Position numbers and translations under genes: made by a program
The notes under the pieces: generated by a model
Told to the model about the DNA's origin: nothing
The model's database searches: none
What the model saw: the letters and a program-made list of their open reading frames with translations, nothing else
Shown here: piece by piece, positions 1-64,000 of the stretch
How positions within the stretch are numbered: position 1 is the first letter of the stretch
How the letters are laid out: each line of letters begins with the position of its first letter
Source of the DNA: Lophium mytilinum
Taxonomy: Eukaryota > Ascomycota > Dothideomycetes > Mytilinidiales > Mytilinidiaceae
Assembly (NCBI GenBank): GCA_010093605.1
Contig: MU004182.1
Location: 2,589,195-2,653,194, forward strand
Length of the DNA stretch: 64,000 nt
Direction: 5' to 3'

Positions 1-270
1 GTTAAAGTAAGTTGTTCTAGTTGCCTCGAGTAGCATCTCGCACCCGAAACCCATGAGCCATATAATAGCATACGATTATTATAGACAAACTAAGCTATTG
101 AGCGCGAGCTAAGTCCAGGCAGCAAACTTTATAATAACGTCAAGAGGTACAAGGTAAAATAGGCAGCAGTGGCTGTCAAGCCTACCAGAAAGCGTACGTC
201 CTTCCGTTTAATCGCAAGCGCTGCAGTCCCATGTCTAACGATTCTTCATTGCCGTAGTATATTCTCTATC

Positions 271-1366
271 CTAGAGATCAGCGTAACTAACTTTGACATC
301 TCTCACAAGGCCGATTGGGTCCTTCAAATCTACCCATCCACAGTAAGGGCTCGATACGGAGTATCCGATCATTCTTTGAATATTTTCCGGCATCTTCTTC
401 ACGTCCTCAATGGGGTTGGCTAGGAACTGATTCTCCTCCTGCAAATACTTATTAACATGATAGGCTCCCGAGTGTAGTGCAGTAAGAAATATACCTGGCG
501 GAGATAGCCACGACACATGAACGAGCCGAAAAGCATTCTCGTTTTATCGGTCGTATTAGCAGAGCCTTTAGCATACATGTCAGTACGAGTCAGGCAGTTC
601 GAAAAATTCAAGACGTCGAGACAAACCTCCATGGAAGCAGCTCGCCAGCATTAAAAACACATCTCCAGGCTGCATGACCGCGTACACAGCTTTGCTCTCA
701 TCCCCTGGCCCTTCCGACGAGTTATCCAGATGCGAGCCGGGGATGAATCTCGTCGCTCCATTGGCAACGGTGGTTTCGGTCGCAGCTAGGAAGATGCCCA
801 ATGCAGTGTCGCGATCCATGGTGTATTGATCAGCGCTAATCTTCGGAAGCCTCGTGTGATGCAAAGCGTCGTCGCGGTGGAGGCTCTGGGCTCGCGCGCC
901 CGGTCCGATTGCAAGGACCGTGGTCGAGTTTAGCTGCGGAACCGAGACGTAATGCTCCTCCTTGTCTCCAATCCAGGTGGTTGTTCTTGTGGTCAGGAAC
1001 TGGTTGCTGATTTCAACGAAGAGGGGGTGCGCGAGCACTTTCTCTGTGTACGAGGGCGATTTTGCTGGTAGTCCGTTGACTCCTGCATCTGCTGTTAATC
1101 ACTGTTTAACGTTATTCCACGTCGGCGAACCTACGACGCGTCTCTGGGGGGAAGAAGTCGCCTTCCCAGGGCACATCGGCGTCGAGGTATGGTTTTACCT
1201 CCTTTACCATTGTGTCGAGGCTCTCGCGATCTACCAGTCCTCGAATAAAGCAGCCGCCATTTCTAGCAATTGATCGCACGACTTTGTCTGCTGAAGCGGT
1301 GCTCGCGTCAAAGCTGTCGACTGTGAAGCCGTCGGTTGGCTTTGGGGTTTCAACGGCGGAAGGCAT
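271..1366 (-). CDS. Fe(II)/2-oxoglutarate-dependent oxygenase, PhyH/FtmOx1 family
   Basis: Four exons (1366-1135, 1082-627, 565-495, 438-271) join to a 308-residue protein; introns are 52, 61 and 56 bp with GT..AG ends. The joins were fixed by alignment to the paralogue at 7810-8845. The iron ligands of the family are visible: H146-x-D148 in LHRDDALHH and H228 in CFHGG, with R239 placed to bind the 2-oxoglutarate carboxylate. The GATRFIPGSH stretch is also typical. Family members (for example verruculogen synthase FtmOx1) hydroxylate, desaturate or form endoperoxides on secondary metabolites; the substrate here is unknown. It is divergent from the NmrA-like gene at 1966, with a shared 599-bp promoter, so co-regulation is likely. 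The family call is firm; the reaction is inference. Confidence 0.85.
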
Positions 1367-1965
1367 TTCAGAAGGTGTAAATGATCAAGATTCCACAAAA
1401 TTAGATTGCAATGGTACTGAATGCGCTCGCGGGCCGTTGCTTGGGTATCTTACGAGTTAATTAGAATGAAGGAGTCTTATAAACGCTTTTCCCCTGCTGT
1501 AGTTACCCGGTTCTGGCTTGCATATCTATGCGATTGGTGCTCGTGGTCGCCTGCCCGATGGGGCGGAGGATGTGGCGATCTCTCTTTTGAGCCGATTTAC
1601 TTTATTTTAGCGTGAACCTGCACTCTGCAAGGTGCCTTTGGCAAGCAACAACGAGATGGCCTGAGCAACCATGATCTACGAAAGCTTCAACTGTGTGAGA
1701 TTGAGAGCGGTCTTTACGTAACTTCGCTCCTTACGGAAGAGCCAGACAAAAGTGGTGAACAAAGTCTGCCAAAAGGAGTTCGCCAGAGACATCCGTTTGT
1801 CATCATAGAATATGCTTGCTGGAAGTGTATTCTGCTCATGTTTTTATAATCTAAATACATTCTTGCCCTTTCATTCATTCATGTTAGAAGACCCCCGATA
1901 TTCGTTAACTTCTCCACACCATTCTTCAACTTGTTTCTCTAATTTTCTATCTTCAGAGTCAAGCC
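1367..1965. promoter_or_regulatory. Divergent promoter, oxygenase / NmrA-like gene
   Basis: 599 bp without a credible gene between two divergent starts. It carries the 10-mer TATGCGATTG at 1527-1536, which recurs in the divergent promoter at 7553-7562. The short overlapping reading frames here lack family features. Confidence 0.5.
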
Positions 1966-2883
1966 ATGAGAATCGCAATTGCCGGCGCCGGCGACCTGGC
2001 GCGTTATTTCGTCGAGGAGTTTCTGAACGACGGGCATGAGGTCGTGGTGCTATCACGCAGCCAGAAGCCCTGGTTCCAGCGCAAAGATATCACGTTCCGC
2101 ATCACAGACTACTCGATCCCATCCCTAACCAAATCAATCAACGACTGCGAGGGATTGGTATCCGCAATTTTAGACTACTCCATGGCCAGCGCCACAGTCC
2201 ATCTCGCATTGCTCGAAGCTTGCAAGAATTCCCCCGAATGCAAACGCTTTATTCCTTCCGAATATGCAGGAAACACAGACGAACACCCCGACCAACCCGT
2301 ATTCTACTACGCCAACCACGAGCCGGTCCGCAAAGCATTAATAAAGCAGAAAGAGGTCATGTGGACGCTTTTCAACTTTGGCTGGCTGACTGACTATCTC
2401 ATCTCTCCCGACCTTCGATATATCAAAGATATTGGCGATTTTCACCCTGTCCGTTTGGCCGACAAGGCGTTGGTGATACCAGGAACAGGCGAAGAGCTGA
2501 TTGGCTTCACGGCGGCGCGAGACGTAGCCAAGGCCGTCTCGAAGCTGTTTAATTGTGACAGCTGGGAGGCAATCATTTACGTGTGCGGTCAGACAACGAC
2601 CTGGAACGCTGTTGCGGAGATCCTTAGGAAGCGTGGTGTCTCATTGGAGGTTAGCCACCGGTCCGTGGAGGAGCTAGAGAAGCAGATCTCGGATGCCGAA
2701 TCAGAAGACAAAATCATTGCCGCTCAATATGACATCTGGTCAACTTCCGGAGCTGGGTTTCTGCCGCAGGAGAAATTGAAACGGCAAGCCGCGAAGTACT
2801 TTCAAGGCGTCAAGTTTAGAACTGTGGAGGACTTTCTTGATGATGCTGAGAAGTTGACAGGTTGCCAGAATGTTGCTGTGTAG
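1966..2883 (+). CDS. NmrA-like / isoflavone-reductase-like NAD(P)-binding protein
   Basis: Single exon, 305 residues. The N-terminus (MRIAIAGAGDLARYFVEEFL) is a Rossmann beta-alpha-beta fold with a GxGxxxxxx-type nucleotide loop, followed by an acidic/basic switch strand (VVVLSRS) and the RFIPSEYAGN segment characteristic of the NmrA and isoflavone reductase-like atypical SDRs. These proteins either reduce small aromatic or enone substrates with NADPH or sense the NADP/NAD ratio as regulators. In this cluster a tailoring reductase is the more likely role, by context only. The start ATG follows a long pyrimidine-rich leader and begins the fold directly. It shares its promoter with the oxygenase at 271-1366. 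Confidence 0.8.
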   Translation: MRIAIAGAGDLARYFVEEFLNDGHEVVVLSRSQKPWFQRKDITFRITDYSIPSLTKSINDCEGLVSAILDYSMASATVHLALLEACKNSPECKRFIPSEYAGNTDEHPDQPVFYYANHEPVRKALIKQKEVMWTLFNFGWLTDYLISPDLRYIKDIGDFHPVRLADKALVIPGTGEELIGFTAARDVAKAVSKLFNCDSWEAIIYVCGQTTTWNAVAEILRKRGVSLEVSHRSVEELEKQISDAESEDKIIAAQYDIWSTSGAGFLPQEKLKRQAAKYFQGVKFRTVEDFLDDAEKLTGCQNVAV

Positions 2884-3001
2884 ATACGTCAACTCAGAGC
2901 TGGAAGCCGAATCAGACCTTCGCAGGGTTGATTTCTAGTCGGTTTGATCGGAGAGACCGAGTTAATGTTCCATGGTTGTGGTACTAGCACATGTGAATCT
3001 T

Positions 3002-4750
3002 TCATGTGAGAAGAATGTCAATTTTCAAGTCCTCTGCCACCTGTTGTTGCAAAACATCCTCTTCAGGGTTAAGGTCTCGACGATGCCATATCTCTAGAAT
3101 AAGGCCTTCCACGCATGAGGTTGCGCCAACACCTCTGTTGGCTTTCTTAGCAAAAACCTGCATGCATCGACGTCGTAGTTCATCATCCTCGGCTTCGCAA
3201 GCAGTCACATATAGTGGCCACATAAGGCCATCCATCGCAGAATTGTCGTGAAGGTCCTCGACCGCTTCTAGATGATATAGACATTGTTCCACTAGATGTT
3301 GGATTTCTCGCGGCGGCGAGCGGTGTAGAGACCGCTCGTAGTGTATCATGCAAGCATAATACCACGAGCAGGCATGGTGTCGTGTAACCTTCTCCAATGC
3401 TGGGTCGGGGGACGGGAATCGCGTGGTGCTGGGATTCGCCAAGAGCAGGGTGTTCCGCAGTACTACCAAATCCTCATCCGTGGGTCGATGGGCTGACATA
3501 GAAAGCCTGCTTACATCGAAAATGGCTCTCAATACAGGTTTAGTAATCCCAAAGAGCTTTTCTAGGCAGTAGTCATTGGCTGGGAAGCTCGACGTGGCAG
3601 ATGACATGATATCCATTTCCCAGTCGTCTTCAAAGAAGGAGGACGAGCTAGCTGCAAACTGGGTGTGCTGATCTTGCGAATATCCGATGATCTCCACGCA
3701 ATGGAAGAGCTGGCGCAAGATGAGTCCCCCTTGACTCTCGTTCCACTTCCCATGCAGAGAGTTAATCCAATCTCTCCCTCCACGGAGATGGATGCGCCAT
3801 TGGCATGAGCGAGCCGCGACAATATCGATTGAAGTCATCAATATCATAGAAGCGAGAATAGCCTCGTGTTGACCGTGCGAGTCTTCCATCATACTTTGAC
3901 GCAGATATCGAAGTCCGGCTTGGTGATGTTTCGCGGCTATGGCCTCATCGTGCTCATCAGGTGGGTCTTGCAATTGAGACCTGTTGAATGCAGCAAAAGC
4001 GTAGATAGAATGCAGCAAAGCACAATGTCCCGGAAGCCTATGGGCAGACGCTGCGGATTCTAGCACTAGAGGAATAACAACTTCGCGGAAAGGATTGTCG
4101 GGATGGTTGGTTGAGATCATCAGTCCACTGGCAGAAGTGACCCAGAATCGCAGCAGCTGGCGTTCTTCTGCAGACGACACGGAGAGAAATGGGAGTAAAT
4201 AGCGTGACCAAAGGTGCTTAGACGTGGGATAGCATGTTTCAGGGTCGAAAGGATCTCCAGGTGACGCCGAACAGCTGTCCTGTGCTGACGTTGAGTCTGC
4301 TTCAGAGGGCGAGGTGACATCAAGTTGGAGTCCAGGTTCATTATCCCCGACTGTGGGAGCGCATGCGAAGACGGTATAGGGACCCTCGACCAGCTCCATA
4401 CCGTCATCAACTTGGGGCGAGTCGAGTCGCTTGAGGATGGCGCTGAGATAGAGCTCGTCGAAGATGGGATTCCTCATGTCCGCATCATCCAGCATCAACC
4501 GCCGTTTCTGCTTTACATTCTGCAGTTCGCGTCCTGCACCGTCACCGTTGCCGGCCGCGTCGTCCCATACAAGCCGGATTTCGTAGCCCTCGCAGGGCCG
4601 ATCGAGTCTGGTGCACCGGTTGCAGGAAGGGCGCGTAGCATCGCATTTTACGCCACGTGAACGACAGGTCCAGCAGCCCACATATGTCTTGGTCCGCTTC
4701 ACAGCGGTACGAGCACGTGCATCTGGTCGGGATGCTTTAGCTCGAGGCAT
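3002..4750 (-). CDS. Zn2Cys6 fungal transcription factor
   Basis: Single exon, 582 residues. The binuclear zinc cluster lies at the N-terminus: C26-x2-C29-x6-C36-x6-C43-x2-C46-x6-C53, preceded by a basic stretch (RARTAVKRTK). The rest is a helical regulatory region with the look of the Fungal_trans_2 family (for instance the ALLHSIYAFAAFN and AILASMILMTSIDIV segments). It is transcribed opposite to the NmrA-like gene and ends tail to tail with it. As the only DNA-binding protein in the cluster it is the natural candidate for its local regulator; that is inference from position. No target site could be assigned. Confidence 0.88.
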   Translation of the reverse strand: MPRAKASRPDARARTAVKRTKTYVGCWTCRSRGVKCDATRPSCNRCTRLDRPCEGYEIRLVWDDAAGNGDGAGRELQNVKQKRRLMLDDADMRNPIFDELYLSAILKRLDSPQVDDGMELVEGPYTVFACAPTVGDNEPGLQLDVTSPSEADSTSAQDSCSASPGDPFDPETCYPTSKHLWSRYLLPFLSVSSAEERQLLRFWVTSASGLMISTNHPDNPFREVVIPLVLESAASAHRLPGHCALLHSIYAFAAFNRSQLQDPPDEHDEAIAAKHHQAGLRYLRQSMMEDSHGQHEAILASMILMTSIDIVAARSCQWRIHLRGGRDWINSLHGKWNESQGGLILRQLFHCVEIIGYSQDQHTQFAASSSSFFEDDWEMDIMSSATSSFPANDYCLEKLFGITKPVLRAIFDVSRLSMSAHRPTDEDLVVLRNTLLLANPSTTRFPSPDPALEKVTRHHACSWYYACMIHYERSLHRSPPREIQHLVEQCLYHLEAVEDLHDNSAMDGLMWPLYVTACEAEDDELRRRCMQVFAKKANRGVGATSCVEGLILEIWHRRDLNPEEDVLQQQVAEDLKIDILLT

Positions 4751-5197
4751 GACGAGAGCTGATCATGAGTATCAGGCGGCGTCCGACGGAAAACCTTGAG
4801 AAGGGTTGCTCCCGATCCTATAGTAGCGAAGGTGACTACTACCGGTGAGCGCCTGATGGAGAGAAGAAAAGACACAAGGCATGTTCAGGGTAGAAGGTCG
4901 GGCGGCAGAGATGCAAGGAGAAAGTGTCCACGAGGCTGTCGTCATGGCCACCGGCTGGATGAGGAGGTCCAAATAGGCTTGCGTTAGAGCAATTCAGAGG
5001 CTCGCTGTCGCCTGCCGATTCTGTCCCCTGTCTGGCACTCGCTTCCAGTGCGATCATTCGGCCCGAGATAAGCTGAGAAAGTTACGGGCTCGTTGTCGCC
5101 TACCAATCCTGTGCTACATATCCCTCCTTGTCGAAGCCGGGCCGGGATACGATTCTCGGAATCGTCGTTACCTGCCGCTTCTGTCTCGCCCTTTTCT
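4751..5197. other. Upstream region of the Zn2Cys6 gene with three imperfect repeats
   Basis: 447 bp without a gene. Three related segments of about 27 bp, based on GTCGCCTGCCGATTCTGT, lie near 5002, 5086 and 5157. A minus-strand open frame covers 4984-5247 but its N-terminal part is only a translation of the transposon end at 5198-5250, so it is not called as a gene. Confidence 0.4.
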
Positions 5198-5300
5198 ATT
5201 TGTCGGGTGCAAAACAGCACGGAATCCTTGGCACAACTCTCTGCCACACCAAAATAATTCTTAGGAATACTAACTATAAGATTTATTAATAGAATTAACT

Positions 5301-6248
5301 CTAAAAACTAGGGGACTGATAATCCTACACCGGGTTTTTCCTCCATGTACACCCGTTTTCTCCTCCACATACACCCATTCACGTCTGATCTTCTAATTGG
5401 TCCGGAGAGATCCTCCAAGGCCTCCAATTTGCTCGCTTAGGCTTACCACTAATTCCAAATGCTCTCTCTAAGTGCGGCGTGGCCACAAGCAATCACAACC
5501 TTATCTTTAATCTCTGCCTTTATAATACACCTCTTACTATAGCCCTCCAGCCGCGCCCGCCACGGCTATACAACAGCCTAGAGGAAGCCGCAGCCTCCAG
5601 GGCTCGGAATCAATTAATTCAATTACACCTTCTGGTTAATCTCGGGCCAACAGTAGGGACGTGCCACCGTGCACGGTACTATATGGGGTTCGAGATCAAC
5701 TCAATCGCACCCTCTGGTTGATTGATTCCGAGCCCTGGCAGCCTCGGCCTCAGGCAGCGCCAGCGCTGCTTCCTGATAAGGAGCTCCAATATTAGAAGGT
5801 ATTGTACGAGCAGTATATAGAGGGGTGGATGGATTAGGATAGCTAGGGAGGCGCGGCGGCGATGTAGGGGGGCTAGATTTAATGCGGAGAGGCCGTAATA
5901 AGGTCAGGATTTAACTGTTTTAGTATACTTATAGGTATATAGGCATGTAGGTAGTAATACAACAGCCTATATACTCTATAGGAAACGGGAAGTATATATA
6001 GTAAAACAGGTATGCTATATAGCCCTGCTAAACTACGGCCTTACGTACGGCCTTAATAGGCTGCTAGAAATAGTAAGAATACACGATGGAATGGGAAGAC
6101 TATGCAACCTTACTATTTTAAGCGCCGGAGCTTCCTCCAAGGCCTCTGGACCAATTAGAAGATTAGACGTGAATGGGTGTATATAGAGGAGAAAACAGGT
6201 GTACGTGGAGGAAAAACCCGGTGTAGGATTATTAGTCCCTAAAAACTA
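5301..6248. mobile_element. Inner non-autonomous DNA transposon with long TIRs and 10-bp target duplication
   Basis: Arms 5311-5403 and 6148-6238 form an inverted repeat of about 91-93 bp (core AATCCTACACCGGGTTTTTC). The direct repeat CTAAAAACTA lies immediately outside both ends (5301-5310 and 6239-6248), which is what a 10-bp target-site duplication would look like. Long arms with a 9-11 bp duplication fit Mutator-like elements; an alternative reading is TA duplications of the mariner type. Differences between arms are mostly C/T or G/A, as expected of repeat-induced point mutation. The interior (about 930 bp in all) has no transposase. It sits inside the 53-bp-TIR element, so it arrived later. 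Confidence 0.7.
5579..5755. repeat. Internal palindromic unit within the inner transposon
   Basis: CCAGGGCTCGGAATCAAT near 5597 returns inverted as ATTGATTCCGAGCCCTGG near 5721-5740. Between them a second pair, TTCAATTACACCTTCTGG and CTCAATCGCACCCTCTGG, is in direct orientation. It looks like a third small element or a partly inverted duplication, worn by C-to-T changes. Confidence 0.5.
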
Positions 6249-6908
6249 ATAGAGTATAGATATAAGCTACTAGAGTATATTACCTAGGCTTTCCCTTTTA
6301 TTAATTATTTTTAAGGGCGTAAATCTAGTTGTAGTAAGAAGATATAATAGGTGCCGCCCGCGGAAGATACCGCCCCCTGCTGCCCTATATTGCACCCCTG
6401 CTATACCCCTGCCGCCCGCCTTTTCTATACCTTTCTTTACCTAGAAATAACTTCTCTTTCTATAAATATTTAGAGCTTATACTTTTAAGATAAAGTAGGT
6501 AGTATATAAAGTAGCTTCTAGAGAAGTTTAAAGGTAATAACTCTATGTTTATACCTTTTAGTTGTCAGAAAACGTGTGGTGTGGCAGAGAGTTTTGCCAA
6601 GGATTCCGTGCTGTTTTGCACCCGACAAATGGGGAACTCAATTCCCACCTGCAGCACAGCGCAATCCTACTCCACTTCACTTCAGTTCTGTTCCCCTATG
6701 CGACTGAGGACCCTGGATACCCCGGATGATAGCCGACCAGAACACATTAATTCCATTCGTTCCTACCCCACGTGTCATGGGTGGCAATGAATAGCACTGC
6801 GCCTTGCAATTGGTGGAAGAAACACGGGTGGATTTGCTAATGAATCAGATAACCCAGATGCTCCTCAATCCTCCTACCGCCTCGCGAGCGTTTCCTCATT
6901 TAGGAGTC

Positions 6909-7346
6909 TTAATTCGGCAGTACTGCGTAGGCTGTAATCTCGACTCTCGCCCCATCCGCTAGAGCCTCAACTCCAACGCCCGCCCACGCGAATCTGTTCT
7001 TTCCCAAGAACTTTTCAACCACCACTTCCAACGCCTTGTCCGCCGCCGCATCCAGCCCGACATGGTAGCTTGTCATCTGGTAAACTGAATTGAATCCATC
7101 CGTGACACCGGCCGCTGCTAAAGAGTCGACTACGTTTTGAAACGCCTGCAGATACTGCTCTGTCAGGTCTGTCGGCAGTTTCATGTCCGCCGTGTAGCCT
7201 GTTTGGCCTGCCGTTACTACCGTTCGCATGTTTGCTGGGAGGACCACGGCGCTGGAGATGTGATATGTATCGCTCAGCTTTTCCCCTAGACCGGGGACGT
7301 TGAAGCACTTGACGCCGTGCTTGTTGAGAGGACTTGAATACTCCAT
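6909..7346 (-). CDS. RidA/YjgF/UK114-family protein (enamine/imine deaminase-like)
   Basis: Single exon, 145 residues, the usual size for the family. The C-terminal strand RVEITAYAVLPN matches the conserved (V/I)EIEAxAVLP ending of RidA proteins, and R118 in NRFAWAGVGVEAL is placed like the catalytic arginine. RidA enzymes hydrolyse reactive enamines and imines released by PLP enzymes, giving ketoacids and ammonia. The class-III aminotransferase in the same cluster is the likely source of such an intermediate (inference). It is divergent from the oxygenase at 7810 over 463 bp; a TATATA box lies about 105 bp upstream of its start. Confidence 0.82.
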   Translation of the reverse strand: MEYSSPLNKHGVKCFNVPGLGEKLSDTYHISSAVVLPANMRTVVTAGQTGYTADMKLPTDLTEQYLQAFQNVVDSLAAAGVTDGFNSVYQMTSYHVGLDAAADKALEVVVEKFLGKNRFAWAGVGVEALADGARVEITAYAVLPN

Positions 7347-7809
7347 GTCGATTGAGTGGGAAAGGTTTATTTGAAACGAGATAGCGTGAGGTGTTTATGG
7401 CGAAGGTCGAATAAGATGTTGGTAGTCAAATACAAGAGCATCGTGCATGGCAGTATATAAGCTGTAAATGGAAAGGAACTCCAACTAATGCCGCCAGGCA
7501 GTCGACAACGAGCACTGGAGTTCTCCACATCTCTCTCGATAACACCGTAGCTTATGCGATTGTACTTTCTCAAGGCGGTTTTGGATTGCAATTCCTAGCC
7601 GAAAGGCGATGACCAGAGTAGCTCATGTATCCGGCAACTGTCAACGAGCATCTTTTCGAGCCTTCGCATGTAACTCCTCCCACCCAACAGCCCTAAAAGG
7701 CACACATACGAATGTTCCAGAGAGTCCATTTCCATTATTTAGGAACGTCTGTCTCTCCATCTACATAGTTGCTAGCACTACCATCATCGACTAGACACAC
7801 AAAATAACC
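7347..7809. promoter_or_regulatory. Divergent promoter, RidA / oxygenase
   Basis: Contains GTATATAAGC at about 7451 (a TATA-like box serving the minus-strand RidA gene) and TATGCGATTG at 7553-7562, identical to the 10-mer at 1527-1536. No gene seen. Confidence 0.5.
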
Positions 7810-8845
7810 ATGTCTTCGACCAAACTCTTCGAGAACGATCTGAAAAGACCTCTGCCCAAGGTCGAAGTCTTCGACAGTGCATCTGTCAGCCCAGAACAAA
7901 TTGTGGCCGCCCTCACCAAAGCTGGTGGCTGTGTAATCAAGAATGCCGTATCTCCTAGCGACCTATCTCTTATCCAAAAAGATGTTCAGCCCTTCCTCGA
8001 TGCCGACAAACCATGGGAAGGCGACTTCTTTCCACGCGAAACACGCCGAGTCAATGGGCTAGCCGCCAAGTCCAAAGTCTTCATGGAGAAGATCGTCTGC
8101 TACGAGCCCTACCAATCTGTCTGTTCGAAACTTCTCTCGAGCACAACGAAAAACTACCTAGGCCAAGATCTTCAAGTCAGCACCAGTCAACCCCAGCTCA
8201 ACAACACTATCGTCTTCGCAATCGGGCCGGGAGCTAAGCCACAGCCGTTGCATCGCGACGACATGATACACCATCGAGTCTTGAAGCAGATGAATGCAGA
8301 GGATTATGTGATCGGGCAGGACACAGGCATTGGCTTTTTTGTGGGAGGCAGGAAGACAACCAAGGCGAATGGAGCGACCAGATTCATTCCCGGTTCGCAC
8401 CTCTGGGACCATGATACACCACCAAGTGAAGACCTCACCTTTTACGCGGAGCTTGATCCCGGTGACGCCTTCGTTATGCTGTCTTCTTGCTACCATGGAG
8501 GATCGGCGAACACGACTGAGGATGAGGTACGATTAGTGTACAGTTGTTTCATGACGAAAGGCTATCTCAGACAGGTACGTCTTAGCTTCCATATCGTATC
8601 CTACAGCAGGATAACGGCCAATGAAGCCTCTCCCCAGCTGAATGTCTGGCGCTAATCTGCAACTGTCCAAATAGGAGGAGAACCAGTACCTGAACAACGA
8701 CCCTGAAAAGCTAAAGGAACTCTACGATGATACTATGCTCAGACTCATCGGGTATAACCTTAGTGCACCGTTCCTAGGCTGGATCAAAGAGGGCCATCCT
8801 CTGGCCGCCCTGGGACGACAACAGCCACTGGGAGACATGTATTGA
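7810..8845 (+). CDS. Fe(II)/2-oxoglutarate-dependent oxygenase, PhyH/FtmOx1 family (second paralogue)
   Basis: Two exons (7810-8574, 8675-8845; 100-bp intron) give 311 residues. Iron ligands are H148-x-D150 (LHRDDMIHH) and H229 (SCYHGG), with R241 for 2-oxoglutarate. It is clearly a paralogue of the protein at 271-1366: the segments RETRRVNGL, NGATRFIPGSH and HGGSANTT are shared. The intron after GYLRQ is at the same place in both genes, while the other two introns of the paralogue are absent here. Two related oxygenases in one cluster suggest successive oxidations of one skeleton, or a duplication with divergence. The ATG at 7810 has a good context (ACCATGT). Confidence 0.87.
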
Positions 8846-9827
8846 GAGACTGGGCGCACAAACCAACTGGTGGGAAATTCCACTCGTGTATATCTAAGGA
8901 GGCTAGAGATAGAGCAATGACTTGAAACGAGATTAATTTGTGTTTGCTGCGGTTGAAGCATCCCCGATCATGTTTTATGAATGATCTGTAAAAGAAGTAT
9001 CTCCACTAGTCTGTGAAACTTTCAGAGATTGTAGCATATTCGAACACAATACGACGCTTTGAATCGGAGATCGGCTGCCGCTTTTCGGAAGAGCGTGCTA
9101 AACGATCTCCTTGTCGACAGTAAAGATCAGAATACATGTGACTAGACCGCCATGTCGTTTTGCTATGTTTGTGATCTGGGGTACGATCTGATATACCACG
9201 GCTCTTGACTATCCTCTTGCAGGAAGTTTGAGATGAGCAAGCCCAACCCAAGAATGCCATGCACTTACTTTGATCCTTCGAGGGAAACGTACAGCGATGG
9301 TAGACTGATTGACAGAGTATTGAGATAAAAGACATGAAACGAGATTTCAGATGAAATGATCTAGACGAAGTGGGGGAGAAGTGCGGGGAGAGCTCGGGGG
9401 TCCGGATTCAGTAATCGACAGCGACTTTGGAGCTACTTTGTCTAGACTAGTCTACTGCAGCTTAGATTCTACAGGCGGGATAAACTAGATCGATTCTGAT
9501 AAACCATTCGTAATCTCGCTTCATCGGAAATGGGGTGCATGGACTGACAGAGCGACTAGAAGGGAAGGACTGTATATTTTTCTCTGAAGGAAGAGAGTAT
9601 TGGAAAGCTATAGCGAGCTTATCCGGGTTTCAATTCTCTCAATGTTCAAACGGTTTTTCTCTCTGCTAACAATCTATAGATAGAGGACTGCATCGCACAG
9701 ACTTTCCAGCTTCGCACTCCTCGACCTGTATCCTCTTGACTCTTTTTCTCGTCTACCATCCTGTCAGACCGGATATCATCCTGAACAATTCGGAAGCGTC
9801 ATATCCCAGACATCACCACTGCCCGCC
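8846..9827. other. Gene-free stretch between oxygenase and SDR
   Basis: About 980 bp holding the 3' region of the oxygenase and the promoter of the SDR at 9828, including a pyrimidine-rich leader at 9700-9820. No family-like reading frame or repeat seen. Confidence 0.5.
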
Positions 9828-10595
9828 ATGACGGTCAAAAACCTGCAAGGCCTCAGCGCCATCGTCACCGGAGGCTCCAGAGGCATAGGCGCCGGCATCG
9901 CGCAGGAGCTCGCAAGCCGTGGTGCCAACGTCCTCATCACCTACCAGAGCGCCTCATCTCAAGCCGAAGAAGTCGCCTCCAAGATCCGAGCCCTGGGCAG
10001 CGAAGCGCTGATCGTGCAGGCCGCTGGCACAGACAAGGAAGCACCCGCTCGGATCGTGCGTGCCGCAGTAGAGAAATGGTCTCACATCGACATCATCATC
10101 AACAATGCCGGCGCCGGCGACGACTGCCTGCTCAAAGATCTCACATACGACCTGTGGGACAAGATCCTCAACACGAACCTACGCATGGCGACCTTCCTGG
10201 TGAAGGAGAGCATGCCGCATCTTGGCAAGGCGCCGCGCATTGTGAATATCTCGTCCGTTATCGGGCGCATGGGTGGCTCGTGGGCAACAGCGTATTGCGC
10301 GTCGAAAGCGGCACTTGAAGGGGTCACGAAGGTGTGGGCTGCGGAGCTTGGACACAGTCACAACGCAACGGTGAATTGTGTGAATCCGGGGCCGGTGGGT
10401 ACGGATATGTGGTTGCGCGATACCGATGCCGCTGTGTTGGCGGAATGGGATACTAAGATGAAGGAGACGCCGGCCGCGCCGAGGATTGGCACTGTGGATG
10501 ATATTGCTCAAATTGTCGCATTTTTGGCTAGTGAGGAGAGTCGATGGAGTACGGGTAGCACTGTTAATGCTAACGGGGGCATGTGCTTTGTATGA
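9828..10595 (+). CDS. Short-chain dehydrogenase/reductase (3-oxoacyl-ACP-reductase-like)
   Basis: Single exon, 255 residues, a classical SDR. TGGSRGIG (14-21) binds NAD(P), NNAG is at 92-95, and the catalytic set is S143 in NISSVIG with Y156-x3-K160 (YCASK). The C-terminal NPGPVGTDM and the ASEESRWSTGSTVNANGG ending are typical of fungal secondary-metabolite reductases. An R at position 18 after the glycine-rich loop favours NADPH. It would interconvert a ketone and an alcohol on the cluster's substrate; the substrate cannot be read from sequence. Confidence 0.87.
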   Translation: MTVKNLQGLSAIVTGGSRGIGAGIAQELASRGANVLITYQSASSQAEEVASKIRALGSEALIVQAAGTDKEAPARIVRAAVEKWSHIDIIINNAGAGDDCLLKDLTYDLWDKILNTNLRMATFLVKESMPHLGKAPRIVNISSVIGRMGGSWATAYCASKAALEGVTKVWAAELGHSHNATVNCVNPGPVGTDMWLRDTDAAVLAEWDTKMKETPAAPRIGTVDDIAQIVAFLASEESRWSTGSTVNANGGMCFV

Positions 10596-11006
10596 GGTAA
10601 CTTGGTGATGGTGGATATTTCGTTACATAGAATAGACAAGCATTAGAATACCCCTTAAATCGCCTCAATGAAGTTAGCGTTAATCCTCCAAGCTCGGTTG
10701 GGCTTCGTTTCTGTCTGCTGGCTTACTCAGCAGCTCCATCTTCCCTCCTGTCGCTCAAGAGGTTTGTTCCTCATTCTCATTAAAAAAAAAACTTTTGGGC
10801 CCACGTTTCGTTTGAGTCGATTCCTGTGTGCCTGGCGCTCACTACAGATATAACGATGAGCAAGTAGCCGGCACTAAGAAGGATATCAGACGTGCAAATC
10901 ACGTTCAAATCGAACAGCCGATTGATCTGGTATTGCGTTTTCGTTCTATAAAACCGGGCGTCAAGTCATCGACACCCTCTTTGCAGATACTGGTATGTCA
11001 TAATAT
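10596..11006. other. Tail-to-tail intergenic stretch
   Basis: 411 bp between the convergent SDR and aminotransferase genes. It contains a run of ten adenines near 10783. No gene or repeat seen. Confidence 0.5.
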
Positions 11007-12644
11007 CTAATGAGCCTTATGCCACACCTCCCCCGGAATCGCATCCTGATATTCCACGACTTCGTTCAGTGCTTCCCTGATAATCCGAACGCCCCTTTCC
11101 AACTGCTCATCCGTCATCACCATGGTCACTCCCATCCTCAGGCGCCCCCCCAACGGGTATAGTAGCAGTCCTTTACTCAAGCACAAGCCTCCGATCCTCC
11201 TAGCCGTCACCCTCCCTTCCGGGTTCTCTCGAATCGGAATGCTGAAATCTGCGCCTCGAGCTTGGATGTCAGCTACATATGGATGCTGCCTCAAATCGGT
11301 CGTCAACTCCAGGAACTTCTCGCCGAGCTGCCTTGCTCGTTCCGCCATGTTCTCCTCGTCCAGGACCTTCAGTGCCGCCTCAGCAGCTGCGATTGCCATA
11401 GGCGTGTGTGCGAACGTCGAGCCGCTCTCATACGGTCCCACAACATTCATCATTACGTCGTCTCCCAGGACGAACGAGGCCGGGTACGCGCCGCCGGTCA
11501 TGGATTTGCCGACGACGAGCAGATCAGGGCGGACGTCTGGGCCCAGATGGTTGAAAGAAAAGAACTTTCCGGTCTTGCAGGATCCCATTCGCACTTCGTC
11601 GGCGATGAAGGGGATGTTGTACTTCTTGCAAAGGTCATAAATCCCCCGGGCGAAGGAGACTTCTTCTTCATAAGTGCTAAGTACGGAAACTTGTTAGTGA
11701 TACACTATCGGAGGGATAGAGTAGGCGGTACGTACTTTCCCGTATTGCGTATGCATTCTAAAATGATGCCTCCCACGCGCGCATGGTGCTCTGCAAGACA
11801 GGCCTCCATGTCTTCCAGATGGCCATACCGTAGCAGCGTCTTCGTCGACGGATTGACGTTAGTATGTTGGGCGCTGTCGAGGCCATAAGCTGTGAGAGCT
11901 GTATCAGTTTCATTCCTAGCATGAGCACATCCAGGCTGAAGTACCTGTTCTGGCGGGGCTAGGGTCTTGTAGATTCCAGACCCCTGAAGACAGTCCGTGG
12001 TAGCTGTCCGAGACAGCTAGAATCAGTACCTCCTCCGCGGGAATGCCTCTGACCTCATAAGCATGACGCCTGGTGATCTTGCAAGCCAGATCAGCTGCCT
12101 CCGATCCGGTGACCATAGCGGAGATCTTGTCGTATTTGAACCTCTTGCACATCATTTCAGCAAAGACGGGCCAACGCGTGTTGTGCGTTGAAGTGTTTAT
12201 GAGGTAGGCTAGAGACCATGTCAGCCCTCATCTGTCAACGTATCTCACTGGATGCGGCCTACCTTTGTTGAGCTGCTCCACCATCGCTGCGACTATCTTC
12301 GGATGGCAGTGTCCTTGATTGCCGGCGCTGAACATGCAAATGAAATCGAGGTATTCTTTGCCATCCACATCCTATGTCACTTCAGTCCTGGATTCAACAG
12401 CTAAAGAGCTTTGGCGGCAATTTTCACGAACCCATAGTTGCGCACCCTTGCCTCTATCCATGAACCCAGGCAAGGGCGTAAAGCCACCAACGGTGTACTC
12501 CGCTTCAGTATCAAGCAGCTGCTGTGCTCTCCTTGACAGCACAATCTGCTTCCGTTGGACTGCAACAGGCGCCATATGACTGCTGTCCATTGGTGTGAGA
12601 TTCACGCCAGCGTGATCGACTTCTTCGACGGTGAGTGATGCCAT
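11007..12644 (-). CDS. Class-III PLP-dependent aminotransferase, ornithine-aminotransferase-like
   Basis: Five exons (12644-12432, 12371-12263, 12208-11945, 11889-11736, 11676-11007) give 469 residues; the four introns are 54-60 bp and all joins keep frame. Diagnostic features: [17 protein letters not shown] (cofactor phosphate region), D273 in IADEVRMG (pyridine nitrogen), and K304 in [12 protein letters not shown], the Schiff-base lysine. Overall order and the [21 protein letters not shown] segment resemble ornithine and GABA aminotransferases. The preferred amino donor is not known. Being next to an amino acid permease and a RidA protein, it probably acts on an imported or internally formed amine (inference). 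Confidence 0.87.
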
Positions 12645-13373
12645 TTTGCAGGTTGAAGTTGTATCGTGGTTAGGGATGAATCATAGAGATGAATGCTAAA
12701 GAAACGCAGATGCCTCGAGTATGAAATCCTATAGATATATATACTGTGGACTAAGATAGCTCGCTATCGAGACTTGCATCCTGGCGCTTTTTCGGTCGTG
12801 ATCCGTGCTCCGTTATGAGCATCGATGGAGCAGTGCCTGGGATGTGACAAAATGGTAAGTAACAGCGATGGCTTGGCGCGCTGTCGATTTCCCGAATCAG
12901 CGGGCTCAGCACATAATGGAATTAGCTGGGCTGGAATAACATGACCCAGTTAGCGAGGCACCGCTAGAAGCTAATAACAAAAAGCAGATAAAGGAGATTG
13001 CCTGAGTTCTGGGACCCCCGGAGATCATGACATGGCTATTATGATCACTGATTAGTAGATCTTGACCAGTTTAAAACGTCATATTAGCTTTCTGAGCTGC
13101 AGTCAGATCACAGATGTAGTTTGATAGCTACGGGCACATACATGTAGAACATTCAATTGAGCGTAATTTTGATCCTCTATATACTGAACCTACGCCACGC
13201 TGAAGCAAGCACCGCAATACATTCAATCCAAGACCATACCCTCTGATATTCGAGTCAACTAATAAAGACACTGTATATTTTAACAAGTCGTGAATCCGCT
13301 TCGTAACTTCACAGAAAGTACATAAACATCTAGGAGTAACGGTCCGATCTCCAACTTCCCACCGACTTCCCGC
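12645..13373. other. Promoter of the aminotransferase and 3' region of the permease
   Basis: About 730 bp, AT-rich in its distal part (13050-13300). No gene, inverted repeat or tandem repeat stood out. Confidence 0.4.
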
Positions 13374-15031
13374 TTAGAAACTCTCCTGATTCATTGCCAC
13401 CGGCTCTGTGTATCTAGTCTTCGAATATGCGAACCAATTGACCACGGCGCAGAAGAACACACCGCCTGTGACAGCAGAGGCGTAGTTCATGGTCGACGCG
13501 GTCACTGGCACGTATGAGGGGAAACAAAGCCAGACGGTAATGAAAGGCATCCAAATAATCGATATGATGTTGAAGTAGATGCCGCTGCGACCTAGATTGA
13601 AGTTGCGCTTGGAAGGAAATGCATTCGCTCGGCCGGCATAGAGCAAGCTTCCGACGACCAGGATGTAAGATAAGTAGCACATGACGATGCCTGCGCCGAG
13701 AATCGCGTTTATTGCAGTGGTTGAGCCGAGAATGATAGCGCCTATGGCGACTATAAGTAAGACACCGGATGCAACCGCGTTGACGGGAAGCTCGTAATAT
13801 GTGTTGACTTTGGACACCCAGCCGGAGAGTGGCAATGCTCCCTGTCGTCCCACAGACCACAGAATCCGAGAAAAGCTGGTCAACAGACAGATGGCCGCAC
13901 ATAGCATGACGAGTATGTAGACCAGAATTGCGATGATGGTAAGGGCCTGGGAGTCCAAAGAATCCAGTAAAAGCTGAGCAATCGGCTGCCCTCCGATAGG
14001 GGCCAAGAGATTGGCCGGGCTGATAATGCAGAACATATAGACCAGAACCAGCGGCAATCCTGCGAGTGCGCTCATGAGAGCGCTTCCGAACATGACTCGG
14101 GGAATGTTCCTCTCTGGGTGTGGGATCTCATCAGCGAGATGAGCGGCGCCCTCGAAACCATTGACAGCAGTAGCACCAGGCAGCAGACCGAGGAAGAAAA
14201 CTACGCCGTCCGACTTCCATCCAGTCATGTTGACGAGATCGGCAAAAACGAACGATGCGGATTGTTTCGGGTGAGTGCGGACTAGGAGCACAATGAGCAC
14301 GAAGAGTGCGCCAGTGTTGATGAAGACTACCATGCTCTTGAGCATGAATGGATATAACTTGAAAAGTGGTACGTTGAGAGCGAAGGCGACGGCTGCCGAG
14401 CCAATGTAGAGGACATAGTATTCCCATGGTTGCGCAACGAATGTCGTTTTGATCACCGCTACTAATGCCCAGATGAGCTGAGAGGCGAGAAGGCAAGTCG
14501 CAGCTGTCAGGAAAAAGTATGCAGCGCTGACAATCCAAGCAGCTAGATAGCTGAGGCCGCGTGCGTATTTCTTGTGTGCCAGGACTGAAATCCAGTAGAT
14601 TTGACCTATAGTAGGAATTTGCGGTCAGTGATTGCCTCGCTCAGGGGTAACTTTCCGTTCTTGAAGTCTTTTAAAACAACTGGAATTGAGAGGATATTCG
14701 TACCTGACGAGTGAGGGTAGACAGCGGCAATCTCAGCCAGCGATAGGCAAACGCAGAGATTACAGCCCACCGCCAAAATATACCCATAGATGAAGACAGG
14801 ACTTCCGCCTACTCCAATGACACTTGTAAGGTATGCGCCAACAGCAAGCGGCGTCGAAGTCAATGAGTACTGGAGACCCAAACTGCTCCAGAGACTGAAG
14901 GACTCATTCAACACTTGCGGTGCTCCAACCTCGCGCGTAGCACCGACGTCTATATCCAATTGACGATGGGGTTCGGAAACATCTTTGCCGTCATACAACG
15001 GCATCTTGTGGTCCTTTGAGGTGGTAGACAT
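13374..15031 (-). CDS. Amino acid / GABA permease, APC superfamily
   Basis: Two exons (15031-14704, 14605-13374; 98-bp intron) give 519 residues. The frame extends upstream only with a TTG, so the first ATG (MSTTSKDHK) is the start. The protein has a polar N-terminus, the PHSSGQIYWISVLA segment that matches the P-x-S-G-G-Q-Y motif of fungal GABA/choline permeases, about twelve hydrophobic segments, and GFEGAAHLADEIPHPERNIP, a conserved loop of Uga4-like transporters. It likely carries an amino acid or amine across the plasma membrane. Its orientation, head to head with the SDR at 15831, links it to the cluster. Confidence 0.87.
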
Positions 15032-15830
15032 TTCGTATAGCAGGAGAATGATATTCAAGGTTGAAGGTTAAGCGGAGATGATATCTTAAGCAGGAGGCAA
15101 GACAAGACATTTGAGCAGCGTAAGTATATACTCACGGTCTATCATTGATACCACGCGATATGGAATGAGATCTTAGGAGATTGAATAGACCTAGCGTATC
15201 TTTGCTCGCCAGTCTTAGAATATGCCCGCTGTAATTCGTTGCACACATCCCGCGCTGGGAAGAGACATCGAAAAGGCAGGCGACAACGACGCGAAAAGCT
15301 TGAAAGCTCACCTTGAGAACTGCGACGCGAGTTTCAGCTAGCTCTATAGACGAAGCTTGATAGCGATAAGGAGACTAAGAAATAGGACTGTTCCGGCAGT
15401 CGTGAGCGAGAGGCGCGCGATAACACACGCCACTCCCAATGCGGGCCTCAGATGTGTGCAGGGCCTGGATGTGCCCTATTCACGATACTACTCGGGCCTT
15501 TCCAGCCCCCTGCGTAGTTCGTGTCCCGGATGGCGTCAAACGATAGGCGATAAGGACTTCAAAATCCTTCTTCTTCTTTAAGCAACAAGAGGCGACCAAC
15601 AAAACTGCCCTTGTAGAAACTCTGGGAAACTGACAGCGCGAGACTGGTGCGACGATGGGTTCTACAACCAGGGCAACGCGAATTCTTCAGCAGACTCCTA
15701 GACTATGCACCATTTGTCGTCCGTGCCTGGAAGACTCTTCGGCCATGACCATAGGCATATAACCCACGTCTCCGACTTTCAGATGCATTGATCGATCAGG
15801 ATTTTCATACTTGCGTACTCTCGTCCCAAA
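15032..15830. promoter_or_regulatory. Divergent promoter, permease / SDR
   Basis: About 800 bp between divergent starts with no credible gene. Neither the 10-mer TATGCGATTG nor a clear CGG-triplet palindrome was found here by eye. Confidence 0.4.
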
Positions 15831-16917
15831 ATGTCGAACATGTTGAAGTAAGCATTGCCGTGAGCCCCAATTCGAAGCACAGTTCTCCAAGCTGATCAGT
15901 CGCAATTTTTAGTCTCCAAGGCCGGGTTGCCATCGTCACAGGCTCATCTTCTGGAGTTGGTCGTGCTATTGCACTCGCACTGGCAAGCGAAGGCGCGTCA
16001 GTCGTATGCAGCGATTTGACGCACGACTTGCGCCCGGGAGGATATGAGACCGTGACAACTTCGACACACGAGCTGATCGCGAAGACAGGCAAAGCTATCT
16101 TCAAGGAGACTGATGTTAGCTCGCCGCAAGATGTGGAAGCGCTGGTCGCATCCGCTGTTGCCGAGTTCGGCAGGCTAGATATGTACGTGTATCAACATCA
16201 GTTCTGTTCAAGTCGAACAGGCCGGGATGAGAGAGGTAGGATAGCTGATATTGCGAAGTTTGGTCAATAATGCAGGAGTCTTCTGTGGGCAAAACAAGAT
16301 TGCAGAAGAGCCCTTGGAAGCCTTTGAAAAGACCATGGTAGGGCAATTTGTAGGAATGGCGTGATGACAGAAGCGAAGTCTAATCGTTCGCAGGCCATCA
16401 ATACCCGAGGGACCTTTCTCGGGATGAAGTTCGCCATCGCACAGATGATGAAACAAGAACCACGATCTACCGGGGATCGTGGCTGGATTGTGAATATCTC
16501 CTCGATTGGCGGCCTGGTAGGCCTTTCAATGGAACGTAGGTTGGCCAATTTCATCTCTACTTATTTCCTGGCTTCTCTTCTCTTCCCTACCTTCATAAAA
16601 ACATTAGCTAACGCTCATAAGCATCCTATTGTGCGAGCAAAGGCGCTGTGACCAACCTAACCCGACAAGTAGCGCTGGACTATGCCCCTCATAAAATCCA
16701 TGTCAATGGTGTGTGCCCCGGCTTCTTGAAGACGGCAATGGTTCGATCTGCGCTCGAAGATGCAGCTCTCAACGAGGAGCTGCATGCTGCGTCACCATGG
16801 CCGCATTTAGGCTTGCCCGAAGATGTGGCGAAGGCGGTGCTGTACCTTTCTGGCGATGGTGCTAGTTGGGTGACAGGTGTAATGTTGAATGTGGACGGTG
16901 GGTACTGTACAAGGTAG
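15831..16917 (+). CDS. Short-chain dehydrogenase/reductase (five exons)
   Basis: Exons 15831-15847, 15913-16182, 16259-16337, 16394-16535 and 16622-16917 give 267 residues; introns are 65, 76, 56 and 86 bp. The first coding exon is only 17 bp and was recognised because it completes the Rossmann start (MSNMLNLQGRVAIVTG). Motifs: TGSSSGVG (15-22), NNAG (99-102), S148/S149 in NISSIGG, Y162-x3-K166 (YCASK), and the C-terminal VMLNVDGGY. It is a classical NAD(P)-dependent SDR, near the cyclopentanol dehydrogenase/3-oxoacyl reductase type. It is much more intron-rich than the intronless SDR at 9828, so the two are not a recent duplication. It is the likely right border of the cluster. Confidence 0.87.
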
Positions 16918-17234
16918 ACTAGTATGTGAAAAGGGGACTCATTTCTAAAGGGGTGGTAGCAGGTGAGCTTATGTGCCGTCTGAGATGCTTGATAGACGCA
17001 ATCAAGCTTAGGCACACTGCAGGAGAGTGGTCCACGTAGATTAGGCGCGGCGAAATTTCACTACTTCTCTGGTATGGTGTACATTAAACAACGTTTTAGC
17101 TGCTGAGAATAGAAAGCTTGAGATTTACTTTTACATCATGTACTTCTCCGCCAGCTTCTAGAAACACACTTGCAGAAGTCTAAACCACAAACCCACGGCC
17201 AATGTCCAATATATACAAGAACGCTTCATCACGC
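16918..17234. other. Tail-to-tail intergenic stretch
   Basis: 317 bp between the convergent SDR and acyl-CoA dehydrogenase genes; no gene or repeat seen. Confidence 0.5.
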
Positions 17235-19170
17235 CTACAGCTTCATGCCAAGCGCCTTATGCACCCTCAACGCTTGCCTAATGCTCAAATCTAGCATGAT
17301 TTCCTCACTCCCACCCGGAATGGCATACGCCCTAACATCCCGATACAACCGCTCTACCTTCGCACCCTGTCCGCCGCGCGAGTAACTTAGGCCGCCGAAG
17401 ATCTGACTAGCCTCTCGTGCACAGAACTCGAATGTGGTAGTGCTCTGCGCCTTGAGCGAGGCAATAGCGCCGCCGAGCTTCAACATAGCCTCCATCTCGC
17501 CCATCTTCTGGCACTGGTAGATGAGATTCTCGAGCCAGTTGTAAGAAGCCTCGATTTGACGAGCCATGTGAGCGAGCTTGAGGCGGATGACGGGATGATC
17601 GATGAGCTTCTTGCCAAAAGTGCGGCGCTTGTGGGCGTACTTGATGGATTCTTCGTAGCAGACGCGGGAGAAGCGGAGACACTGTATGATTATGCCAATG
17701 CGTTCGTGATTGAAGTTTGTCATAATGACTGAAAAAGGTTAGAAGTGTGATCGTTCTGGTAGGCTTTGGGAGTAAGGAAAGGGGAAATGGGAGTGAGCAA
17801 AGTTGGCGACGCACCTTTGAAACCTTGGTTCTCCTTCCCGATGAGGTTCTCAACGGGAACCTTCACATCCTCAAAGGTAATGTATGTAGTACCACTGCTC
17901 CATACACCTTGGCAGTCCATCTTGCGGGTGGAGACACCGCCGAAACTGCGCTCAATGAGGAGTACGGAGACGCCGTTCATGCCCTCACCGCCCGTGCGGA
18001 CGGCAGTGGTGAAGTAATCGCACCAAATGCCGTTGGTGATCCATTTCTTCTCGCCATTGACGATATAGTGTTTTCCATCTTCAGAAAGCTTGGCTTCGCA
18101 TGTGAGATTGGCGACATCGCTTCCCGCGTCTGTCACATGTTAGTAATGCAAGAAGATACTAGGAAAGTCAGCAAAACTTACCAGGCTCCGTTATCGCGAG
18201 ACAGATGCGCTTGTTGCCATTAAGAATCTCAGGTACAACGCGCTTGACGACGTCCTTCTTTCCGAACTTGACAAGCGGTGGGCAGCCAATGCCAAAACCA
18301 CCGATGAGGTTCCATACGAGCCCGCCACTGCCCGCGCGCGAGATCTCGTCCGTGAGCAGCATCTCGTGGAAGAGATCCCACTTCTCCGGCGCGACGCTCT
18401 TTACGCGCTGCTCTGTCAAGTTTGTTGGATAGTGCACACCCATGAGACCGGCTAGATAACCCTTCTCGCCCATAGCTTTGTAGATGCTGTCAGGCACCTT
18501 ACGGCCCTCTTCCCACTCGGTCACGTTGGGCATTATGTCGTCCTCGACCCATTGGCGGACTTCGGCGCGGAGGTCGGCGTGGGACTGATTGAAGAAGGGC
18601 GAGTGGTACTACAGGTGGGTGTCACATGTCAGAGACTGTTTTACTTGTATAGGCAGAAATTGGAGAGGAAGGCGTTTGTAGAGAAATGCTCACAGATTGG
18701 TACCAAGAGGGGTCCGCATAGGGCACTAGGTCGCCGAAGGGATCCAATGCCTCCGCCTCCTCCTCCGCAGCGGCTGTAGGCATCGGGGCGACTGCGCCGG
18801 ACTCAGCGGATGGCTTTACAACATCCGGTTTCTTCTCCGCAGGCGGCGTAGTTGGGGGTGTTGGAGGCGCTGCCTTCGAGTCTAGAGAGCCGACCTGCAA
18901 CTTCTTCTGGTATTTCTTGAGGATGCTCTCGTTGTGGTACTTCCAGAACTGCTTGGAAGCGTCTTTTCCAGCAACACGCTGTAGGACTGGTTATATTTGT
19001 CAGGATTTGCAGCCAAAGTGTGTGGCATGAAGAGAGCACGTACTCTTCTTGCCGCCAGGGTGTTCGTCTTGGAACTTTGTCAGATCGTATACGTCCTCGT
19101 TGACGACGACCCAGAGGCTGTCGGTCTTGTTGTGGGAGGCCACATCGGCTGTAGAGAAGCGTTGCGACAT
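17235..19170 (-). CDS. Cytochrome b5 - acyl-CoA dehydrogenase fusion
   Basis: Five exons (19170-19044, 18986-18694, 18608-18182, 18129-17815, 17728-17235) give 551 residues; introns 52-86 bp. Residues 1 to about 90 are a cytochrome b5-like heme domain with the HPGG signature interrupted by intron 1. A Pro/Ala-rich linker follows (about 95-135), then the acyl-CoA dehydrogenase fold: N-terminal helices, the FAD-contacting segment KWITNGIWCDYFTTAVRTGG, and the C-terminal bundle ending in YAIPGGSEEIMLDLSIRQ. The fusion is known widely in filamentous fungi. The b5 domain probably takes electrons from the flavin. It may take part in beta-oxidation or act on a specialised acyl thioester; whether it belongs to the adjoining cluster is open. 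Confidence 0.87.
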
Positions 19171-20516
19171 GTTGGGTGCTTCTTAGGGGAAGAATGGGCG
19201 TTGTGGTGGCGGTATGAGAGGGAGAGTGTAGATGTCGAGAACAAGACAATGAATGGCAGCTGACAGGCTTAAAACCAGAGGAAGCAAAGCCTTTCACATG
19301 CTAGACATGGCACAACGCCAAACCCTTCTCCAGCCTCCACACCCCGAGATTCCTGCTAGAGCCGCCTGGGGTAGGCACGGGACCATGACGGGGATGATAT
19401 TGACGCAACCATTATTGGCTCGGACACTCGCGGCGAGTCCGGTGATGGGGGGCATCGAGGCTGTGAGAGTGCATCGTGTCCAACGTCATACAAAGGTACC
19501 GAGGCTCTCGCCGCTTTCGTCTAGTCTCTGATTTTGCGCCTCATTGGGGAGAATTTATGCTCCGTTCCAATTCACCCTCTAAATATTAGCTTGGTACCTA
19601 TGAAATTAGACTCCATGGTCTTTTTACCTGCTAGAAGCGCTTTCAAAGTTGAACACATCACGTCAAAGTCTACCATGATACAAAATTTTCTCGCGTATAT
19701 AAACAGTTATGCATAGTCTTCAAATCTTTGTGTAGAGATAGTTCGCTAGATCCACATGAGCAATTTTCACCGGGCACCGACGAACCCCCGTTGAAACATT
19801 GCTCCTTGTAACCGTCTGCGACGCATTCCCGTTTTCAGCCAGCCTACATTCCACATCAGCACGCCACGACGTGACATAGGGTACGTGCAAATGAATCATC
19901 ACGCTATTTCGCGTACAACTCTGGGGTTACGCGTGGTGTTTGTTGTAGCTTGACATCCGAAACTGTAAGCTAGCCGTTCTAGAGCACCGAGTACCGAGGC
20001 CTTTCACTATTTCGTGATTGGACACGCTTTCGAGACATCTTTTGGCAGTACTTGGCACGTGGCCCTCCCATCTTCACGAGCTGAAGCACTCAATCATTCC
20101 CATTTGCAGAGGAGGTCCCGCCGTGTTAGGCCGGCCGAGATCTCGAAATACTACGCCGAGTTCCGCGTGTTGATATCGAGATCGGACGTGTCACTTTTCT
20201 TGGCTAAAAACGCGTCCCCGCCTGCTTGCTCGCACCCCATTGATTACACCCTTCCTGCGCAATTGCACATGCTTCATCAATGCTTCGATCAGAAAGATCA
20301 CCAAAGGGTCCTCAGAGCAAAGTCGCGATGCGATCGTTTTCTGAAGCGATGGATACTCAGATCGTGCCTAGAGGCCGCGCGATGATGACATACTAACACA
20401 TAATGCTACTGACGGCACAACAACTCACAGAAGCCATCGCCAGCACCCCCAAGTCCATCGACCCTCGGCGCCTCACACACCAGCAACCTCCCTCTCGTAT
20501 ACCGATCAGTCCGACA
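19171..20516. other. Gene-free stretch
   Basis: About 1.35 kb between the acyl-CoA dehydrogenase and cupin genes. A 123-codon plus-strand frame at 20014-20385 has no recognisable domain and biased, uneven composition; I do not call it. An in-frame ATG at 20403 could extend the cupin by 38 residues. Confidence 0.4.
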
Positions 20517-21027
20517 ATGCCGGGAGAAGTACAGGTCAAGAAGGCCTCGGAGATCAATGCTCCAACTGGGGCTCAGACCGAGGGCATGATTCGTATGAAC
20601 GCTATCACGGACATGTCTGATCAAATTTGTGGTACCGGTGAGCATCTTCTACTTTCGAGAATGGCACCTTTCAGGCTGATGCAACTTCCCAGTAATGATA
20701 GCAAAACCCCACACGGCCTCAGCCATACACCACCATGGCGAAGAAGGTAGTTTCCTCGCACCTATAATGTCAACCTACGTCTCGACAACGAACCCCTCCT
20801 GATATATCTTAGATACTATCGTCTATGCTGCCAAAGGCCACGGAACCATTGTCAGCGGTCCCAACGGTTCTAAGAGGCAAGACCTCGGTCCTGGTGACTT
20901 TGCGCTTATACCAGCATACGCTCAACACCAAGAAGTCAACGATAGCGGTGAAGACATTGTATGGATCATAACACGCGGTGGTCGCAATCCGATTGTCGAA
21001 AACCTGGATGGATGGGGAGAGAGCTAG
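20517..21027 (+). CDS. Small cupin-domain protein
   Basis: Three exons (20517-20637, 20693-20746, 20813-21027; introns 55 and 66 bp) give 129 residues. Cupin motif 1 is seen as SAIHHHGEEDTIVYAAKGHG and motif 2 as LGPGDFALIPAYAQHQEVN; the His residues (HHH and the later QHQ) with E are the usual metal ligands. It is a single-domain cupin that could be an isomerase, decarboxylase or dioxygenase-like enzyme; function is not predictable. The start was chosen at MPGEVQ, where the conserved part begins; an upstream in-frame ATG at 20403 would add a Pro/Ser-rich leader. It is not obviously tied to its neighbours. Confidence 0.8.
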
Positions 21028-22873
21028 GCTGCGAATGAAAGGAGCCAGTAGAGGCAATACCGACATTATCTGGAGATTTTCTTTCGCAACTATCCAACTC
21101 GAAAGGAAGAGATAGAGATTACGTTGCTGTCGCTATCACCTCGTGAATCGAGACTCAAGGTCTTGCAAAACCTCATTTCACATGCTTGACCGACTCCGCA
21201 TGCCATCTTCGTGGAAAGGGATAGGTTGACGTTACTTCCATTCCAAACTTCCTTAGCCATCCTTAGAACTCATCACTCTCTGCTACTTTGCTCTCCCTCA
21301 GAGGGGATGAGAGTGAAAGAAGAGTGATATTAGCTAATCAATCTAAAAAGTACCTGGGAAGTGGTTGTTGTATCACACGCGGTGTTGGCGTGGCTGGCAG
21401 CTGGTCTAATCATGCGAAGATGAGAGTGAACACGAATCACCTACCAAACCTCATCAGACGGAAGCACATGCACTCGGTCGAAGTTCCCATGGAAGCGCCG
21501 GATAAGTCGGACTGCCCAAGTCGAATCTTCAGTCTTCGTGCTTCATCGCTATCGTCTGATTGGTCGCAAGTTGATGATCATCACTATCACAACTTCAGCA
21601 TTTACTCGCACCTTCCAAATGAAGTTTTCTAACAGCAAACACATAGGCGCACGCTATTTTGGACAGTCCTCAGCTTTCGAGTGTTCCTATATTATTGATG
21701 CATGGTCGTCGTCAATAGTAAGGCAGTGCAGGGCTAAATCGTGACGCGGCGGCTGTCCTGCCCACGCTGGCTTGCTACCCGTCTTGGCATGTACCTGGTT
21801 CGCCATGAGGCTCAAGAAACAAGCCCAGCATGGTAAGATTCGCGTAATCAGATCATAGCAAGCCTTTTGAAATACGGACTCAGCATGAAATCCAGATGCT
21901 GAATGGTGTAATGAAGATCTGCCAAGCATCATGAGATGGAGCTATGGTATTTTTAAAATTCTGCCAAGGGTATTCTACTTGGCTTCACCCTTCTCATGAT
22001 ATTTCCGGCGCAGTAAAACGTCCCACCTGGCCGATGTCTTCGAAGATGGATCGTACCGCCTACCTCGATCTAGAGAATGGCAGCTGGCGCCACAACGCTG
22101 TGCTCGCCGCGCTTTCCTTCTAGTCTTCCTCCTTGCAGCATTCCCAAGTCATAAGTTCCGGGTCTGCCCCATGATGTCTTCACACCAGATCTGCAAGCGT
22201 ACCTTGGGCAACGCCCATTGAACCATCGTTTATTTCCACACGTGTCAAGCTTTTCATTTCTAATCCCTGACAGGTTGTCACTCGTTTCCATTCATGTGAG
22301 TAACCTACTGCGTTTTCTTTTTCAGCCACCCCTCCTCCGTCCCAGTCATGCTGCGATCATTCGCACGTGGCCGTGCGTGCAGCCCACCCATCGTCTTCAT
22401 GTTAGCATGCACTTCGATTATTGGCAGACCGTTCCTCGACCTCTCTGTGAGGTGGTAGAATGACCCACTTTCGAGCATGCTTTCCATGGGTTCGACCTTT
22501 CGCCTTATTCAAATAATTTCGCTACCGGCGCATAAATATCACCAACGAAGAAAATAAAGCATCTCGTGTCCCCGAGAAACTTTCACTTCATGAAGAAGAG
22601 CAGAGCTGGATGCAACAAACCACTTCGCTAGTTGCGAGCTCCGTTAGCTGACACTTGCAGAAACATTAAGCAGGCGGTCGTGACGGAGCACTGGAGCACT
22701 GCTTTTACCATACAACCAACCATAGCAGGAACTCTGCATCAGAACGCACCAGAGACCTAAGCGACTATTAATACGAAATTCAATCGCTTCACTTCGAAGT
22801 CTGTATATTGGGCAGACCTTGCATTCGCTTCTACTAGACCTTCTGCTATCGGACCGAAATTCTCATTCTAAAC
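21028..22873. other. Gene-free stretch
   Basis: About 1.85 kb with only short overlapping frames in several phases. No domain, repeat or RNA gene recognised; the distal part serves as promoter of the GH92 gene. Confidence 0.4.
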
Positions 22874-25332
22874 ATGGGTCGACTCTACTGGCCATTAATA
22901 ATTCTCGGGAACCTCTTCCCAGTAAAGTTCGCTCGCGCTGATACGGATTATGCCCAATATGTTAACGTCTTGTGAGAGCAACTCACCTGAAGAGGAAGAG
23001 CTTCTGCTGACTATGTCTCAGTACTGGAACTACTGGCGGTGGGAACATGTTTCCCGGAGTCGTAGCTGGTAAGCCTACCTGAGATCTTGCGAGCGAACTT
23101 AAAACATATATAATCTAATCACATGGCCAGCTCCATTCGCAATGGTGAAGCTTGGACCGGACGTCTCGAGTGGCACGAAGGACGCTTATTCCGGATACCT
23201 TGCGGACGGCTCATTTACTGGTTTCAGTATGATGCATGAGTCTGGCACGGGCGGTGCGCCGAAGTACGGGGTCATTTCCCAAATGCCAGTTGTGGGAAAC
23301 GTAGATAACCCACTCGCCGACCTGTCCACTGGTAGAGCCGCTGCGGACGAGGGATTTGTGGGATACTACAAAGCCTCCCTAGCAAGTGGGGTGACCGTCG
23401 AGCTTGCCGCTACAGAGCATGCCGGGCTTTACGAGTACTCTTTTCCGGAAGGCAACTCTTCCATCGTTATCGATGTATCGCACGTGCTACCCTCGTACAG
23501 AGGATCCGGGTGGAGCCAAGGGTATTCGAACGGAAGCTTTGCTATATTCGAAGACCATTTCCAAGGCTCCGGAACATACAACAACGGCTGGAACTTAGGT
23601 AGGTGCTGAACGATCACTACATTTACGATGTTAATATCAAGTAGCACCTGACTGGACCATATATTTCTGTGGTACATTTGATACTGATCCCGTCTCTGCG
23701 AAGACGTTTACTGGCACTGGAACGACACTAGACTCATACGACAGCGAGTTTGGAGTCTGGACTTCTGGGAGCTACAGGCAAGGTGGTGTCTTCACCTTCA
23801 ATGAGACAAGCGTAAAGTCAAGAGTTGGGATATCATTCATATCTTACCGAAAGGCCTGCCAGAACGTTCACAATGAAATCTCGGGAGATACCTCACTGCA
23901 AACACTCGTTGACAGCGCCACGAGCAAATGGAACAGGGAGATACTCGGCAAGATCACGACATCGTCTACCAACACGACCGACCTAGAACTCCTGTACACG
24001 AATCTATACGGCATGAATCTGATCCCGTCAAACAGAACCGGAGAAAATCCCGACTGGGACTCCGATGAGCCCTACTACGATGACATTTTCACGTTCTGGG
24101 ACCTGTTTCGCTGCTCGACTGCCCTGACACATATAATACAGCCAGTAGCCTACGAGGAACAAATCCGGTCAATCATCGATGTATGGAGGCACGAAGGCTA
24201 CCTTCCCGATGCCCGATCTTCAAATTTCAACGGTCGCACGCAAGGCGGCTCAAATGCGGACAATGTTCTAGCCGACGCGTACGTCAAGGGAGTTCGAGGA
24301 TCGATAGACTGGCAAGACGGGTACTCCGCGATGGTAAAAGACGCCGAGGAGGTGCCTGAAAACAACGACGACCCAACTTCCCCTGACTCATCGGACAAAG
24401 AGGGCCGAGGAGCCCTGCCAGACTGGCTCAAATACGGCTACATCACGCCTACATACAACCGCGCTGTTTCTCGAGCAGTGGAGTATTCGGTCAACGACTT
24501 CGCCCTCTACCAAGTTGCCAAAGGCCTAGGTGAAAAAGCAGACGCCTCGAAGTATCTCAAACGATCCCGCAACTGGCGGAACCATTGGAACCCCAACGCC
24601 ACCAGCCAGGGTCACAGCGGCTTCGTAGTACCCCGTCTCGCAAGCGGTTCTTTCGTAGAGCAAGACCCGCTTAGCTGTGGCGGCTGCTACTGGGGCGACG
24701 CATACTACCAGGGCCTTCCATGGGAGTACTCGATGAACGCCCACCACGACGTGGACACGCTCATCAAGTACGTCGGCGGCAATGACAGCTTCGTTGACCG
24801 GCTCGACCTCATGTTCCAACCCGGCCTCGTCAATACTGGAGGTGGGACCATATTCAACGCAGCCAACGAGCCCAGCTTCACAACCCCGTACCTCTACAAC
24901 TTCGTCGGCCGGCAGGACCTAGCCGTCAATCGCTCTCGCACGGTAGCAAAAACGTACTACAACACCGGCCCGAGCGGCATCCCGGGAAACAGCGATGCAG
25001 GCGCGATGCAGACCTGGATCCTGTGGAATATGATCGGGCTGTACCCGCTCACAGGCCAAACCACATTCCTCATCGGCTCACCGTGGTTCTCAGATATGGA
25101 GATTGACCTAGGCACGGGTAGAACCCTCAATATCACCTCTAGTGGCGGTAACAGCGACGACGCGTACTACGTGCAGAGCCTCAAGGTGAACGGCAAACGC
25201 TGGGACAAGGCGTGGGTCACTTGGGACGACGTCTTCGCCGACGGCGGCTCGCTGGAGTTTGAATTAGGTGAGGATCCAGTGCTGTGGGCGACTGGACCTG
25301 CGCCGCCCAGCCCCGGCTCCGAATCGCAATAG
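22874..25332 (+). CDS. Secreted alpha-mannosidase, glycoside hydrolase family 92
   Basis: Four exons (22874-22971, 23022-23068, 23131-23598, 23645-25332) give 766 residues; introns 50, 62 and 46 bp. A signal peptide (MGRLYWPLIILGNLFPVKFA) precedes the family start FTGTTGGGNMFPG. GH92 signatures include HESGTGGAPKYG, DDIFTFWDLFR, E565 in LPWEYSMNAHHD (expected catalytic acid) and D655 in GNSDAGAMQTW. GH92 enzymes are inverting, calcium-dependent exo-alpha-mannosidases that trim N-glycans or mannoproteins outside the cell. Oddity: the frame stays open after the TAG at 25330 for a further 134 codons and encodes a transmembrane segment (see the next entry and findings). Confidence 0.9.
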
Positions 25333-25737
25333 GGTGAGGCACCTTCTTCGGCGTATCCAACGCCTAGCGTGGAACTGCCGACGACTGCGGCGGTTAGCCC
25401 GGGAGAGGCGTTGAGGCTGATGGGGGGAGATGATACGAAACGAAGGCAGAGAGTGATTGCGATTGTGGTAGGGGTGGTTGGCATTTTGACTGGCGTGGTG
25501 CTTGCGGGCGTTCTTGCGTGTAGGGGCGTAGGACGGGGCTCTATATATGGAGGAGGGAAACGGGAGGAACGAGAGGAGGAAGCGTGCCCAGGCTGTGTGA
25601 AGCTTGAGGCAGGTTCGGGTCCTGATGGCGAGATGGGAGGGACACATTTGAGCAGCGAGACAGAAAGGACAGACTCCAATTATGAGGAGGCTGAGGCGGC
25701 GTCTTCCGACGAAAGGACGCCGCAGGGGGTGCCTTAG
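25333..25737 (+). other. In-frame extension past the GH92 stop, encoding a membrane anchor
   Basis: After the TAG at 25330-25332 the same frame continues to a stop at 25735-25737. It encodes a Ser/Pro-rich linker, a basic KRRQR patch and the hydrophobic stretch VIAIVVGVVGILTGVVLAGV, followed by a charged tail. It has no ATG of its own near the beginning. It could be the cytoplasmic anchor of a membrane-bound form made by read-through, or the remnant of a longer ancestral protein, or reflect a sequencing error at the stop. Splicing of 25268-25332 was considered and puts the downstream part out of frame. Confidence 0.5.
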
Positions 25738-26562
25738 TTGAGGTAGTCTACAGGTTAATGCGAATTCCACATCCGCTCTAAAAGCGGTTTCCACACTTTA
25801 TACTGTGAAAATGCATACGCTCTGTATGGAACAAGGCGAAGACTTGGAATTTTGGTGGCTGCATGCGCCCAAAATGTGCCAACTTCACCATTTCATGTTC
25901 TAGTAAAGCACTAAGGGTCTAGAATAGTCTACGTGCTAGCTATCAACAGCCTGCCTTCCAAACCATCTTTCCCTCAACTCCAACGTGACATGTTCAGACG
26001 ACGTGACCCCGATGCCTTGGCGTTTCGAGGGCTGTCTCCCAAGAATGGTGGTGGTGGGGCACGCTCACCCAAGATGGCGCTCTGCCGGCCCCATATTGTC
26101 CCCTCATTGGCAGGTGCAGGCGCCTCTTCGCTGCTCGGTCTGTGCTGTGCAGCAATGCCGGGTGTGCTTGGACGCCGGGACGCGGGTGGCGCGCAGGGTG
26201 TCAATAGCGAGCTGCGTTTCTGGGGCCCTTTGTTCGTCACATGGATGATGGATACGGGCCTGGGAAGATGCAGCAGCTCAACAGCCGGCGTGGCGGTGAA
26301 CAGCCAAGGGCTTCGCGCTCCACGGTAGGCTAGCAATAGTGTGAGAGCCCACTCACAACGTGCTCAGGGTCTTGTTCTGGGCCTCGCTCCGCGTTCTTCA
26401 ACCTGGGTGTCGGGTGCGATGCTGGGCTGACCGGGTGCCGCAGCCATCCTTCATGCACCAAGCCATGCAGATAAAGCTCATGACCCTCGAGCTGTCTCTC
26501 CACACCTGTTGCTTCTCCACTCCCTCTTTCCCCGGCCTCTGCGTTCCCAGCTTCTGCACGCC
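25738..26562. other. Gene-free stretch upstream of the antiporter
   Basis: About 820 bp. Overlapping open frames on both strands at 25933-26336 come from GC-rich composition and show no domain; read as promoter and 5' leader of the antiporter gene. Confidence 0.4.
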
Positions 26563-29500
26563 ATGGCCTCCTCCGCTGTCCAGGTCGTGACGGCCGTCGT
26601 GACAAAGACGGTTGCTGCCTCTGCTACCCCGAGTGCCGCCGCAAAGGTCCCTCCACAAGGCGGCATCCTCGAGGGCGGCAATCCCTCTGTCTATGACTCC
26701 AAGAACCCTATCATCATCTTCATCATTCAGGTACATACAATAATAGACACTTCCCCAGCTACCCGGCCCCCGCTAATATGCCTCTCTCCAGGCTGGCATC
26801 ATTATCATATTCTGTCGTGCCCTCCACTACCCTCTCTCCAAGCTGCGCCAGCCTCGTGTCATTGCTGAAGTCATTGGCGGTATCTTACTCGGGCCTTCAG
26901 TATGCGGCCACATCCCTGGTTTCACCGATGCCATCTTCCCCAAGGCTGCCATGCCAAACCTCTCGCTCGTCGCAAACCTAGGACTTGTGCTGTTTCTGTT
27001 CCTCGTAGGACTAGAAGTGGATTTGCGCTTCCTGGTCAGCAATTGGCGCGTCGCGCTGAGCGTGGGTCTGGCGGGCATGGCACTGCCGTTCGGACTGGGA
27101 TGCGCCATTGCCTGGGGACTGTATAATCAGTTCAAGGACGAGCCAGGAACAAAGCCAATTGACTTTGGCGTCTTCATGCTGTTCATCGGTGTTGCTATGG
27201 CTATTACGGTATGCTTTCTTCCTTTTTTCACCACTCTGCCGCCTTGTCGCGGCATTACGGACGCTGGTCACTATTTGTCCCACAAGTGGCAAGTGGCGTG
27301 GTTGCATCTACTGACATATGCTGACAAGCGTCCTAGGCTTTCCCTGTGCTCTGCCGCATTCTTACAGAGCTGAAATTGCTCATGACCCCTGTTGGTATCA
27401 TCGTGCTCTCCGCCGGCGTTGGAAACGACGTGGTTGGTGAGTGGATCGGCGAAACACCAAACGCGGGGCCCCCAACGCTAACTTCTTCCTACTAGGTTGG
27501 ATCTTGCTCGCCCTCTGTGTTGCCCTCGTCAATGCAGGCACCGGTATTACAGCATTATGGGTTCTGCTAACTTGCGTTGGCTATGTGCTCTTCCTCGTAT
27601 TCGCCGTCCGTCCTGCCTTCATGTGGATCTTGATCAGAACTCGCAGCTTGCAGGATGGCCCTAGCCAGGGCATCATTGCACTCACTCTGCTCATTTGCCT
27701 AACCTCAGCATTCTTCACAGGCGTCATTGGAGTGCATCCCATCTTCGGTGCCTTTATGGCTGGCTTGATCTGTCCTCATGAAGGCGGCTTTGCTATCAAG
27801 GTGACGGAGAAGGTCGAGGACCTTATTTCTACCATGTTCCTGCCCCTCTACTTTGCTCTGTCTGGTCTCGGCACCAATCTTGGTCTTCTGGATAGCGGCA
27901 TTGTATGGGGCTATGTCATTGGCGTCTGTGCCGTTGCTTTCTTCGCCAAGTTCATTGGTGCTTCGCTTGCGGCACGTGCTAATGGTTTGGTCTGGAGAGA
28001 GAGCTTTACCATTGGCTCGTTAATGAGTTGCAAGGGCTTGGTTGAGTTGATCGTGCTGGTAAGTATACGTCTTCTACAATAAAGATGGCATGCTAACACG
28101 AATCAGAACATTGGACTCCAAGCCAAGATTTTAAGCACAAGGACTTTTACTATCTTTGTCGTCATGGCGCTTGTCACGACTTTTGCTACTACCCCCCTAA
28201 CTTCCGCTCTGTACCCCCCGTGGTATCAGAAGAAGCTTGAGGCTTGGAAGCGTGGCGAGATCGACTGGGACACCGGCAAGCCCCTTGGCGAGCACGACGA
28301 TACTGTGGACTTCACATTCGATAAGATTCAGTCCCAAAAGATTCATCGCATTCTTGTATATCTCCGATTGGATAGCATGCCGACCCTTCTCGCATTTGTC
28401 TCAATGTTGGGTGGCAACCCTCCCAAAGTATCCGAGAAGACACATCCACTATTAGAAGGCACTTCGAGCTACACCAAAGAAACGGACGACTCAGGGGTGG
28501 CCGATGACAGGCCAAAGAGGCCTATCGAAGCGCACGGTATACGACTACTGGAGCTGACGGATCGTTCTTCGTCCGTCATGAAAGTCTCCGAAATCGATTC
28601 ATACACCGTTCACGACCCAGTCGTCAACACCTTCCGAACTTTCGGGCGCCTGCATAATCTCGCTGTCAGTGGCGAGGTCTCTGTACTCCCCGAGTCTTCA
28701 TTTGCGGATGCTATCGTCACGCGTGCTTCCGAAGCGAACTCCGACTTTGTCCTTCTACCGTGGAGCGAGACCGGCACCATGAGCGAGCAGGGCGTCATTG
28801 ACGACCACTCCGTCACTAACAAGCTCGCAACTTCTTCCTACACCTCTTTCGTCCGCTCAGCTCTCGACAACGCCAGATGCACCACCGCCGTCTTCGTCAA
28901 CAAGAACTTCGGCGGCTCCGTCTCTCGCCGTGAGAAAAACAAGCTCCACCGCGCATTCAGCGCCCACAGCATCCGCAGCAACAAAGACAAAGACGTCGCA
29001 GCCCCCATCGCAGACCGCAGCCACCACATCTTCTTCCCCTTCTTCGGCGGGCCCGACGACAAAGCCGCGCTCCGTCTTGTCCTCCAGCTCGCCGAGAACC
29101 CCGACGTCACTGCCACGCTTGTTCATTTTGAAATCTCTAACGATTATTTCGTCGCAGGCGACGCTGACATCGCGCCTATTTCGCCGATTGCGACTACCAG
29201 CGCCACGAAAGACGCGACTGTTGTTACTTCACATGTTACCCGCGACCACGACGCCGCGTTTTTCGCCGCGTTGCGAGCGTCCCTCCCCGCCGAACTTGCG
29301 AGCCGCGTTGTCTTCGAGTCAGTGAAGAGCACGAAACCAATCGACGACGTGCTGGCGCGTGCGGGTGCTGAATGCGGCCACAGCCCACGCAACGCAGGCG
29401 ATTTGGTGGTGCTGGGGCGCAACATCGCCAGTGGTGGGGGTGGGCTGGTGCTGCAGCGGAAGCGGACGGAGGACAACGATACTGCCGCGGGCGCGCTGGG

Positions 29501-29579
29501 CGTGCTGGCGCAGAAGGTGTGGGAGGGGAAGATTGGCGCGAGTGTTATGGTTGTTAAGGCTGCTTTTGGGGGGGAGTAG
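26563..29579 (+). CDS. KHA1: K+/H+ antiporter of the CPA2 family, Kha1-like
   Basis: Five exons (26563-26730, 26792-27208, 27337-27436, 27496-28058, 28107-29579) give 906 residues, close to yeast Kha1. The membrane half has about twelve segments with the family hallmarks [41 protein letters not shown] (the acidic residue of the ion site) and [17 protein letters not shown] long soluble C-terminal half (about residue 440 on) resembles a universal-stress-like nucleotide-binding region. Kha1 proteins exchange monovalent cations for protons in Golgi-type endomembranes and regulate pH. Exon joins all keep frame. The gene name rests on similarity in architecture and motifs as remembered. Confidence 0.87.
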
Positions 29580-29714
29580 GATGGGTTTTGGCGATATGGG
29601 AGTTTGGGATGATATATGATAACGGCTTTTGGGTACATATGGAGTGAATGACTCTTTGGATGTAAGAGGATTTGCATGTTGGAGGCTTGTCCACAATCTT
29701 GTCTGAGGCTTAGG

Positions 29715-30790
29715 TATCGAGAGTGCTCCTGACGTCGCTAAGGGCTGGGAAATTATGACGGAAAACACGGTGCAAATCTGAAGCGTACGGACTTTGACAT
29801 CCTATCTTAGCTTTTTCACAAGCATCGAGAGCGCTCCTGACGTTGGCAAGTACCTAGGAACTTATAACGGAAAACAATGTGTGTACAGTCCTAGGCCACA
29901 AGTCTGGGCACACTCGGCTCTAACTCGCCCACTCAACACTACTGTCGGGGGTGGTCTGGCTGCTGAGCAGGCAGTGAGTTAAGAGGCAGTCTAAGCTGCA
30001 CTGTTTGAAGCCTGACATCGCCCTTAAGCCCTTGAAACCCTGTGGGGGTACCCTAAGTAGTGGTATACTAGTGTGCCTAGACTCGTGGCCTCTTACTATA
30101 ATATAATGATATAGATCTTAACATTCCTTGTTAGCTATTTATAAGTATTAAGAGCACTTCTAACATTAGTAAGTGCCTAGAAGATATAACTAGAAATACT
30201 ATGTATAACATAAAGGGCATAGACCTTAACATCCTATATTAGCTTTTTACAAGTATCGAGAGTACTGCTAACGTCGCTAAGTGCCTAGAAAACATAATAG
30301 AGAGCAATGTGCAAATTTAAAGCGTACGGATTTTAACATCGAATTCTAACTTTTCACAGGTATAGAGAGCACTCCTAACGTTGCTAAGTACCAGGAAAAC
30401 AGGACGGAAACCATTATGTATGATATAAGAGGTATAGATCTTAACATCCCATGTTAGTTTTTTATAAGCACCGAGAGCACTCCTAACGCTAACAAGTCCC
30501 AGGAGAACATACTGGAAAACACTGTGTGTGAATATAAAGGATAAAGATCTTGACATCCCTTATTAGCCTTTCACAAGTATCGAGAGCACTCCTGACGTCG
30601 GCAAGTACCCTGAAACCCTGACGGAAAGCATCGTGTGGGATATGGAGGGTACAGATCCTAGCATCTAATGTCGACCTTCTACAAGCTTATGGGGCACTCC
30701 TAACGGCGGCAGCAGCGTGGGAATTGCACGTTTTAGTAGCAGTATCCAGTCTATAGAGTATTGTAAGAACATCTCCTAATACTCAAGCAT
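29715..30790. repeat. Degenerate 108-bp tandem repeat array
   Basis: Units start at 29715, 29823, 30146, 30254, 30361, 30469, 30578 and 30688, giving spacings of 107-110 bp. The 323-bp gap after the second unit equals one unit plus the inserted MITE. A typical unit begins TATCGAGAGCACTCCTAACG and ends near ATCTTAACATCCCATGTTAG. Units differ mostly by C/T and G/A. The period is 36 codons; on the minus strand parts still read as related peptides (VRSALxxxxKLxxDVKI). The array looks like a decayed minisatellite, perhaps from a repeat-protein gene. Confidence 0.8.
29886..30096. mobile_element. MITE with TA target site, copy 1
   Basis: Inverted ends AGGCCACAAGTCTGGGCACA (from 29894) and TGTGCCTAGACTCGTGGCCT (to 30091). 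The element sits inside repeat unit 2 of the 108-bp array, between TA dinucleotides (29884-29885 and 30097-30098), so its borders are set by the interrupted repeat. It is 211 bp, has no coding capacity and begins with CAGT, suggesting Tc1/mariner mobilisation. A diverged relative lies at 56642-56871. Confidence 0.72.
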
Positions 30791-31160
30791 TAATCTAGCA
30801 AAAACGTGGATGATATAGCACACTTCCGCACTAAATATAACCTAAACCCCGTTACAAATATACTAAATCCAACCCATATCCTGTTCTAATCATAAATCCT
30901 GAAACATGTGTTCTCGTGCCTGATCTTGCCCATTATGCGACCAATGACCTCCTCGGTGTGAGGGTCAGAGCTCTACTGGGAGCCATTCCGTCGTGCGGGC
31001 TGGAGCACGTGCTGTTGCTGTTGCTTCTGCTGTAGTTGCACATAAATGTAGAAAGAAATGACCCGTAGAAACCAATAAATGATCCCTCAAGCGTCGTGAC
31101 TCCCGTAGCTTTTGGTAGATGAAGTAGATAAAGCGCGCACACCTCTTGAAAAACCTGCCT
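30791..31160. other. Gene-free stretch
   Basis: 370 bp between the tandem array and the protease gene; it begins AT-rich. No gene seen. Confidence 0.4.
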
Positions 31161-32819
31161 CTACTTCTTGTAGAAAGCGAGGTAGGTGTGGCCCATGTCG
31201 TGGCTGTTGACATCCTCAAAAGCCGCTTCTGTCACCTCTGCGTCGTTGCAAAGGTACCATTGACCAGCAGGAGTCTTGACATAAGCGACGAAGTGGCCCT
31301 TATTCATCGTGAAGCCGTCGTGCTTGACCACAGCGACGAGCTCGCGGCGGGACGAAGCGTCGTCCTTGATGAAAGTGTAGTGGGAAGGAAGCTCCACTTC
31401 GTACGCGAGCTTGTACGCTCCGCCGTACTTGTTGAGGCGAGAGCGTGGGAACTGGACGATGGTTGTCTTTGCGAGACTTTGGATGCCCGCCCAGCCCAGC
31501 GTGATGCCGTGCTTTCCGCACTCTTCGCAGCGGAAGTCGTCGACGCAATCGGTGGTCGAAAGCTTCTTTTCCATCATTTCGCCCAACGAGGTGTGCTCCG
31601 TTGGGGCTTTCTTGTTGCGAGAGTTCGTGTCCGCGGTGAAGTCGGTTTCGAGCTCTAGGATCCAGCTCTTGGTGGAAGCAGCCAGGCTAACGTGGCCGCA
31701 GTTGTTGCAGGTCTTCCTGCCCGCGCTCTCGGTCTTGAAGTTGCTGTCAAGGAACGCGTTGTCCTTGAATTTGAGCTCTCCGTCGACCTCATCGCCGGAC
31801 AGTTGGTCGAGGAGTTTGCCGAGGAAGAGCGCGGCGTCTTCCTGGGTGCTGCCGTTGTAGACTTCGTCGGATTTGCCGAAGACTCGTTGGAAGACGAGGG
31901 GATTGACTGCTTCTTCCGACGAAGCCTGCATCTTTTTGATGAGGCGAAGGCACTCGGCCTTGATCGAGACTTCGTGCTTCTTCTTGTTTTTGACGGCCTT
32001 GAAGATCGCCGCTTTTTTCATCCCGCTGAGGCCTTGGAGTGGCCTCGGGGTCCGGCTCATGTTCCTCTTGAGGTCGCGAGCGTCGATGCAGCGGGATACG
32101 CCTTGCAGCACTGCGTTTGCGTAGCAGGACTGATGCGTAGGGTTATACAGCCCTGTGGGTGCAGCTGCTTCCTCGGAGGAATGAGAAGAGCTACTGAGGG
32201 TGCCGTAGCCACTGTCGCACTGGGTGCCCTGGCCCAACGGTTTCTTGTTGGAGTTGACGAGAAGTTGGTGGGCAATTTTGTCCACCTGGAGGGACTCCCG
32301 GTGTTGCTTGGGAGCCGTTATGTCGAGTCTAGCCACAGAAGCGGGCTTCTGCACCTTTTTGCGGGTGACGCCGTCATTAGAAGAGGTTTTCTTTACGAAA
32401 GGGACCTTGCTTCGTTTGATTGGGCGTGCCATATCATCATGCTCGGTGTCTGTAGTAGCACTGAGGCTACGCTTCTTGGTTGAAGTATGTTCAACCCGTC
32501 CCATAGTCTCGTCTGAAGAGGCGGAGGCCTGGGAAGAAGGAGAAGAAGCAGGGATGGCGACCGTCTGTGGAAGAGGGTTAGTAAGTTTATTAGAGCAGAA
32601 GATGCAACTAGCGTCATAGACGTGATGAGTACTTACAGAATGAGTCGACACGGGGCTAGTCGTATTGGCACATTGTTTGGCAGCTCGTGCAGCCCTTAAA
32701 CGCTCGAGGGCTATTTGTTGAGCTTTCTTCCCCTTGGCCTTCTTATCAACCTCCTTTTGGTAGTGCTCCTCACGAGCGACGGCCCAAGTGTATAGGGGGG
32801 ACATGCTGCTGGAGGACAT
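31161..32819 (-). CDS. Ubiquitin-specific protease (USP, peptidase C19)
   Basis: The Cys box GLYNPTHQSCYANAVLQ and His box MNKGHFVAYVKTPAGQWYL followed by CNDAEVTEAAF are both intact, and two CxxC pairs (CNNCGH, CEECGKHG) form the usual zinc finger of the fingers subdomain. It should remove ubiquitin from proteins. The whole stretch is open (552 codons), but 32565-32636 has a perfect intron look: GTAAGT donor, TTACTAAC branch site and CACAG acceptor. It is 72 bp, a multiple of three without a stop. Spliced, the protein is 528 residues (exons 32819-32637 and 32564-31161). The Cys box departs from the usual N-x-G-N-T-C, but the catalytic Cys is present. It lies next to repeats on both sides. 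Confidence 0.85.
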   Translation of the reverse strand: MSSSSMSPLYTWAVAREEHYQKEVDKKAKGKKAQQIALERLRAARAAKQCANTTSPVSTHSVSTHHVYDASCIFCSNKLTNPLPQTVAIPASSPSSQASASSDETMGRVEHTSTKKRSLSATTDTEHDDMARPIKRSKVPFVKKTSSNDGVTRKKVQKPASVARLDITAPKQHRESLQVDKIAHQLLVNSNKKPLGQGTQCDSGYGTLSSSSHSSEEAAAPTGLYNPTHQSCYANAVLQGVSRCIDARDLKRNMSRTPRPLQGLSGMKKAAIFKAVKNKKKHEVSIKAECLRLIKKMQASSEEAVNPLVFQRVFGKSDEVYNGSTQEDAALFLGKLLDQLSGDEVDGELKFKDNAFLDSNFKTESAGRKTCNNCGHVSLAASTKSWILELETDFTADTNSRNKKAPTEHTSLGEMMEKKLSTTDCVDDFRCEECGKHGITLGWAGIQSLAKTTIVQFPRSRLNKYGGAYKLAYEVELPSHYTFIKDDASSRRELVAVVKHDGFTMNKGHFVAYVKTPAGQWYLCNDAEVTEAAFEDVNSHDMGHTYLAFYKK

Positions 32820-34286
32820 GCTGAGGGGAGAGACGGTGTGGTTGGAAGCTAGTGGTCGGGTGTTTGTGTATTCACTTGCAGGCTAGCAGTAGCAAGGAAG
32901 GAGAAGGGTGGCTTGTGAACAGGGAGGTAAAAGTGTAGTAAAGGAGGTGTTGTAGTCTGAAAGCTGTGAGTGGTAAAGAGTCTTTGTAACGTTCAGACTG
33001 TTAGCTGCTGCTGTTGAAGGAGTAAGTGGGAGTGGCTCAGAATTTATACTGGGTGCGCTCTGATGTGTTGCGCTCTGATGTGTTGCGCTCTGATGTGTTG
33101 CGCTCTGATTTCTGCTTCCAATGGTTCAGGTCACATGACCCCGCATCAGAGCGCACCCACAGTGGACACAGAACAGTATTCGAGCGACCCACACCCCTCA
33201 TGGCTACGAATGGTATCACCCGATACAGAGAGATACACAGTGCTAACCTGCCGTAAGGCTATCGGCTTCCAGCAACGCCTTAAGTGGGCAAGCGGCTTTG
33301 GGTCGCGCCTGTCATCGATTGGGTCCATCATGTACGTTACAGCAGTCGCAGGTACCGTTTTGCGTACAGAACCCACAATACATGACAGCAACTAAGGCTG
33401 TTCGCAGTCATAGTTACACTCGATCTGAAAGACTTGAGCGTAAAGACCATGGTTTTAGAAACAGAAAAGGGGTAGAAATGCAGTGTGTGGACACGAATGC
33501 CTCTTTGCCGGGCTTTAGTTGTCCCGGATAGTATCTTAGTATAATGAACAAGAGTGCATGGGATATGATAACGCGAAAAAATGTATCGGTCGCCAGCCAA
33601 GATTACAGCGTGGTATTTCTTATTTCTTTTGGAAACTGGAAGACGTGGGCACAGGAAATGAAGCCTTTTTCCGTCATGACGCTTGCCAAAGTGATCACAA
33701 CTGCTGCAGCATGTGGTCACTTTCTCAAGGGCATTTCAGAGCGTCAAGAACTGGCCATATATTCAACTCTACTTGCCATTTACTAAGGAGCTCGAGGCTA
33801 CCCGAACATCTGTATCGAGGGCGAGTTATCTTGCCCCAATGTCGCTGTTATAAGAGAAGCAATGGAGAATTGCTAGCAATAGGAGTACTTATTATAGTAT
33901 TCGAGCCTAATGCTACAAAGCACCATGATTTTGTTCCAATTTTGCGGGACACATGAAGTGCCAGGCTGGCTTCTCCGCCACGAAAACCGCCCCCCGCGAT
34001 CTGCTTGTTCTTCTGGTTTCGAGGGCTCTCCCAAAGTCTCTCGTGAGTTAGATATAATTCAACTGCAGTCTGGTTTGCTCTGAGAAAAGGCATGTAACAC
34101 CATGAAGGACGTCATGACGTTGAAACAGGAAGCAAACTAGTGGCTGAAAGGCGCACGGCCACAAGCGCCAGCAGTAAGCTCGCGACTCAACACCATAACC
34201 GGTCTACATACAACAAGTCACCGCCAAATCCAATGTGAAGTAACAATCTCCAACGAGCAGATCCTTCGCTCGGCCACCAAGTCACC
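32820..34286. other. Intergenic region with a tandem and inverted 15-bp repeat
   Basis: About 1.47 kb between the divergent protease and MFS genes. The stretch beyond 33160 holds only short frames without domains. It includes the repeats at 33051-33158. Confidence 0.45.
33051..33158. repeat. 15-bp tandem repeat flanked by an inverted copy
   Basis: GCGCTCTGATGTGTT is repeated head to tail from 33055 to 33109 (about 3.7 copies). GGGTGCGCTCTGATG at 33051-33065 recurs perfectly inverted as CATCAGAGCGCACCC at 33144-33158. It lies about 235 bp upstream of the protease start, so it may be a regulatory repeat or a small inverted-repeat element. Confidence 0.75.
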
Positions 34287-36144
34287 ATGTTGGGCTTTAC
34301 AGCCTCGCGCACCCAGATTGCGACCTACCTCTTCTGCATCGCGCTCTTCAGCATATCCTTCCTGGTCTTCCTCAATAGCTCCGTTTCCTTCGTCATCACC
34401 CAGCGCATAGGGCAACAAGACAAAGTCGGCGATGCGGTCGGCACTCTTGGTTTTGCGGATGAATTAGTCGCGTTGGTGGCATGCCCTATGTGGGGAGTAC
34501 TGAGCGACCGCGTAGGAGTCCGGACGGTGGCGGTAACGGGCTACGCGATTGTGGGCGTGAGCCTATGGGTGTTTGTGCAAGCAGGGAACGTCTATCCGCA
34601 ATTGCTGCTTGCGAGGATGTTCTTTAGCATCGGGGGCGCGGCGACGTGAGTACCACTTCGGTTTGGTCACATATCTACCGCATGAGATTGAACGCGTGCT
34701 AATGGTATACAGCGCGACGATGGTAACAGCTATCCTCCCTACTATGACACTCCACACGTCGTCATCTGATCCCCGATCTCCAGTGAGGGGTCGCAATGGC
34801 GCGTCACATACAATGGCCGCCTCTATATCCTCAGAGCTCACCATAACACCTGACCGCTTTCGCTCAGGCTCTCCCAATGCGGCTTCTCCTGTGAAGAGGT
34901 CTACGGCTGCATCAACCTCACAACTTGCAGGTCTTGTCGGCATGTTCACAGGACTAGGCGCATTGCTTGCGCTGGGCTTCTTTCTGCCTCTTCCTACGCG
35001 GTTCCAGAAATCCGGCGCTTCACCCTCCGCAGCAGTCGCTGATGCTTTCTACGTGGTCGGCGCAGTTGCCATTGCGATATCTGTCCTTTGTATATTCGGT
35101 CTGAGAAACCTTCCTGGGGAGGAAGAAAAAGGCTTCCGGAGGCTCCTAAGTCTCAAATCTCATAAACAAGCCGAGACGGCGAGCGCAGACCGCTCACACC
35201 TATCATACCCCCGTTTGCTCTGGAAGAGCATAATACTAGGATTCAAGAGCACGAATATAGGTCTCGGCTATCTGGGCGGCTTCGTTGCTCGGGCCTCATC
35301 AGTCGCGATATCGCTCTTCATACCACTTTTCACGAATGCGTATTTCCTACGCTCTGGCCTCTGCTCACCCGTGGACCCCACAGATCCGGCTGATATCAAA
35401 AACGCATGTCCACGCGCCTACATCCTCGCGGCTATACTGACCGGCACAAGCCAGTTGGTTGCCTTAATCTGCGCGCCCTTGTTCGGATACCTAGCTGGGA
35501 GATACCCGCGGTTCAACATTCCATTAATGGTTGCAGCAGCTGCAGGAATAGTAGGCTACGTATGGTTCGGTACGCTGCAAAGCCCAGACCCGAAAACGCA
35601 AGAAGGCTCTGGCGCTGTATTCCTCATCGTCGCACTTCTCGGTATCAGCCAAATCGGAAGCATTGTCTGCTCGCTCGCGCTCCTCGCACGCGGCATTCAG
35701 AACGATGGAAACGATGCTGGTAACAACAGCGGGAATGGCTTTGCTAACCTTGGCTCTGATCGTGCCACGTATCCTGAATCCGCAGTTCAGCCACGGTCAC
35801 TCTCTGCTGGCGCCACTCCTCTACCTAGTCCATCAATTGCGGATTCGCACGAAGAGGAGCCACTGCTCCCTGGTCATACGCCTAGCCACCTCCGCTTTCC
35901 AGTTTCGGCTTCGGACTCGAAGTCACATGCCTATCTCAAAGGGTCAATAGCTGGTACGTATAGTCTAGCTGGCGGTGCAGGAATCCTGCTCCTGACGAAA
36001 GCCGGTGGCGCCCTCTTCGATAGCGCGGGTCCTGGTAGCCCTTTCTTTATGATGGCCGGGTTTAATGCATTGCTACTCATCGTAGGAACGGCGGTGGGAC
36101 TTCGAGATGCTATCCGGGGTGGCTGGCGATCACAGCGGTCATGA
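34287..36144 (+). CDS. Major facilitator superfamily transporter
   Basis: Two exons (34287-34645, 34713-36144; 67-bp intron) give 596 residues. The MFS loop motif is seen as GVLSDRVGVRTVAVTG between helices 2 and 3, and about twelve hydrophobic segments follow, with a long Ser/Pro-rich insertion near residues 145-190 and another polar loop near residues 480-520 (SATPLPSPSIADSHEEEPLL). Arrangement is reminiscent of the yeast YCR023C-type vacuolar MFS proteins, which is tentative. Substrate unknown. The ATG context CACCATGT is good. Confidence 0.82.
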
Positions 36145-36483
36145 TATAGAACCGAGCGCTTTTCAAGGTCACGGTGATTCAGCGATGTACGATGCGACGA
36201 AACAAAATCTCTTTTTCTTGGTAACGGGGGCGTCCTTACATGTTCCGGGGATCTAAGATGGCGTAGCTATGTTTTAAATACACACGATACCTGGGGTCAT
36301 TGAATTATTGCGGCGCCTTCTGGATTCTTTTACTCATCAACCAAACCGTACCACGGTACGATTTTGACCTCGATCCACCTCGAATCAGAGCATAAGTATA
36401 TCTGTCTATAGAAGACCATCTCCCACAGTCAACTTACTCAAACACTTGCTTTTCGATTCTCGCAGTCAAAAGTCTCTGCTACT
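36145..36483. other. Promoter of the secreted repeat protein
   Basis: 339 bp, with TATA-like ATAAGTATATC near 36391, about 90 bp before the start. No gene seen. Confidence 0.4.
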
Positions 36484-37830
36484 ATGCGTTACTCCTTTGT
36501 CGCGGCAGGCATCTGCCTTCCCATCCTCGCCCTGGGAACACCTATCCACTACCCCAAGATCTCTTCGCTGGACCACCACATCCACCCGCTCACACGCAAC
36601 CACACGCCCGTCTCATCCAGTTTTGAGTTTGGCGCAGTCATCGAGCACTTAGCTACTAATTACTCAAAAGTTGTGTCAAACCCCACGCCACGTGGACACG
36701 GACCTCTGAAGAAGGAGATCGTCAACGACGGCCCCGTTCCTAAGTCCAATGCAACTAATGTCAATGCTGCGTCTTGCGATCATGGCGGCGCTATCAACGC
36801 CGGCTGCCCTGGCCATGAGAATGAGGATGGCAAGGTCGTCGCAGACGAGATCAAACCCCGCGGCGAGTATGACATGATCCCGAATTTCACTTCGAAGGCC
36901 TTTGCGAGGCTACTGGCTCATTGCTCTACTCGGGAGTCCTCTCCTAAGACTCCAGGATGTCCCCGCTACATGTACGACGACGGCCACGTTGCTGCGCACG
37001 GTGAGGGGGACGTCGAGGCTATCGTCCCGCACAAAGTCGACACCACGGAGCCCATCGTGCCGCACCATATCCCCACTATTGATCCCATTGTTCCACATGA
37101 GCTTAACACCACGGAGCCCATCGTGCCGCACCACCTCCCCACCATTGATCATCGCATTAACCCGCATGAGCTCAACACCACGGAGGAGCCTCCGAGTCGT
37201 ACGCCCGTCGACGTTACTAAGAGCTCCATGCCTGGCATATCTGGCCGGGTTTTACCTTCCGATGAACACACATGGGCGAAAATGCGACACGCTAAACGTG
37301 TCAAACACGTAAAAGCAGTGGCGGCAATGAAAAACATGACTTCGTCCGAGTGGTTGTATCTGTACTACTCCATCGGACAGCACAAGCCGGCCCAGAACCT
37401 GAGCGCCCACCTGTGGGACGATGTGAAGGAGATCATGGGCCCAATGACCGAAGCTGTGGCTACAAAACTCATACTCGAAAACCGCCCAGCTAGCGTTGAC
37501 AAGCCCTCTGATGGTCCCATATCCCACACCACCAAGGATCCCGCTTCCCGCAATCTCACCGCTCGGGGTGTCGCACCCGCTGCTGAACCGGAGACCAAGG
37601 ACACGGAGCAGCCGTTCATGGAGGAGGGAGATTCGACCATGCAGAAGATGCACGACTACACCTGGAAAGCTTGCAATCACCCTGGCGTTGTCAACAGCCA
37701 CTGCGCCGAGTACCCCATTCCGCCGTCGACGGGCGAAAAACCTCCAGCCAATAGCACTGCGCCCGGCATCGCTCCTACGAAAGCAGATCAGAAGCCCGTC
37801 GGGTACCCTTCACCTGAGCCAAAGAAATAA
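36484..37830 (+). CDS. Secreted repeat protein of unknown function
   Basis: Single exon, 448 residues. A signal peptide is clear (MRYSFVAAGICLPILALGTP). No family is recognised. Three related cysteine-pair modules occur: CDHGGAINAGCPGH near residue 99, CSTRESSPKTPGCPRY near 148, and CNHPGVVNSHCAEY near 399; the first and third are close. Between them lies a proline-rich tandem repeat based on TTEPIVPHHxPTID / PIVPHELN (about residues 185-235). N-glycosylation sequons are frequent (NHT, NYS, NLT, NST). It is probably an extracellular or wall protein; an effector role is possible but unsupported. Confidence 0.75.
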   Translation: MRYSFVAAGICLPILALGTPIHYPKISSLDHHIHPLTRNHTPVSSSFEFGAVIEHLATNYSKVVSNPTPRGHGPLKKEIVNDGPVPKSNATNVNAASCDHGGAINAGCPGHENEDGKVVADEIKPRGEYDMIPNFTSKAFARLLAHCSTRESSPKTPGCPRYMYDDGHVAAHGEGDVEAIVPHKVDTTEPIVPHHIPTIDPIVPHELNTTEPIVPHHLPTIDHRINPHELNTTEEPPSRTPVDVTKSSMPGISGRVLPSDEHTWAKMRHAKRVKHVKAVAAMKNMTSSEWLYLYYSIGQHKPAQNLSAHLWDDVKEIMGPMTEAVATKLILENRPASVDKPSDGPISHTTKDPASRNLTARGVAPAAEPETKDTEQPFMEEGDSTMQKMHDYTWKACNHPGVVNSHCAEYPIPPSTGEKPPANSTAPGIAPTKADQKPVGYPSPEPKK

Positions 37831-38175
37831 GAACGGATTGCATTCTGTCTGATGTTTGGTTACGGTTGTGGCAAGTTGAGAGGGCCGGGCCATGTTTAAC
37901 ATCCTCTTTTGCGTTGAGGTGTAAGCGCCAACGGAGTCATTCAGGAAACAAGGGAGAGAATCAATTGAGAGGGGATCAAATTGGTTATTATGAGGCCTTC
38001 ATTCTGGTATATACGGAGTAAAGGCGCACAAAATTGGGAACTTTTTCACTTTTCGGTCGTAGTTGTTGGGGCATGGGTCGCACTCTGTTTGGTGGTAGTA
38101 TGCTCGAGGCGCTCGGAGTCGGCATGCGCCGCAGCGACTAGATTGTGGCCCTCGCTAGGATATGTTGTTAGCTAA
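37831..38175. other. Tail-to-tail intergenic stretch
   Basis: 345 bp between convergent genes; no feature seen. Confidence 0.4.
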
Positions 38176-40394
38176 TTATTTCAATGGTGCTTTAAAGTTG
38201 TGCAAGACTTGCCGAAGGTATAGATCTGGGAGGAAGATTGCCATGCCCAGAATCAAGACTGACACGCCGAGGGCGACGTAGCTGATGTATCGTAGGACGT
38301 CGGAGTACTAACTCATCGCGTTAGTAGCTGTCTCCACAGTCTTTAAGCTCTCGAACTGAGGGAGAAGACGATACTTTAAAGAGCATCCAGAAACGTTAGT
38401 GAAAAAATAGATACTCACAGCCAAGCCAACCGCAACTCTCTCCACACTCCCCTCCGGCGGAATCCCATCCGTAATCGAGTTAAAAACAGCATCGATAACC
38501 GACTGACTCGCCCCACCCCCAAGCCTAGCCTTCAACCGATCCTTGAACGTCCCCGTATATATCCCGCCCGCAATCGCGGACCCAATGGAGCTACCTACGA
38601 ACTGGAACAGCAGCATCACCGCCGTCACCTGCGCCATCTCGGCATGCGGCACGACAATCTGCGCACCGACGATGATGACGATCACGATAAGACCGTCTCC
38701 GATGCCTTGAACTGACTGCACCACGAAGAGCTCGGCGATGGAGTTAGAGGCACCGCGCCAGCGAACCATGAGGCCGTATCCGATGAAACGGATGCATGCG
38801 CCCGCGACGACGAACCATTTGTATCGGCGGAACTTGCCAATTACGAGGCCTATGATCATGGCAACGAAGAATTGCCACACGCCGTTGGTGTACTGAAGAA
38901 AAGTCGCATCGCGTGGTCCGAAGTTGTGCACGATGGTGGACCAGGCGTACAGGTACGTGTGCGTGGCTGAGAAGGCCATGGTGTCGAACGCCCCGATAAG
39001 GCCGCACATGATGATGGTGCTGTTCTTGAAGTAGTGTGGGGGCAGGATTGGGTGTTTAGCGACGTATTTCTCATATGGGACCAGAGCGATGAGCGTGACG
39101 ACTCCAAGGGCGATCAAGACGTCGATGTAAGGGGTAGACCAGCGATTCGTAGTCGTCGCCGCTAGCGTAAAGGGCAGAAGAAACATGGCCAGGCCCGCGC
39201 AGAGCAGAAAGGACCCTCCGAGATCGATTAGGGAGCAGAAGTTGACCACGGACATCTTGCGGGTGAGAATGATGTGGCTTTTCTTCGCTTTACGCTGGAA
39301 GTAGAGGAGGGGGATGATGATGAAGCAGGCGCAAAAGGGCATCAGTATGGCGAACATGCCGATTCCCCATCGCCATCCTATTCCCTGTGGAGTGTTAGAA
39401 CAGTTTGGTCGGTTTTTGGATACAGAAGGGGGAAGAAAGGTCGGTCCCACACCCCAATAACTGCTTCCGTGATGAAAGCAGAGACCCAAGGAATAATCAA
39501 GAATGGAAAAAAGAGGAAACTGAGCGCAAAAGTTCTCCATTTCATCGATGTTATATCAGAAATGATGATGCTTGAACGAAGTTAGCATTAGTTGGCCAAT
39601 ACAGGAAAGAGGAAAGACGTACTCGTTCAAAAGGTTAGTCCCAGTCTGGCCAATGGTATAGAAGACCTGACCGCCCGCATACATCCCAAAAGACTTGCTG
39701 GAGGCACTGAGGATGTAACCGAGGACATAGAACGAAACAGTGAGGCAGTACGCCTCTCCGCGGCCAACGACATCGGAGAACTTGGCGACTGGCGGCTTCG
39801 CCACGGCGAACAGGATGGTGCACGCCGTGCCGACTGTCGAGATGGCCGAGACTTTGTTGTAGCTAGAAGCGGCGTAGTTGTTGTAGTTATATATGGTCGC
39901 GTTGTCCAGCTCACTGCCCCCGCATCAGCATCCTTCAACCCAGCTCAACAGCAAGACTTACTATATAATCATCATCATAGCAAGCCTACTCCAGTCAGCA
40001 AAGCTTGCACGCTATAAGAGTGTAGTCCCAGATCAACCTACCCAGCCCAAATAATCTTCTTCCCATGCTTCCCCCAAACCTTCATCAGCGCCTCCGCCCT
40101 CACCACACCCCCCGCCGTATCCTCTTCCTGCACAATCAGCCCCTCCCCCTTCACCGGACCATCCTCAAGCTCATGCTGCTCGTCCGTTCCCTCGATGTAG
40201 TCATCCACAGCCGGCGCACGCTGGAACGCGTTCTTCAGAACACCAGAAATGCCCATATCGATGTCGTCGACTTGCTCGAGTTCGATATCGTCGCTACCCA
40301 CAGGCGTATACTCGTATTCAGCTCTCCGTCCGTCTTCGACTCTGGCGGATGAGGAGCTCTTAAAGAGTCGTTGCATCTCACTCACGGCGCCCAT
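38176..40394 (-). CDS. Siderophore-iron MFS transporter (ARN/Sit1/MirB type)
   Basis: Six coding exons (40394-40042, 39985-39962, 39913-39623, 39570-39453, 39384-38419, 38307-38176) give 627 residues. Exon 2 is a 24-bp micro-exon; introns are 56, 48, 52, 68 and 111 bp. A long acidic N-terminus precedes about fourteen helices. NATIYNYNNYAASSY and AKFSDVVGRGEAY are hallmarks of fungal siderophore transporters, as is the C-terminal YSDVLRYISYVALG. It should import ferric siderophores at the plasma membrane. Intron 5 has two possible acceptors: 38373/38374 leads to a stop after 22 residues, 38307/38308 restores the conserved last helix and was chosen. A perfect SreA-type site lies 248 bp upstream. 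Confidence 0.87.
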
Positions 40395-41015
40395 GACTCT
40401 CACTCGGAATTGATCTTATCGCGCATGGTTACAGCCGCGATTGGGCACTCGGTATCGCAGAGGTTACACATGGCCGCGTCTGCCGTCCGGCACACCGTTG
40501 AAGCTAGTCGGCGCAGGGATCGTCGTCGACATCACCACCGCACCAATAGCGCTTCATTGGCTCGCGATAAAGGTGTGAGATGCAGGGGACCGCATCCAGC
40601 ACCAGCGCGCTTCGGGAAAGTAATGCTCGCCATGCTTGTTCTTATCAGATCATGGAGAGCAAGGCTGGAGATAGCTACGAAAGTGCCGTCTTGGGGGACG
40701 GTTGCAAGGGGAGGAATCTGGGGTAGTTGTGCTTCTAGGCGTGAGGTTGTATCTACGCTATCCCGGTCTCTCCACACTAGGACGAGTCTCCGTTCTAGGT
40801 TAGGATTGGCGATACCCCACTTTTGAGCCTCAAGCTGTTGTACTTCTCTTTGGATGTACTTGTTATTGTGTAGTATTGTATATAAATGCACGACGAAAAA
40901 TAAATATTCGTGCTTGCTTGTCAATGCTGACGGATTAGTACGACTTCTCAAGCAGACTAGTGCAAGTTCGAGGAGCAATGAAGTAGATTAAGAGGCGCGG
41001 CTGGTATATGTACAA
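40395..41015. other. Promoter region of the siderophore transporter
   Basis: About 620 bp between the transporter start and the end of the sorting nexin. Open frames exist on both strands (40371-40826 plus, 40532-40978 minus) but neither has a domain or plausible composition; read as promoter with the GATA sites listed separately. Confidence 0.45.
40642..40650 (-). promoter_or_regulatory. SreA-type GATA site upstream of the siderophore transporter
   Basis: Read on the minus strand this is ATCTGATAA, an exact match to the consensus ATCWGATAA reported for fungal iron-dependent GATA repressors of the SreA/Urbs1 group. It lies 248 bp before the transporter start on the same strand. Two further GATAA cores lie at 40416-40420 (minus) and 40566-40570 (plus). 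Confidence 0.6.
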
Positions 41016-43079
41016 CTAGTCGTCCAAGTCTCGTGTCGAGTCCCCCGTCGCAAGAGTATCAGTGTCCGTCCCCTGGCTCGGCGGCCTGTCGTTCTCATCC
41101 GCCTTGGAGTCTGATGGTAGTGGCGCGGCCTGGACGCCCGCCGGAGGGTGAGCGTATCCGAAGCCCTCACTATCTTCAGCATCCAGCTGCATCAGGTATG
41201 TTTCCCATATCTCGATCAGCTATCATGAGTCAGTATCAAGGTGAGATTGAATGGTGACGAGGAAAGAAGATAACCGAGGCAAGAGGATTGACTCGTAACG
41301 TACCTCCTTCTGCGCTTCTACCGCGCTCTCTAGATATGTTTCCACGCCAGACTTGAAATCCTCGACTTTCTCCCTTTCAAACCTGTCTAACTCTGCTCGC
41401 ATTAATCGGCCCATGTCTTCGAACAGCAACCTCGCTTGGTGAACACGGCGTTCAGCATCCGCCACATCTGCGCTAAGTTGATTTAGTCGGTCTTGCTGTG
41501 ATCTGCCTTGCCTGAGAAGCTTGTCCTGGTTCGTCTTGCGTTTCTGTAACTCCGATTCCGCGTTGTGCCATGTGTGGTACGCTTTCTGTCGCTGCTGGAA
41601 TGCTGTCTTGACTGACCCAATGAGACGAATGTATTCGTCAATAACAATGCCTAGCGTCAAAACATCTTGCTGAGCTTGGCGTTCATACAGTTCGCGAATG
41701 CGAATTTGTATGTCCGACAGGCCATCAAGCGGCCCTGAAAGAGATGGCGAGAGCTCGACAGCCGCAAGAGAATGCAGTGATGCCGAGAAATCTCCACATG
41801 CCTCGGCGAGTCCTTTTCGTTGTGCGACTACAGTGTCTGTGGCTTTAAGGAGGGCCTTGAGCTGGTTCTCGAGAGCATCTAGGTAAACCTTTCGGTCGTG
41901 GAACCACTGGCACCGCATTAGCAATGAGGAGCTTACGAGAGACAGAAAAACTATACATCATCGTGCTCGATAAACTTTCCACCCCCACCAACTGATATTC
42001 CAATGGAGCCAAACATGCCCTTGCTCTCGCCCAGACCTGGGTCTTTGCGCTCCTTGTTCTTGACATCGACGTTGAAGGCGTCGCTTTCTAAGAAGAGCTT
42101 CAAGTCCCCATCATGCTGCAGTATGGGATGCGCCGTGGTTTTGTTCAGCATACGTTCTAGGGCAGATCTTCTCGACTCGACGAAGTCTGGATCGAACCTT
42201 CCTACTGCCTGCTTCTCTGGCGGCGGCGGAATGATGACGCCGGGGTTGTTATTATGGAGTTGGTTATATAGCCAGAGGAAGTCACGGAAGCGGCGCGACA
42301 CGGTGAACTCGGGATTGCGGTAGCCTTTCGAGGTAGTCTAGATTCAATGCTTTAGCAGACAGTCACAGAAGGAGTCAGGAGTCATACCTTTGTCGTGACA
42401 GTGTATTCCGTGTGCGAACTGGTGAGATCTCCCACCTTGTGGGGATCTCCCACCGTGATGTGGAAGGACGGCTTCGCTGCCTGCTCTATGCTGACGCTGG
42501 GCTGTACCTGCCGCTGAGGTGCGCTGTTGTTTGCTGGCTGCACCGGAGGCGGTATCCGCGGCCCTGTCGTAACGTTCTCCTCGTCGTCATCGTCGAGATT
42601 GACCGAGTCCATCATGCTCCGGACAGACGTTGTCGAAGACGTTGTCGGTTGCCTACGTGCAGATGCAATCTCCTTTTGCGGAGGCGCCGGGGGTTCATCA
42701 GCCTGTGAGGGCGGTGTTGGCGCTCCCAATGGCCCAAGAGGGTCATCTACAGCTTCGAGTCGAGTGGGTTGGGTGCCATACTGACGCCTGCGTCCACGAC
42801 CAGCGGGGGATCTCTGAGTAGCAGAGACATTGGGAACGGAGGCGGCGGTACTCTTGGGGGGTTCGAGGGGTTCTAGAGGGAAATTAGGAAACGCACTGCT
42901 AGCTGGAGGTTGTAGGCATACCTGAAGGCTTGGGGTGATCGTCATTCGACTTGGATAGGTTGTTGCTCGAGTTTGATCGCGACGGCACATCTGAAGCTTG
43001 TCAGCAATCTGATTAAAAGAAATGGAGTCAGGCGGCACGAACCTCCCCACGGAGAACTGCCTTCGTCGCCCAGATCCAT
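41016..43079 (-). CDS. VPS5: Sorting nexin Vps5 (retromer SNX-BAR)
   Basis: Six exons (43079-43043, 42990-42922, 42872-42388, 42337-41957, 41906-41304, 41219-41016) give 592 residues; introns 48-84 bp. A disordered Ser/Pro-rich N-terminus leads into a PX domain (about 180-300) with RRFRDFLWLYNQL and IIPPPPEKQAVGRF, the PI3P-binding face, then a BAR coiled-coil domain (about 330-530). This is the Vps5/SNX1 layout; with Vps17 and the cargo trimer it forms retromer, returning receptors from endosome to Golgi. The start at 43079 (AAAATGG) was preferred over an in-frame ATG at 43130 in weak context. The C-terminal tail is acidic and unstructured. Confidence 0.87.
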
Positions 43080-43814
43080 TTTGGTGGGCGTGCTGAGGTC
43101 TGGTGTTGGTGCGCCGGCTGCGAATGGCATCGACTTGCAGGTGGAATCGAGCGTCGGGAAGGGTCACGTGATGTATTAGGCGGCACCACTGCCGGCGCGA
43201 ATGAAGAGCCTCGAGAGCTCCCTGTCGGTCCCTGGACTTTAGCATCAGGCTAATGCTCGAGGACAGGCCTAGATTGCTGCTGATTGCTTCCAGAAATACT
43301 ACAGCCTTGCTAATTGCACTCGAAAACACACCATTATCGTCTTCGCCCATATGCACATTTAAGCAATGGCCTGCGGGGTAGGTGTTTTTATCATGTGCCA
43401 CAGCCTTCTCTGTTGCCTCGCCCTTGGAGGTGAGGGTGAGGCCGGCCACTATTCTGGACCTACTTAAACGCCATCCTCCCCAGATGTCTCCCTTTCCGTC
43501 CGGTATGTAGCTGCTTTTGCTGTCTGATTTCGCACGGCTGTACTCTACCTACGTCTCCAATTGCGGAAGATGCTGCGCCATTGAGTCCCGAGCCATCAGC
43601 ACCCTTCAGGCGTCCTGCGCCCCTCCCGCACTCCAGCCTACCTCTTCGCGCACCCATCTGTGCTGCTCCAATTATCTGGAATCTAGGGGCTCTTTTCCTT
43701 GCAAGCACCCTTGAGGTGGTGGTGATTTTTCACCAATCTGTGTCTGACGCCTTTCACCACCATCAGGACATCCGGACATCACGACCGTCACACCACCCAC
43801 AGCCTTTGGACAAG
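43080..43814. promoter_or_regulatory. Divergent promoter, Vps5 / Pro-Gln-rich protein
   Basis: About 735 bp. The open frame of the plus-strand gene reaches back to 43581 but only from a TTG; no ATG-initiated conserved part precedes 43815. Confidence 0.45.
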
Positions 43815-46541
43815 ATGGCTCAAGACACGTCAGCTAGCTACACGTATCCCACTCCTCCTTTCATCAAGGCCGAGGACTCTCCGTCACCTCCGCCCGTAAC
43901 AGATACTGCCTCCGAACTCGAGCGGCCCCAATCGAACGGGACCACGGCGAACCCTCCTACTGCCTTCGCAGCTGCACAGATACCTTTCGACAACAAGGAC
44001 CCGGAAGGGTATTTGAGAAAATGTGCGGCATACAACAAGCGGACCGGGAAGAGATGTGAAAACGTGTTCGGCAAGGGAACAATGAACTCCCGCAACGGCA
44101 TTAATAGCAACCCAGAATACCTGGCAACATGCCATTCTCACAAGGGCCAGCTCTTCTTTGCTGGCCGGTGTCAGTACTCTGACCGTGCTGGAGAGCTTTG
44201 CGGGCGCCTTTTCAAATGGACCAAGCCCTACTTCCAACTTTGCAACGAGCACATGGGGCATCCAGACACGCCTTGCTACATTATGAAGCTTCCATTGGAG
44301 TTGAGACGCGAGATATATCGATATCTGATACCTAAAGGGCCCATTGGATCATCGACTGTCCCACAGCACGAGAATCCCCCTTTCGCTTTGCATTCCGCTG
44401 TACACGTTCCTCCCGTTCGCGCGACTCATCCAAGTTTCCTTCCACCTCCACCACCTCCACCACCTCCACCACCTGTTAATCCACATTTCGCTCCAGGGAA
44501 TATGAATGTCATGATACCCGCGACTCTGGGAGTACCCGCCCAAAACCGGTCATTCATGTCATTGTTGTTGATCAATAATCAAATTACTGCTGAGGTCTTA
44601 GATCTGCTGTACGGCACGATCCCCTTTACGATCGATATCCGCAAAGATGGAACTTTCATGTGCGGTAGGAGGCTTCTCGAAGCAAAGCCTGCTGAAGGAG
44701 GTCCCTTCGCGCCAGTATCAGCATCAGCAGACGAAAGCCTGGAGAAATTCCTCAAATCTTTCCAGTTCAGAGCTGTCAAAAATTACCACGTCGACATTTT
44801 AGTAGAAAATAGGCAGGAAACTGGTCCAGCCTTAGGAGGGCGACAACGCCGTCAACCTTGGTGGAGCGAAGAAGTAGAGCTGTACGACTTGAGAGACTAC
44901 GTCTCGGTGGCAGTGTCCGGAATACTTGCGAAGGCTACGAATCTCTCTCGCCTTATTGTGAGAGTCGGCGTTTCAGGGTTCAACTGGTCCGAAAGGGACC
45001 TCATTTCGAAGCTTCAGACAGTGGTAGAGCCATTCACCAGGCTCCGCAAAGTTGTGCAACCAAAACTACTTGGGGTCTATGACGGGCAGATCAACAATAA
45101 CTACTCCTGGATGATGCCCTTTGCTGGCCAAGCTAATGGCACTTTGTACTCAGTGCCAAGACTTCCTACGCAGAAACTCCTACTTGGAAATAGTAGCGCC
45201 GAATTAACACAAGAGTTTGAAGACTACAAGAAGACATGGGAGCGGACTATCTCGCGAAATACGCCGCCTCCTCCACGTCCTCCGATTCGTGCCATGTTCT
45301 CGGAGCTGAAAACCTTCTACACTAAACTCCACCAATTTATACCGGACATATATCGCTCTGCGCAACATAGTTTTCTTCACCGCGCGAGAGTCGCGCGAGA
45401 AAATGAAGATGTGATAGCATTCCGGGAAGTCCGTAATGAGCTCATTGGCTACTGGAATCAATACCTGGAAGAGGAAGAGCAGAAAAAGGAAGATATGAAC
45501 CAGAAAATGTGTCGGATGCTAGACGTGGATTCATATCCCTCGGAAGAGACTGAGGACGAGCCGACTAAGACCCCTGTAGAGCCTGGATCGCCTGATTACC
45601 TAGAGCTCCTAAAGGCGGCAGATGATGATCCGAATCTGCCAGCTCAGCGCTTCAATGTCAGACAGCTACAGCGCCAAGTTCTCATCCAACGACAGATGAT
45701 GTTCAGGATGCAATCGCAGGCACAGGCTCAGGCTGTAATGCAAACTCGGCAAGTACATTCGGCAGCTCAGCAGGCTTCAATGGCCTCCGGAACCTCCACA
45801 AATCAAACATCGCCGCAAGCAACAAACAACTCGAATAGTGGAGTGACTTCTGGATCGAGCTCTAGTTCTACAGCTAGCTCCTCGTCGAACACGGTGCAAT
45901 CAAGCTCTTCGTCCCAGCCCGCTGCGACAATGTGCAAACAAGTGGCTGGGCAAGTCGATATGCTTTCTCCCTTGGGAAACCCAGATGCTACCCTTCTCGA
46001 TCCGGCTTTGCCCATCATCGACGTTTACCAAAACCCACCTCGTCGTTCTGAGTATGCGGAACTCCAATGTTTTCCGTCCATTTACCCCTCGAGCACTGCG
46101 AGAGATCAAGGGCAAATGCAGATTCAAGATCAATATGTGCAGGCACAACAACGACTAGTTCAGGCCCAAGCACAACAACAACAACTAGCTCAAGCCCAAT
46201 CCCAGCAAATGACGCAAGCCCAAAGGCAACAGTTGGCACAGCACTTTCATCGACAACAAGCACAAGCACAAGCCCAAGCCCAAGCCCAAGCCCAAGCCAA
46301 CGCGCAAGCCGCACCTCACAGCGGCATGTCTCCTTTCATACATTCGATGGGACGCACCCTTCAGGCGCGCAAGCGCTCAATTGACGCCGCTGGTTTGGGG
46401 TCCGAAGGGGATGCCACCGATGTCGATCCTCCAATGAAGCGTTACCAAGGCATGTCGATGGCCGGGAGCGTGGGTGGTGGCGTTGTCATCGGCGACACGA
46501 AAGGGAAGGGCAAAGCCGTGTTCATTGAAATCGACGACTAA
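43815..46541 (+). CDS. Pro/Gln-rich protein with Cys/His-rich N-terminus and LPxELRxxIY motif
   Basis: Single exon, 908 residues from the first ATG in strong context (AAGATGG). Residues 55-150 hold spaced Cys and His (CAAYNKRTGKRC, CHSHK, RCQY, LCGRLF, LCNEH) that could bind zinc. LPLELRREIYRYLIP (159-173) is the F-box-like motif common in fungal proteins of unknown function, followed by a globular region to about 560. A polyproline run near 215, a Ser-rich stretch near 690 and a QA-rich tract (about 774-836) are low-complexity. The end (KGKGKAVFIEIDD) is basic then acidic. Possibly a nuclear or ubiquitin-linked protein; no function can be given. Confidence 0.8.
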   Translation: MAQDTSASYTYPTPPFIKAEDSPSPPPVTDTASELERPQSNGTTANPPTAFAAAQIPFDNKDPEGYLRKCAAYNKRTGKRCENVFGKGTMNSRNGINSNPEYLATCHSHKGQLFFAGRCQYSDRAGELCGRLFKWTKPYFQLCNEHMGHPDTPCYIMKLPLELRREIYRYLIPKGPIGSSTVPQHENPPFALHSAVHVPPVRATHPSFLPPPPPPPPPPPVNPHFAPGNMNVMIPATLGVPAQNRSFMSLLLINNQITAEVLDLLYGTIPFTIDIRKDGTFMCGRRLLEAKPAEGGPFAPVSASADESLEKFLKSFQFRAVKNYHVDILVENRQETGPALGGRQRRQPWWSEEVELYDLRDYVSVAVSGILAKATNLSRLIVRVGVSGFNWSERDLISKLQTVVEPFTRLRKVVQPKLLGVYDGQINNNYSWMMPFAGQANGTLYSVPRLPTQKLLLGNSSAELTQEFEDYKKTWERTISRNTPPPPRPPIRAMFSELKTFYTKLHQFIPDIYRSAQHSFLHRARVARENEDVIAFREVRNELIGYWNQYLEEEEQKKEDMNQKMCRMLDVDSYPSEETEDEPTKTPVEPGSPDYLELLKAADDDPNLPAQRFNVRQLQRQVLIQRQMMFRMQSQAQAQAVMQTRQVHSAAQQASMASGTSTNQTSPQATNNSNSGVTSGSSSSSTASSSSNTVQSSSSSQPAATMCKQVAGQVDMLSPLGNPDATLLDPALPIIDVYQNPPRRSEYAELQCFPSIYPSSTARDQGQMQIQDQYVQAQQRLVQAQAQQQQLAQAQSQQMTQAQRQQLAQHFHRQQAQAQAQAQAQAQANAQAAPHSGMSPFIHSMGRTLQARKRSIDAAGLGSEGDATDVDPPMKRYQGMSMAGSVGGGVVIGDTKGKGKAVFIEIDD

Positions 46542-47079
46542 TCGGAGGCTAGGAAGGGTTTGAATCCTTTTGGCGTTACGGGCAGGTCTGCTTTCTCATA
46601 TGTTTAGGTCGGAAAGTGGTACGATACCAGACTCCATGCGATGATCAGATCAGCACCCGTAGTGTCACGTGCATATAACGTGTTCTTGGCGTTCTGGACT
46701 GCATCTGTCGATCCCGGTTTTTCCCTTCCCTTGCACGCGAAAATCGGCATCGCATCAGAGTGGGAGCTTCTGGATATTGTTTCCTCACTTTTCATCGTAA
46801 TTCTCATACCCTTGGCCCAGCGTCTGCTACTGCATTTCTCTCTCACGATTATGTATTTTCGGCTTTTAGTCTAGTGGGATGGGTTTCTAGGTAGCGACGC
46901 ATTACGACTATCAAGATTCCATAGCATATGTATACGCCGCATCCAGTATGCGGTAATGAGAATGTTTTCACCATTACTACCTCTCCTGAAGCAATCCAAT
47001 TTCCAGCCCTCTCAGCCTTGCTTAAACTCCTTCCATTCTCGTTCCTCATTTTTTCTACATCCCGTAACCCGATGCCCAT
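46542..47079. other. Tail-to-tail intergenic stretch
   Basis: 538 bp between convergent genes; no gene or repeat seen. Open frames on the plus strand beyond 46928 run into the antisense of the next gene. Confidence 0.4.
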
Positions 47080-48861
47080 TCAATCCGGCCCCGCCCTCAA
47101 CAACCTCTCCCTCAACGACGCGGCGCGCTCTCTCGCCCTCTGCCGTCCCCGCCCCTCACTCCTCCGCCGCTGCAAACACTCCAACGCCGGCTTCGCCCGC
47201 ACCCAATCCACCAACTCCTCCACATCCGACCCACACAGCGACTCACTTCCCGTGCCCGCATCGCTCGACTCGTGCCCATCGGCGCGTGGGCGCGAGATCC
47301 GCCGCAGCGTGCCCCCCTTCCGCCTCTCCGCACGCGGGAGCGGCTGCCGACGAATCGTGTTCTCCGAATCCGTATCCTCCTCCTCCTCTTCCCCAGAATC
47401 TGACCCCGAGTTCGATGTATTCGTATCCACGTCGCCGTCGCCGGCGTCCCGCTCCGCGTCCTCGTCGTCGAGATCCAGCTTGAACACGACGCTGACTTCG
47501 TCGTCGTCGAGGTCTGGGCTCGGCGCTTCGGGAGCCTCGTTCGCCGCCTGCTCGCCCGGCTGCAGCGTCTCGAGCTCGCGCGCGAGGTCCCAGAGCTTGG
47601 ATTTGAGGGCGTGGTAGAAGGCGTCCTGGGCGGGGTTGAGCGGGGGTGGCGGGTTGCTTGGGCGGCGGTGGGGGAGGGGGAGGAGGGCGGAGAGGTGGCC
47701 TTGGGGGTGGGCGTGTGGGTGAACTTCGATGCGGGTAGTGGGTTTTGGGGGGTTAGGGGGGAACTTGGGCGCGGGGAGGTTGTTGAAGCTTGTGAAGCGG
47801 CGGGCGGTGCGGCGAGTGGTGGTGGTCTGATGGTTCTCGTGGTCTGAGGCGGTGAGTTGATGCTCGGGGTGGGTGCGGAGGGGGTAGGTGCGCGCGCGGA
47901 CGTGGCGCTTTATGTTGCCGTCGAGGGGGTAGGAGGGGATGGTGGATTGGTCGAAGAGGAGGGGTTTGAGAGAGGGTTCGGGGGGGATGGAGGGGTATGA
48001 TTGGGGCGATTCTTCTGTGTTTCGTAAGGCGTAGATCTCGTGAGAGTCTCTATGCGGTTTGCGTACGAGATGGTAGTCTTCGTCCTCGGATTCCCAGTAG
48101 TCGCTCCCAGAGCAGCCTTCACTGGTGAGGTTGTCGAGGACGTCTTGGACGCCGGTTGTGATAACTTTGGCAGGGTGACATGGGTGGTCTGGTTGTTGGT
48201 GTTTGCGCGAAGGCCTTGGCTTCTTACGTTTGTGTCCACATGGCGAGCTCTCTGAGTCTGAGGGTTCGCTTCCAGAGCAGCCTGTTGGTGTGAGGTTGTC
48301 GAGGACATTTTGGACGCGGTTTGTCATGATGTTTCCAGAATGACAGGCTCCGTCTACTTGTGCAGATTCGCCTGATTTAGGGGTACGTTGTTTTGATCTG
48401 CCTCTCCTTACATATTCGCTAGTAGTCGACGCGTCTGTGCTGTCCGTACTCAGGCCGTTGAGGTTGATTTCGAGGTATGAATCGTCCTCATCGTTGCTGG
48501 CACTCCTATTCTGCCCCTTCTGCACGACAGCTTCGCTGAGTTGTTCGTAGTCATCGAGCTTGTCGGCATCAGACAAGGGTTGATGAGAGTCGTGTCGTAT
48601 GCTACGAGGCGTTTGGGAATGTTCTGCCCGCGTACTAGCGAGAACGTCGTGGAGCGTAGTGTAGGTGGTGGGGATATTGTAACGACTTAGTGCGAGGTCG
48701 CTTGGCACATCAGGAAGACTGGCTTTAATGATTTGCGAAGGATCTGAATAGAGACCATCCTAATCCCAGAGTCAGTCATACTTAGCTCAGACCGAGTAGT
48801 CATTCAGATAGTGCGTCTGGGGAGGCTGAATAGGAAGTCTTACTCCCACTTGCGACCCCAT
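47080..48861 (-). CDS. Disordered acidic protein of unknown function with a duplicated module
   Basis: Two exons: 48861-48844 (MGSQVG) and 48759-47080, joined over an 84-bp intron with GTAAGA donor and ATTAG acceptor, give 565 residues. The long exon itself has only a GTG at its apparent start, so the small first exon is needed. The protein is low-complexity: acidic, Ser/Pro-rich and basic patches alternate. Two copies of a module are seen, CHSGNIMTNRVQNVLDNLTP followed by GCSGSEPSDSESS, and CHPAKVITTGVQDVLDNLTS followed by GCSGSDYWESEDED. A possible helical segment lies at AFYHALKSKLWDLARELETL. No family is recognised. Confidence 0.7.
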
Positions 48862-50490
48862 GGTGCCTAGAACAGATACAACTCCTGCAGAATCTGATCT
48901 CCTTTCGATTTGGAGGTTGAAGGTGCGGTTAGGAGATTTCAGAGGTTGGCGTGAGGTGAAGACGTCGGTGCTTCGAGGTTACACAAAGCTGATTGCTTGC
49001 CGTATCAGCTGATTGGAAAGTCGACGTCCGGTGATAGGTATTAGGGGTGCAAAGGCTTCAAAAACATGCAGACAAACCCAGGTGCGCAGTATAGAATGTT
49101 GGGATAAGAAAAGATGCAGAAGAGCAACGGAGCGTATGGTGATTAGAGATATATGAGGTCGCGTGAACACAGCCGAGCGTATTTACCCACCCAGCAGCCA
49201 TGCAAAACTCAGAGCAGGCACGCATAACGCCAGATGACGATGCATGATGGCGCAGTTGCCGTTGGCAGGCCACGCAGCCTCCCGAGGTCCTCACCAGCCA
49301 AGGGTAGAGAACGTCGACAACTCCTCCCATGAAAGGCTTCTATTCGGCGACCACCCAGGGTACTAGACGGGCCGAGTCTGGCGTGCTAATGGCGGCATGC
49401 CGGTTGGCTAGCTCCCAACTTCGGCGTCCTCAGAATGTATGATGAATGCATGTTTTCTTTATCACTGGCGTCTTTCCGGTGGACTCGGCGTTCTCGGCCC
49501 TGCACTGGGGCATTTGTTATGGTCTCTCCACCATCGAGCACGGGCCAAACTATGGCGCTGCCGACTCCACTTTTGGCTTCGGCTGCCCCCGCACAACCTG
49601 TGCTACGGCCGGGAAACGGCACTACGGCCGCAATAGGCCGTAGTGCGCTGCCTTCGCCAGACCTCATCCCATCCAAGTTCAACACCAGGCATCGAACATA
49701 TATTTTGAGCATGGTTTACATCGCAAAGCTGCCATAGAGCCTTTCGGAGGACTACCACTCTCTTGTTTTCCGCGCGTACGTACTGCGAGACTGCGACCCC
49801 AAGGAGGCCAACAAGGATATTTTTCAGAATGGCGAATTCCGGAGTACAAAGGGCATGTCGGGACAATTCCCACATTTTGCCTAGGCTTTCTATGCTGCTT
49901 TAAGGGACCTCGACGGCATTTAAAACTCTTTAGTAGCATACAGCATTTTTCCACAACATTTCTACCGCTATCGTCAGTGTAACGAAGGACTCAAATAGGG
50001 TAGACCATCACGTGACGTAAATCGACTTTAGTGGCATGCCACCATGTGGATGCAATTATCTCAGTACTGAAAGAATTTGGGCCTGTTCCATTGGTTCATG
50101 CCTCTGAGGAAGGATCTCCAAAGTGTGAATGGATTCTCGTCTAAGCGTCAGAGTGAACCTTGAAATCCTCGAAAACCTTGACGACCTTTCTAGACTTTAC
50201 ACCCAATAGGCTTCGTTACCATGTTTTCATAGCATTGGCATAGGGCGAACCTGGAAAACGACAGCGCGACACACACATGAAGATTACACGGCTCTCTTAC
50301 ACCTCGATCGCTGTTCCATACTCTCAACGAAACTTATACAGCCCGGACTTCATGCCCTCGACGAAGATCTCGTAACACACAATCCGCGACTCGGAAGAGA
50401 ACTCCAACGCACAGTGCTGCTCTCGAACCGCACCGCAACTTCCCTCTCAAATACACACACACGTCTAAACTTCCGATACACTCCGCCACT
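48862..50490. other. Gene-free stretch
   Basis: About 1.6 kb. Only short frames on both strands, no domain. A perfect 11-bp-stem hairpin lies at 49619-49646. Confidence 0.45.
49619..49646. repeat. Perfect short inverted repeat
   Basis: GCACTACGGCC and GGCCGTAGTGC are perfect inverted copies separated by GCAATA. Could be a dyad for a DNA-binding protein or a small cruciform; nothing around it gives a function. Confidence 0.6.
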
Positions 50491-51009
50491 ATGTCTACTC
50501 CATCAGGACGACACCACTGTACCTCCACCCAAACCCCCCTACGAGAAGAATGCACCAAGCTTACCTCCGCAACTGCTGTCTCCATCGAGCCCACCCTCGC
50601 AAGCGCCCGGCAGCTGCTAAGACGCGAAGCCGCGCAGACCATCGAACAGGACCGCTTGCCGAAGCGCACGCAGGAGATGCAGCACCGGGAGCACGAAAAG
50701 AAGGCGTATTACGAAGCTCGGTACCGCACGCTAAGTATGCGGAATTGGAATTATCGGAGGAACTATGATGTGGCGATGAGGGAGGCGAGGGAGGGGAAGA
50801 GGGTGGAAAAGAGGGTATTGATTGGGTTAGAGGCAATGGGAGATACGGGTGCTGTCAAGAAGAAGAAGAAGAAGGTGACAGTGGGGAAGTGCACGGTTAG
50901 GAGGTCTGAGAGGCTAAGGTTGAAACTGAAGGAGGAGACGGGAAGGGCTAGAGTGGAGAGGGGGGATTCGGGGCGGACGATGCGTCTGAGAGATGGGATT
51001 GGAGATTGA
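50491..51009 (+). CDS. Small basic protein, hypothetical
   Basis: Single exon, 172 residues from an ATG in good context (CACTATGTC). It is highly charged: helical, Arg/Glu-rich from about 60 to 110 (HEKKAYYEARYRTLSMRNWN), followed by a run of six lysines and an RRSERLRLKLKEE segment. No family is recognised. The composition suits a nuclear or nucleolar protein. It may be a real lineage-specific gene; codon bias is unremarkable, so this remains tentative. Confidence 0.45.
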   Translation: MSTPSGRHHCTSTQTPLREECTKLTSATAVSIEPTLASARQLLRREAAQTIEQDRLPKRTQEMQHREHEKKAYYEARYRTLSMRNWNYRRNYDVAMREAREGKRVEKRVLIGLEAMGDTGAVKKKKKKVTVGKCTVRRSERLRLKLKEETGRARVERGDSGRTMRLRDGIGD

Positions 51010-51291
51010 GGGTATGCTGAGCCCAGCGGCAAAGATGATGGGGTTGGACGTTGGATTGAATGTTGTGAAGATGAATAGACTTGGTATATAAAGAATACGG
51101 TGTAGGATTCGCTGCTCAGACAGTGTCTACAGTATGCCAATACGCCGTACATGATCGAATTCGAAATGCGAGATTTTGAATCGTGTATGAAAAATGCTAT
51201 ATTTGCGCACTTGTTACCAGTGCCATGAGTCCACAAGTCCATTCCGCGGAACCTAGAAGTGATGCCAGTTCTACCGCTCCAAGACTAAAAC

Positions 51292-52576
51292 CTAGTCCTG
51301 AAAGACCATGACGCCTCTATCATAAAGGCCTGTGACCAACCCAATACCCCTAGTAGTGTCTCTCATCACCGTGCTAGCTGTCATAATGTCGACGCCGCGG
51401 TACAAAGTCTTCATACCACCCTCCTCGCTCCATTCGCCGAGCCAGCTCGGCGCTCGCACCTTGCAGACATCGGTACCCTGTCCCTCTGGAGAATTGCACC
51501 AGATTCTCGAAATAGCGACCTTCATCATACTCGGGACATGCATATGCGCAGCGATGAGAAGCTTCCCATTGCCATCAACCGAGAGATTGTCCGGAGATCC
51601 TTCTGGAACGGTGATAGACTTCAAAAACGCCAAGTCGCGGGACTCGGTCACGTTGTACAGCCTCACGCTTTCCGTAGAAGACGAAGATACAGCGAGGGTG
51701 GTCTCGTTAAGGAATTTGATGCCGTTCGCCATCGGAACCCGAGCGACCGTCCTGGTAATGTTCTTCGCGAGGTTGATGTGCACTACGCTTCCGCCAGGAA
51801 TGCCGACGTAGGTTTCCATTTTCGCTAGGACGGGGTTGAATCGCACTCTGAAGTGGTGGTCATTCGAGACGAAGATTTCGGCCTCGTTGATGGCGACGAT
51901 GGCGTTTGGTGTTGGCAGAAGTGGGTGCTTCAGAGTGCCGACGTGGGTCGCTATGGCATCCGAGATTGAGAGTTGGAATATCTCGACGGCGGAGCCGCTT
52001 CTGGCGTGATTGACAACGTAAAGGGTGGACGTTGGCGCGTAGTACTCGATGCCGAGAGGATGAAAGTCTGTCTCGCTGGATGGGAAATTGGAGAACGTTA
52101 TGCGCTTCAGCGCCTCGTCGTCGGAAAGATCCGTATTCGAGTAGTCGTAAAGGTAGAGTCCGCCGGAAACCCCGGCTTCTATATTGAAGTATCCCAAAAC
52201 TGTGTTCCAGCTATCCCTCCCAGCGTCGCAGCTCAGGATTGCCAATCCCATTGCCTCGTCCATGAGCCCATCCTCGCAGTTTCTTATACTATGGGTGAGC
52301 CTGCTCTCCTGCGACTTGAATGTTGAAAGCGGTGTTATCTTGTGGGGTGCATTGGTGATCATATGGGAGAGGGCTATTATGCGGCCGTAGAGCCATGGGG
52401 CGGCGATGGAAAGGAGTATGGTAGTCTACGTCTAGAGTTAGCTTTCGATGTATAAGAGTACGTTCAGTCCCCCTCCCTAGACTCTTCCTTGGAGGGCATG
52501 GACCCGCCTGGCCCTGGAGTCTTGAGGTGAGACGATAGCGAAATAGACTCACAATACCTGCTGTTTTGATGTACAT
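51292..52576 (-). CDS. Paraoxonase/arylesterase-like beta-propeller protein
   Basis: Two exons (52576-52553, 52425-51292; 127-bp intron with a perfect GTGAGT donor) give 385 residues. The short first exon supplies the start of an N-terminal signal anchor (MYIKTAGI then TTILLSIAAPWLYGRIIAL). The family signature is seen in ETDFHPLGIEYY, LYVVNHARSGSAVEIFQL, IFVSNDHHFR and SPDNLSVDGNGKLLIAAH, matching serum paraoxonase/strictosidine-synthase-like calcium-binding propellers. These hydrolyse lactones or esters. A lactonase at the membrane or in the secretory path is likely; the substrate is unknown. Confidence 0.8.
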
Positions 52577-53961
52577 GTTGAAAGTTAGATGGATGACAGT
52601 CTCCAAGCTCAGGTAGAGGAAGAGACCGGAAGCTGGTTTCAAGGGGGTTCAAGGGCAGAATGATGTCTTGGAGAAGTTTTGATTGTGAAGTACATAATGT
52701 AAGGCTGACTGTATTGATAGCCGTCGCCTTGGTCAGCTTTGGGATTGCAATGCAATAATAACTACTGTTTGTGTTGTGTACCCCGCGGTTTTGAACGCTA
52801 TACGCCTCCACAGGGGGCATGAGAAAGGTGGCACTCTGTTCTACATGGGTGTGTGCCCTTGTATGCCATCACCGAGGGTGCTTAAAAGCATTTCGGAAAT
52901 CCAATATAGAGTAGAAGTTCGTCCCTCTAGGCCCTGGTGTCGCGCTGAGGTGTTTCAAACGACGGTAGAAAGGTGCACATAAGGGATCGCGTGAAGCGTG
53001 GCAGTTAGGTGTTAATAGAAAATGGCAGTAAAGTATCCACACACTATTTATATTTATATGCTTACTATGGTACCTAGGTACGCTCGTTTAGCGCCGCTTG
53101 AGGTCCCATAGCATGCTATTGTTGTGCATGAACTACCAGTTTTGGCAAGCCTGACAGCGCTCTGGGCCACCTCAAACGGTGCTGAACCGCTAGAGTGGGC
53201 CCTTTCCCCAACCTAGGTATGCAGTGTGTCGATATTTAGATGAGGCCAATGAGAGTTGGCCATTCTACCCGATCTTTTTCAGAACTATGTCTGCGCACCT
53301 TGTACATCCTACCAATCCATTTATAGCATCTTTAGCTATCCGTCATCGGCATGTCTACGATATAGATTCGCAAACAGCGATTGATGTCTTCTTCTCCTCT
53401 TGGTCTCCGCTAGTCTTTGAGGCAAGTGAGCTCGAAAAAGGCGGAAAGGGCGCATATGAGCGCATATCAGAGGCAGAGCCTTATCGGGCCACATAGCCTA
53501 TGTTTTGATATCTTTGTCCCTTATATAAGCACCAATTGCGAGGTTGCCTACGTAAAGTCTAGCCAATCACAAGGCATATTTATCAACGTCGTTGCCCCTA
53601 GTAGCGGCGCCATATAGACTTCCTCACCCCAACATCACTCCCACACTCATCTCAGCCCTTCCTAGGCGCACGAATAGACAACCATTATTGTTCACCGTAC
53701 CACGGGTGACTCTTCACTTAGAGGTAAGAGATGATGAGTCACGCAAGTCATTCTTTTCTAGCTGCGAGGTGCCGGCCGTTGTTGCCTGAAGTACACCGCT
53801 CTTCCTATATTTGCTTGCTATTTCCGCCTTCCAAAAGGCAAACACCAGTCCTTCATCGGCTGGCCCAATTTCACTTCACTCTAATCACATCAGTCTTTCC
53901 TTCAGTCATTTCCCTAGTCTCATTCGCTTCACTTCATCAACACGCTCACACCACACCCGTT
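52577..53961. other. Gene-free stretch
   Basis: About 1.4 kb, including the promoter of the DUF2828 gene. AT-rich near 53030-53070. The open frame of the next gene reaches back to 53731 with an ATG, but the N-terminal part is not conserved-looking and runs through a pyrimidine-rich leader. A weak inverted repeat lies at 53071-53219. Confidence 0.4.
53071..53219. repeat. Imperfect inverted repeat, possible worn MITE
   Basis: TACCTAGGTA at 53071 recurs inverted (ACCTAGGTA) at 53211-53219. Further in, AGCGCCGCTTGAGGT at about 53090 pairs with ACCTCAAACGGTGCT at about 53169. The overall length of about 150 bp and arm layout suggest a small transposon remnant; no target duplication is clear. Confidence 0.4.
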
Positions 53962-56436
53962 ATGGCATCCAACGACACTGCCACGAACGCGAAAGCGACG
54001 AGCGACAATGACGACAAGAAGCCCACCCATTCTATCCTGAATTCTACGTTCCCGGTCTACCTGCCCCCGTGTGAGGCTCTATTCCTTCCAGAATATGAGT
54101 TTCAGGCGTACGTCAAGGCCCAACTAGCCACCCCCGGCGTTCCTGCTGCTCCCAGCGATGAGCTCCCCGACCGCACACGCGAGACAAAACCGACCGAGGA
54201 AGCACCTAAGGACACCCCCGCCGCTGCTATAGAGCCGGAGCCGAAGTCTGCGTTCATGGATGCGGTCCTCAACAGCTCTTCACGCCAATACTCTGAGGAG
54301 GAGCTAGAGAAGGACAACAAGAAGCTCACCGAGAATGCGGACGTAGCTCACATCTCCACTAAGTCTGCCCTAGTCGACCTCTTCTACGAGTTGGAGGAGT
54401 CTATCAGAGATAATCGACTTGTAGAAGTCTTGGATGCTGCGTGGGAGGAAGACCCGCTCTCTACGGTGAAAATCATCTTCAATGCTCGATCCATACACCT
54501 GGGCAAGAGCAGTCGCCTAGTCACTTATCGCGCTTTCGGTTGGCTGGCCGAGAAGCACCCGCAGACTCTGGTGGCCAACTTGCGGTGGTTGACTAGGCCC
54601 ATCATCCAGAAGAAGGTCAAGAAGGAAGAAGACAACTCCGCGGAGAAGAAGGCCTTGAAGGGTGAGGACGACGATATGGTCATGATCGAGGCTGGTGACA
54701 CTCAGGAGGGGTTCGAAGACGTTAAGAGCGAGTCAGTCCCCTCCGAAAAGAGCCATGATGTGAAGTATGGCGTCTCGCATGGATACTGGAAGGATTTGCT
54801 CAATCTTGTTGTGCTTGCTGCAAATGATCAGCTCAAAGCGAAGAGCAACCCGTCGTCCGTTCTTGACACCCACCCGGACCAGTCGAAGGGCGCCAAGAGG
54901 AAGCGAGTGTGGGACCCGAAGGCCGCCAAAGAGCTCAGGGAAAAGGCGAAGAAAGAGCAACATGACAGGATCTTGAAGAAGTTCGAAGAAGAACCCTTCT
55001 ATCGTGTGCTCCACGTGGCCGTCGCTCGCCTGTTTGCCACTCAGCTCAAGGAAGATAAGCAGTACCTGAGCTCGGATAAGAAAGCGGACCTCAAGAAGAT
55101 CTCACTGGCAGCGAAGTGGGCTCCAAGCTTCTCCGAGTTTCACGATAAGAATACCTTCATCGTCTCCTCTATCGCCGAGATACTATACCCAGACGCCTCT
55201 ATCATCTGCCCCGACGTGTCGAAGAATGACCGCGAGCTGTACCTCCGCCACGCACGAGAGCAATACCGCCGGATGACCGTCTCTCCTCTACGTAAGATCC
55301 TCGAAGTAGTCGAACGAGACATCGTGGCCGAGAAGTTCGCCAACATCAAGTACGAGCGTGTCCCTTCCCTCGCCATGCACCGCTACCAGACCCTCTTCGT
55401 GAAAAAGGACGAATCCCACTTCATGGAGTATCTTGATAAGGTCACAACCGGGTCTAAACAGATCTCAGGTGCAATTCTACTTCCATCTACGCTAGTCAGT
55501 AGTGTTGGCAACGGCTCTATCAATTTGGGCGGGCAGAAAGGTAACAAGAAGAACCCCCTCGCCGCCGCGCTGGCTGTCGCAAAATCAAAGGTCGCCGAAG
55601 GCCAGTGGAACACCCTCGTCCAGCGCATCCGCGACTCCGGCACGATCGAGTCCTCTATTGCCGTCTGCGATGTCAGCGGCTCAATGACTTATCCCAGGTT
55701 CAAGGACGGAACCACCCCCATGGATTCCGCCATTGGCCTCGCACTCTTGCTTGCCGAGATCGTCGAACCACCTTTCGGCGGCGCCTTCATCACCTTTTCT
55801 GCGAATCCCACCGTCGTCAAAGTCGGCGGCAAGAAGGACACGCGCTCTTTCGCGGAAAAGGTCGACGCTGTCCGCGCCGCCGAGTGGGGCATGAACACCG
55901 ATTTCGTCGCCGTCTTCGAGCGCCTCATCCTCCCGCTTGCTATCGAGAAGAAGCTCAAGCAGGAAGACATGGTCAAGCAGGTCTTCGTCTTTAGCGATAT
56001 GCAGTTCGATGCCGCGGAGACGGCTGCAGACCGCTGGACGACTAGCTTCGAGCGCGTCAAGGGCAAGTTCACGGAGGCAGGGTATGAGATGCCGAAGCTC
56101 ATCTTCTGGAACCTGGCTGGGGCTCAAAGCGAGTATAACGGGTACGAGTCTCCGGGTGAATCTGATGAAGTTGCACCGAAGCCGATTTTGGCGGAAGATG
56201 TGGGGGTTGCGCTGGTGAGTGGGTACAGCCAGGGGCAGATGAAGATGTTCCTTGAGAACGGCCAGTTTGAAGACGAGGAGGTGGAGGAGGAGGTCGTTAC
56301 CCAGGACATCAAGGGGGAGGATGCGGATGACGTGGTGGATGTGAAGAAGACGAAGAAGGTGAAGATGGACCCGTTGTTGATCGTGAAAAAGGCGATCAGC
56401 CACACGGCGTACTCCATGCTGAAGGTGGTTGACTAA
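53962..56436 (+). CDS. DUF2828 protein with C-terminal von Willebrand A-like domain
   Basis: Single exon, 824 residues from the ATG at 53962 (MASNDTATNAKA), chosen over the in-frame ATG at 53731 because the family's N-terminal LPPCEALFLPEYEFQAYVK-type part follows it. A helical, charged N-terminal half (TROVE-like repeats) leads to a vWA-like domain with a MIDAS sequence, AVCDVSGSMTYP at about residue 565. FNARSIHLGKSSRLVTYRAF and FWNLAGAQ also fit DUF2828. Homologues are known in fungi, plants, slime moulds and giant viruses; function is unknown, perhaps RNA-protein assembly by analogy with Ro60. The C-terminus is acidic and lysine-rich. Confidence 0.82.
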   Translation: MASNDTATNAKATSDNDDKKPTHSILNSTFPVYLPPCEALFLPEYEFQAYVKAQLATPGVPAAPSDELPDRTRETKPTEEAPKDTPAAAIEPEPKSAFMDAVLNSSSRQYSEEELEKDNKKLTENADVAHISTKSALVDLFYELEESIRDNRLVEVLDAAWEEDPLSTVKIIFNARSIHLGKSSRLVTYRAFGWLAEKHPQTLVANLRWLTRPIIQKKVKKEEDNSAEKKALKGEDDDMVMIEAGDTQEGFEDVKSESVPSEKSHDVKYGVSHGYWKDLLNLVVLAANDQLKAKSNPSSVLDTHPDQSKGAKRKRVWDPKAAKELREKAKKEQHDRILKKFEEEPFYRVLHVAVARLFATQLKEDKQYLSSDKKADLKKISLAAKWAPSFSEFHDKNTFIVSSIAEILYPDASIICPDVSKNDRELYLRHAREQYRRMTVSPLRKILEVVERDIVAEKFANIKYERVPSLAMHRYQTLFVKKDESHFMEYLDKVTTGSKQISGAILLPSTLVSSVGNGSINLGGQKGNKKNPLAAALAVAKSKVAEGQWNTLVQRIRDSGTIESSIAVCDVSGSMTYPRFKDGTTPMDSAIGLALLLAEIVEPPFGGAFITFSANPTVVKVGGKKDTRSFAEKVDAVRAAEWGMNTDFVAVFERLILPLAIEKKLKQEDMVKQVFVFSDMQFDAAETAADRWTTSFERVKGKFTEAGYEMPKLIFWNLAGAQSEYNGYESPGESDEVAPKPILAEDVGVALVSGYSQGQMKMFLENGQFEDEEVEEEVVTQDIKGEDADDVVDVKKTKKVKMDPLLIVKKAISHTAYSMLKVVD

Positions 56437-56641
56437 TATGATGGTAAGTATGGGGGATTCTGGTGATTTGGGATAGTCCTAACGAGGTTTGGGCCACTCT
56501 TTGCGAAGATACAGGTACATTATTCACGGTTGTGGGGTTCTTTCTTTCATTATCATAGGCTGGTATCATATGATAAGTTGAGGTTCTTTTGACTATTGAG
56601 ACGAGCAGTTGCCTGTGCTGGTGCGTCTTGCGTTCACACTA

Positions 56642-56871
56642 AGTCGTGGGCAGGCCATAAGTTTGGGCACATCGATACTACTGCCTGAGCGCCGCTTTTG
56701 CAGGCTGGATGCCACTGCCAGGAGCAGCCCCGTTGCGAGGATACCCGCTAGTCAAGAGGAAGCTGGGATTACGCTGTCTAGAAATTGACATGACACCTAC
56801 AATGTGGTCACCACACGGGGCCACCCCTAGCAGTGGCAAAGGAGTGTGCACAGAGTTATGGCCTGTCACTG
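56642..56871. mobile_element. MITE with TA target site, copy 2
   Basis: Inverted ends CAGGCCATAAGTTTGGGCAC (from 56651) and GTGCACAGAGTTATGGCCTG (to 56865), flanked by TA at 56640-56641 and 56872-56873; the right end reads CAGTGACAGGCC outward in. It is about 230 bp and noncoding. The right 60 bp (around ACCCCTAGCAGTGGCA and AGTGTGC) matches the copy at 29886-30096. Confidence 0.68.
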
Positions 56872-56970
56872 TAGGCCGGCATCCTGAACGAGTGTCAGCG
56901 TAGTCTTCTCCCGACAGGCATTGCAAAGCCTACTAGGAGGAGTTGGGGTTTCCATTGGGTGCCGTACTTC

Positions 56971-57492
56971 CTAAGACTTCTCCCAGCCGGCCCATCGGTG
57001 CAGCCGCTGAAGTTCTCGCTGCATGCGGGTGTCGTGGTCTCGAAGCCGCTGGAATTTTCGCTGCAGGCGGATGTCGTGGTCTTGCACATATACGAATATT
57101 CTTGCTGAAAGCGGATGTCGTGGTCGTGCGGAGGGGGGGTGGCCATGCACATGCTGCACATGCAACACACACACGAGATTGTGAGCGTTGACTTTGCTGG
57201 AGTTCTGCTCGACGGATTTGATGCGCTGGTTGAGGGAGTTGAAGGAGATTTGGATCATGATGCAGTATGCAATCAGAAGGAAGAAAGCTAGAAAAAGCAC
57301 AAGACCAGGAATTGAGCGAAGGAGTCGTCTAAGGGAGACGTTGTCGGCGAGATTATGACCGTGGTTTGCGGATTGGTGTCGTAGACATATGAGTGATAAA
57401 TAGGCACCTGTGAAGAGTCCATAAGGAAGGGTAAGATAGGATATAGAAGGATAGGATATGGAAGGGTAGGATATGAAGGGTAGGATATGCAA
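56971..57492 (-). CDS. Possible small membrane protein with charged repeats
   Basis: An open frame of 173 codons. It has one clear transmembrane helix (SIPGLVLFLAFFLLIAYCIM), then a polar stretch, then two 15-residue repeats (QDHDIRLQRKFQRLR and DHDTRMQRELQRLHR) likely to form a coiled coil. The 5' part lies in a simple repeat (about 57425-57490) and is probably not the real N-terminus. An alternative start in another frame (MDSSQVPIYHSYVYD) suggests an unrecognised intron. No family recognised. It could also be chance. Confidence 0.35.
   Translation of the reverse strand: MHILPFISYPSISYPSISYLTLPYGLFTGAYLSLICLRHQSANHGHNLADNVSLRRLLRSIPGLVLFLAFFLLIAYCIMIQISFNSLNQRIKSVEQNSSKVNAHNLVCVLHVQHVHGHPPSARPRHPLSARIFVYVQDHDIRLQRKFQRLRDHDTRMQRELQRLHRWAGWEKS
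57012..57127. repeat. 45-bp tandem repeat
   Basis: Three units based on CGCTGCAGGCGGATGTCGTG begin near 57012, 57056 and 57101 (spacing 44-45 bp). In the minus-strand frame of the possible membrane protein each unit encodes 15 residues. Confidence 0.65.
57425..57490. repeat. Simple repeat (AGGATATGGAAGGGT-like)
   Basis: Four imperfect copies of about 16-17 bp (GGATAGGATATGGAAGGG and variants). No coding or regulatory role evident. Confidence 0.65.
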
Positions 57493-57975
57493 GGTGGCTA
57501 GATACAGTTTTCGAGAAAGAAGATGGTTGCGAGATCCAGTGGCCGAAGCGACGAGCTCTCACTCGCTACGTCTAAATATCAGCACTGTACTGTTCAGCTC
57601 AATTGAATATAAAGTGGCAGTCCAATACCGTCAGAGGTACGATAGCCTGAAGAGCGATCAGCCGTGTCAATGTGTTCGTTTCACGGTGATTAAGAACGCG
57701 CTAGGGATCTCGAGCGGTGCTCAATAAGCAGAGAAATAAGATGTACATACCTCAAATCGATATCAGAAGCGCGCAACCGTAGACTGCCACTTTTTGTTCA
57801 AAGTAGCCTGACTGTGGATCCGCTTCGAATACAAACAGCTTTTCAGAAGACCATTCAATCAGGGGTCAGCAACAATTCAAATCGAATGTCAGCAGCCAAT
57901 ACGTATCCAGAAATATCAAACGCTATCATTCAATCGTGCAAAACATTAGGCCATTGCAAAGACAATACAGACCGG
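57493..57975. other. Gene-free stretch
   Basis: 483 bp before the 3' end of the kinetochore gene. Nothing recognised. Confidence 0.4.
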
Positions 57976-59979
57976 TCAAGGCCGCCCTTCTAACACCATC
58001 GCAATCCTCTCCATACGCCCATTGAAGCCCTTAACACGATCAAACAAACCACCCCCATGTGACCGAACGTCCACTGCTACTTTGTCTAGTAGCATATCAA
58101 TTGGCATATCTGGGCCCTCGCCCTCCCTGCCCTCTTTCTTAGCACGTTCCCTACCCCTTTGAATGGCCATGTCGATGTCAGACATTGCCGTATTGACCTC
58201 ATTCATTTCCTTCATTCGCCGTACTCTGTCCGCATGCACCGCCCGCGCTTCGTCCATCTTGAGGGCCAGCTCTTCTCTCTGTCTCCGAATCTCCAAGAAG
58301 TCGCCACGCAGCTTAATTTTCTCCTTTCCTGCGTCTTTTTGGCGGCTCCTAAGAGCAGACCCAGTGTCCAAAGCTTCCCGAAGACTAAGAAGCTGGTCAG
58401 AGAGAGCCGAGTTGAAGTTTTGAATGGCTCCGCGCTTGCGTTTCAACGTTGCACGTTCGTTACGCTGTGAATCTGGAATGTCGAGTGCTTTCTCATTTAG
58501 GTCCAAGATCCGGGAGTCAAGAAGCTCTTCAGTGATTTGAGCGAGGACGTCCCCGCAGCTGACACCCGGGATGCGAGTTGCTGCGTGCATCTGAGCTTCT
58601 TCCTCCTCTTTTTCTTGTTCCCGAAGCTGTTTGTAGGGATAGAAAACACGATAGACTTGAATAGTCACGCGCTTTCCGTCACCTTTTGGTGCTCTTTGGC
58701 GTCCTCCTTTGGATTTGTTCGCATTAGTTTTGGTCTTCGGGCGGCGCACCGGGATAGGTCCGGCCAAAGTTGATCTGGGACTCGAAGGGGATCTATGTTG
58801 GCGGGTTGACTGCGTTGTTGCTATGACACTAGGCTGGTTTCTAGGCCAGACAACCTCCTCTGCTTCCTCTTCTTGTTCCTCGTCCTCGGGCTCCTCTTGT
58901 ATGGCATCAGGGCGGTTCTTCGTCCTTGGCGCGGGGGTTTCTGTCTCCGAGCGGAGTCTATCGGCTCGAGACTGCTTGCGACCGAATTCCGGGGAGAGCT
59001 CGTCCATGCTCTCATTCTCATCGAGGCTGCCGTCATTGAGTCCTTGCTGCTCTTCCTCCTCTTCCCCATCATCCCTAGCTTCGTCCGCAATGAAATCCAT
59101 TGCCGTGGTATCTTCCTCCATTCTGTTAGGGGAGAGCTCATCCTCGCTATTGTCCTCTGCAATGGTAGGTTGTTGCGGTGTTATCGACGGTCCTTGCTTT
59201 CCTATTGACTTCCGTAGCGCTGGTCGCTGCACGGGTGTTTTCGCGCTCGCAGCGGCGGCTGATGCTTTTCCAGTACTTCGAATAGCTAGCGACTGCTTCC
59301 CACTTCTCGCAGGATTGTGCGCCGTGCCAGTGGTCCTGGGTACCGGGGTTTGTGAGGCAGATTTAGATAGCCGTTCGCGCCGATTCTTTTCCATGGATGC
59401 CTGGAGCTCCTCGCTTTCGAAAGACAGCTCATCCGGTAAATCATCGTCCTCGGGCGACCATTTTCCTGCTTCAGCAGCTGAGAGTGTCGCCTTCGCGGAG
59501 GGCTTCTTCCTTTGTGAGGACGCCAAGTACTGTTCATCGTCGGTCTGTAGCTCGTCTTCTCTCGAGATCTCCTCTGGGGGTATTGGCGCGGCTTGACCTC
59601 GTTTCCGCTTTCCAGACACTGTTGGTGTGACAAACAACGGAGGGCTCTTGGCGGATGGTGTTTTGGTAGGCTTTGGCTTGCTGGCGCCCGTAGTGGCACT
59701 GGATGGAACCGATGCGCTTCTTTGTCTGTTGGGCGCTTTTCCAGATCGCTTTGCGCCGGAACCGGCTGGTGTTTTGCGAGACGTAGATCGAGGTTGGAGG
59801 GCTTGAGGAGTTTCGCGGGAGGGGGGTCGCGCGGGTAGAGGTTGCGGCGTTCGGCGAGCGGATCGCTGTGGTGGTAGAGGAGGGACGCCGAACGTGAAGG
59901 CAATGTTCTTTTGCAATTGCGGCGCTCCAGCTCCTCGTTGTCGCATGCGCCGGCGCTCCTCCCGATCAGCTGGAGCCAT
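57976..59979 (-). CDS. AME1: Inner kinetochore protein Ame1/CENP-U-like
   Basis: Single exon, 667 residues from the ATG at 59979; the frame continues upstream only to a TTG. The N-terminal two thirds is disordered, basic and Ser/Pro-rich with acidic blocks. The C-terminal region (about 440-667) has the layout of fungal Ame1: a short strand KRVTIQVYRVF, then GVSCGDVLAQITEELLDSRI, then a long coiled coil containing KRKRGAIQNFNSALSDQL and REELALKMDEARAVHADRV. Ame1 with Okp1 forms part of the COMA/CCAN complex linking centromeric nucleosomes to the outer kinetochore. Divergent from the CX9C gene over 191 bp. Confidence 0.75.
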   Translation of the reverse strand: MAPADREERRRMRQRGAGAPQLQKNIAFTFGVPPLPPQRSARRTPQPLPARPPSRETPQALQPRSTSRKTPAGSGAKRSGKAPNRQRSASVPSSATTGASKPKPTKTPSAKSPPLFVTPTVSGKRKRGQAAPIPPEEISREDELQTDDEQYLASSQRKKPSAKATLSAAEAGKWSPEDDDLPDELSFESEELQASMEKNRRERLSKSASQTPVPRTTGTAHNPARSGKQSLAIRSTGKASAAAASAKTPVQRPALRKSIGKQGPSITPQQPTIAEDNSEDELSPNRMEEDTTAMDFIADEARDDGEEEEEQQGLNDGSLDENESMDELSPEFGRKQSRADRLRSETETPAPRTKNRPDAIQEEPEDEEQEEEAEEVVWPRNQPSVIATTQSTRQHRSPSSPRSTLAGPIPVRRPKTKTNANKSKGGRQRAPKGDGKRVTIQVYRVFYPYKQLREQEKEEEEAQMHAATRIPGVSCGDVLAQITEELLDSRILDLNEKALDIPDSQRNERATLKRKRGAIQNFNSALSDQLLSLREALDTGSALRSRQKDAGKEKIKLRGDFLEIRRQREELALKMDEARAVHADRVRRMKEMNEVNTAMSDIDMAIQRGRERAKKEGREGEGPDMPIDMLLDKVAVDVRSHGGGLFDRVKGFNGRMERIAMVLEGRP

Positions 59980-60170
59980 AATGATGGTTGGGTTCCGGGA
60001 CAAACGGTGGTGGTGGGTCTCGCGCGCGTCGCTTTGTTGACGCGGCGGGCGGAATACCTAGGTAGACCATAAATAGTCTAGCGTTCGGTGAATTTGATGT
60101 TCCATTAAATCACCACGACACCACGACATCGCAAAGCACACAGCTCCGCACTAACGATCACGTCTTCAAA
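59980..60170. promoter_or_regulatory. Short bidirectional promoter, Ame1 / CX9C protein
   Basis: Only 191 bp lies between two divergent starts, so both genes must share promoter elements. It contains the short repeats CACGACACCACGACA at about 60112-60126. Confidence 0.6.
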
Positions 60171-61178
60171 ATGGGCTGGTGGGGGAGCAGTTCGAATGGG
60201 AATGATCCATCTCAGAATGATGCCATTGGCAAGCTAGATCCGAGCCTGCGCGAGTTCCTCGACCAGGAATCGACCGTAGAATACACACCCAAACCTCCAC
60301 CTCCACCGCCAACACCAACAGAACCTCTCCTCTCCAGACCTCCAGATCCAAAGCCTTCAGTGCCGAAAATTGAAGAAGCCAAACCCAAAGTCCCGCGCGA
60401 GTCCCTCTTCCCGGATGGCCGATACGCGCACCTGTGGAAGAACTACGAACCCCAATCCTCCGTCGAAGCGCGAGGAAAGTCCGATCAGGAGAGACTGAGT
60501 GATGTTGTCGAGGCATACAATGATCGAAGGGCCTCAGTCGGCCGCGTCGCCTCTGAGAACTGCGCTCTGGAGGTGCTCGCGGTGCAAGACTGCTACAAGA
60601 ATGGCTCCTACATGAAAAAAATGATGATGTGTAGAGACGAGAACCGGGCTCAGAATCGGTGTCTCGAGATGCAGGCCAAGTTCTTGAAAGCGCTGGGCTA
60701 CTTGAACATGAACGACCGGAGCCCGGCAGACGATGAGAAGATTCAAATGCATGCTGATAAGCTATATCTGCAGATGCTGGAGCAGGAGAAGATGATTGAG
60801 CAGGCGAAGAAGGAGGGTCTACCGATTCCGGAGTACCAGTCCGTGATATCGAAAGTAAATTTGTCTGCAGCTATGAAGGGCGACCCTCTAGAGTCAAAAC
60901 AGATATTTCCAGAAAGCCCCGACGCGGATATACCTGAGGATGCTTGGAAGGGTGTGCCCGCCGCGACTCGCAAAAACTACGAGAAGTCAATCGAGAAACT
61001 CTCGCCAGCGGAGAGGGAAATAGAGAGGAAGGCTTTGGAGGGCGAGGTTGCTGCTACTCGTGCCTACAGCAAGAACGTTAGGAACGCGTTTGTCGACGAG
61101 CGAATACACAGGCTAAAGAGGAAGGAAGAGGGCCAAGCCACTATAGGCGATATGATCAAAACTTGGTGGGGATGGTAA
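60171..61178 (+). CDS. Twin-CX9C (CHCH-like) protein
   Basis: Single exon, 335 residues. Two C-x9-C pairs occur in tandem, CALEVLAVQDC and CRDENRAQNRC, separated by KNGSYMKKMMM, the signature of CHCH proteins imported into the mitochondrial intermembrane space through Mia40. A proline run (KPPPPPPTPTEP) lies near residue 45, and the C-terminal half is a charged helix. It is longer than the well-known small members, and its function is not known to me; a respiratory-chain assembly role is the usual one for the fold. Start in strong context (AAAATGGG). Confidence 0.75.
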   Translation: MGWWGSSSNGNDPSQNDAIGKLDPSLREFLDQESTVEYTPKPPPPPPTPTEPLLSRPPDPKPSVPKIEEAKPKVPRESLFPDGRYAHLWKNYEPQSSVEARGKSDQERLSDVVEAYNDRRASVGRVASENCALEVLAVQDCYKNGSYMKKMMMCRDENRAQNRCLEMQAKFLKALGYLNMNDRSPADDEKIQMHADKLYLQMLEQEKMIEQAKKEGLPIPEYQSVISKVNLSAAMKGDPLESKQIFPESPDADIPEDAWKGVPAATRKNYEKSIEKLSPAEREIERKALEGEVAATRAYSKNVRNAFVDERIHRLKRKEEGQATIGDMIKTWWGW

Positions 61179-61440
61179 GGGCGGGGACGGTAAGCGTTCA
61201 TGTACAGTACATGTATTCGGAGCATGTGGGTAGGAGTTTGCAATTATCAAGTGTGAATCAGTTCTGATACTCCCCAATTGCCCATTGTATGTCTATGTAC
61301 GCCCTCTAGTATTGCCATAACTCCACGGCTTTCTTTTACAGCAAAGATCCCCGATCCTCAGTTTCGAAGTCCGGTTCCGTCTTCCCTGTTTTTTCCAGCT
61401 CTCGTTATGTCTTTGAGTCATAGCACACGCCAACCGAGCC

Positions 61441-62439
61441 TCAGCCAGATGGCGGACGTTCCTGTTTGACTTTGACCCAAGGCATCTCGTTGACGACGTG
61501 GGACGTCAAGAATCTCAGAAACATGTTCACGGCCAGCTTGAATTGCCGGACCTTTTCCTCCGAATCCAATTCCGGTAGCCCTCGGATGAAGTAGTCGACT
61601 TCCTCCAAAGCCTTGAGGAGTGCCTTTCGAATCTCATCCTCTGCATCCGTGAAAACCAGAAGACTTCCGTGCACCTTCATTAAGGCGACAGCAATCGTGG
61701 GTTCCAGCATGCTTCTAGACTTGGCAGGTAGTGTGCCTCTCGGTGGATTTATCTCGAAGAAGCACGTGAGAAGAGTTGAGAGTTCGGTGCACGCCTTCTC
61801 GACATCTATCACTCCGACCTTGATGATCCAAGGCACGACGACTGACCGGCACATCGGGCATCGGTCATTCCCGTCGACAATATTTGCGTCCCGAACCTTG
61901 TGTCGGTCCATCCACTCCTGGAACAGGTGCGGTGCAAGGTGGCCCTGTTGACACAATCTTTGTCAGCGTCTTTTCGCTATCCACACTACACAACGCACAC
62001 TTACCTGGGTATGCCAGTGGATGATATTGAAGTGCTTCTTCTCTTTACTTCCCCACAGACCTGGGGCTGGGGCTCCTTTCTCCTCTCGCTTCGCCTTGTG
62101 CTCCTTAAGAAGCCGGGAGTAGCTCTGGATCGAGACAGCCACGTCTTTCTTGCCTATATTGAGCCAATGCACGAGGCAAAACTGGCAAATCGCATGGCCG
62201 CAATTAGCTCGCACGGGGATCTTGTGGTAGGTCTCCTGGTCCAGCATCTCATTGCCAGTGATGTCTCTTAGGCAAACGCTGCAGATCCGGTCGTCTACCT
62301 TGATTGTATCGATTGGGGCGAGGCGGAGGTTCGAGAACAACCAGCTCTCGCGAAGCAGCATCGAGGTGTCTGGGGGGTCAGCGAGGATGTTGCTCGAAGC
62401 CTTGGGGAACTGATCAATTGGAATATCCTCGAACGGCAT
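61441..62439 (-). CDS. RING finger protein (probable E3 ubiquitin ligase)
   Basis: Two exons (62439-62005, 61944-61441; 60-bp intron) give 312 residues. The C3HC4 RING starts at CSVCL (about residue 53), continues with NCGHAICQFCLVHWL and is completed by DRCPMCR about 80 residues later, so the last zinc pair lies after the intron and an unusually long insertion (SRLLKEHKAKREEKG). The remainder is helical without known domain. It is likely a small fungal E3 of unknown target. Confidence 0.75.
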
Positions 62440-63559
62440 TGTTGATTGAGACAAAGGCTGTGTAGAGTGTTTTTTGTATGGTGGGTAAGCTAGTGGAGGA
62501 AAGACGGAGCTGGTGGTGCGTTGTAGGGTTTGTGAGTTTCTGAGTTCTTGCAAGCCCAACTTATATTCCGGGGAAGAGGCTGATTCCCCTTTTCAGCAGA
62601 AGCTGATGCTTACCTGGGTTCATGGTGAATGTCCGAAACGGCGCGTTTCGAGTCCAGCACAAAGTCGGGGCGCCGGTCTAAAACATTCAATAGCGGCTTG
62701 CTTGAAGGCCTTTCGCAGCAGATGTTCCGCATCGAGGCTACCATGGCACTGATCAATGTCTTAGTCAGTGAACCGCGCCAAACGCCTCTCCGCCCCTCTA
62801 CCCTTACCCCCTCCTTTTCGTTTCGTAGCTATTTGCACTGTCTTTTCTATTCTCCCTCTCTCCGCGTCAGAACGAAGCCGCCGTCGACTCAATTGTGCTC
62901 CGCGGTCGAGATATGGGTAATCTCATCCGTCTCCCATATCCCTCCTCTCAAGAGTCCCGTCATGACCTTCCCGTCATGACCTCAGCCTATACGGTGGTCT
63001 AACCTCCCAAGCGGAGGTGTCGTGCTCCCAAGTGGCATACTCCGCCTCCAATGTTAGGGCCTGTCTTTGGTATTGAACCTGCCCATTCAAGAAGCCCATT
63101 CACCTGATTATGATCCGAACACTTCTAATACCGGTTTCGATTCGTGGCCTTTTCAGCTCTTAGAAAAAAATAGTCTGGGTACCACTCTAGAAAGACCCTG
63201 CACGCTGAGCCCATCCCTGCGATTCCTTAGGGGGAGATATGTCAGCATAGTGATCTTTTCCTCACAAGTATACTTTTCCATTCAGTCTAATTAATACACG
63301 AATCACACCTACAGTTGAGCGGGCACGATGTATACAGCAGGTGATATATCACCATTTATGGCTATCGATGTCACATAACATACACAAACATCGCAAAGAA
63401 TAGCGGAATAACTAAGGCGGTTTACCAACGCACAAAAGATACGACGCTACAATCTCCATGGCCCGAGATCAAAATTTCGTCTCTACAAACTCTACTAAAG
63501 TTCCCAGGCAAGTTTATCAACAAGACCATACGCGGACTCGAATGAAGACAATGATATCA
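62440..63559. other. Gene-free stretch
   Basis: About 1.1 kb between the RING gene and the partial gene. A short direct repeat CCCGTCATGACC occurs twice near 62956-62980. No gene seen. Confidence 0.4.
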
Positions 63560-64000
63560 CTACTCCCCCTCCATCTCTTTGCCCACCGCACCCCCATGCC
63601 GAGCCCGAAGCTCCCGCGCAACTTCCTGCTCAAAGTACACCTCAAAGATCTTCGGGCTCATCTCACGCACGGCGGGATACACCTCCTCCATCATCATCAC
63701 CTCAAGCCGTCGGACCTCGACGCCTGTTAGATTATTCGGATGCCGCTCCACTATCTCCTGGAGCACCTGTGCCCACGCTTGACGTGGTGTATTAGTGCGG
63801 ACTGCACGAGTTACCTCTTCTATCACCGCAAGCTTTAGACGCTGCGTGAGGACCTCTGGATCTGAATTGATCTCCCAGTCATTGTCCTCTAGTTCCGATA
63901 GGGTCAGGTCATCTATATCGGAATCGCAAGATGAAGGACCCGTCTCTGCATCATCCGTGTCTATGTCAGAGCTATCATTAGTTCCTTCGGTGGCATCCGA
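63560..64000 (-). CDS. 3' end of an acidic protein, cut by the window edge
   Basis: The frame is open from the window edge (64000) to the stop at 63560: 146 codons, 5' part missing. The visible N-terminal portion is acidic (SDIDTDDAE, SDIDDLTLSELEDNDWEIN), followed by a helical region (EEVTRAVRTNTPRQAWAQVLQ) and a charged end. No family recognised. The missing part may hold the diagnostic domain. Confidence 0.5.
   Translation of the reverse strand, partial: SDATEGTNDSSDIDTDDAETGPSSCDSDIDDLTLSELEDNDWEINSDPEVLTQRLKLAVIEEVTRAVRTNTPRQAWAQVLQEIVERHPNNLTGVEVRRLEVMMMEEVYPAVREMSPKIFEVYFEQEVARELRARHGGAVGKEMEGE

Follow-up and report, generated by a model that had tools for sequence, protein, structure and literature searches.

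A nine-gene cluster in Lophium mytilinum with a shared promoter motif and a possible role in the uptake and conversion of a small nitrogen compound

The 64,000-nucleotide stretch of the Lophium mytilinum genome analysed here (hereafter the window) contains, at 271-16917, nine genes that we tentatively regard as a regulated metabolic cluster acting on a single small nitrogen compound. The compound, an amine or amino acid, would be taken up and converted by chemistry centred on C=N bonds; this reading is given slightly less than an even chance. Gene models and Pfam matches confirm the nine intact genes within less than 17 kb, the three divergent pairs (PhyH1/NmrA, Rid/PhyH2 and APC/SDR2) and the dedicated regulator reported, with the same coordinates, in a preliminary description. 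The parts of that description concerning a regulated unit, amine chemistry and the lack of a backbone gene to the left hold, while its RidA and FtmOx1-type assignments and its view of the combination as unrecognised do not. The genes are as follows.

271..1366, minus strand: PhyH1, PhyH-family oxygenase (308 aa, 4 exons)
1966..2883, plus strand: NmrA-type NAD(P)-binding reductase (305 aa, 1 exon)
3002..4750, minus strand: Zn2Cys6 and Fungal_trans_2 regulator (582 aa)
6909..7346, minus strand: Rid-family (YjgF/L-PSP) protein (145 aa)
7810..8845, plus strand: PhyH2, PhyH-family oxygenase (311 aa, 2 exons)
9828..10595, plus strand: SDR1, short-chain dehydrogenase (255 aa)
11007..12644, minus strand: class-III aminotransferase, PF00202 (469 aa, 5 exons)
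13374..15031, minus strand: APC-superfamily permease, AA_permease_2 (519 aa, 2 exons)
15831..16917, plus strand: SDR2, short-chain dehydrogenase (267 aa, 5 exons)

Judged from their promoter sequences, the nine genes look like a single switched unit and not a chance neighbourhood. A 16-bp motif, GGCAGGCGACAACGAG, is common to the promoters of seven of the nine genes and present in four of the six cluster promoter regions, and these four regions account for five of the six places listed in the 43-Mb genome at one mismatch or fewer. Within the window, six of the seven matches at up to two mismatches lie in cluster promoters, where 0.45 would be expected from their length, an enrichment to be read together with the null sets below, as the motif was derived from the same promoter sites that were later counted. 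The sites are listed here.

1540..1555, minus strand: 1 mismatch, PhyH1/NmrA divergent promoter
1640..1655, plus strand: 2 mismatches, PhyH1/NmrA divergent promoter
5001..5016, minus strand: 1 mismatch, regulator promoter
5089..5104, minus strand: 1 mismatch, regulator promoter
7497..7512, plus strand: 1 mismatch, Rid/PhyH2 divergent promoter
15275..15290, plus strand: 1 mismatch, APC/SDR2 divergent promoter

The tally of five sites in four regions was equalled in none of 400 random region sets, and the 200 shuffled sets yielded none at all, while with three mismatches allowed four or five regions are also reached by 17 of 150 random sets. The Zn2Cys6 protein, whose own promoter carries the motif twice, is predicted to bind it and so to switch the genes, its own included. 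CGG pairs are the usual binding sites of Zn2Cys6 factors; the motif contains no such pair, and a scan of the six cluster promoters for CGG pairs found no spacing shared by more than three of them. The promoters of SDR1 and the aminotransferase lack the motif even at four mismatches, so the membership of these two genes rests on position. Outside the cluster, the sole site at one mismatch among those listed is C14:618774, close to an ORF that was judged glucosidase-like by eye, and 44 sites have two mismatches. Every family in the cluster is common in filamentous fungi, as would suit a chance gathering of unrelated genes, but the shared motif and the repeated co-occurrence of the same families at sister loci make this extremely improbable.

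No PKS or NRPS gene is found near the cluster, in line with the earlier statement that it has no backbone synthase, and the cluster would build no new carbon skeleton. The only KS match on the contig is 2.1 Mb away, and the nearest condensation domains on it (C2:2155630-2159934) lie about 430 kb to the left. Terpene and DMATS families are lacking among the proteins scanned around the cluster. The leftward search for a backbone gene proposed earlier revealed none: translations read for the nearest 20 kb of the 40-kb left flank include an O-methyltransferase, a mitochondrial-carrier-like ORF (named by eye) and a 1083-aa ORF with no Pfam match, which we take to be BCAS3-like. On the right, at 19.2-64 kb, 18 of the 30 stop-to-stop ORFs with a length of 180 aa or more were scanned, and none is a synthase. 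The O-methyltransferase on the left and an acyl-CoA dehydrogenase with a cytochrome b5 domain on the right were rejected as cluster members, neither having a nearby motif at up to two mismatches. The latter gene contains one four-mismatch site.

PhyH1 and PhyH2 are 46% identical and keep the iron ligands (H146/D148/H228 and H148/D150/H229) and the 2-oxoglutarate (2OG)-binding glutamine (Gln143 and Gln145), a role of this Gln described in PMC6030086. The HxD...H triad and Gln place both proteins among the 2OG-dependent PhyH oxygenases, with activity predicted. As Fe(II)/2-oxoglutarate enzymes they would hydroxylate the compound, possibly beside nitrogen. They had been described as FtmOx1-type, but both match NvfE and SwnH1 at E-values about 20 to 45 orders lower than FtmOx1, and are better called NvfE/SwnH-like. 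The closest solved relative of both is NvfE (9vmf), at about 35% identity, compared with 26-33% for SwnH1/SwnH2. In the tree they group with NvfE and a paralogue from contig C15 (support 95/98), apart from the SwnH1/SwnH2 pair (100/99), and none of four swnH primer peptides matches them; orthology to SwnH was accordingly rejected. When the PhyH alignment was used to query bacterial and archaeal genomes, it gave 164 pattern matches, none confirmed. NvfE, a fumigatonoid B endoperoxide isomerase, has the same iron triad, but in it Glu149 replaces the 2OG-binding Gln retained here, and it works without 2OG. Unlike the genes of NvfE and related fungal PhyH tailoring oxygenases, PhyH1 and PhyH2 have no terpenoid or PKS genes beside them. 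A role of the cluster in tailoring a PKS or NRPS product assembled at a different locus is improbable. PKS and NRPS genes do exist elsewhere in the genome, and NvfE acts in a secondary-metabolite pathway (PMC6030086), but none of the 15 PhyH matches has a KS within 360 kb, the outside motif site on C14 is next to a glucosidase-like ORF, and tailoring would not need a permease and an aminotransferase of its own.

Among the remaining enzymes, the NmrA-type reductase matches three of four published swnR primer peptides (positions 113, 119 and 138; p <=0.013; 18 residues in all), and its likeness to SwnR is shown on these short peptides. A structure predicted without alignment has a pLDDT of 37 and was not relied on. 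The enzyme may reduce a C=N or C=O intermediate; such a reductive step fits synthesis as well as assimilation. SDR1 and SDR2 would interconvert hydroxyl and keto groups, and the APC permease, going by its family, would import the amine or amino acid. The Rid protein had been taken for a RidA that clears enamines. In alignment with the Arg of rat PSP (1qah), Trp121 stands at the catalytic Arg (Arg105/107) of the RidA subfamily, and with this residue lost the protein was rejected as a RidA imine deaminase. Trp at this position is a mark of Rid4/Rid7 according to PMC4433059; PMC5619798 judges Rid4/Rid7 not to be imine deaminases, from a test of one Rid7 protein, and states that Rid1-7 are confined to prokaryotes. 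A PADLOC scan of the protein gave no match. Both paralogues in the genome, one adjoining a PhyH gene and the other a regulator paralogue, also lack the deaminase residue, and its loss in all three points to an undescribed function of such Rid proteins; here it may be the binding of a pathway intermediate and not imine hydrolysis.

The aminotransferase is closest to the ornithine aminotransferase (OAT) family (TIGR01885, human OAT) and keeps the PLP Lys, Asp263, Thr322 and Arg413. It scores 320.4 bits, under the cut-off of 378.4, and OAT Tyr55, Arg180, Glu235 and Gln266 are changed to F, L, T and R; the roles of the first three with ornithine are given in PMC9136103. It was rejected as a true OAT on the score and these four substrate-site residues, and its substrate is probably not ornithine. 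As a class-III enzyme it would transaminate a keto acid and leave an aldehyde able to cyclise to an imine.

The nearest known system is the swainsonine cluster SWN (swnK, swnH1, swnH2, swnN, swnR, swnT and swnA, with swnT and swnA counted as optional). Both have two PhyH-type oxygenases, an SwnR-like NmrA reductase, an APC permease with an SwnT-like peptide and an aminotransferase. The preliminary description had not recognised the combination, part of which parallels the SWN accessory set without swnK. Of six swnT primer peptides, one matches the permease at p 0.007 and one at p 0.042, the other four being unmatched; none of four swnN peptides has a good match (one weak, p 0.042). Inclusion in SWN is based on linked swnK, a hybrid NRPS-PKS (PMC9030584), and with swnK missing, no KS nearby and PhyH proteins that are not SwnH orthologues, the cluster was rejected as a swainsonine cluster proper. 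The SwnR-like reductase and the permease beside the PhyH proteins would suit a remnant of a swainsonine cluster after loss of swnK, which is nevertheless very unlikely: the PhyH proteins fall outside the SwnH pair in the tree, the aminotransferase is class III while SwnA is termed an aromatic aminotransferase (PMC5473758), the set of seven SWN genes has no counterpart of the Rid protein, the regulator or the SDRs, and all nine genes are intact.

A synthase-free biosynthesis resembling that of SWN, from an amino acid to a small hydroxylated N-heterocycle derived from pyrroline or piperideine, is possible though rather unlikely. A semialdehyde from the aminotransferase would cyclise to an imine, which would be saturated by the SwnR-like reductase and hydroxylated by PhyH1 and PhyH2; the SDRs would set stereochemistry, while the permease carries precursor or product. 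PMC12195284 reports that SwnR converts P6C to pipecolate in swainsonine producers, the PhyH proteins adjoin NvfE and SwnH among solved structures, and the class-III enzyme is OAT-like; against this route stand the divergence from SwnH and the altered OAT residues described above. Bacterial three-gene azasugar clusters likewise combine a class-III aminotransferase and a dehydrogenase with no scaffold synthase (PMC8382821), but Pfam finds no phosphatase family among the nine proteins and the cluster aminotransferase has 3 of the 16 positions of the azasugar signature. These two differences led to rejection of an azasugar cluster and also weigh against the SWN-like route. The lactam-degradation clusters FDB1/FDB2 of Fusarium verticillioides have in common an NmrA-like gene, an amino-acid transporter and a fungal transcription factor (PMC10512309), but their lactamase, amidase and dienelactone hydrolase are all missing here. 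No cluster matching the present combination was seen in the portions available of the open-access literature under the terms searched.

Uptake and conversion of an amine, the reading preferred here, is also suggested by other loci of the PhyH subfamily. Three of the five have an APC permease paralogue within 10 kb, with a binomial tail of 1.2e-5 that becomes 2e-4 assuming 60 APC genes. Next to each of the three are a regulator and an enzyme from a family that oxidises amines or alcohols.

C15, 1.19 Mb: NmrA 52%, PhyH 53-55%, APC 31%, copper amine oxidase, Zn2Cys6
C7, 42-56 kb: a divergent pair of Rid (38%) and PhyH, then APC, GMC oxidoreductase, Zn2Cys6
C3, 2.37 Mb: two PhyH, APC, HODM_asu-like (oxidative-N-demethylase-like) protein, Fungal_trans_2 regulator

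The copper amine oxidase, GMC oxidoreductase and oxidative-N-demethylase-like protein support the amine or amino-acid chemistry proposed earlier. The analysis leans towards uptake with assimilation or detoxification over synthesis, because the oxidative enzyme paired with the permease differs among the three sister clusters and in two of the three belongs to a nitrogen-oxidising family. The C15 locus, with the same kind of reductase and a copper amine oxidase as another possible route to a cyclic imine, also suits the SWN-like biosynthesis.

It is conceivable, though doubtful, that the SWN accessory genes, which encode PhyH oxygenases, an SwnR-type reductase, an SwnT-type permease and an enzyme acting on amino groups, are one case of an older, recurring synthase-free fungal C=N module for imported amines, which multiplied into several clusters of the same genome with a different nitrogen enzyme in each and gave the swainsonine pathway when swnK joined. 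On that view, the present cluster would lead to hydroxylated N-heterocycles, or start from them, without a synthase. Genome-mining tools mostly start at a backbone synthase, and such clusters are therefore likely to be missed. The occurrence of several in one genome, with families in common with a known alkaloid pathway, would reveal a hardly charted fungal nitrogen metabolism and make the origin of the swainsonine accessory genes testable, and the promoter motif offers a direct handle for testing the regulon. The co-location at sister loci may come partly from old duplications. The sister permeases are just about 30% identical, no closer than unlinked ones, and at two PhyH loci a nearby permease is lacking. 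At one sister locus without PhyH, a Rid protein and a regulator occur with an old-yellow-enzyme protein.

The window (C2:2589195-2653194) has the introns and gene families of a filamentous fungus. Spliced gene models reproduce both ends of the nine-gene cluster as previously placed, at 271 and 16917 of the window. In order, its genes encode PhyH1, an NmrA-type reductase, a Zn2Cys6 regulator, a Rid protein, PhyH2, SDR1, a class-III aminotransferase, an APC permease and SDR2. All nine reading frames are intact and all nine families exceed the curated Pfam cut-offs, the reductase marginally as NmrA (27.7 bits against a cut-off of 27) and better as NAD_binding_10. In agreement with the preliminary description, a search of the genome (43.18 Mb, 24 contigs) for ketosynthase and condensation domains placed no PKS or NRPS near the cluster. 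Ketosynthase domains gave 21 matches, merged into 11 loci, and the only locus on the contig of the cluster (C2) lies 2.1 Mb from it; of 20 matches to condensation domains, those closest on C2 lie about 430 kb to the left. No ketosynthase is listed within 360 kb of the 15 PhyH matches checked (of 18, three being second pieces of genes already counted), and no terpene or DMATS family occurs among the proteins scanned. The proposed search to the left of the window also found no backbone gene in the nearest 20 kb, whose translations contain an O-methyltransferase and, beyond it, two ORFs of housekeeping look, judged by eye.

Immediate neighbours of the cluster
L005:8090-9630 (stretch left of the window), O-methyltransferase gene adjoining PhyH1, promoter motif absent
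Window 19170-17235, acyl-CoA dehydrogenase with cytochrome b5 domain, right neighbour

The element GGCAGGCGAC recurs in three of the six promoter regions compared and was extended to the 16-bp motif GGCAGGCGACAACGAG for scanning. With up to two mismatches, GGCAGGCGACAACGAG has seven matches in the window, six of them within the 4132 bp of cluster promoters: two between PhyH1 and the NmrA gene, two before the regulator, and one each in the Rid-PhyH2 and APC-SDR2 intervals. The SDR1 and aminotransferase promoters have no site with up to four mismatches, and the motif therefore covers seven of the nine genes. The O-methyltransferase gene probably stands outside the regulon. Genome-wide, 51 places match with up to two mismatches (32 when the pattern is reversed as a control), while with at most one mismatch five of six places, among the matches listed, fall in the cluster.

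C14:618774-618789 (L016:4774-4789), the only such place outside the cluster among the matches listed, located upstream of an ORF that by eye looks glucosidase-like

Since the consensus was derived from the same sites that were then counted, discovery was repeated on sets of regions drawn at random from the remainder of the window; these regions mix coding and non-coding DNA and may overlap one another. Four regions were reached in 2 of 150 such sets at two mismatches, four or five in 17 of 150 at three, and the observed six were equalled in 9 of 150 at four, so that the motif is telling only in its strict version. For the refined consensus at one mismatch, four regions were reached in 1 of 400 random sets, with four sites against the five observed, and shuffling the promoters yielded none in 200 sets. 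Window-only scans with a 15-mer at three mismatches gave a weaker result (8 matches, as many in 1 of 100 shuffles), and a 12-base core at two mismatches gave 19 matches against 5 expected, 7 in cluster promoters and 12 elsewhere. Between the regulator promoter and the Rid gene lies a nested repeat element (window 5198-6630). It has at least 105 genomic matches, with 40 of the 84 candidates scored; in four genome places the outer parts adjoin and the inner element is missing.

Window 5198-5279/6549-6630, outer inverted repeats
Window 5312-5407/6144-6239, 96-nt inverted repeats of the inner element

Two functional assignments of the preliminary description, FtmOx1-type oxygenases and RidA-type clearing of enamines, are not supported. 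Among solved structures NvfE is the best match of both PhyH1 and PhyH2, which are 46% identical to each other (E-values for NvfE about 1e-54 and 1e-55), followed by SwnH1 and SwnH2, with FtmOx1 far below (2e-9 and 2e-14). In a nine-row tree with three weak forks and some long branches, PhyH1, PhyH2, a C15 paralogue and NvfE form one group (support 95/98); SwnH1 and SwnH2 are paired at 100/99, and the C7 paralogue, from sister cluster B below, stands beside this pair (81/85) and not with the window PhyH genes. Both proteins keep the iron triad and the 2OG-binding glutamine, the latter missing in NvfE, and should thus be true 2OG oxygenases. The Rid protein carries Trp121 in place of the catalytic Arg of the RidA subfamily (alignment to 1qah), as do, by alignment, both Rid paralogues in the genome. 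This Trp is described as a mark of Rid4 and Rid7, judged unlikely imine hydrolysers (PMC4433059). Since Rid1-7 are described as confined to prokaryotes and Rid7 tests so far cover one protein (PMC5619798), the likeness is one of a single residue and no subfamily is assigned. Among PDB entries labelled as deaminases, the top-scoring one, 8qom, likewise carries W here; as R is present in the two sister entries shown, 8qom is probably an engineered variant. The aminotransferase has ornithine aminotransferase as its closest family, with a score below the cut-off of TIGR01885 (320.4 against 378.4 bits), and PDB comparison agrees. It keeps Lys292, Asp263, Glu230, Thr322 and Arg413, with F, L, T and R replacing Tyr55, Arg180, Glu235 and Gln266. 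In ornithine aminotransferase, the substrate is anchored by Tyr55 together with Arg180, and Glu235 forms a pair with Arg413 (PMC9136103); with these three replaced, the substrate is probably other than ornithine.

Paralogues of the cluster genes are mostly not scattered in the genome.

Loci with paralogues of cluster genes
Sister cluster A, C15 1.193-1.203 Mb (L007, C15:1192001-1202000, and L008): NmrA 52%, APC 31%, PhyH 53-55%, copper amine oxidase, Zn2Cys6 regulator
Sister cluster B, C7 42-56 kb (within L010-L011, C7:38001-58000): Rid 38%, PhyH, APC, GMC oxidoreductase, Zn2Cys6 regulator
Sister cluster C, C3 2.372-2.381 Mb (within L012-L013, C3:2364001-2384000): two divergent PhyH, Fungal_trans_2 regulator, HODM_asu-like protein, APC
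Locus D, C15 1.543 Mb (L014:4781-9168): Rid 51% divergent from a regulator paralogue, old-yellow-enzyme family protein, no PhyH
Loci E, C15 0.565 Mb and C2 1.654 Mb: PhyH, no APC within 10 kb

These clusters look like variations of one theme, in which a permease, a PhyH protein and a regulator are joined by an exchangeable oxidative enzyme. An APC paralogue lies within 10 kb at three of the five non-window loci of the PhyH subfamily (taking the C3 pair as one), with a binomial tail of 1.2e-5 given the 23 other APC loci found, or 2e-4 if there were 60, on the assumption of independent loci; old duplications could yield part of this proximity. The HODM_asu-like protein belongs to the oxidative N-demethylase family, Rid is divergent from PhyH in sister cluster B as in the window, and the regulator of locus D is 34% identical to that of the window over nearly its whole length. 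The NmrA protein of sister cluster A is SwnR-like, and no synthase is seen in L007-L008. Sister cluster B lies about 40 kb from the contig end, with gentisate-type degradation genes to its left, named by eye except for one cupin match. Beyond the permease of sister cluster C an ABC-transporter-like gene is seen by eye, and locus D is a second Rid-regulator pair, its Rid having W at the catalytic place.

The swainsonine (SWN) cluster, whose genes are defined in PMC5473758 and PMC9030584, was compared for SwnR, SwnN, SwnT and SwnH through translated published primers, which give short peptides only and p values uncorrected for multiple tests. Three of four swnR primer peptides (PMC12195284, PMC11052177) match the window NmrA protein, and the fourth does not.

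FYFATHE/FYYANHE, position 113, score reached in 0 of 1000 shuffles
EPIREM/EPVRKA, position 119, overlapping the former by one residue, 13 of 1000 shuffles
IGWLAD/FGWLTD, position 138, 0 of 1000 shuffles

A control A622-like reductase gave one weak match (p 0.041). None of four swnN peptides matches well (one weak, p 0.042), and none of the four swnH peptides tried, of eight printed in PMC12195284 and PMC11052177, matches. Of six swnT peptides, one matches the window permease at p 0.007, one at 0.042 and four not at all; the C15 permease matches another swnT peptide exactly. The two systems thus have a SwnR-like reductase in common and permeases of the same broad kind, whereas swnK (the hybrid NRPS-PKS), SwnH orthologues and a SwnA-type aminotransferase are absent from the window cluster. 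Swainsonine producers are reported to use SwnR for the reduction of P6C to pipecolate and the SwnH enzymes for hydroxylation (PMC12195284). In one species toxin export fell when swnT was silenced, and uptake of an amino acid was suggested for SwnT in another (PMC10051870, PMC11052177).

The established part comprises the intact genes, their families, the active-site residues, the shared motif and the sister clusters. An amine or amino acid would be imported and hydroxylated; amino transfer would then give an aldehyde able to form a cyclic imine, the C=N bond would be reduced, and the SDRs may exchange keto and hydroxyl groups. Such a pathway could run in either direction. We tentatively favour assimilation because of the permease, the amine-oxidising families of the sister clusters, the lack of a synthase and a make-up similar to that of FDB clusters (PMC10512309). 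Synthesis, to which the SwnR-like reductase and the role of relatives of the PhyH proteins in specialised metabolism point, is considered less likely. Fungal clusters without a synthase are known, as is each family of this cluster; the same gene combination did not turn up among the open-access papers listed. Modules of this kind may, as a hypothesis, be older than swainsonine clusters.

To the right, beyond the acyl-CoA dehydrogenase, mostly ordinary or unassigned genes follow, as judged from a scan of 18 of the 30 ORFs that reach 180 aa. Two long open frames, one of 1033 aa (window 43440-46541) and one of 559 aa (47080-48759), have no Pfam match, and a 902-aa ORF at 53728-56436 contains DUF2828 and DUF7788.
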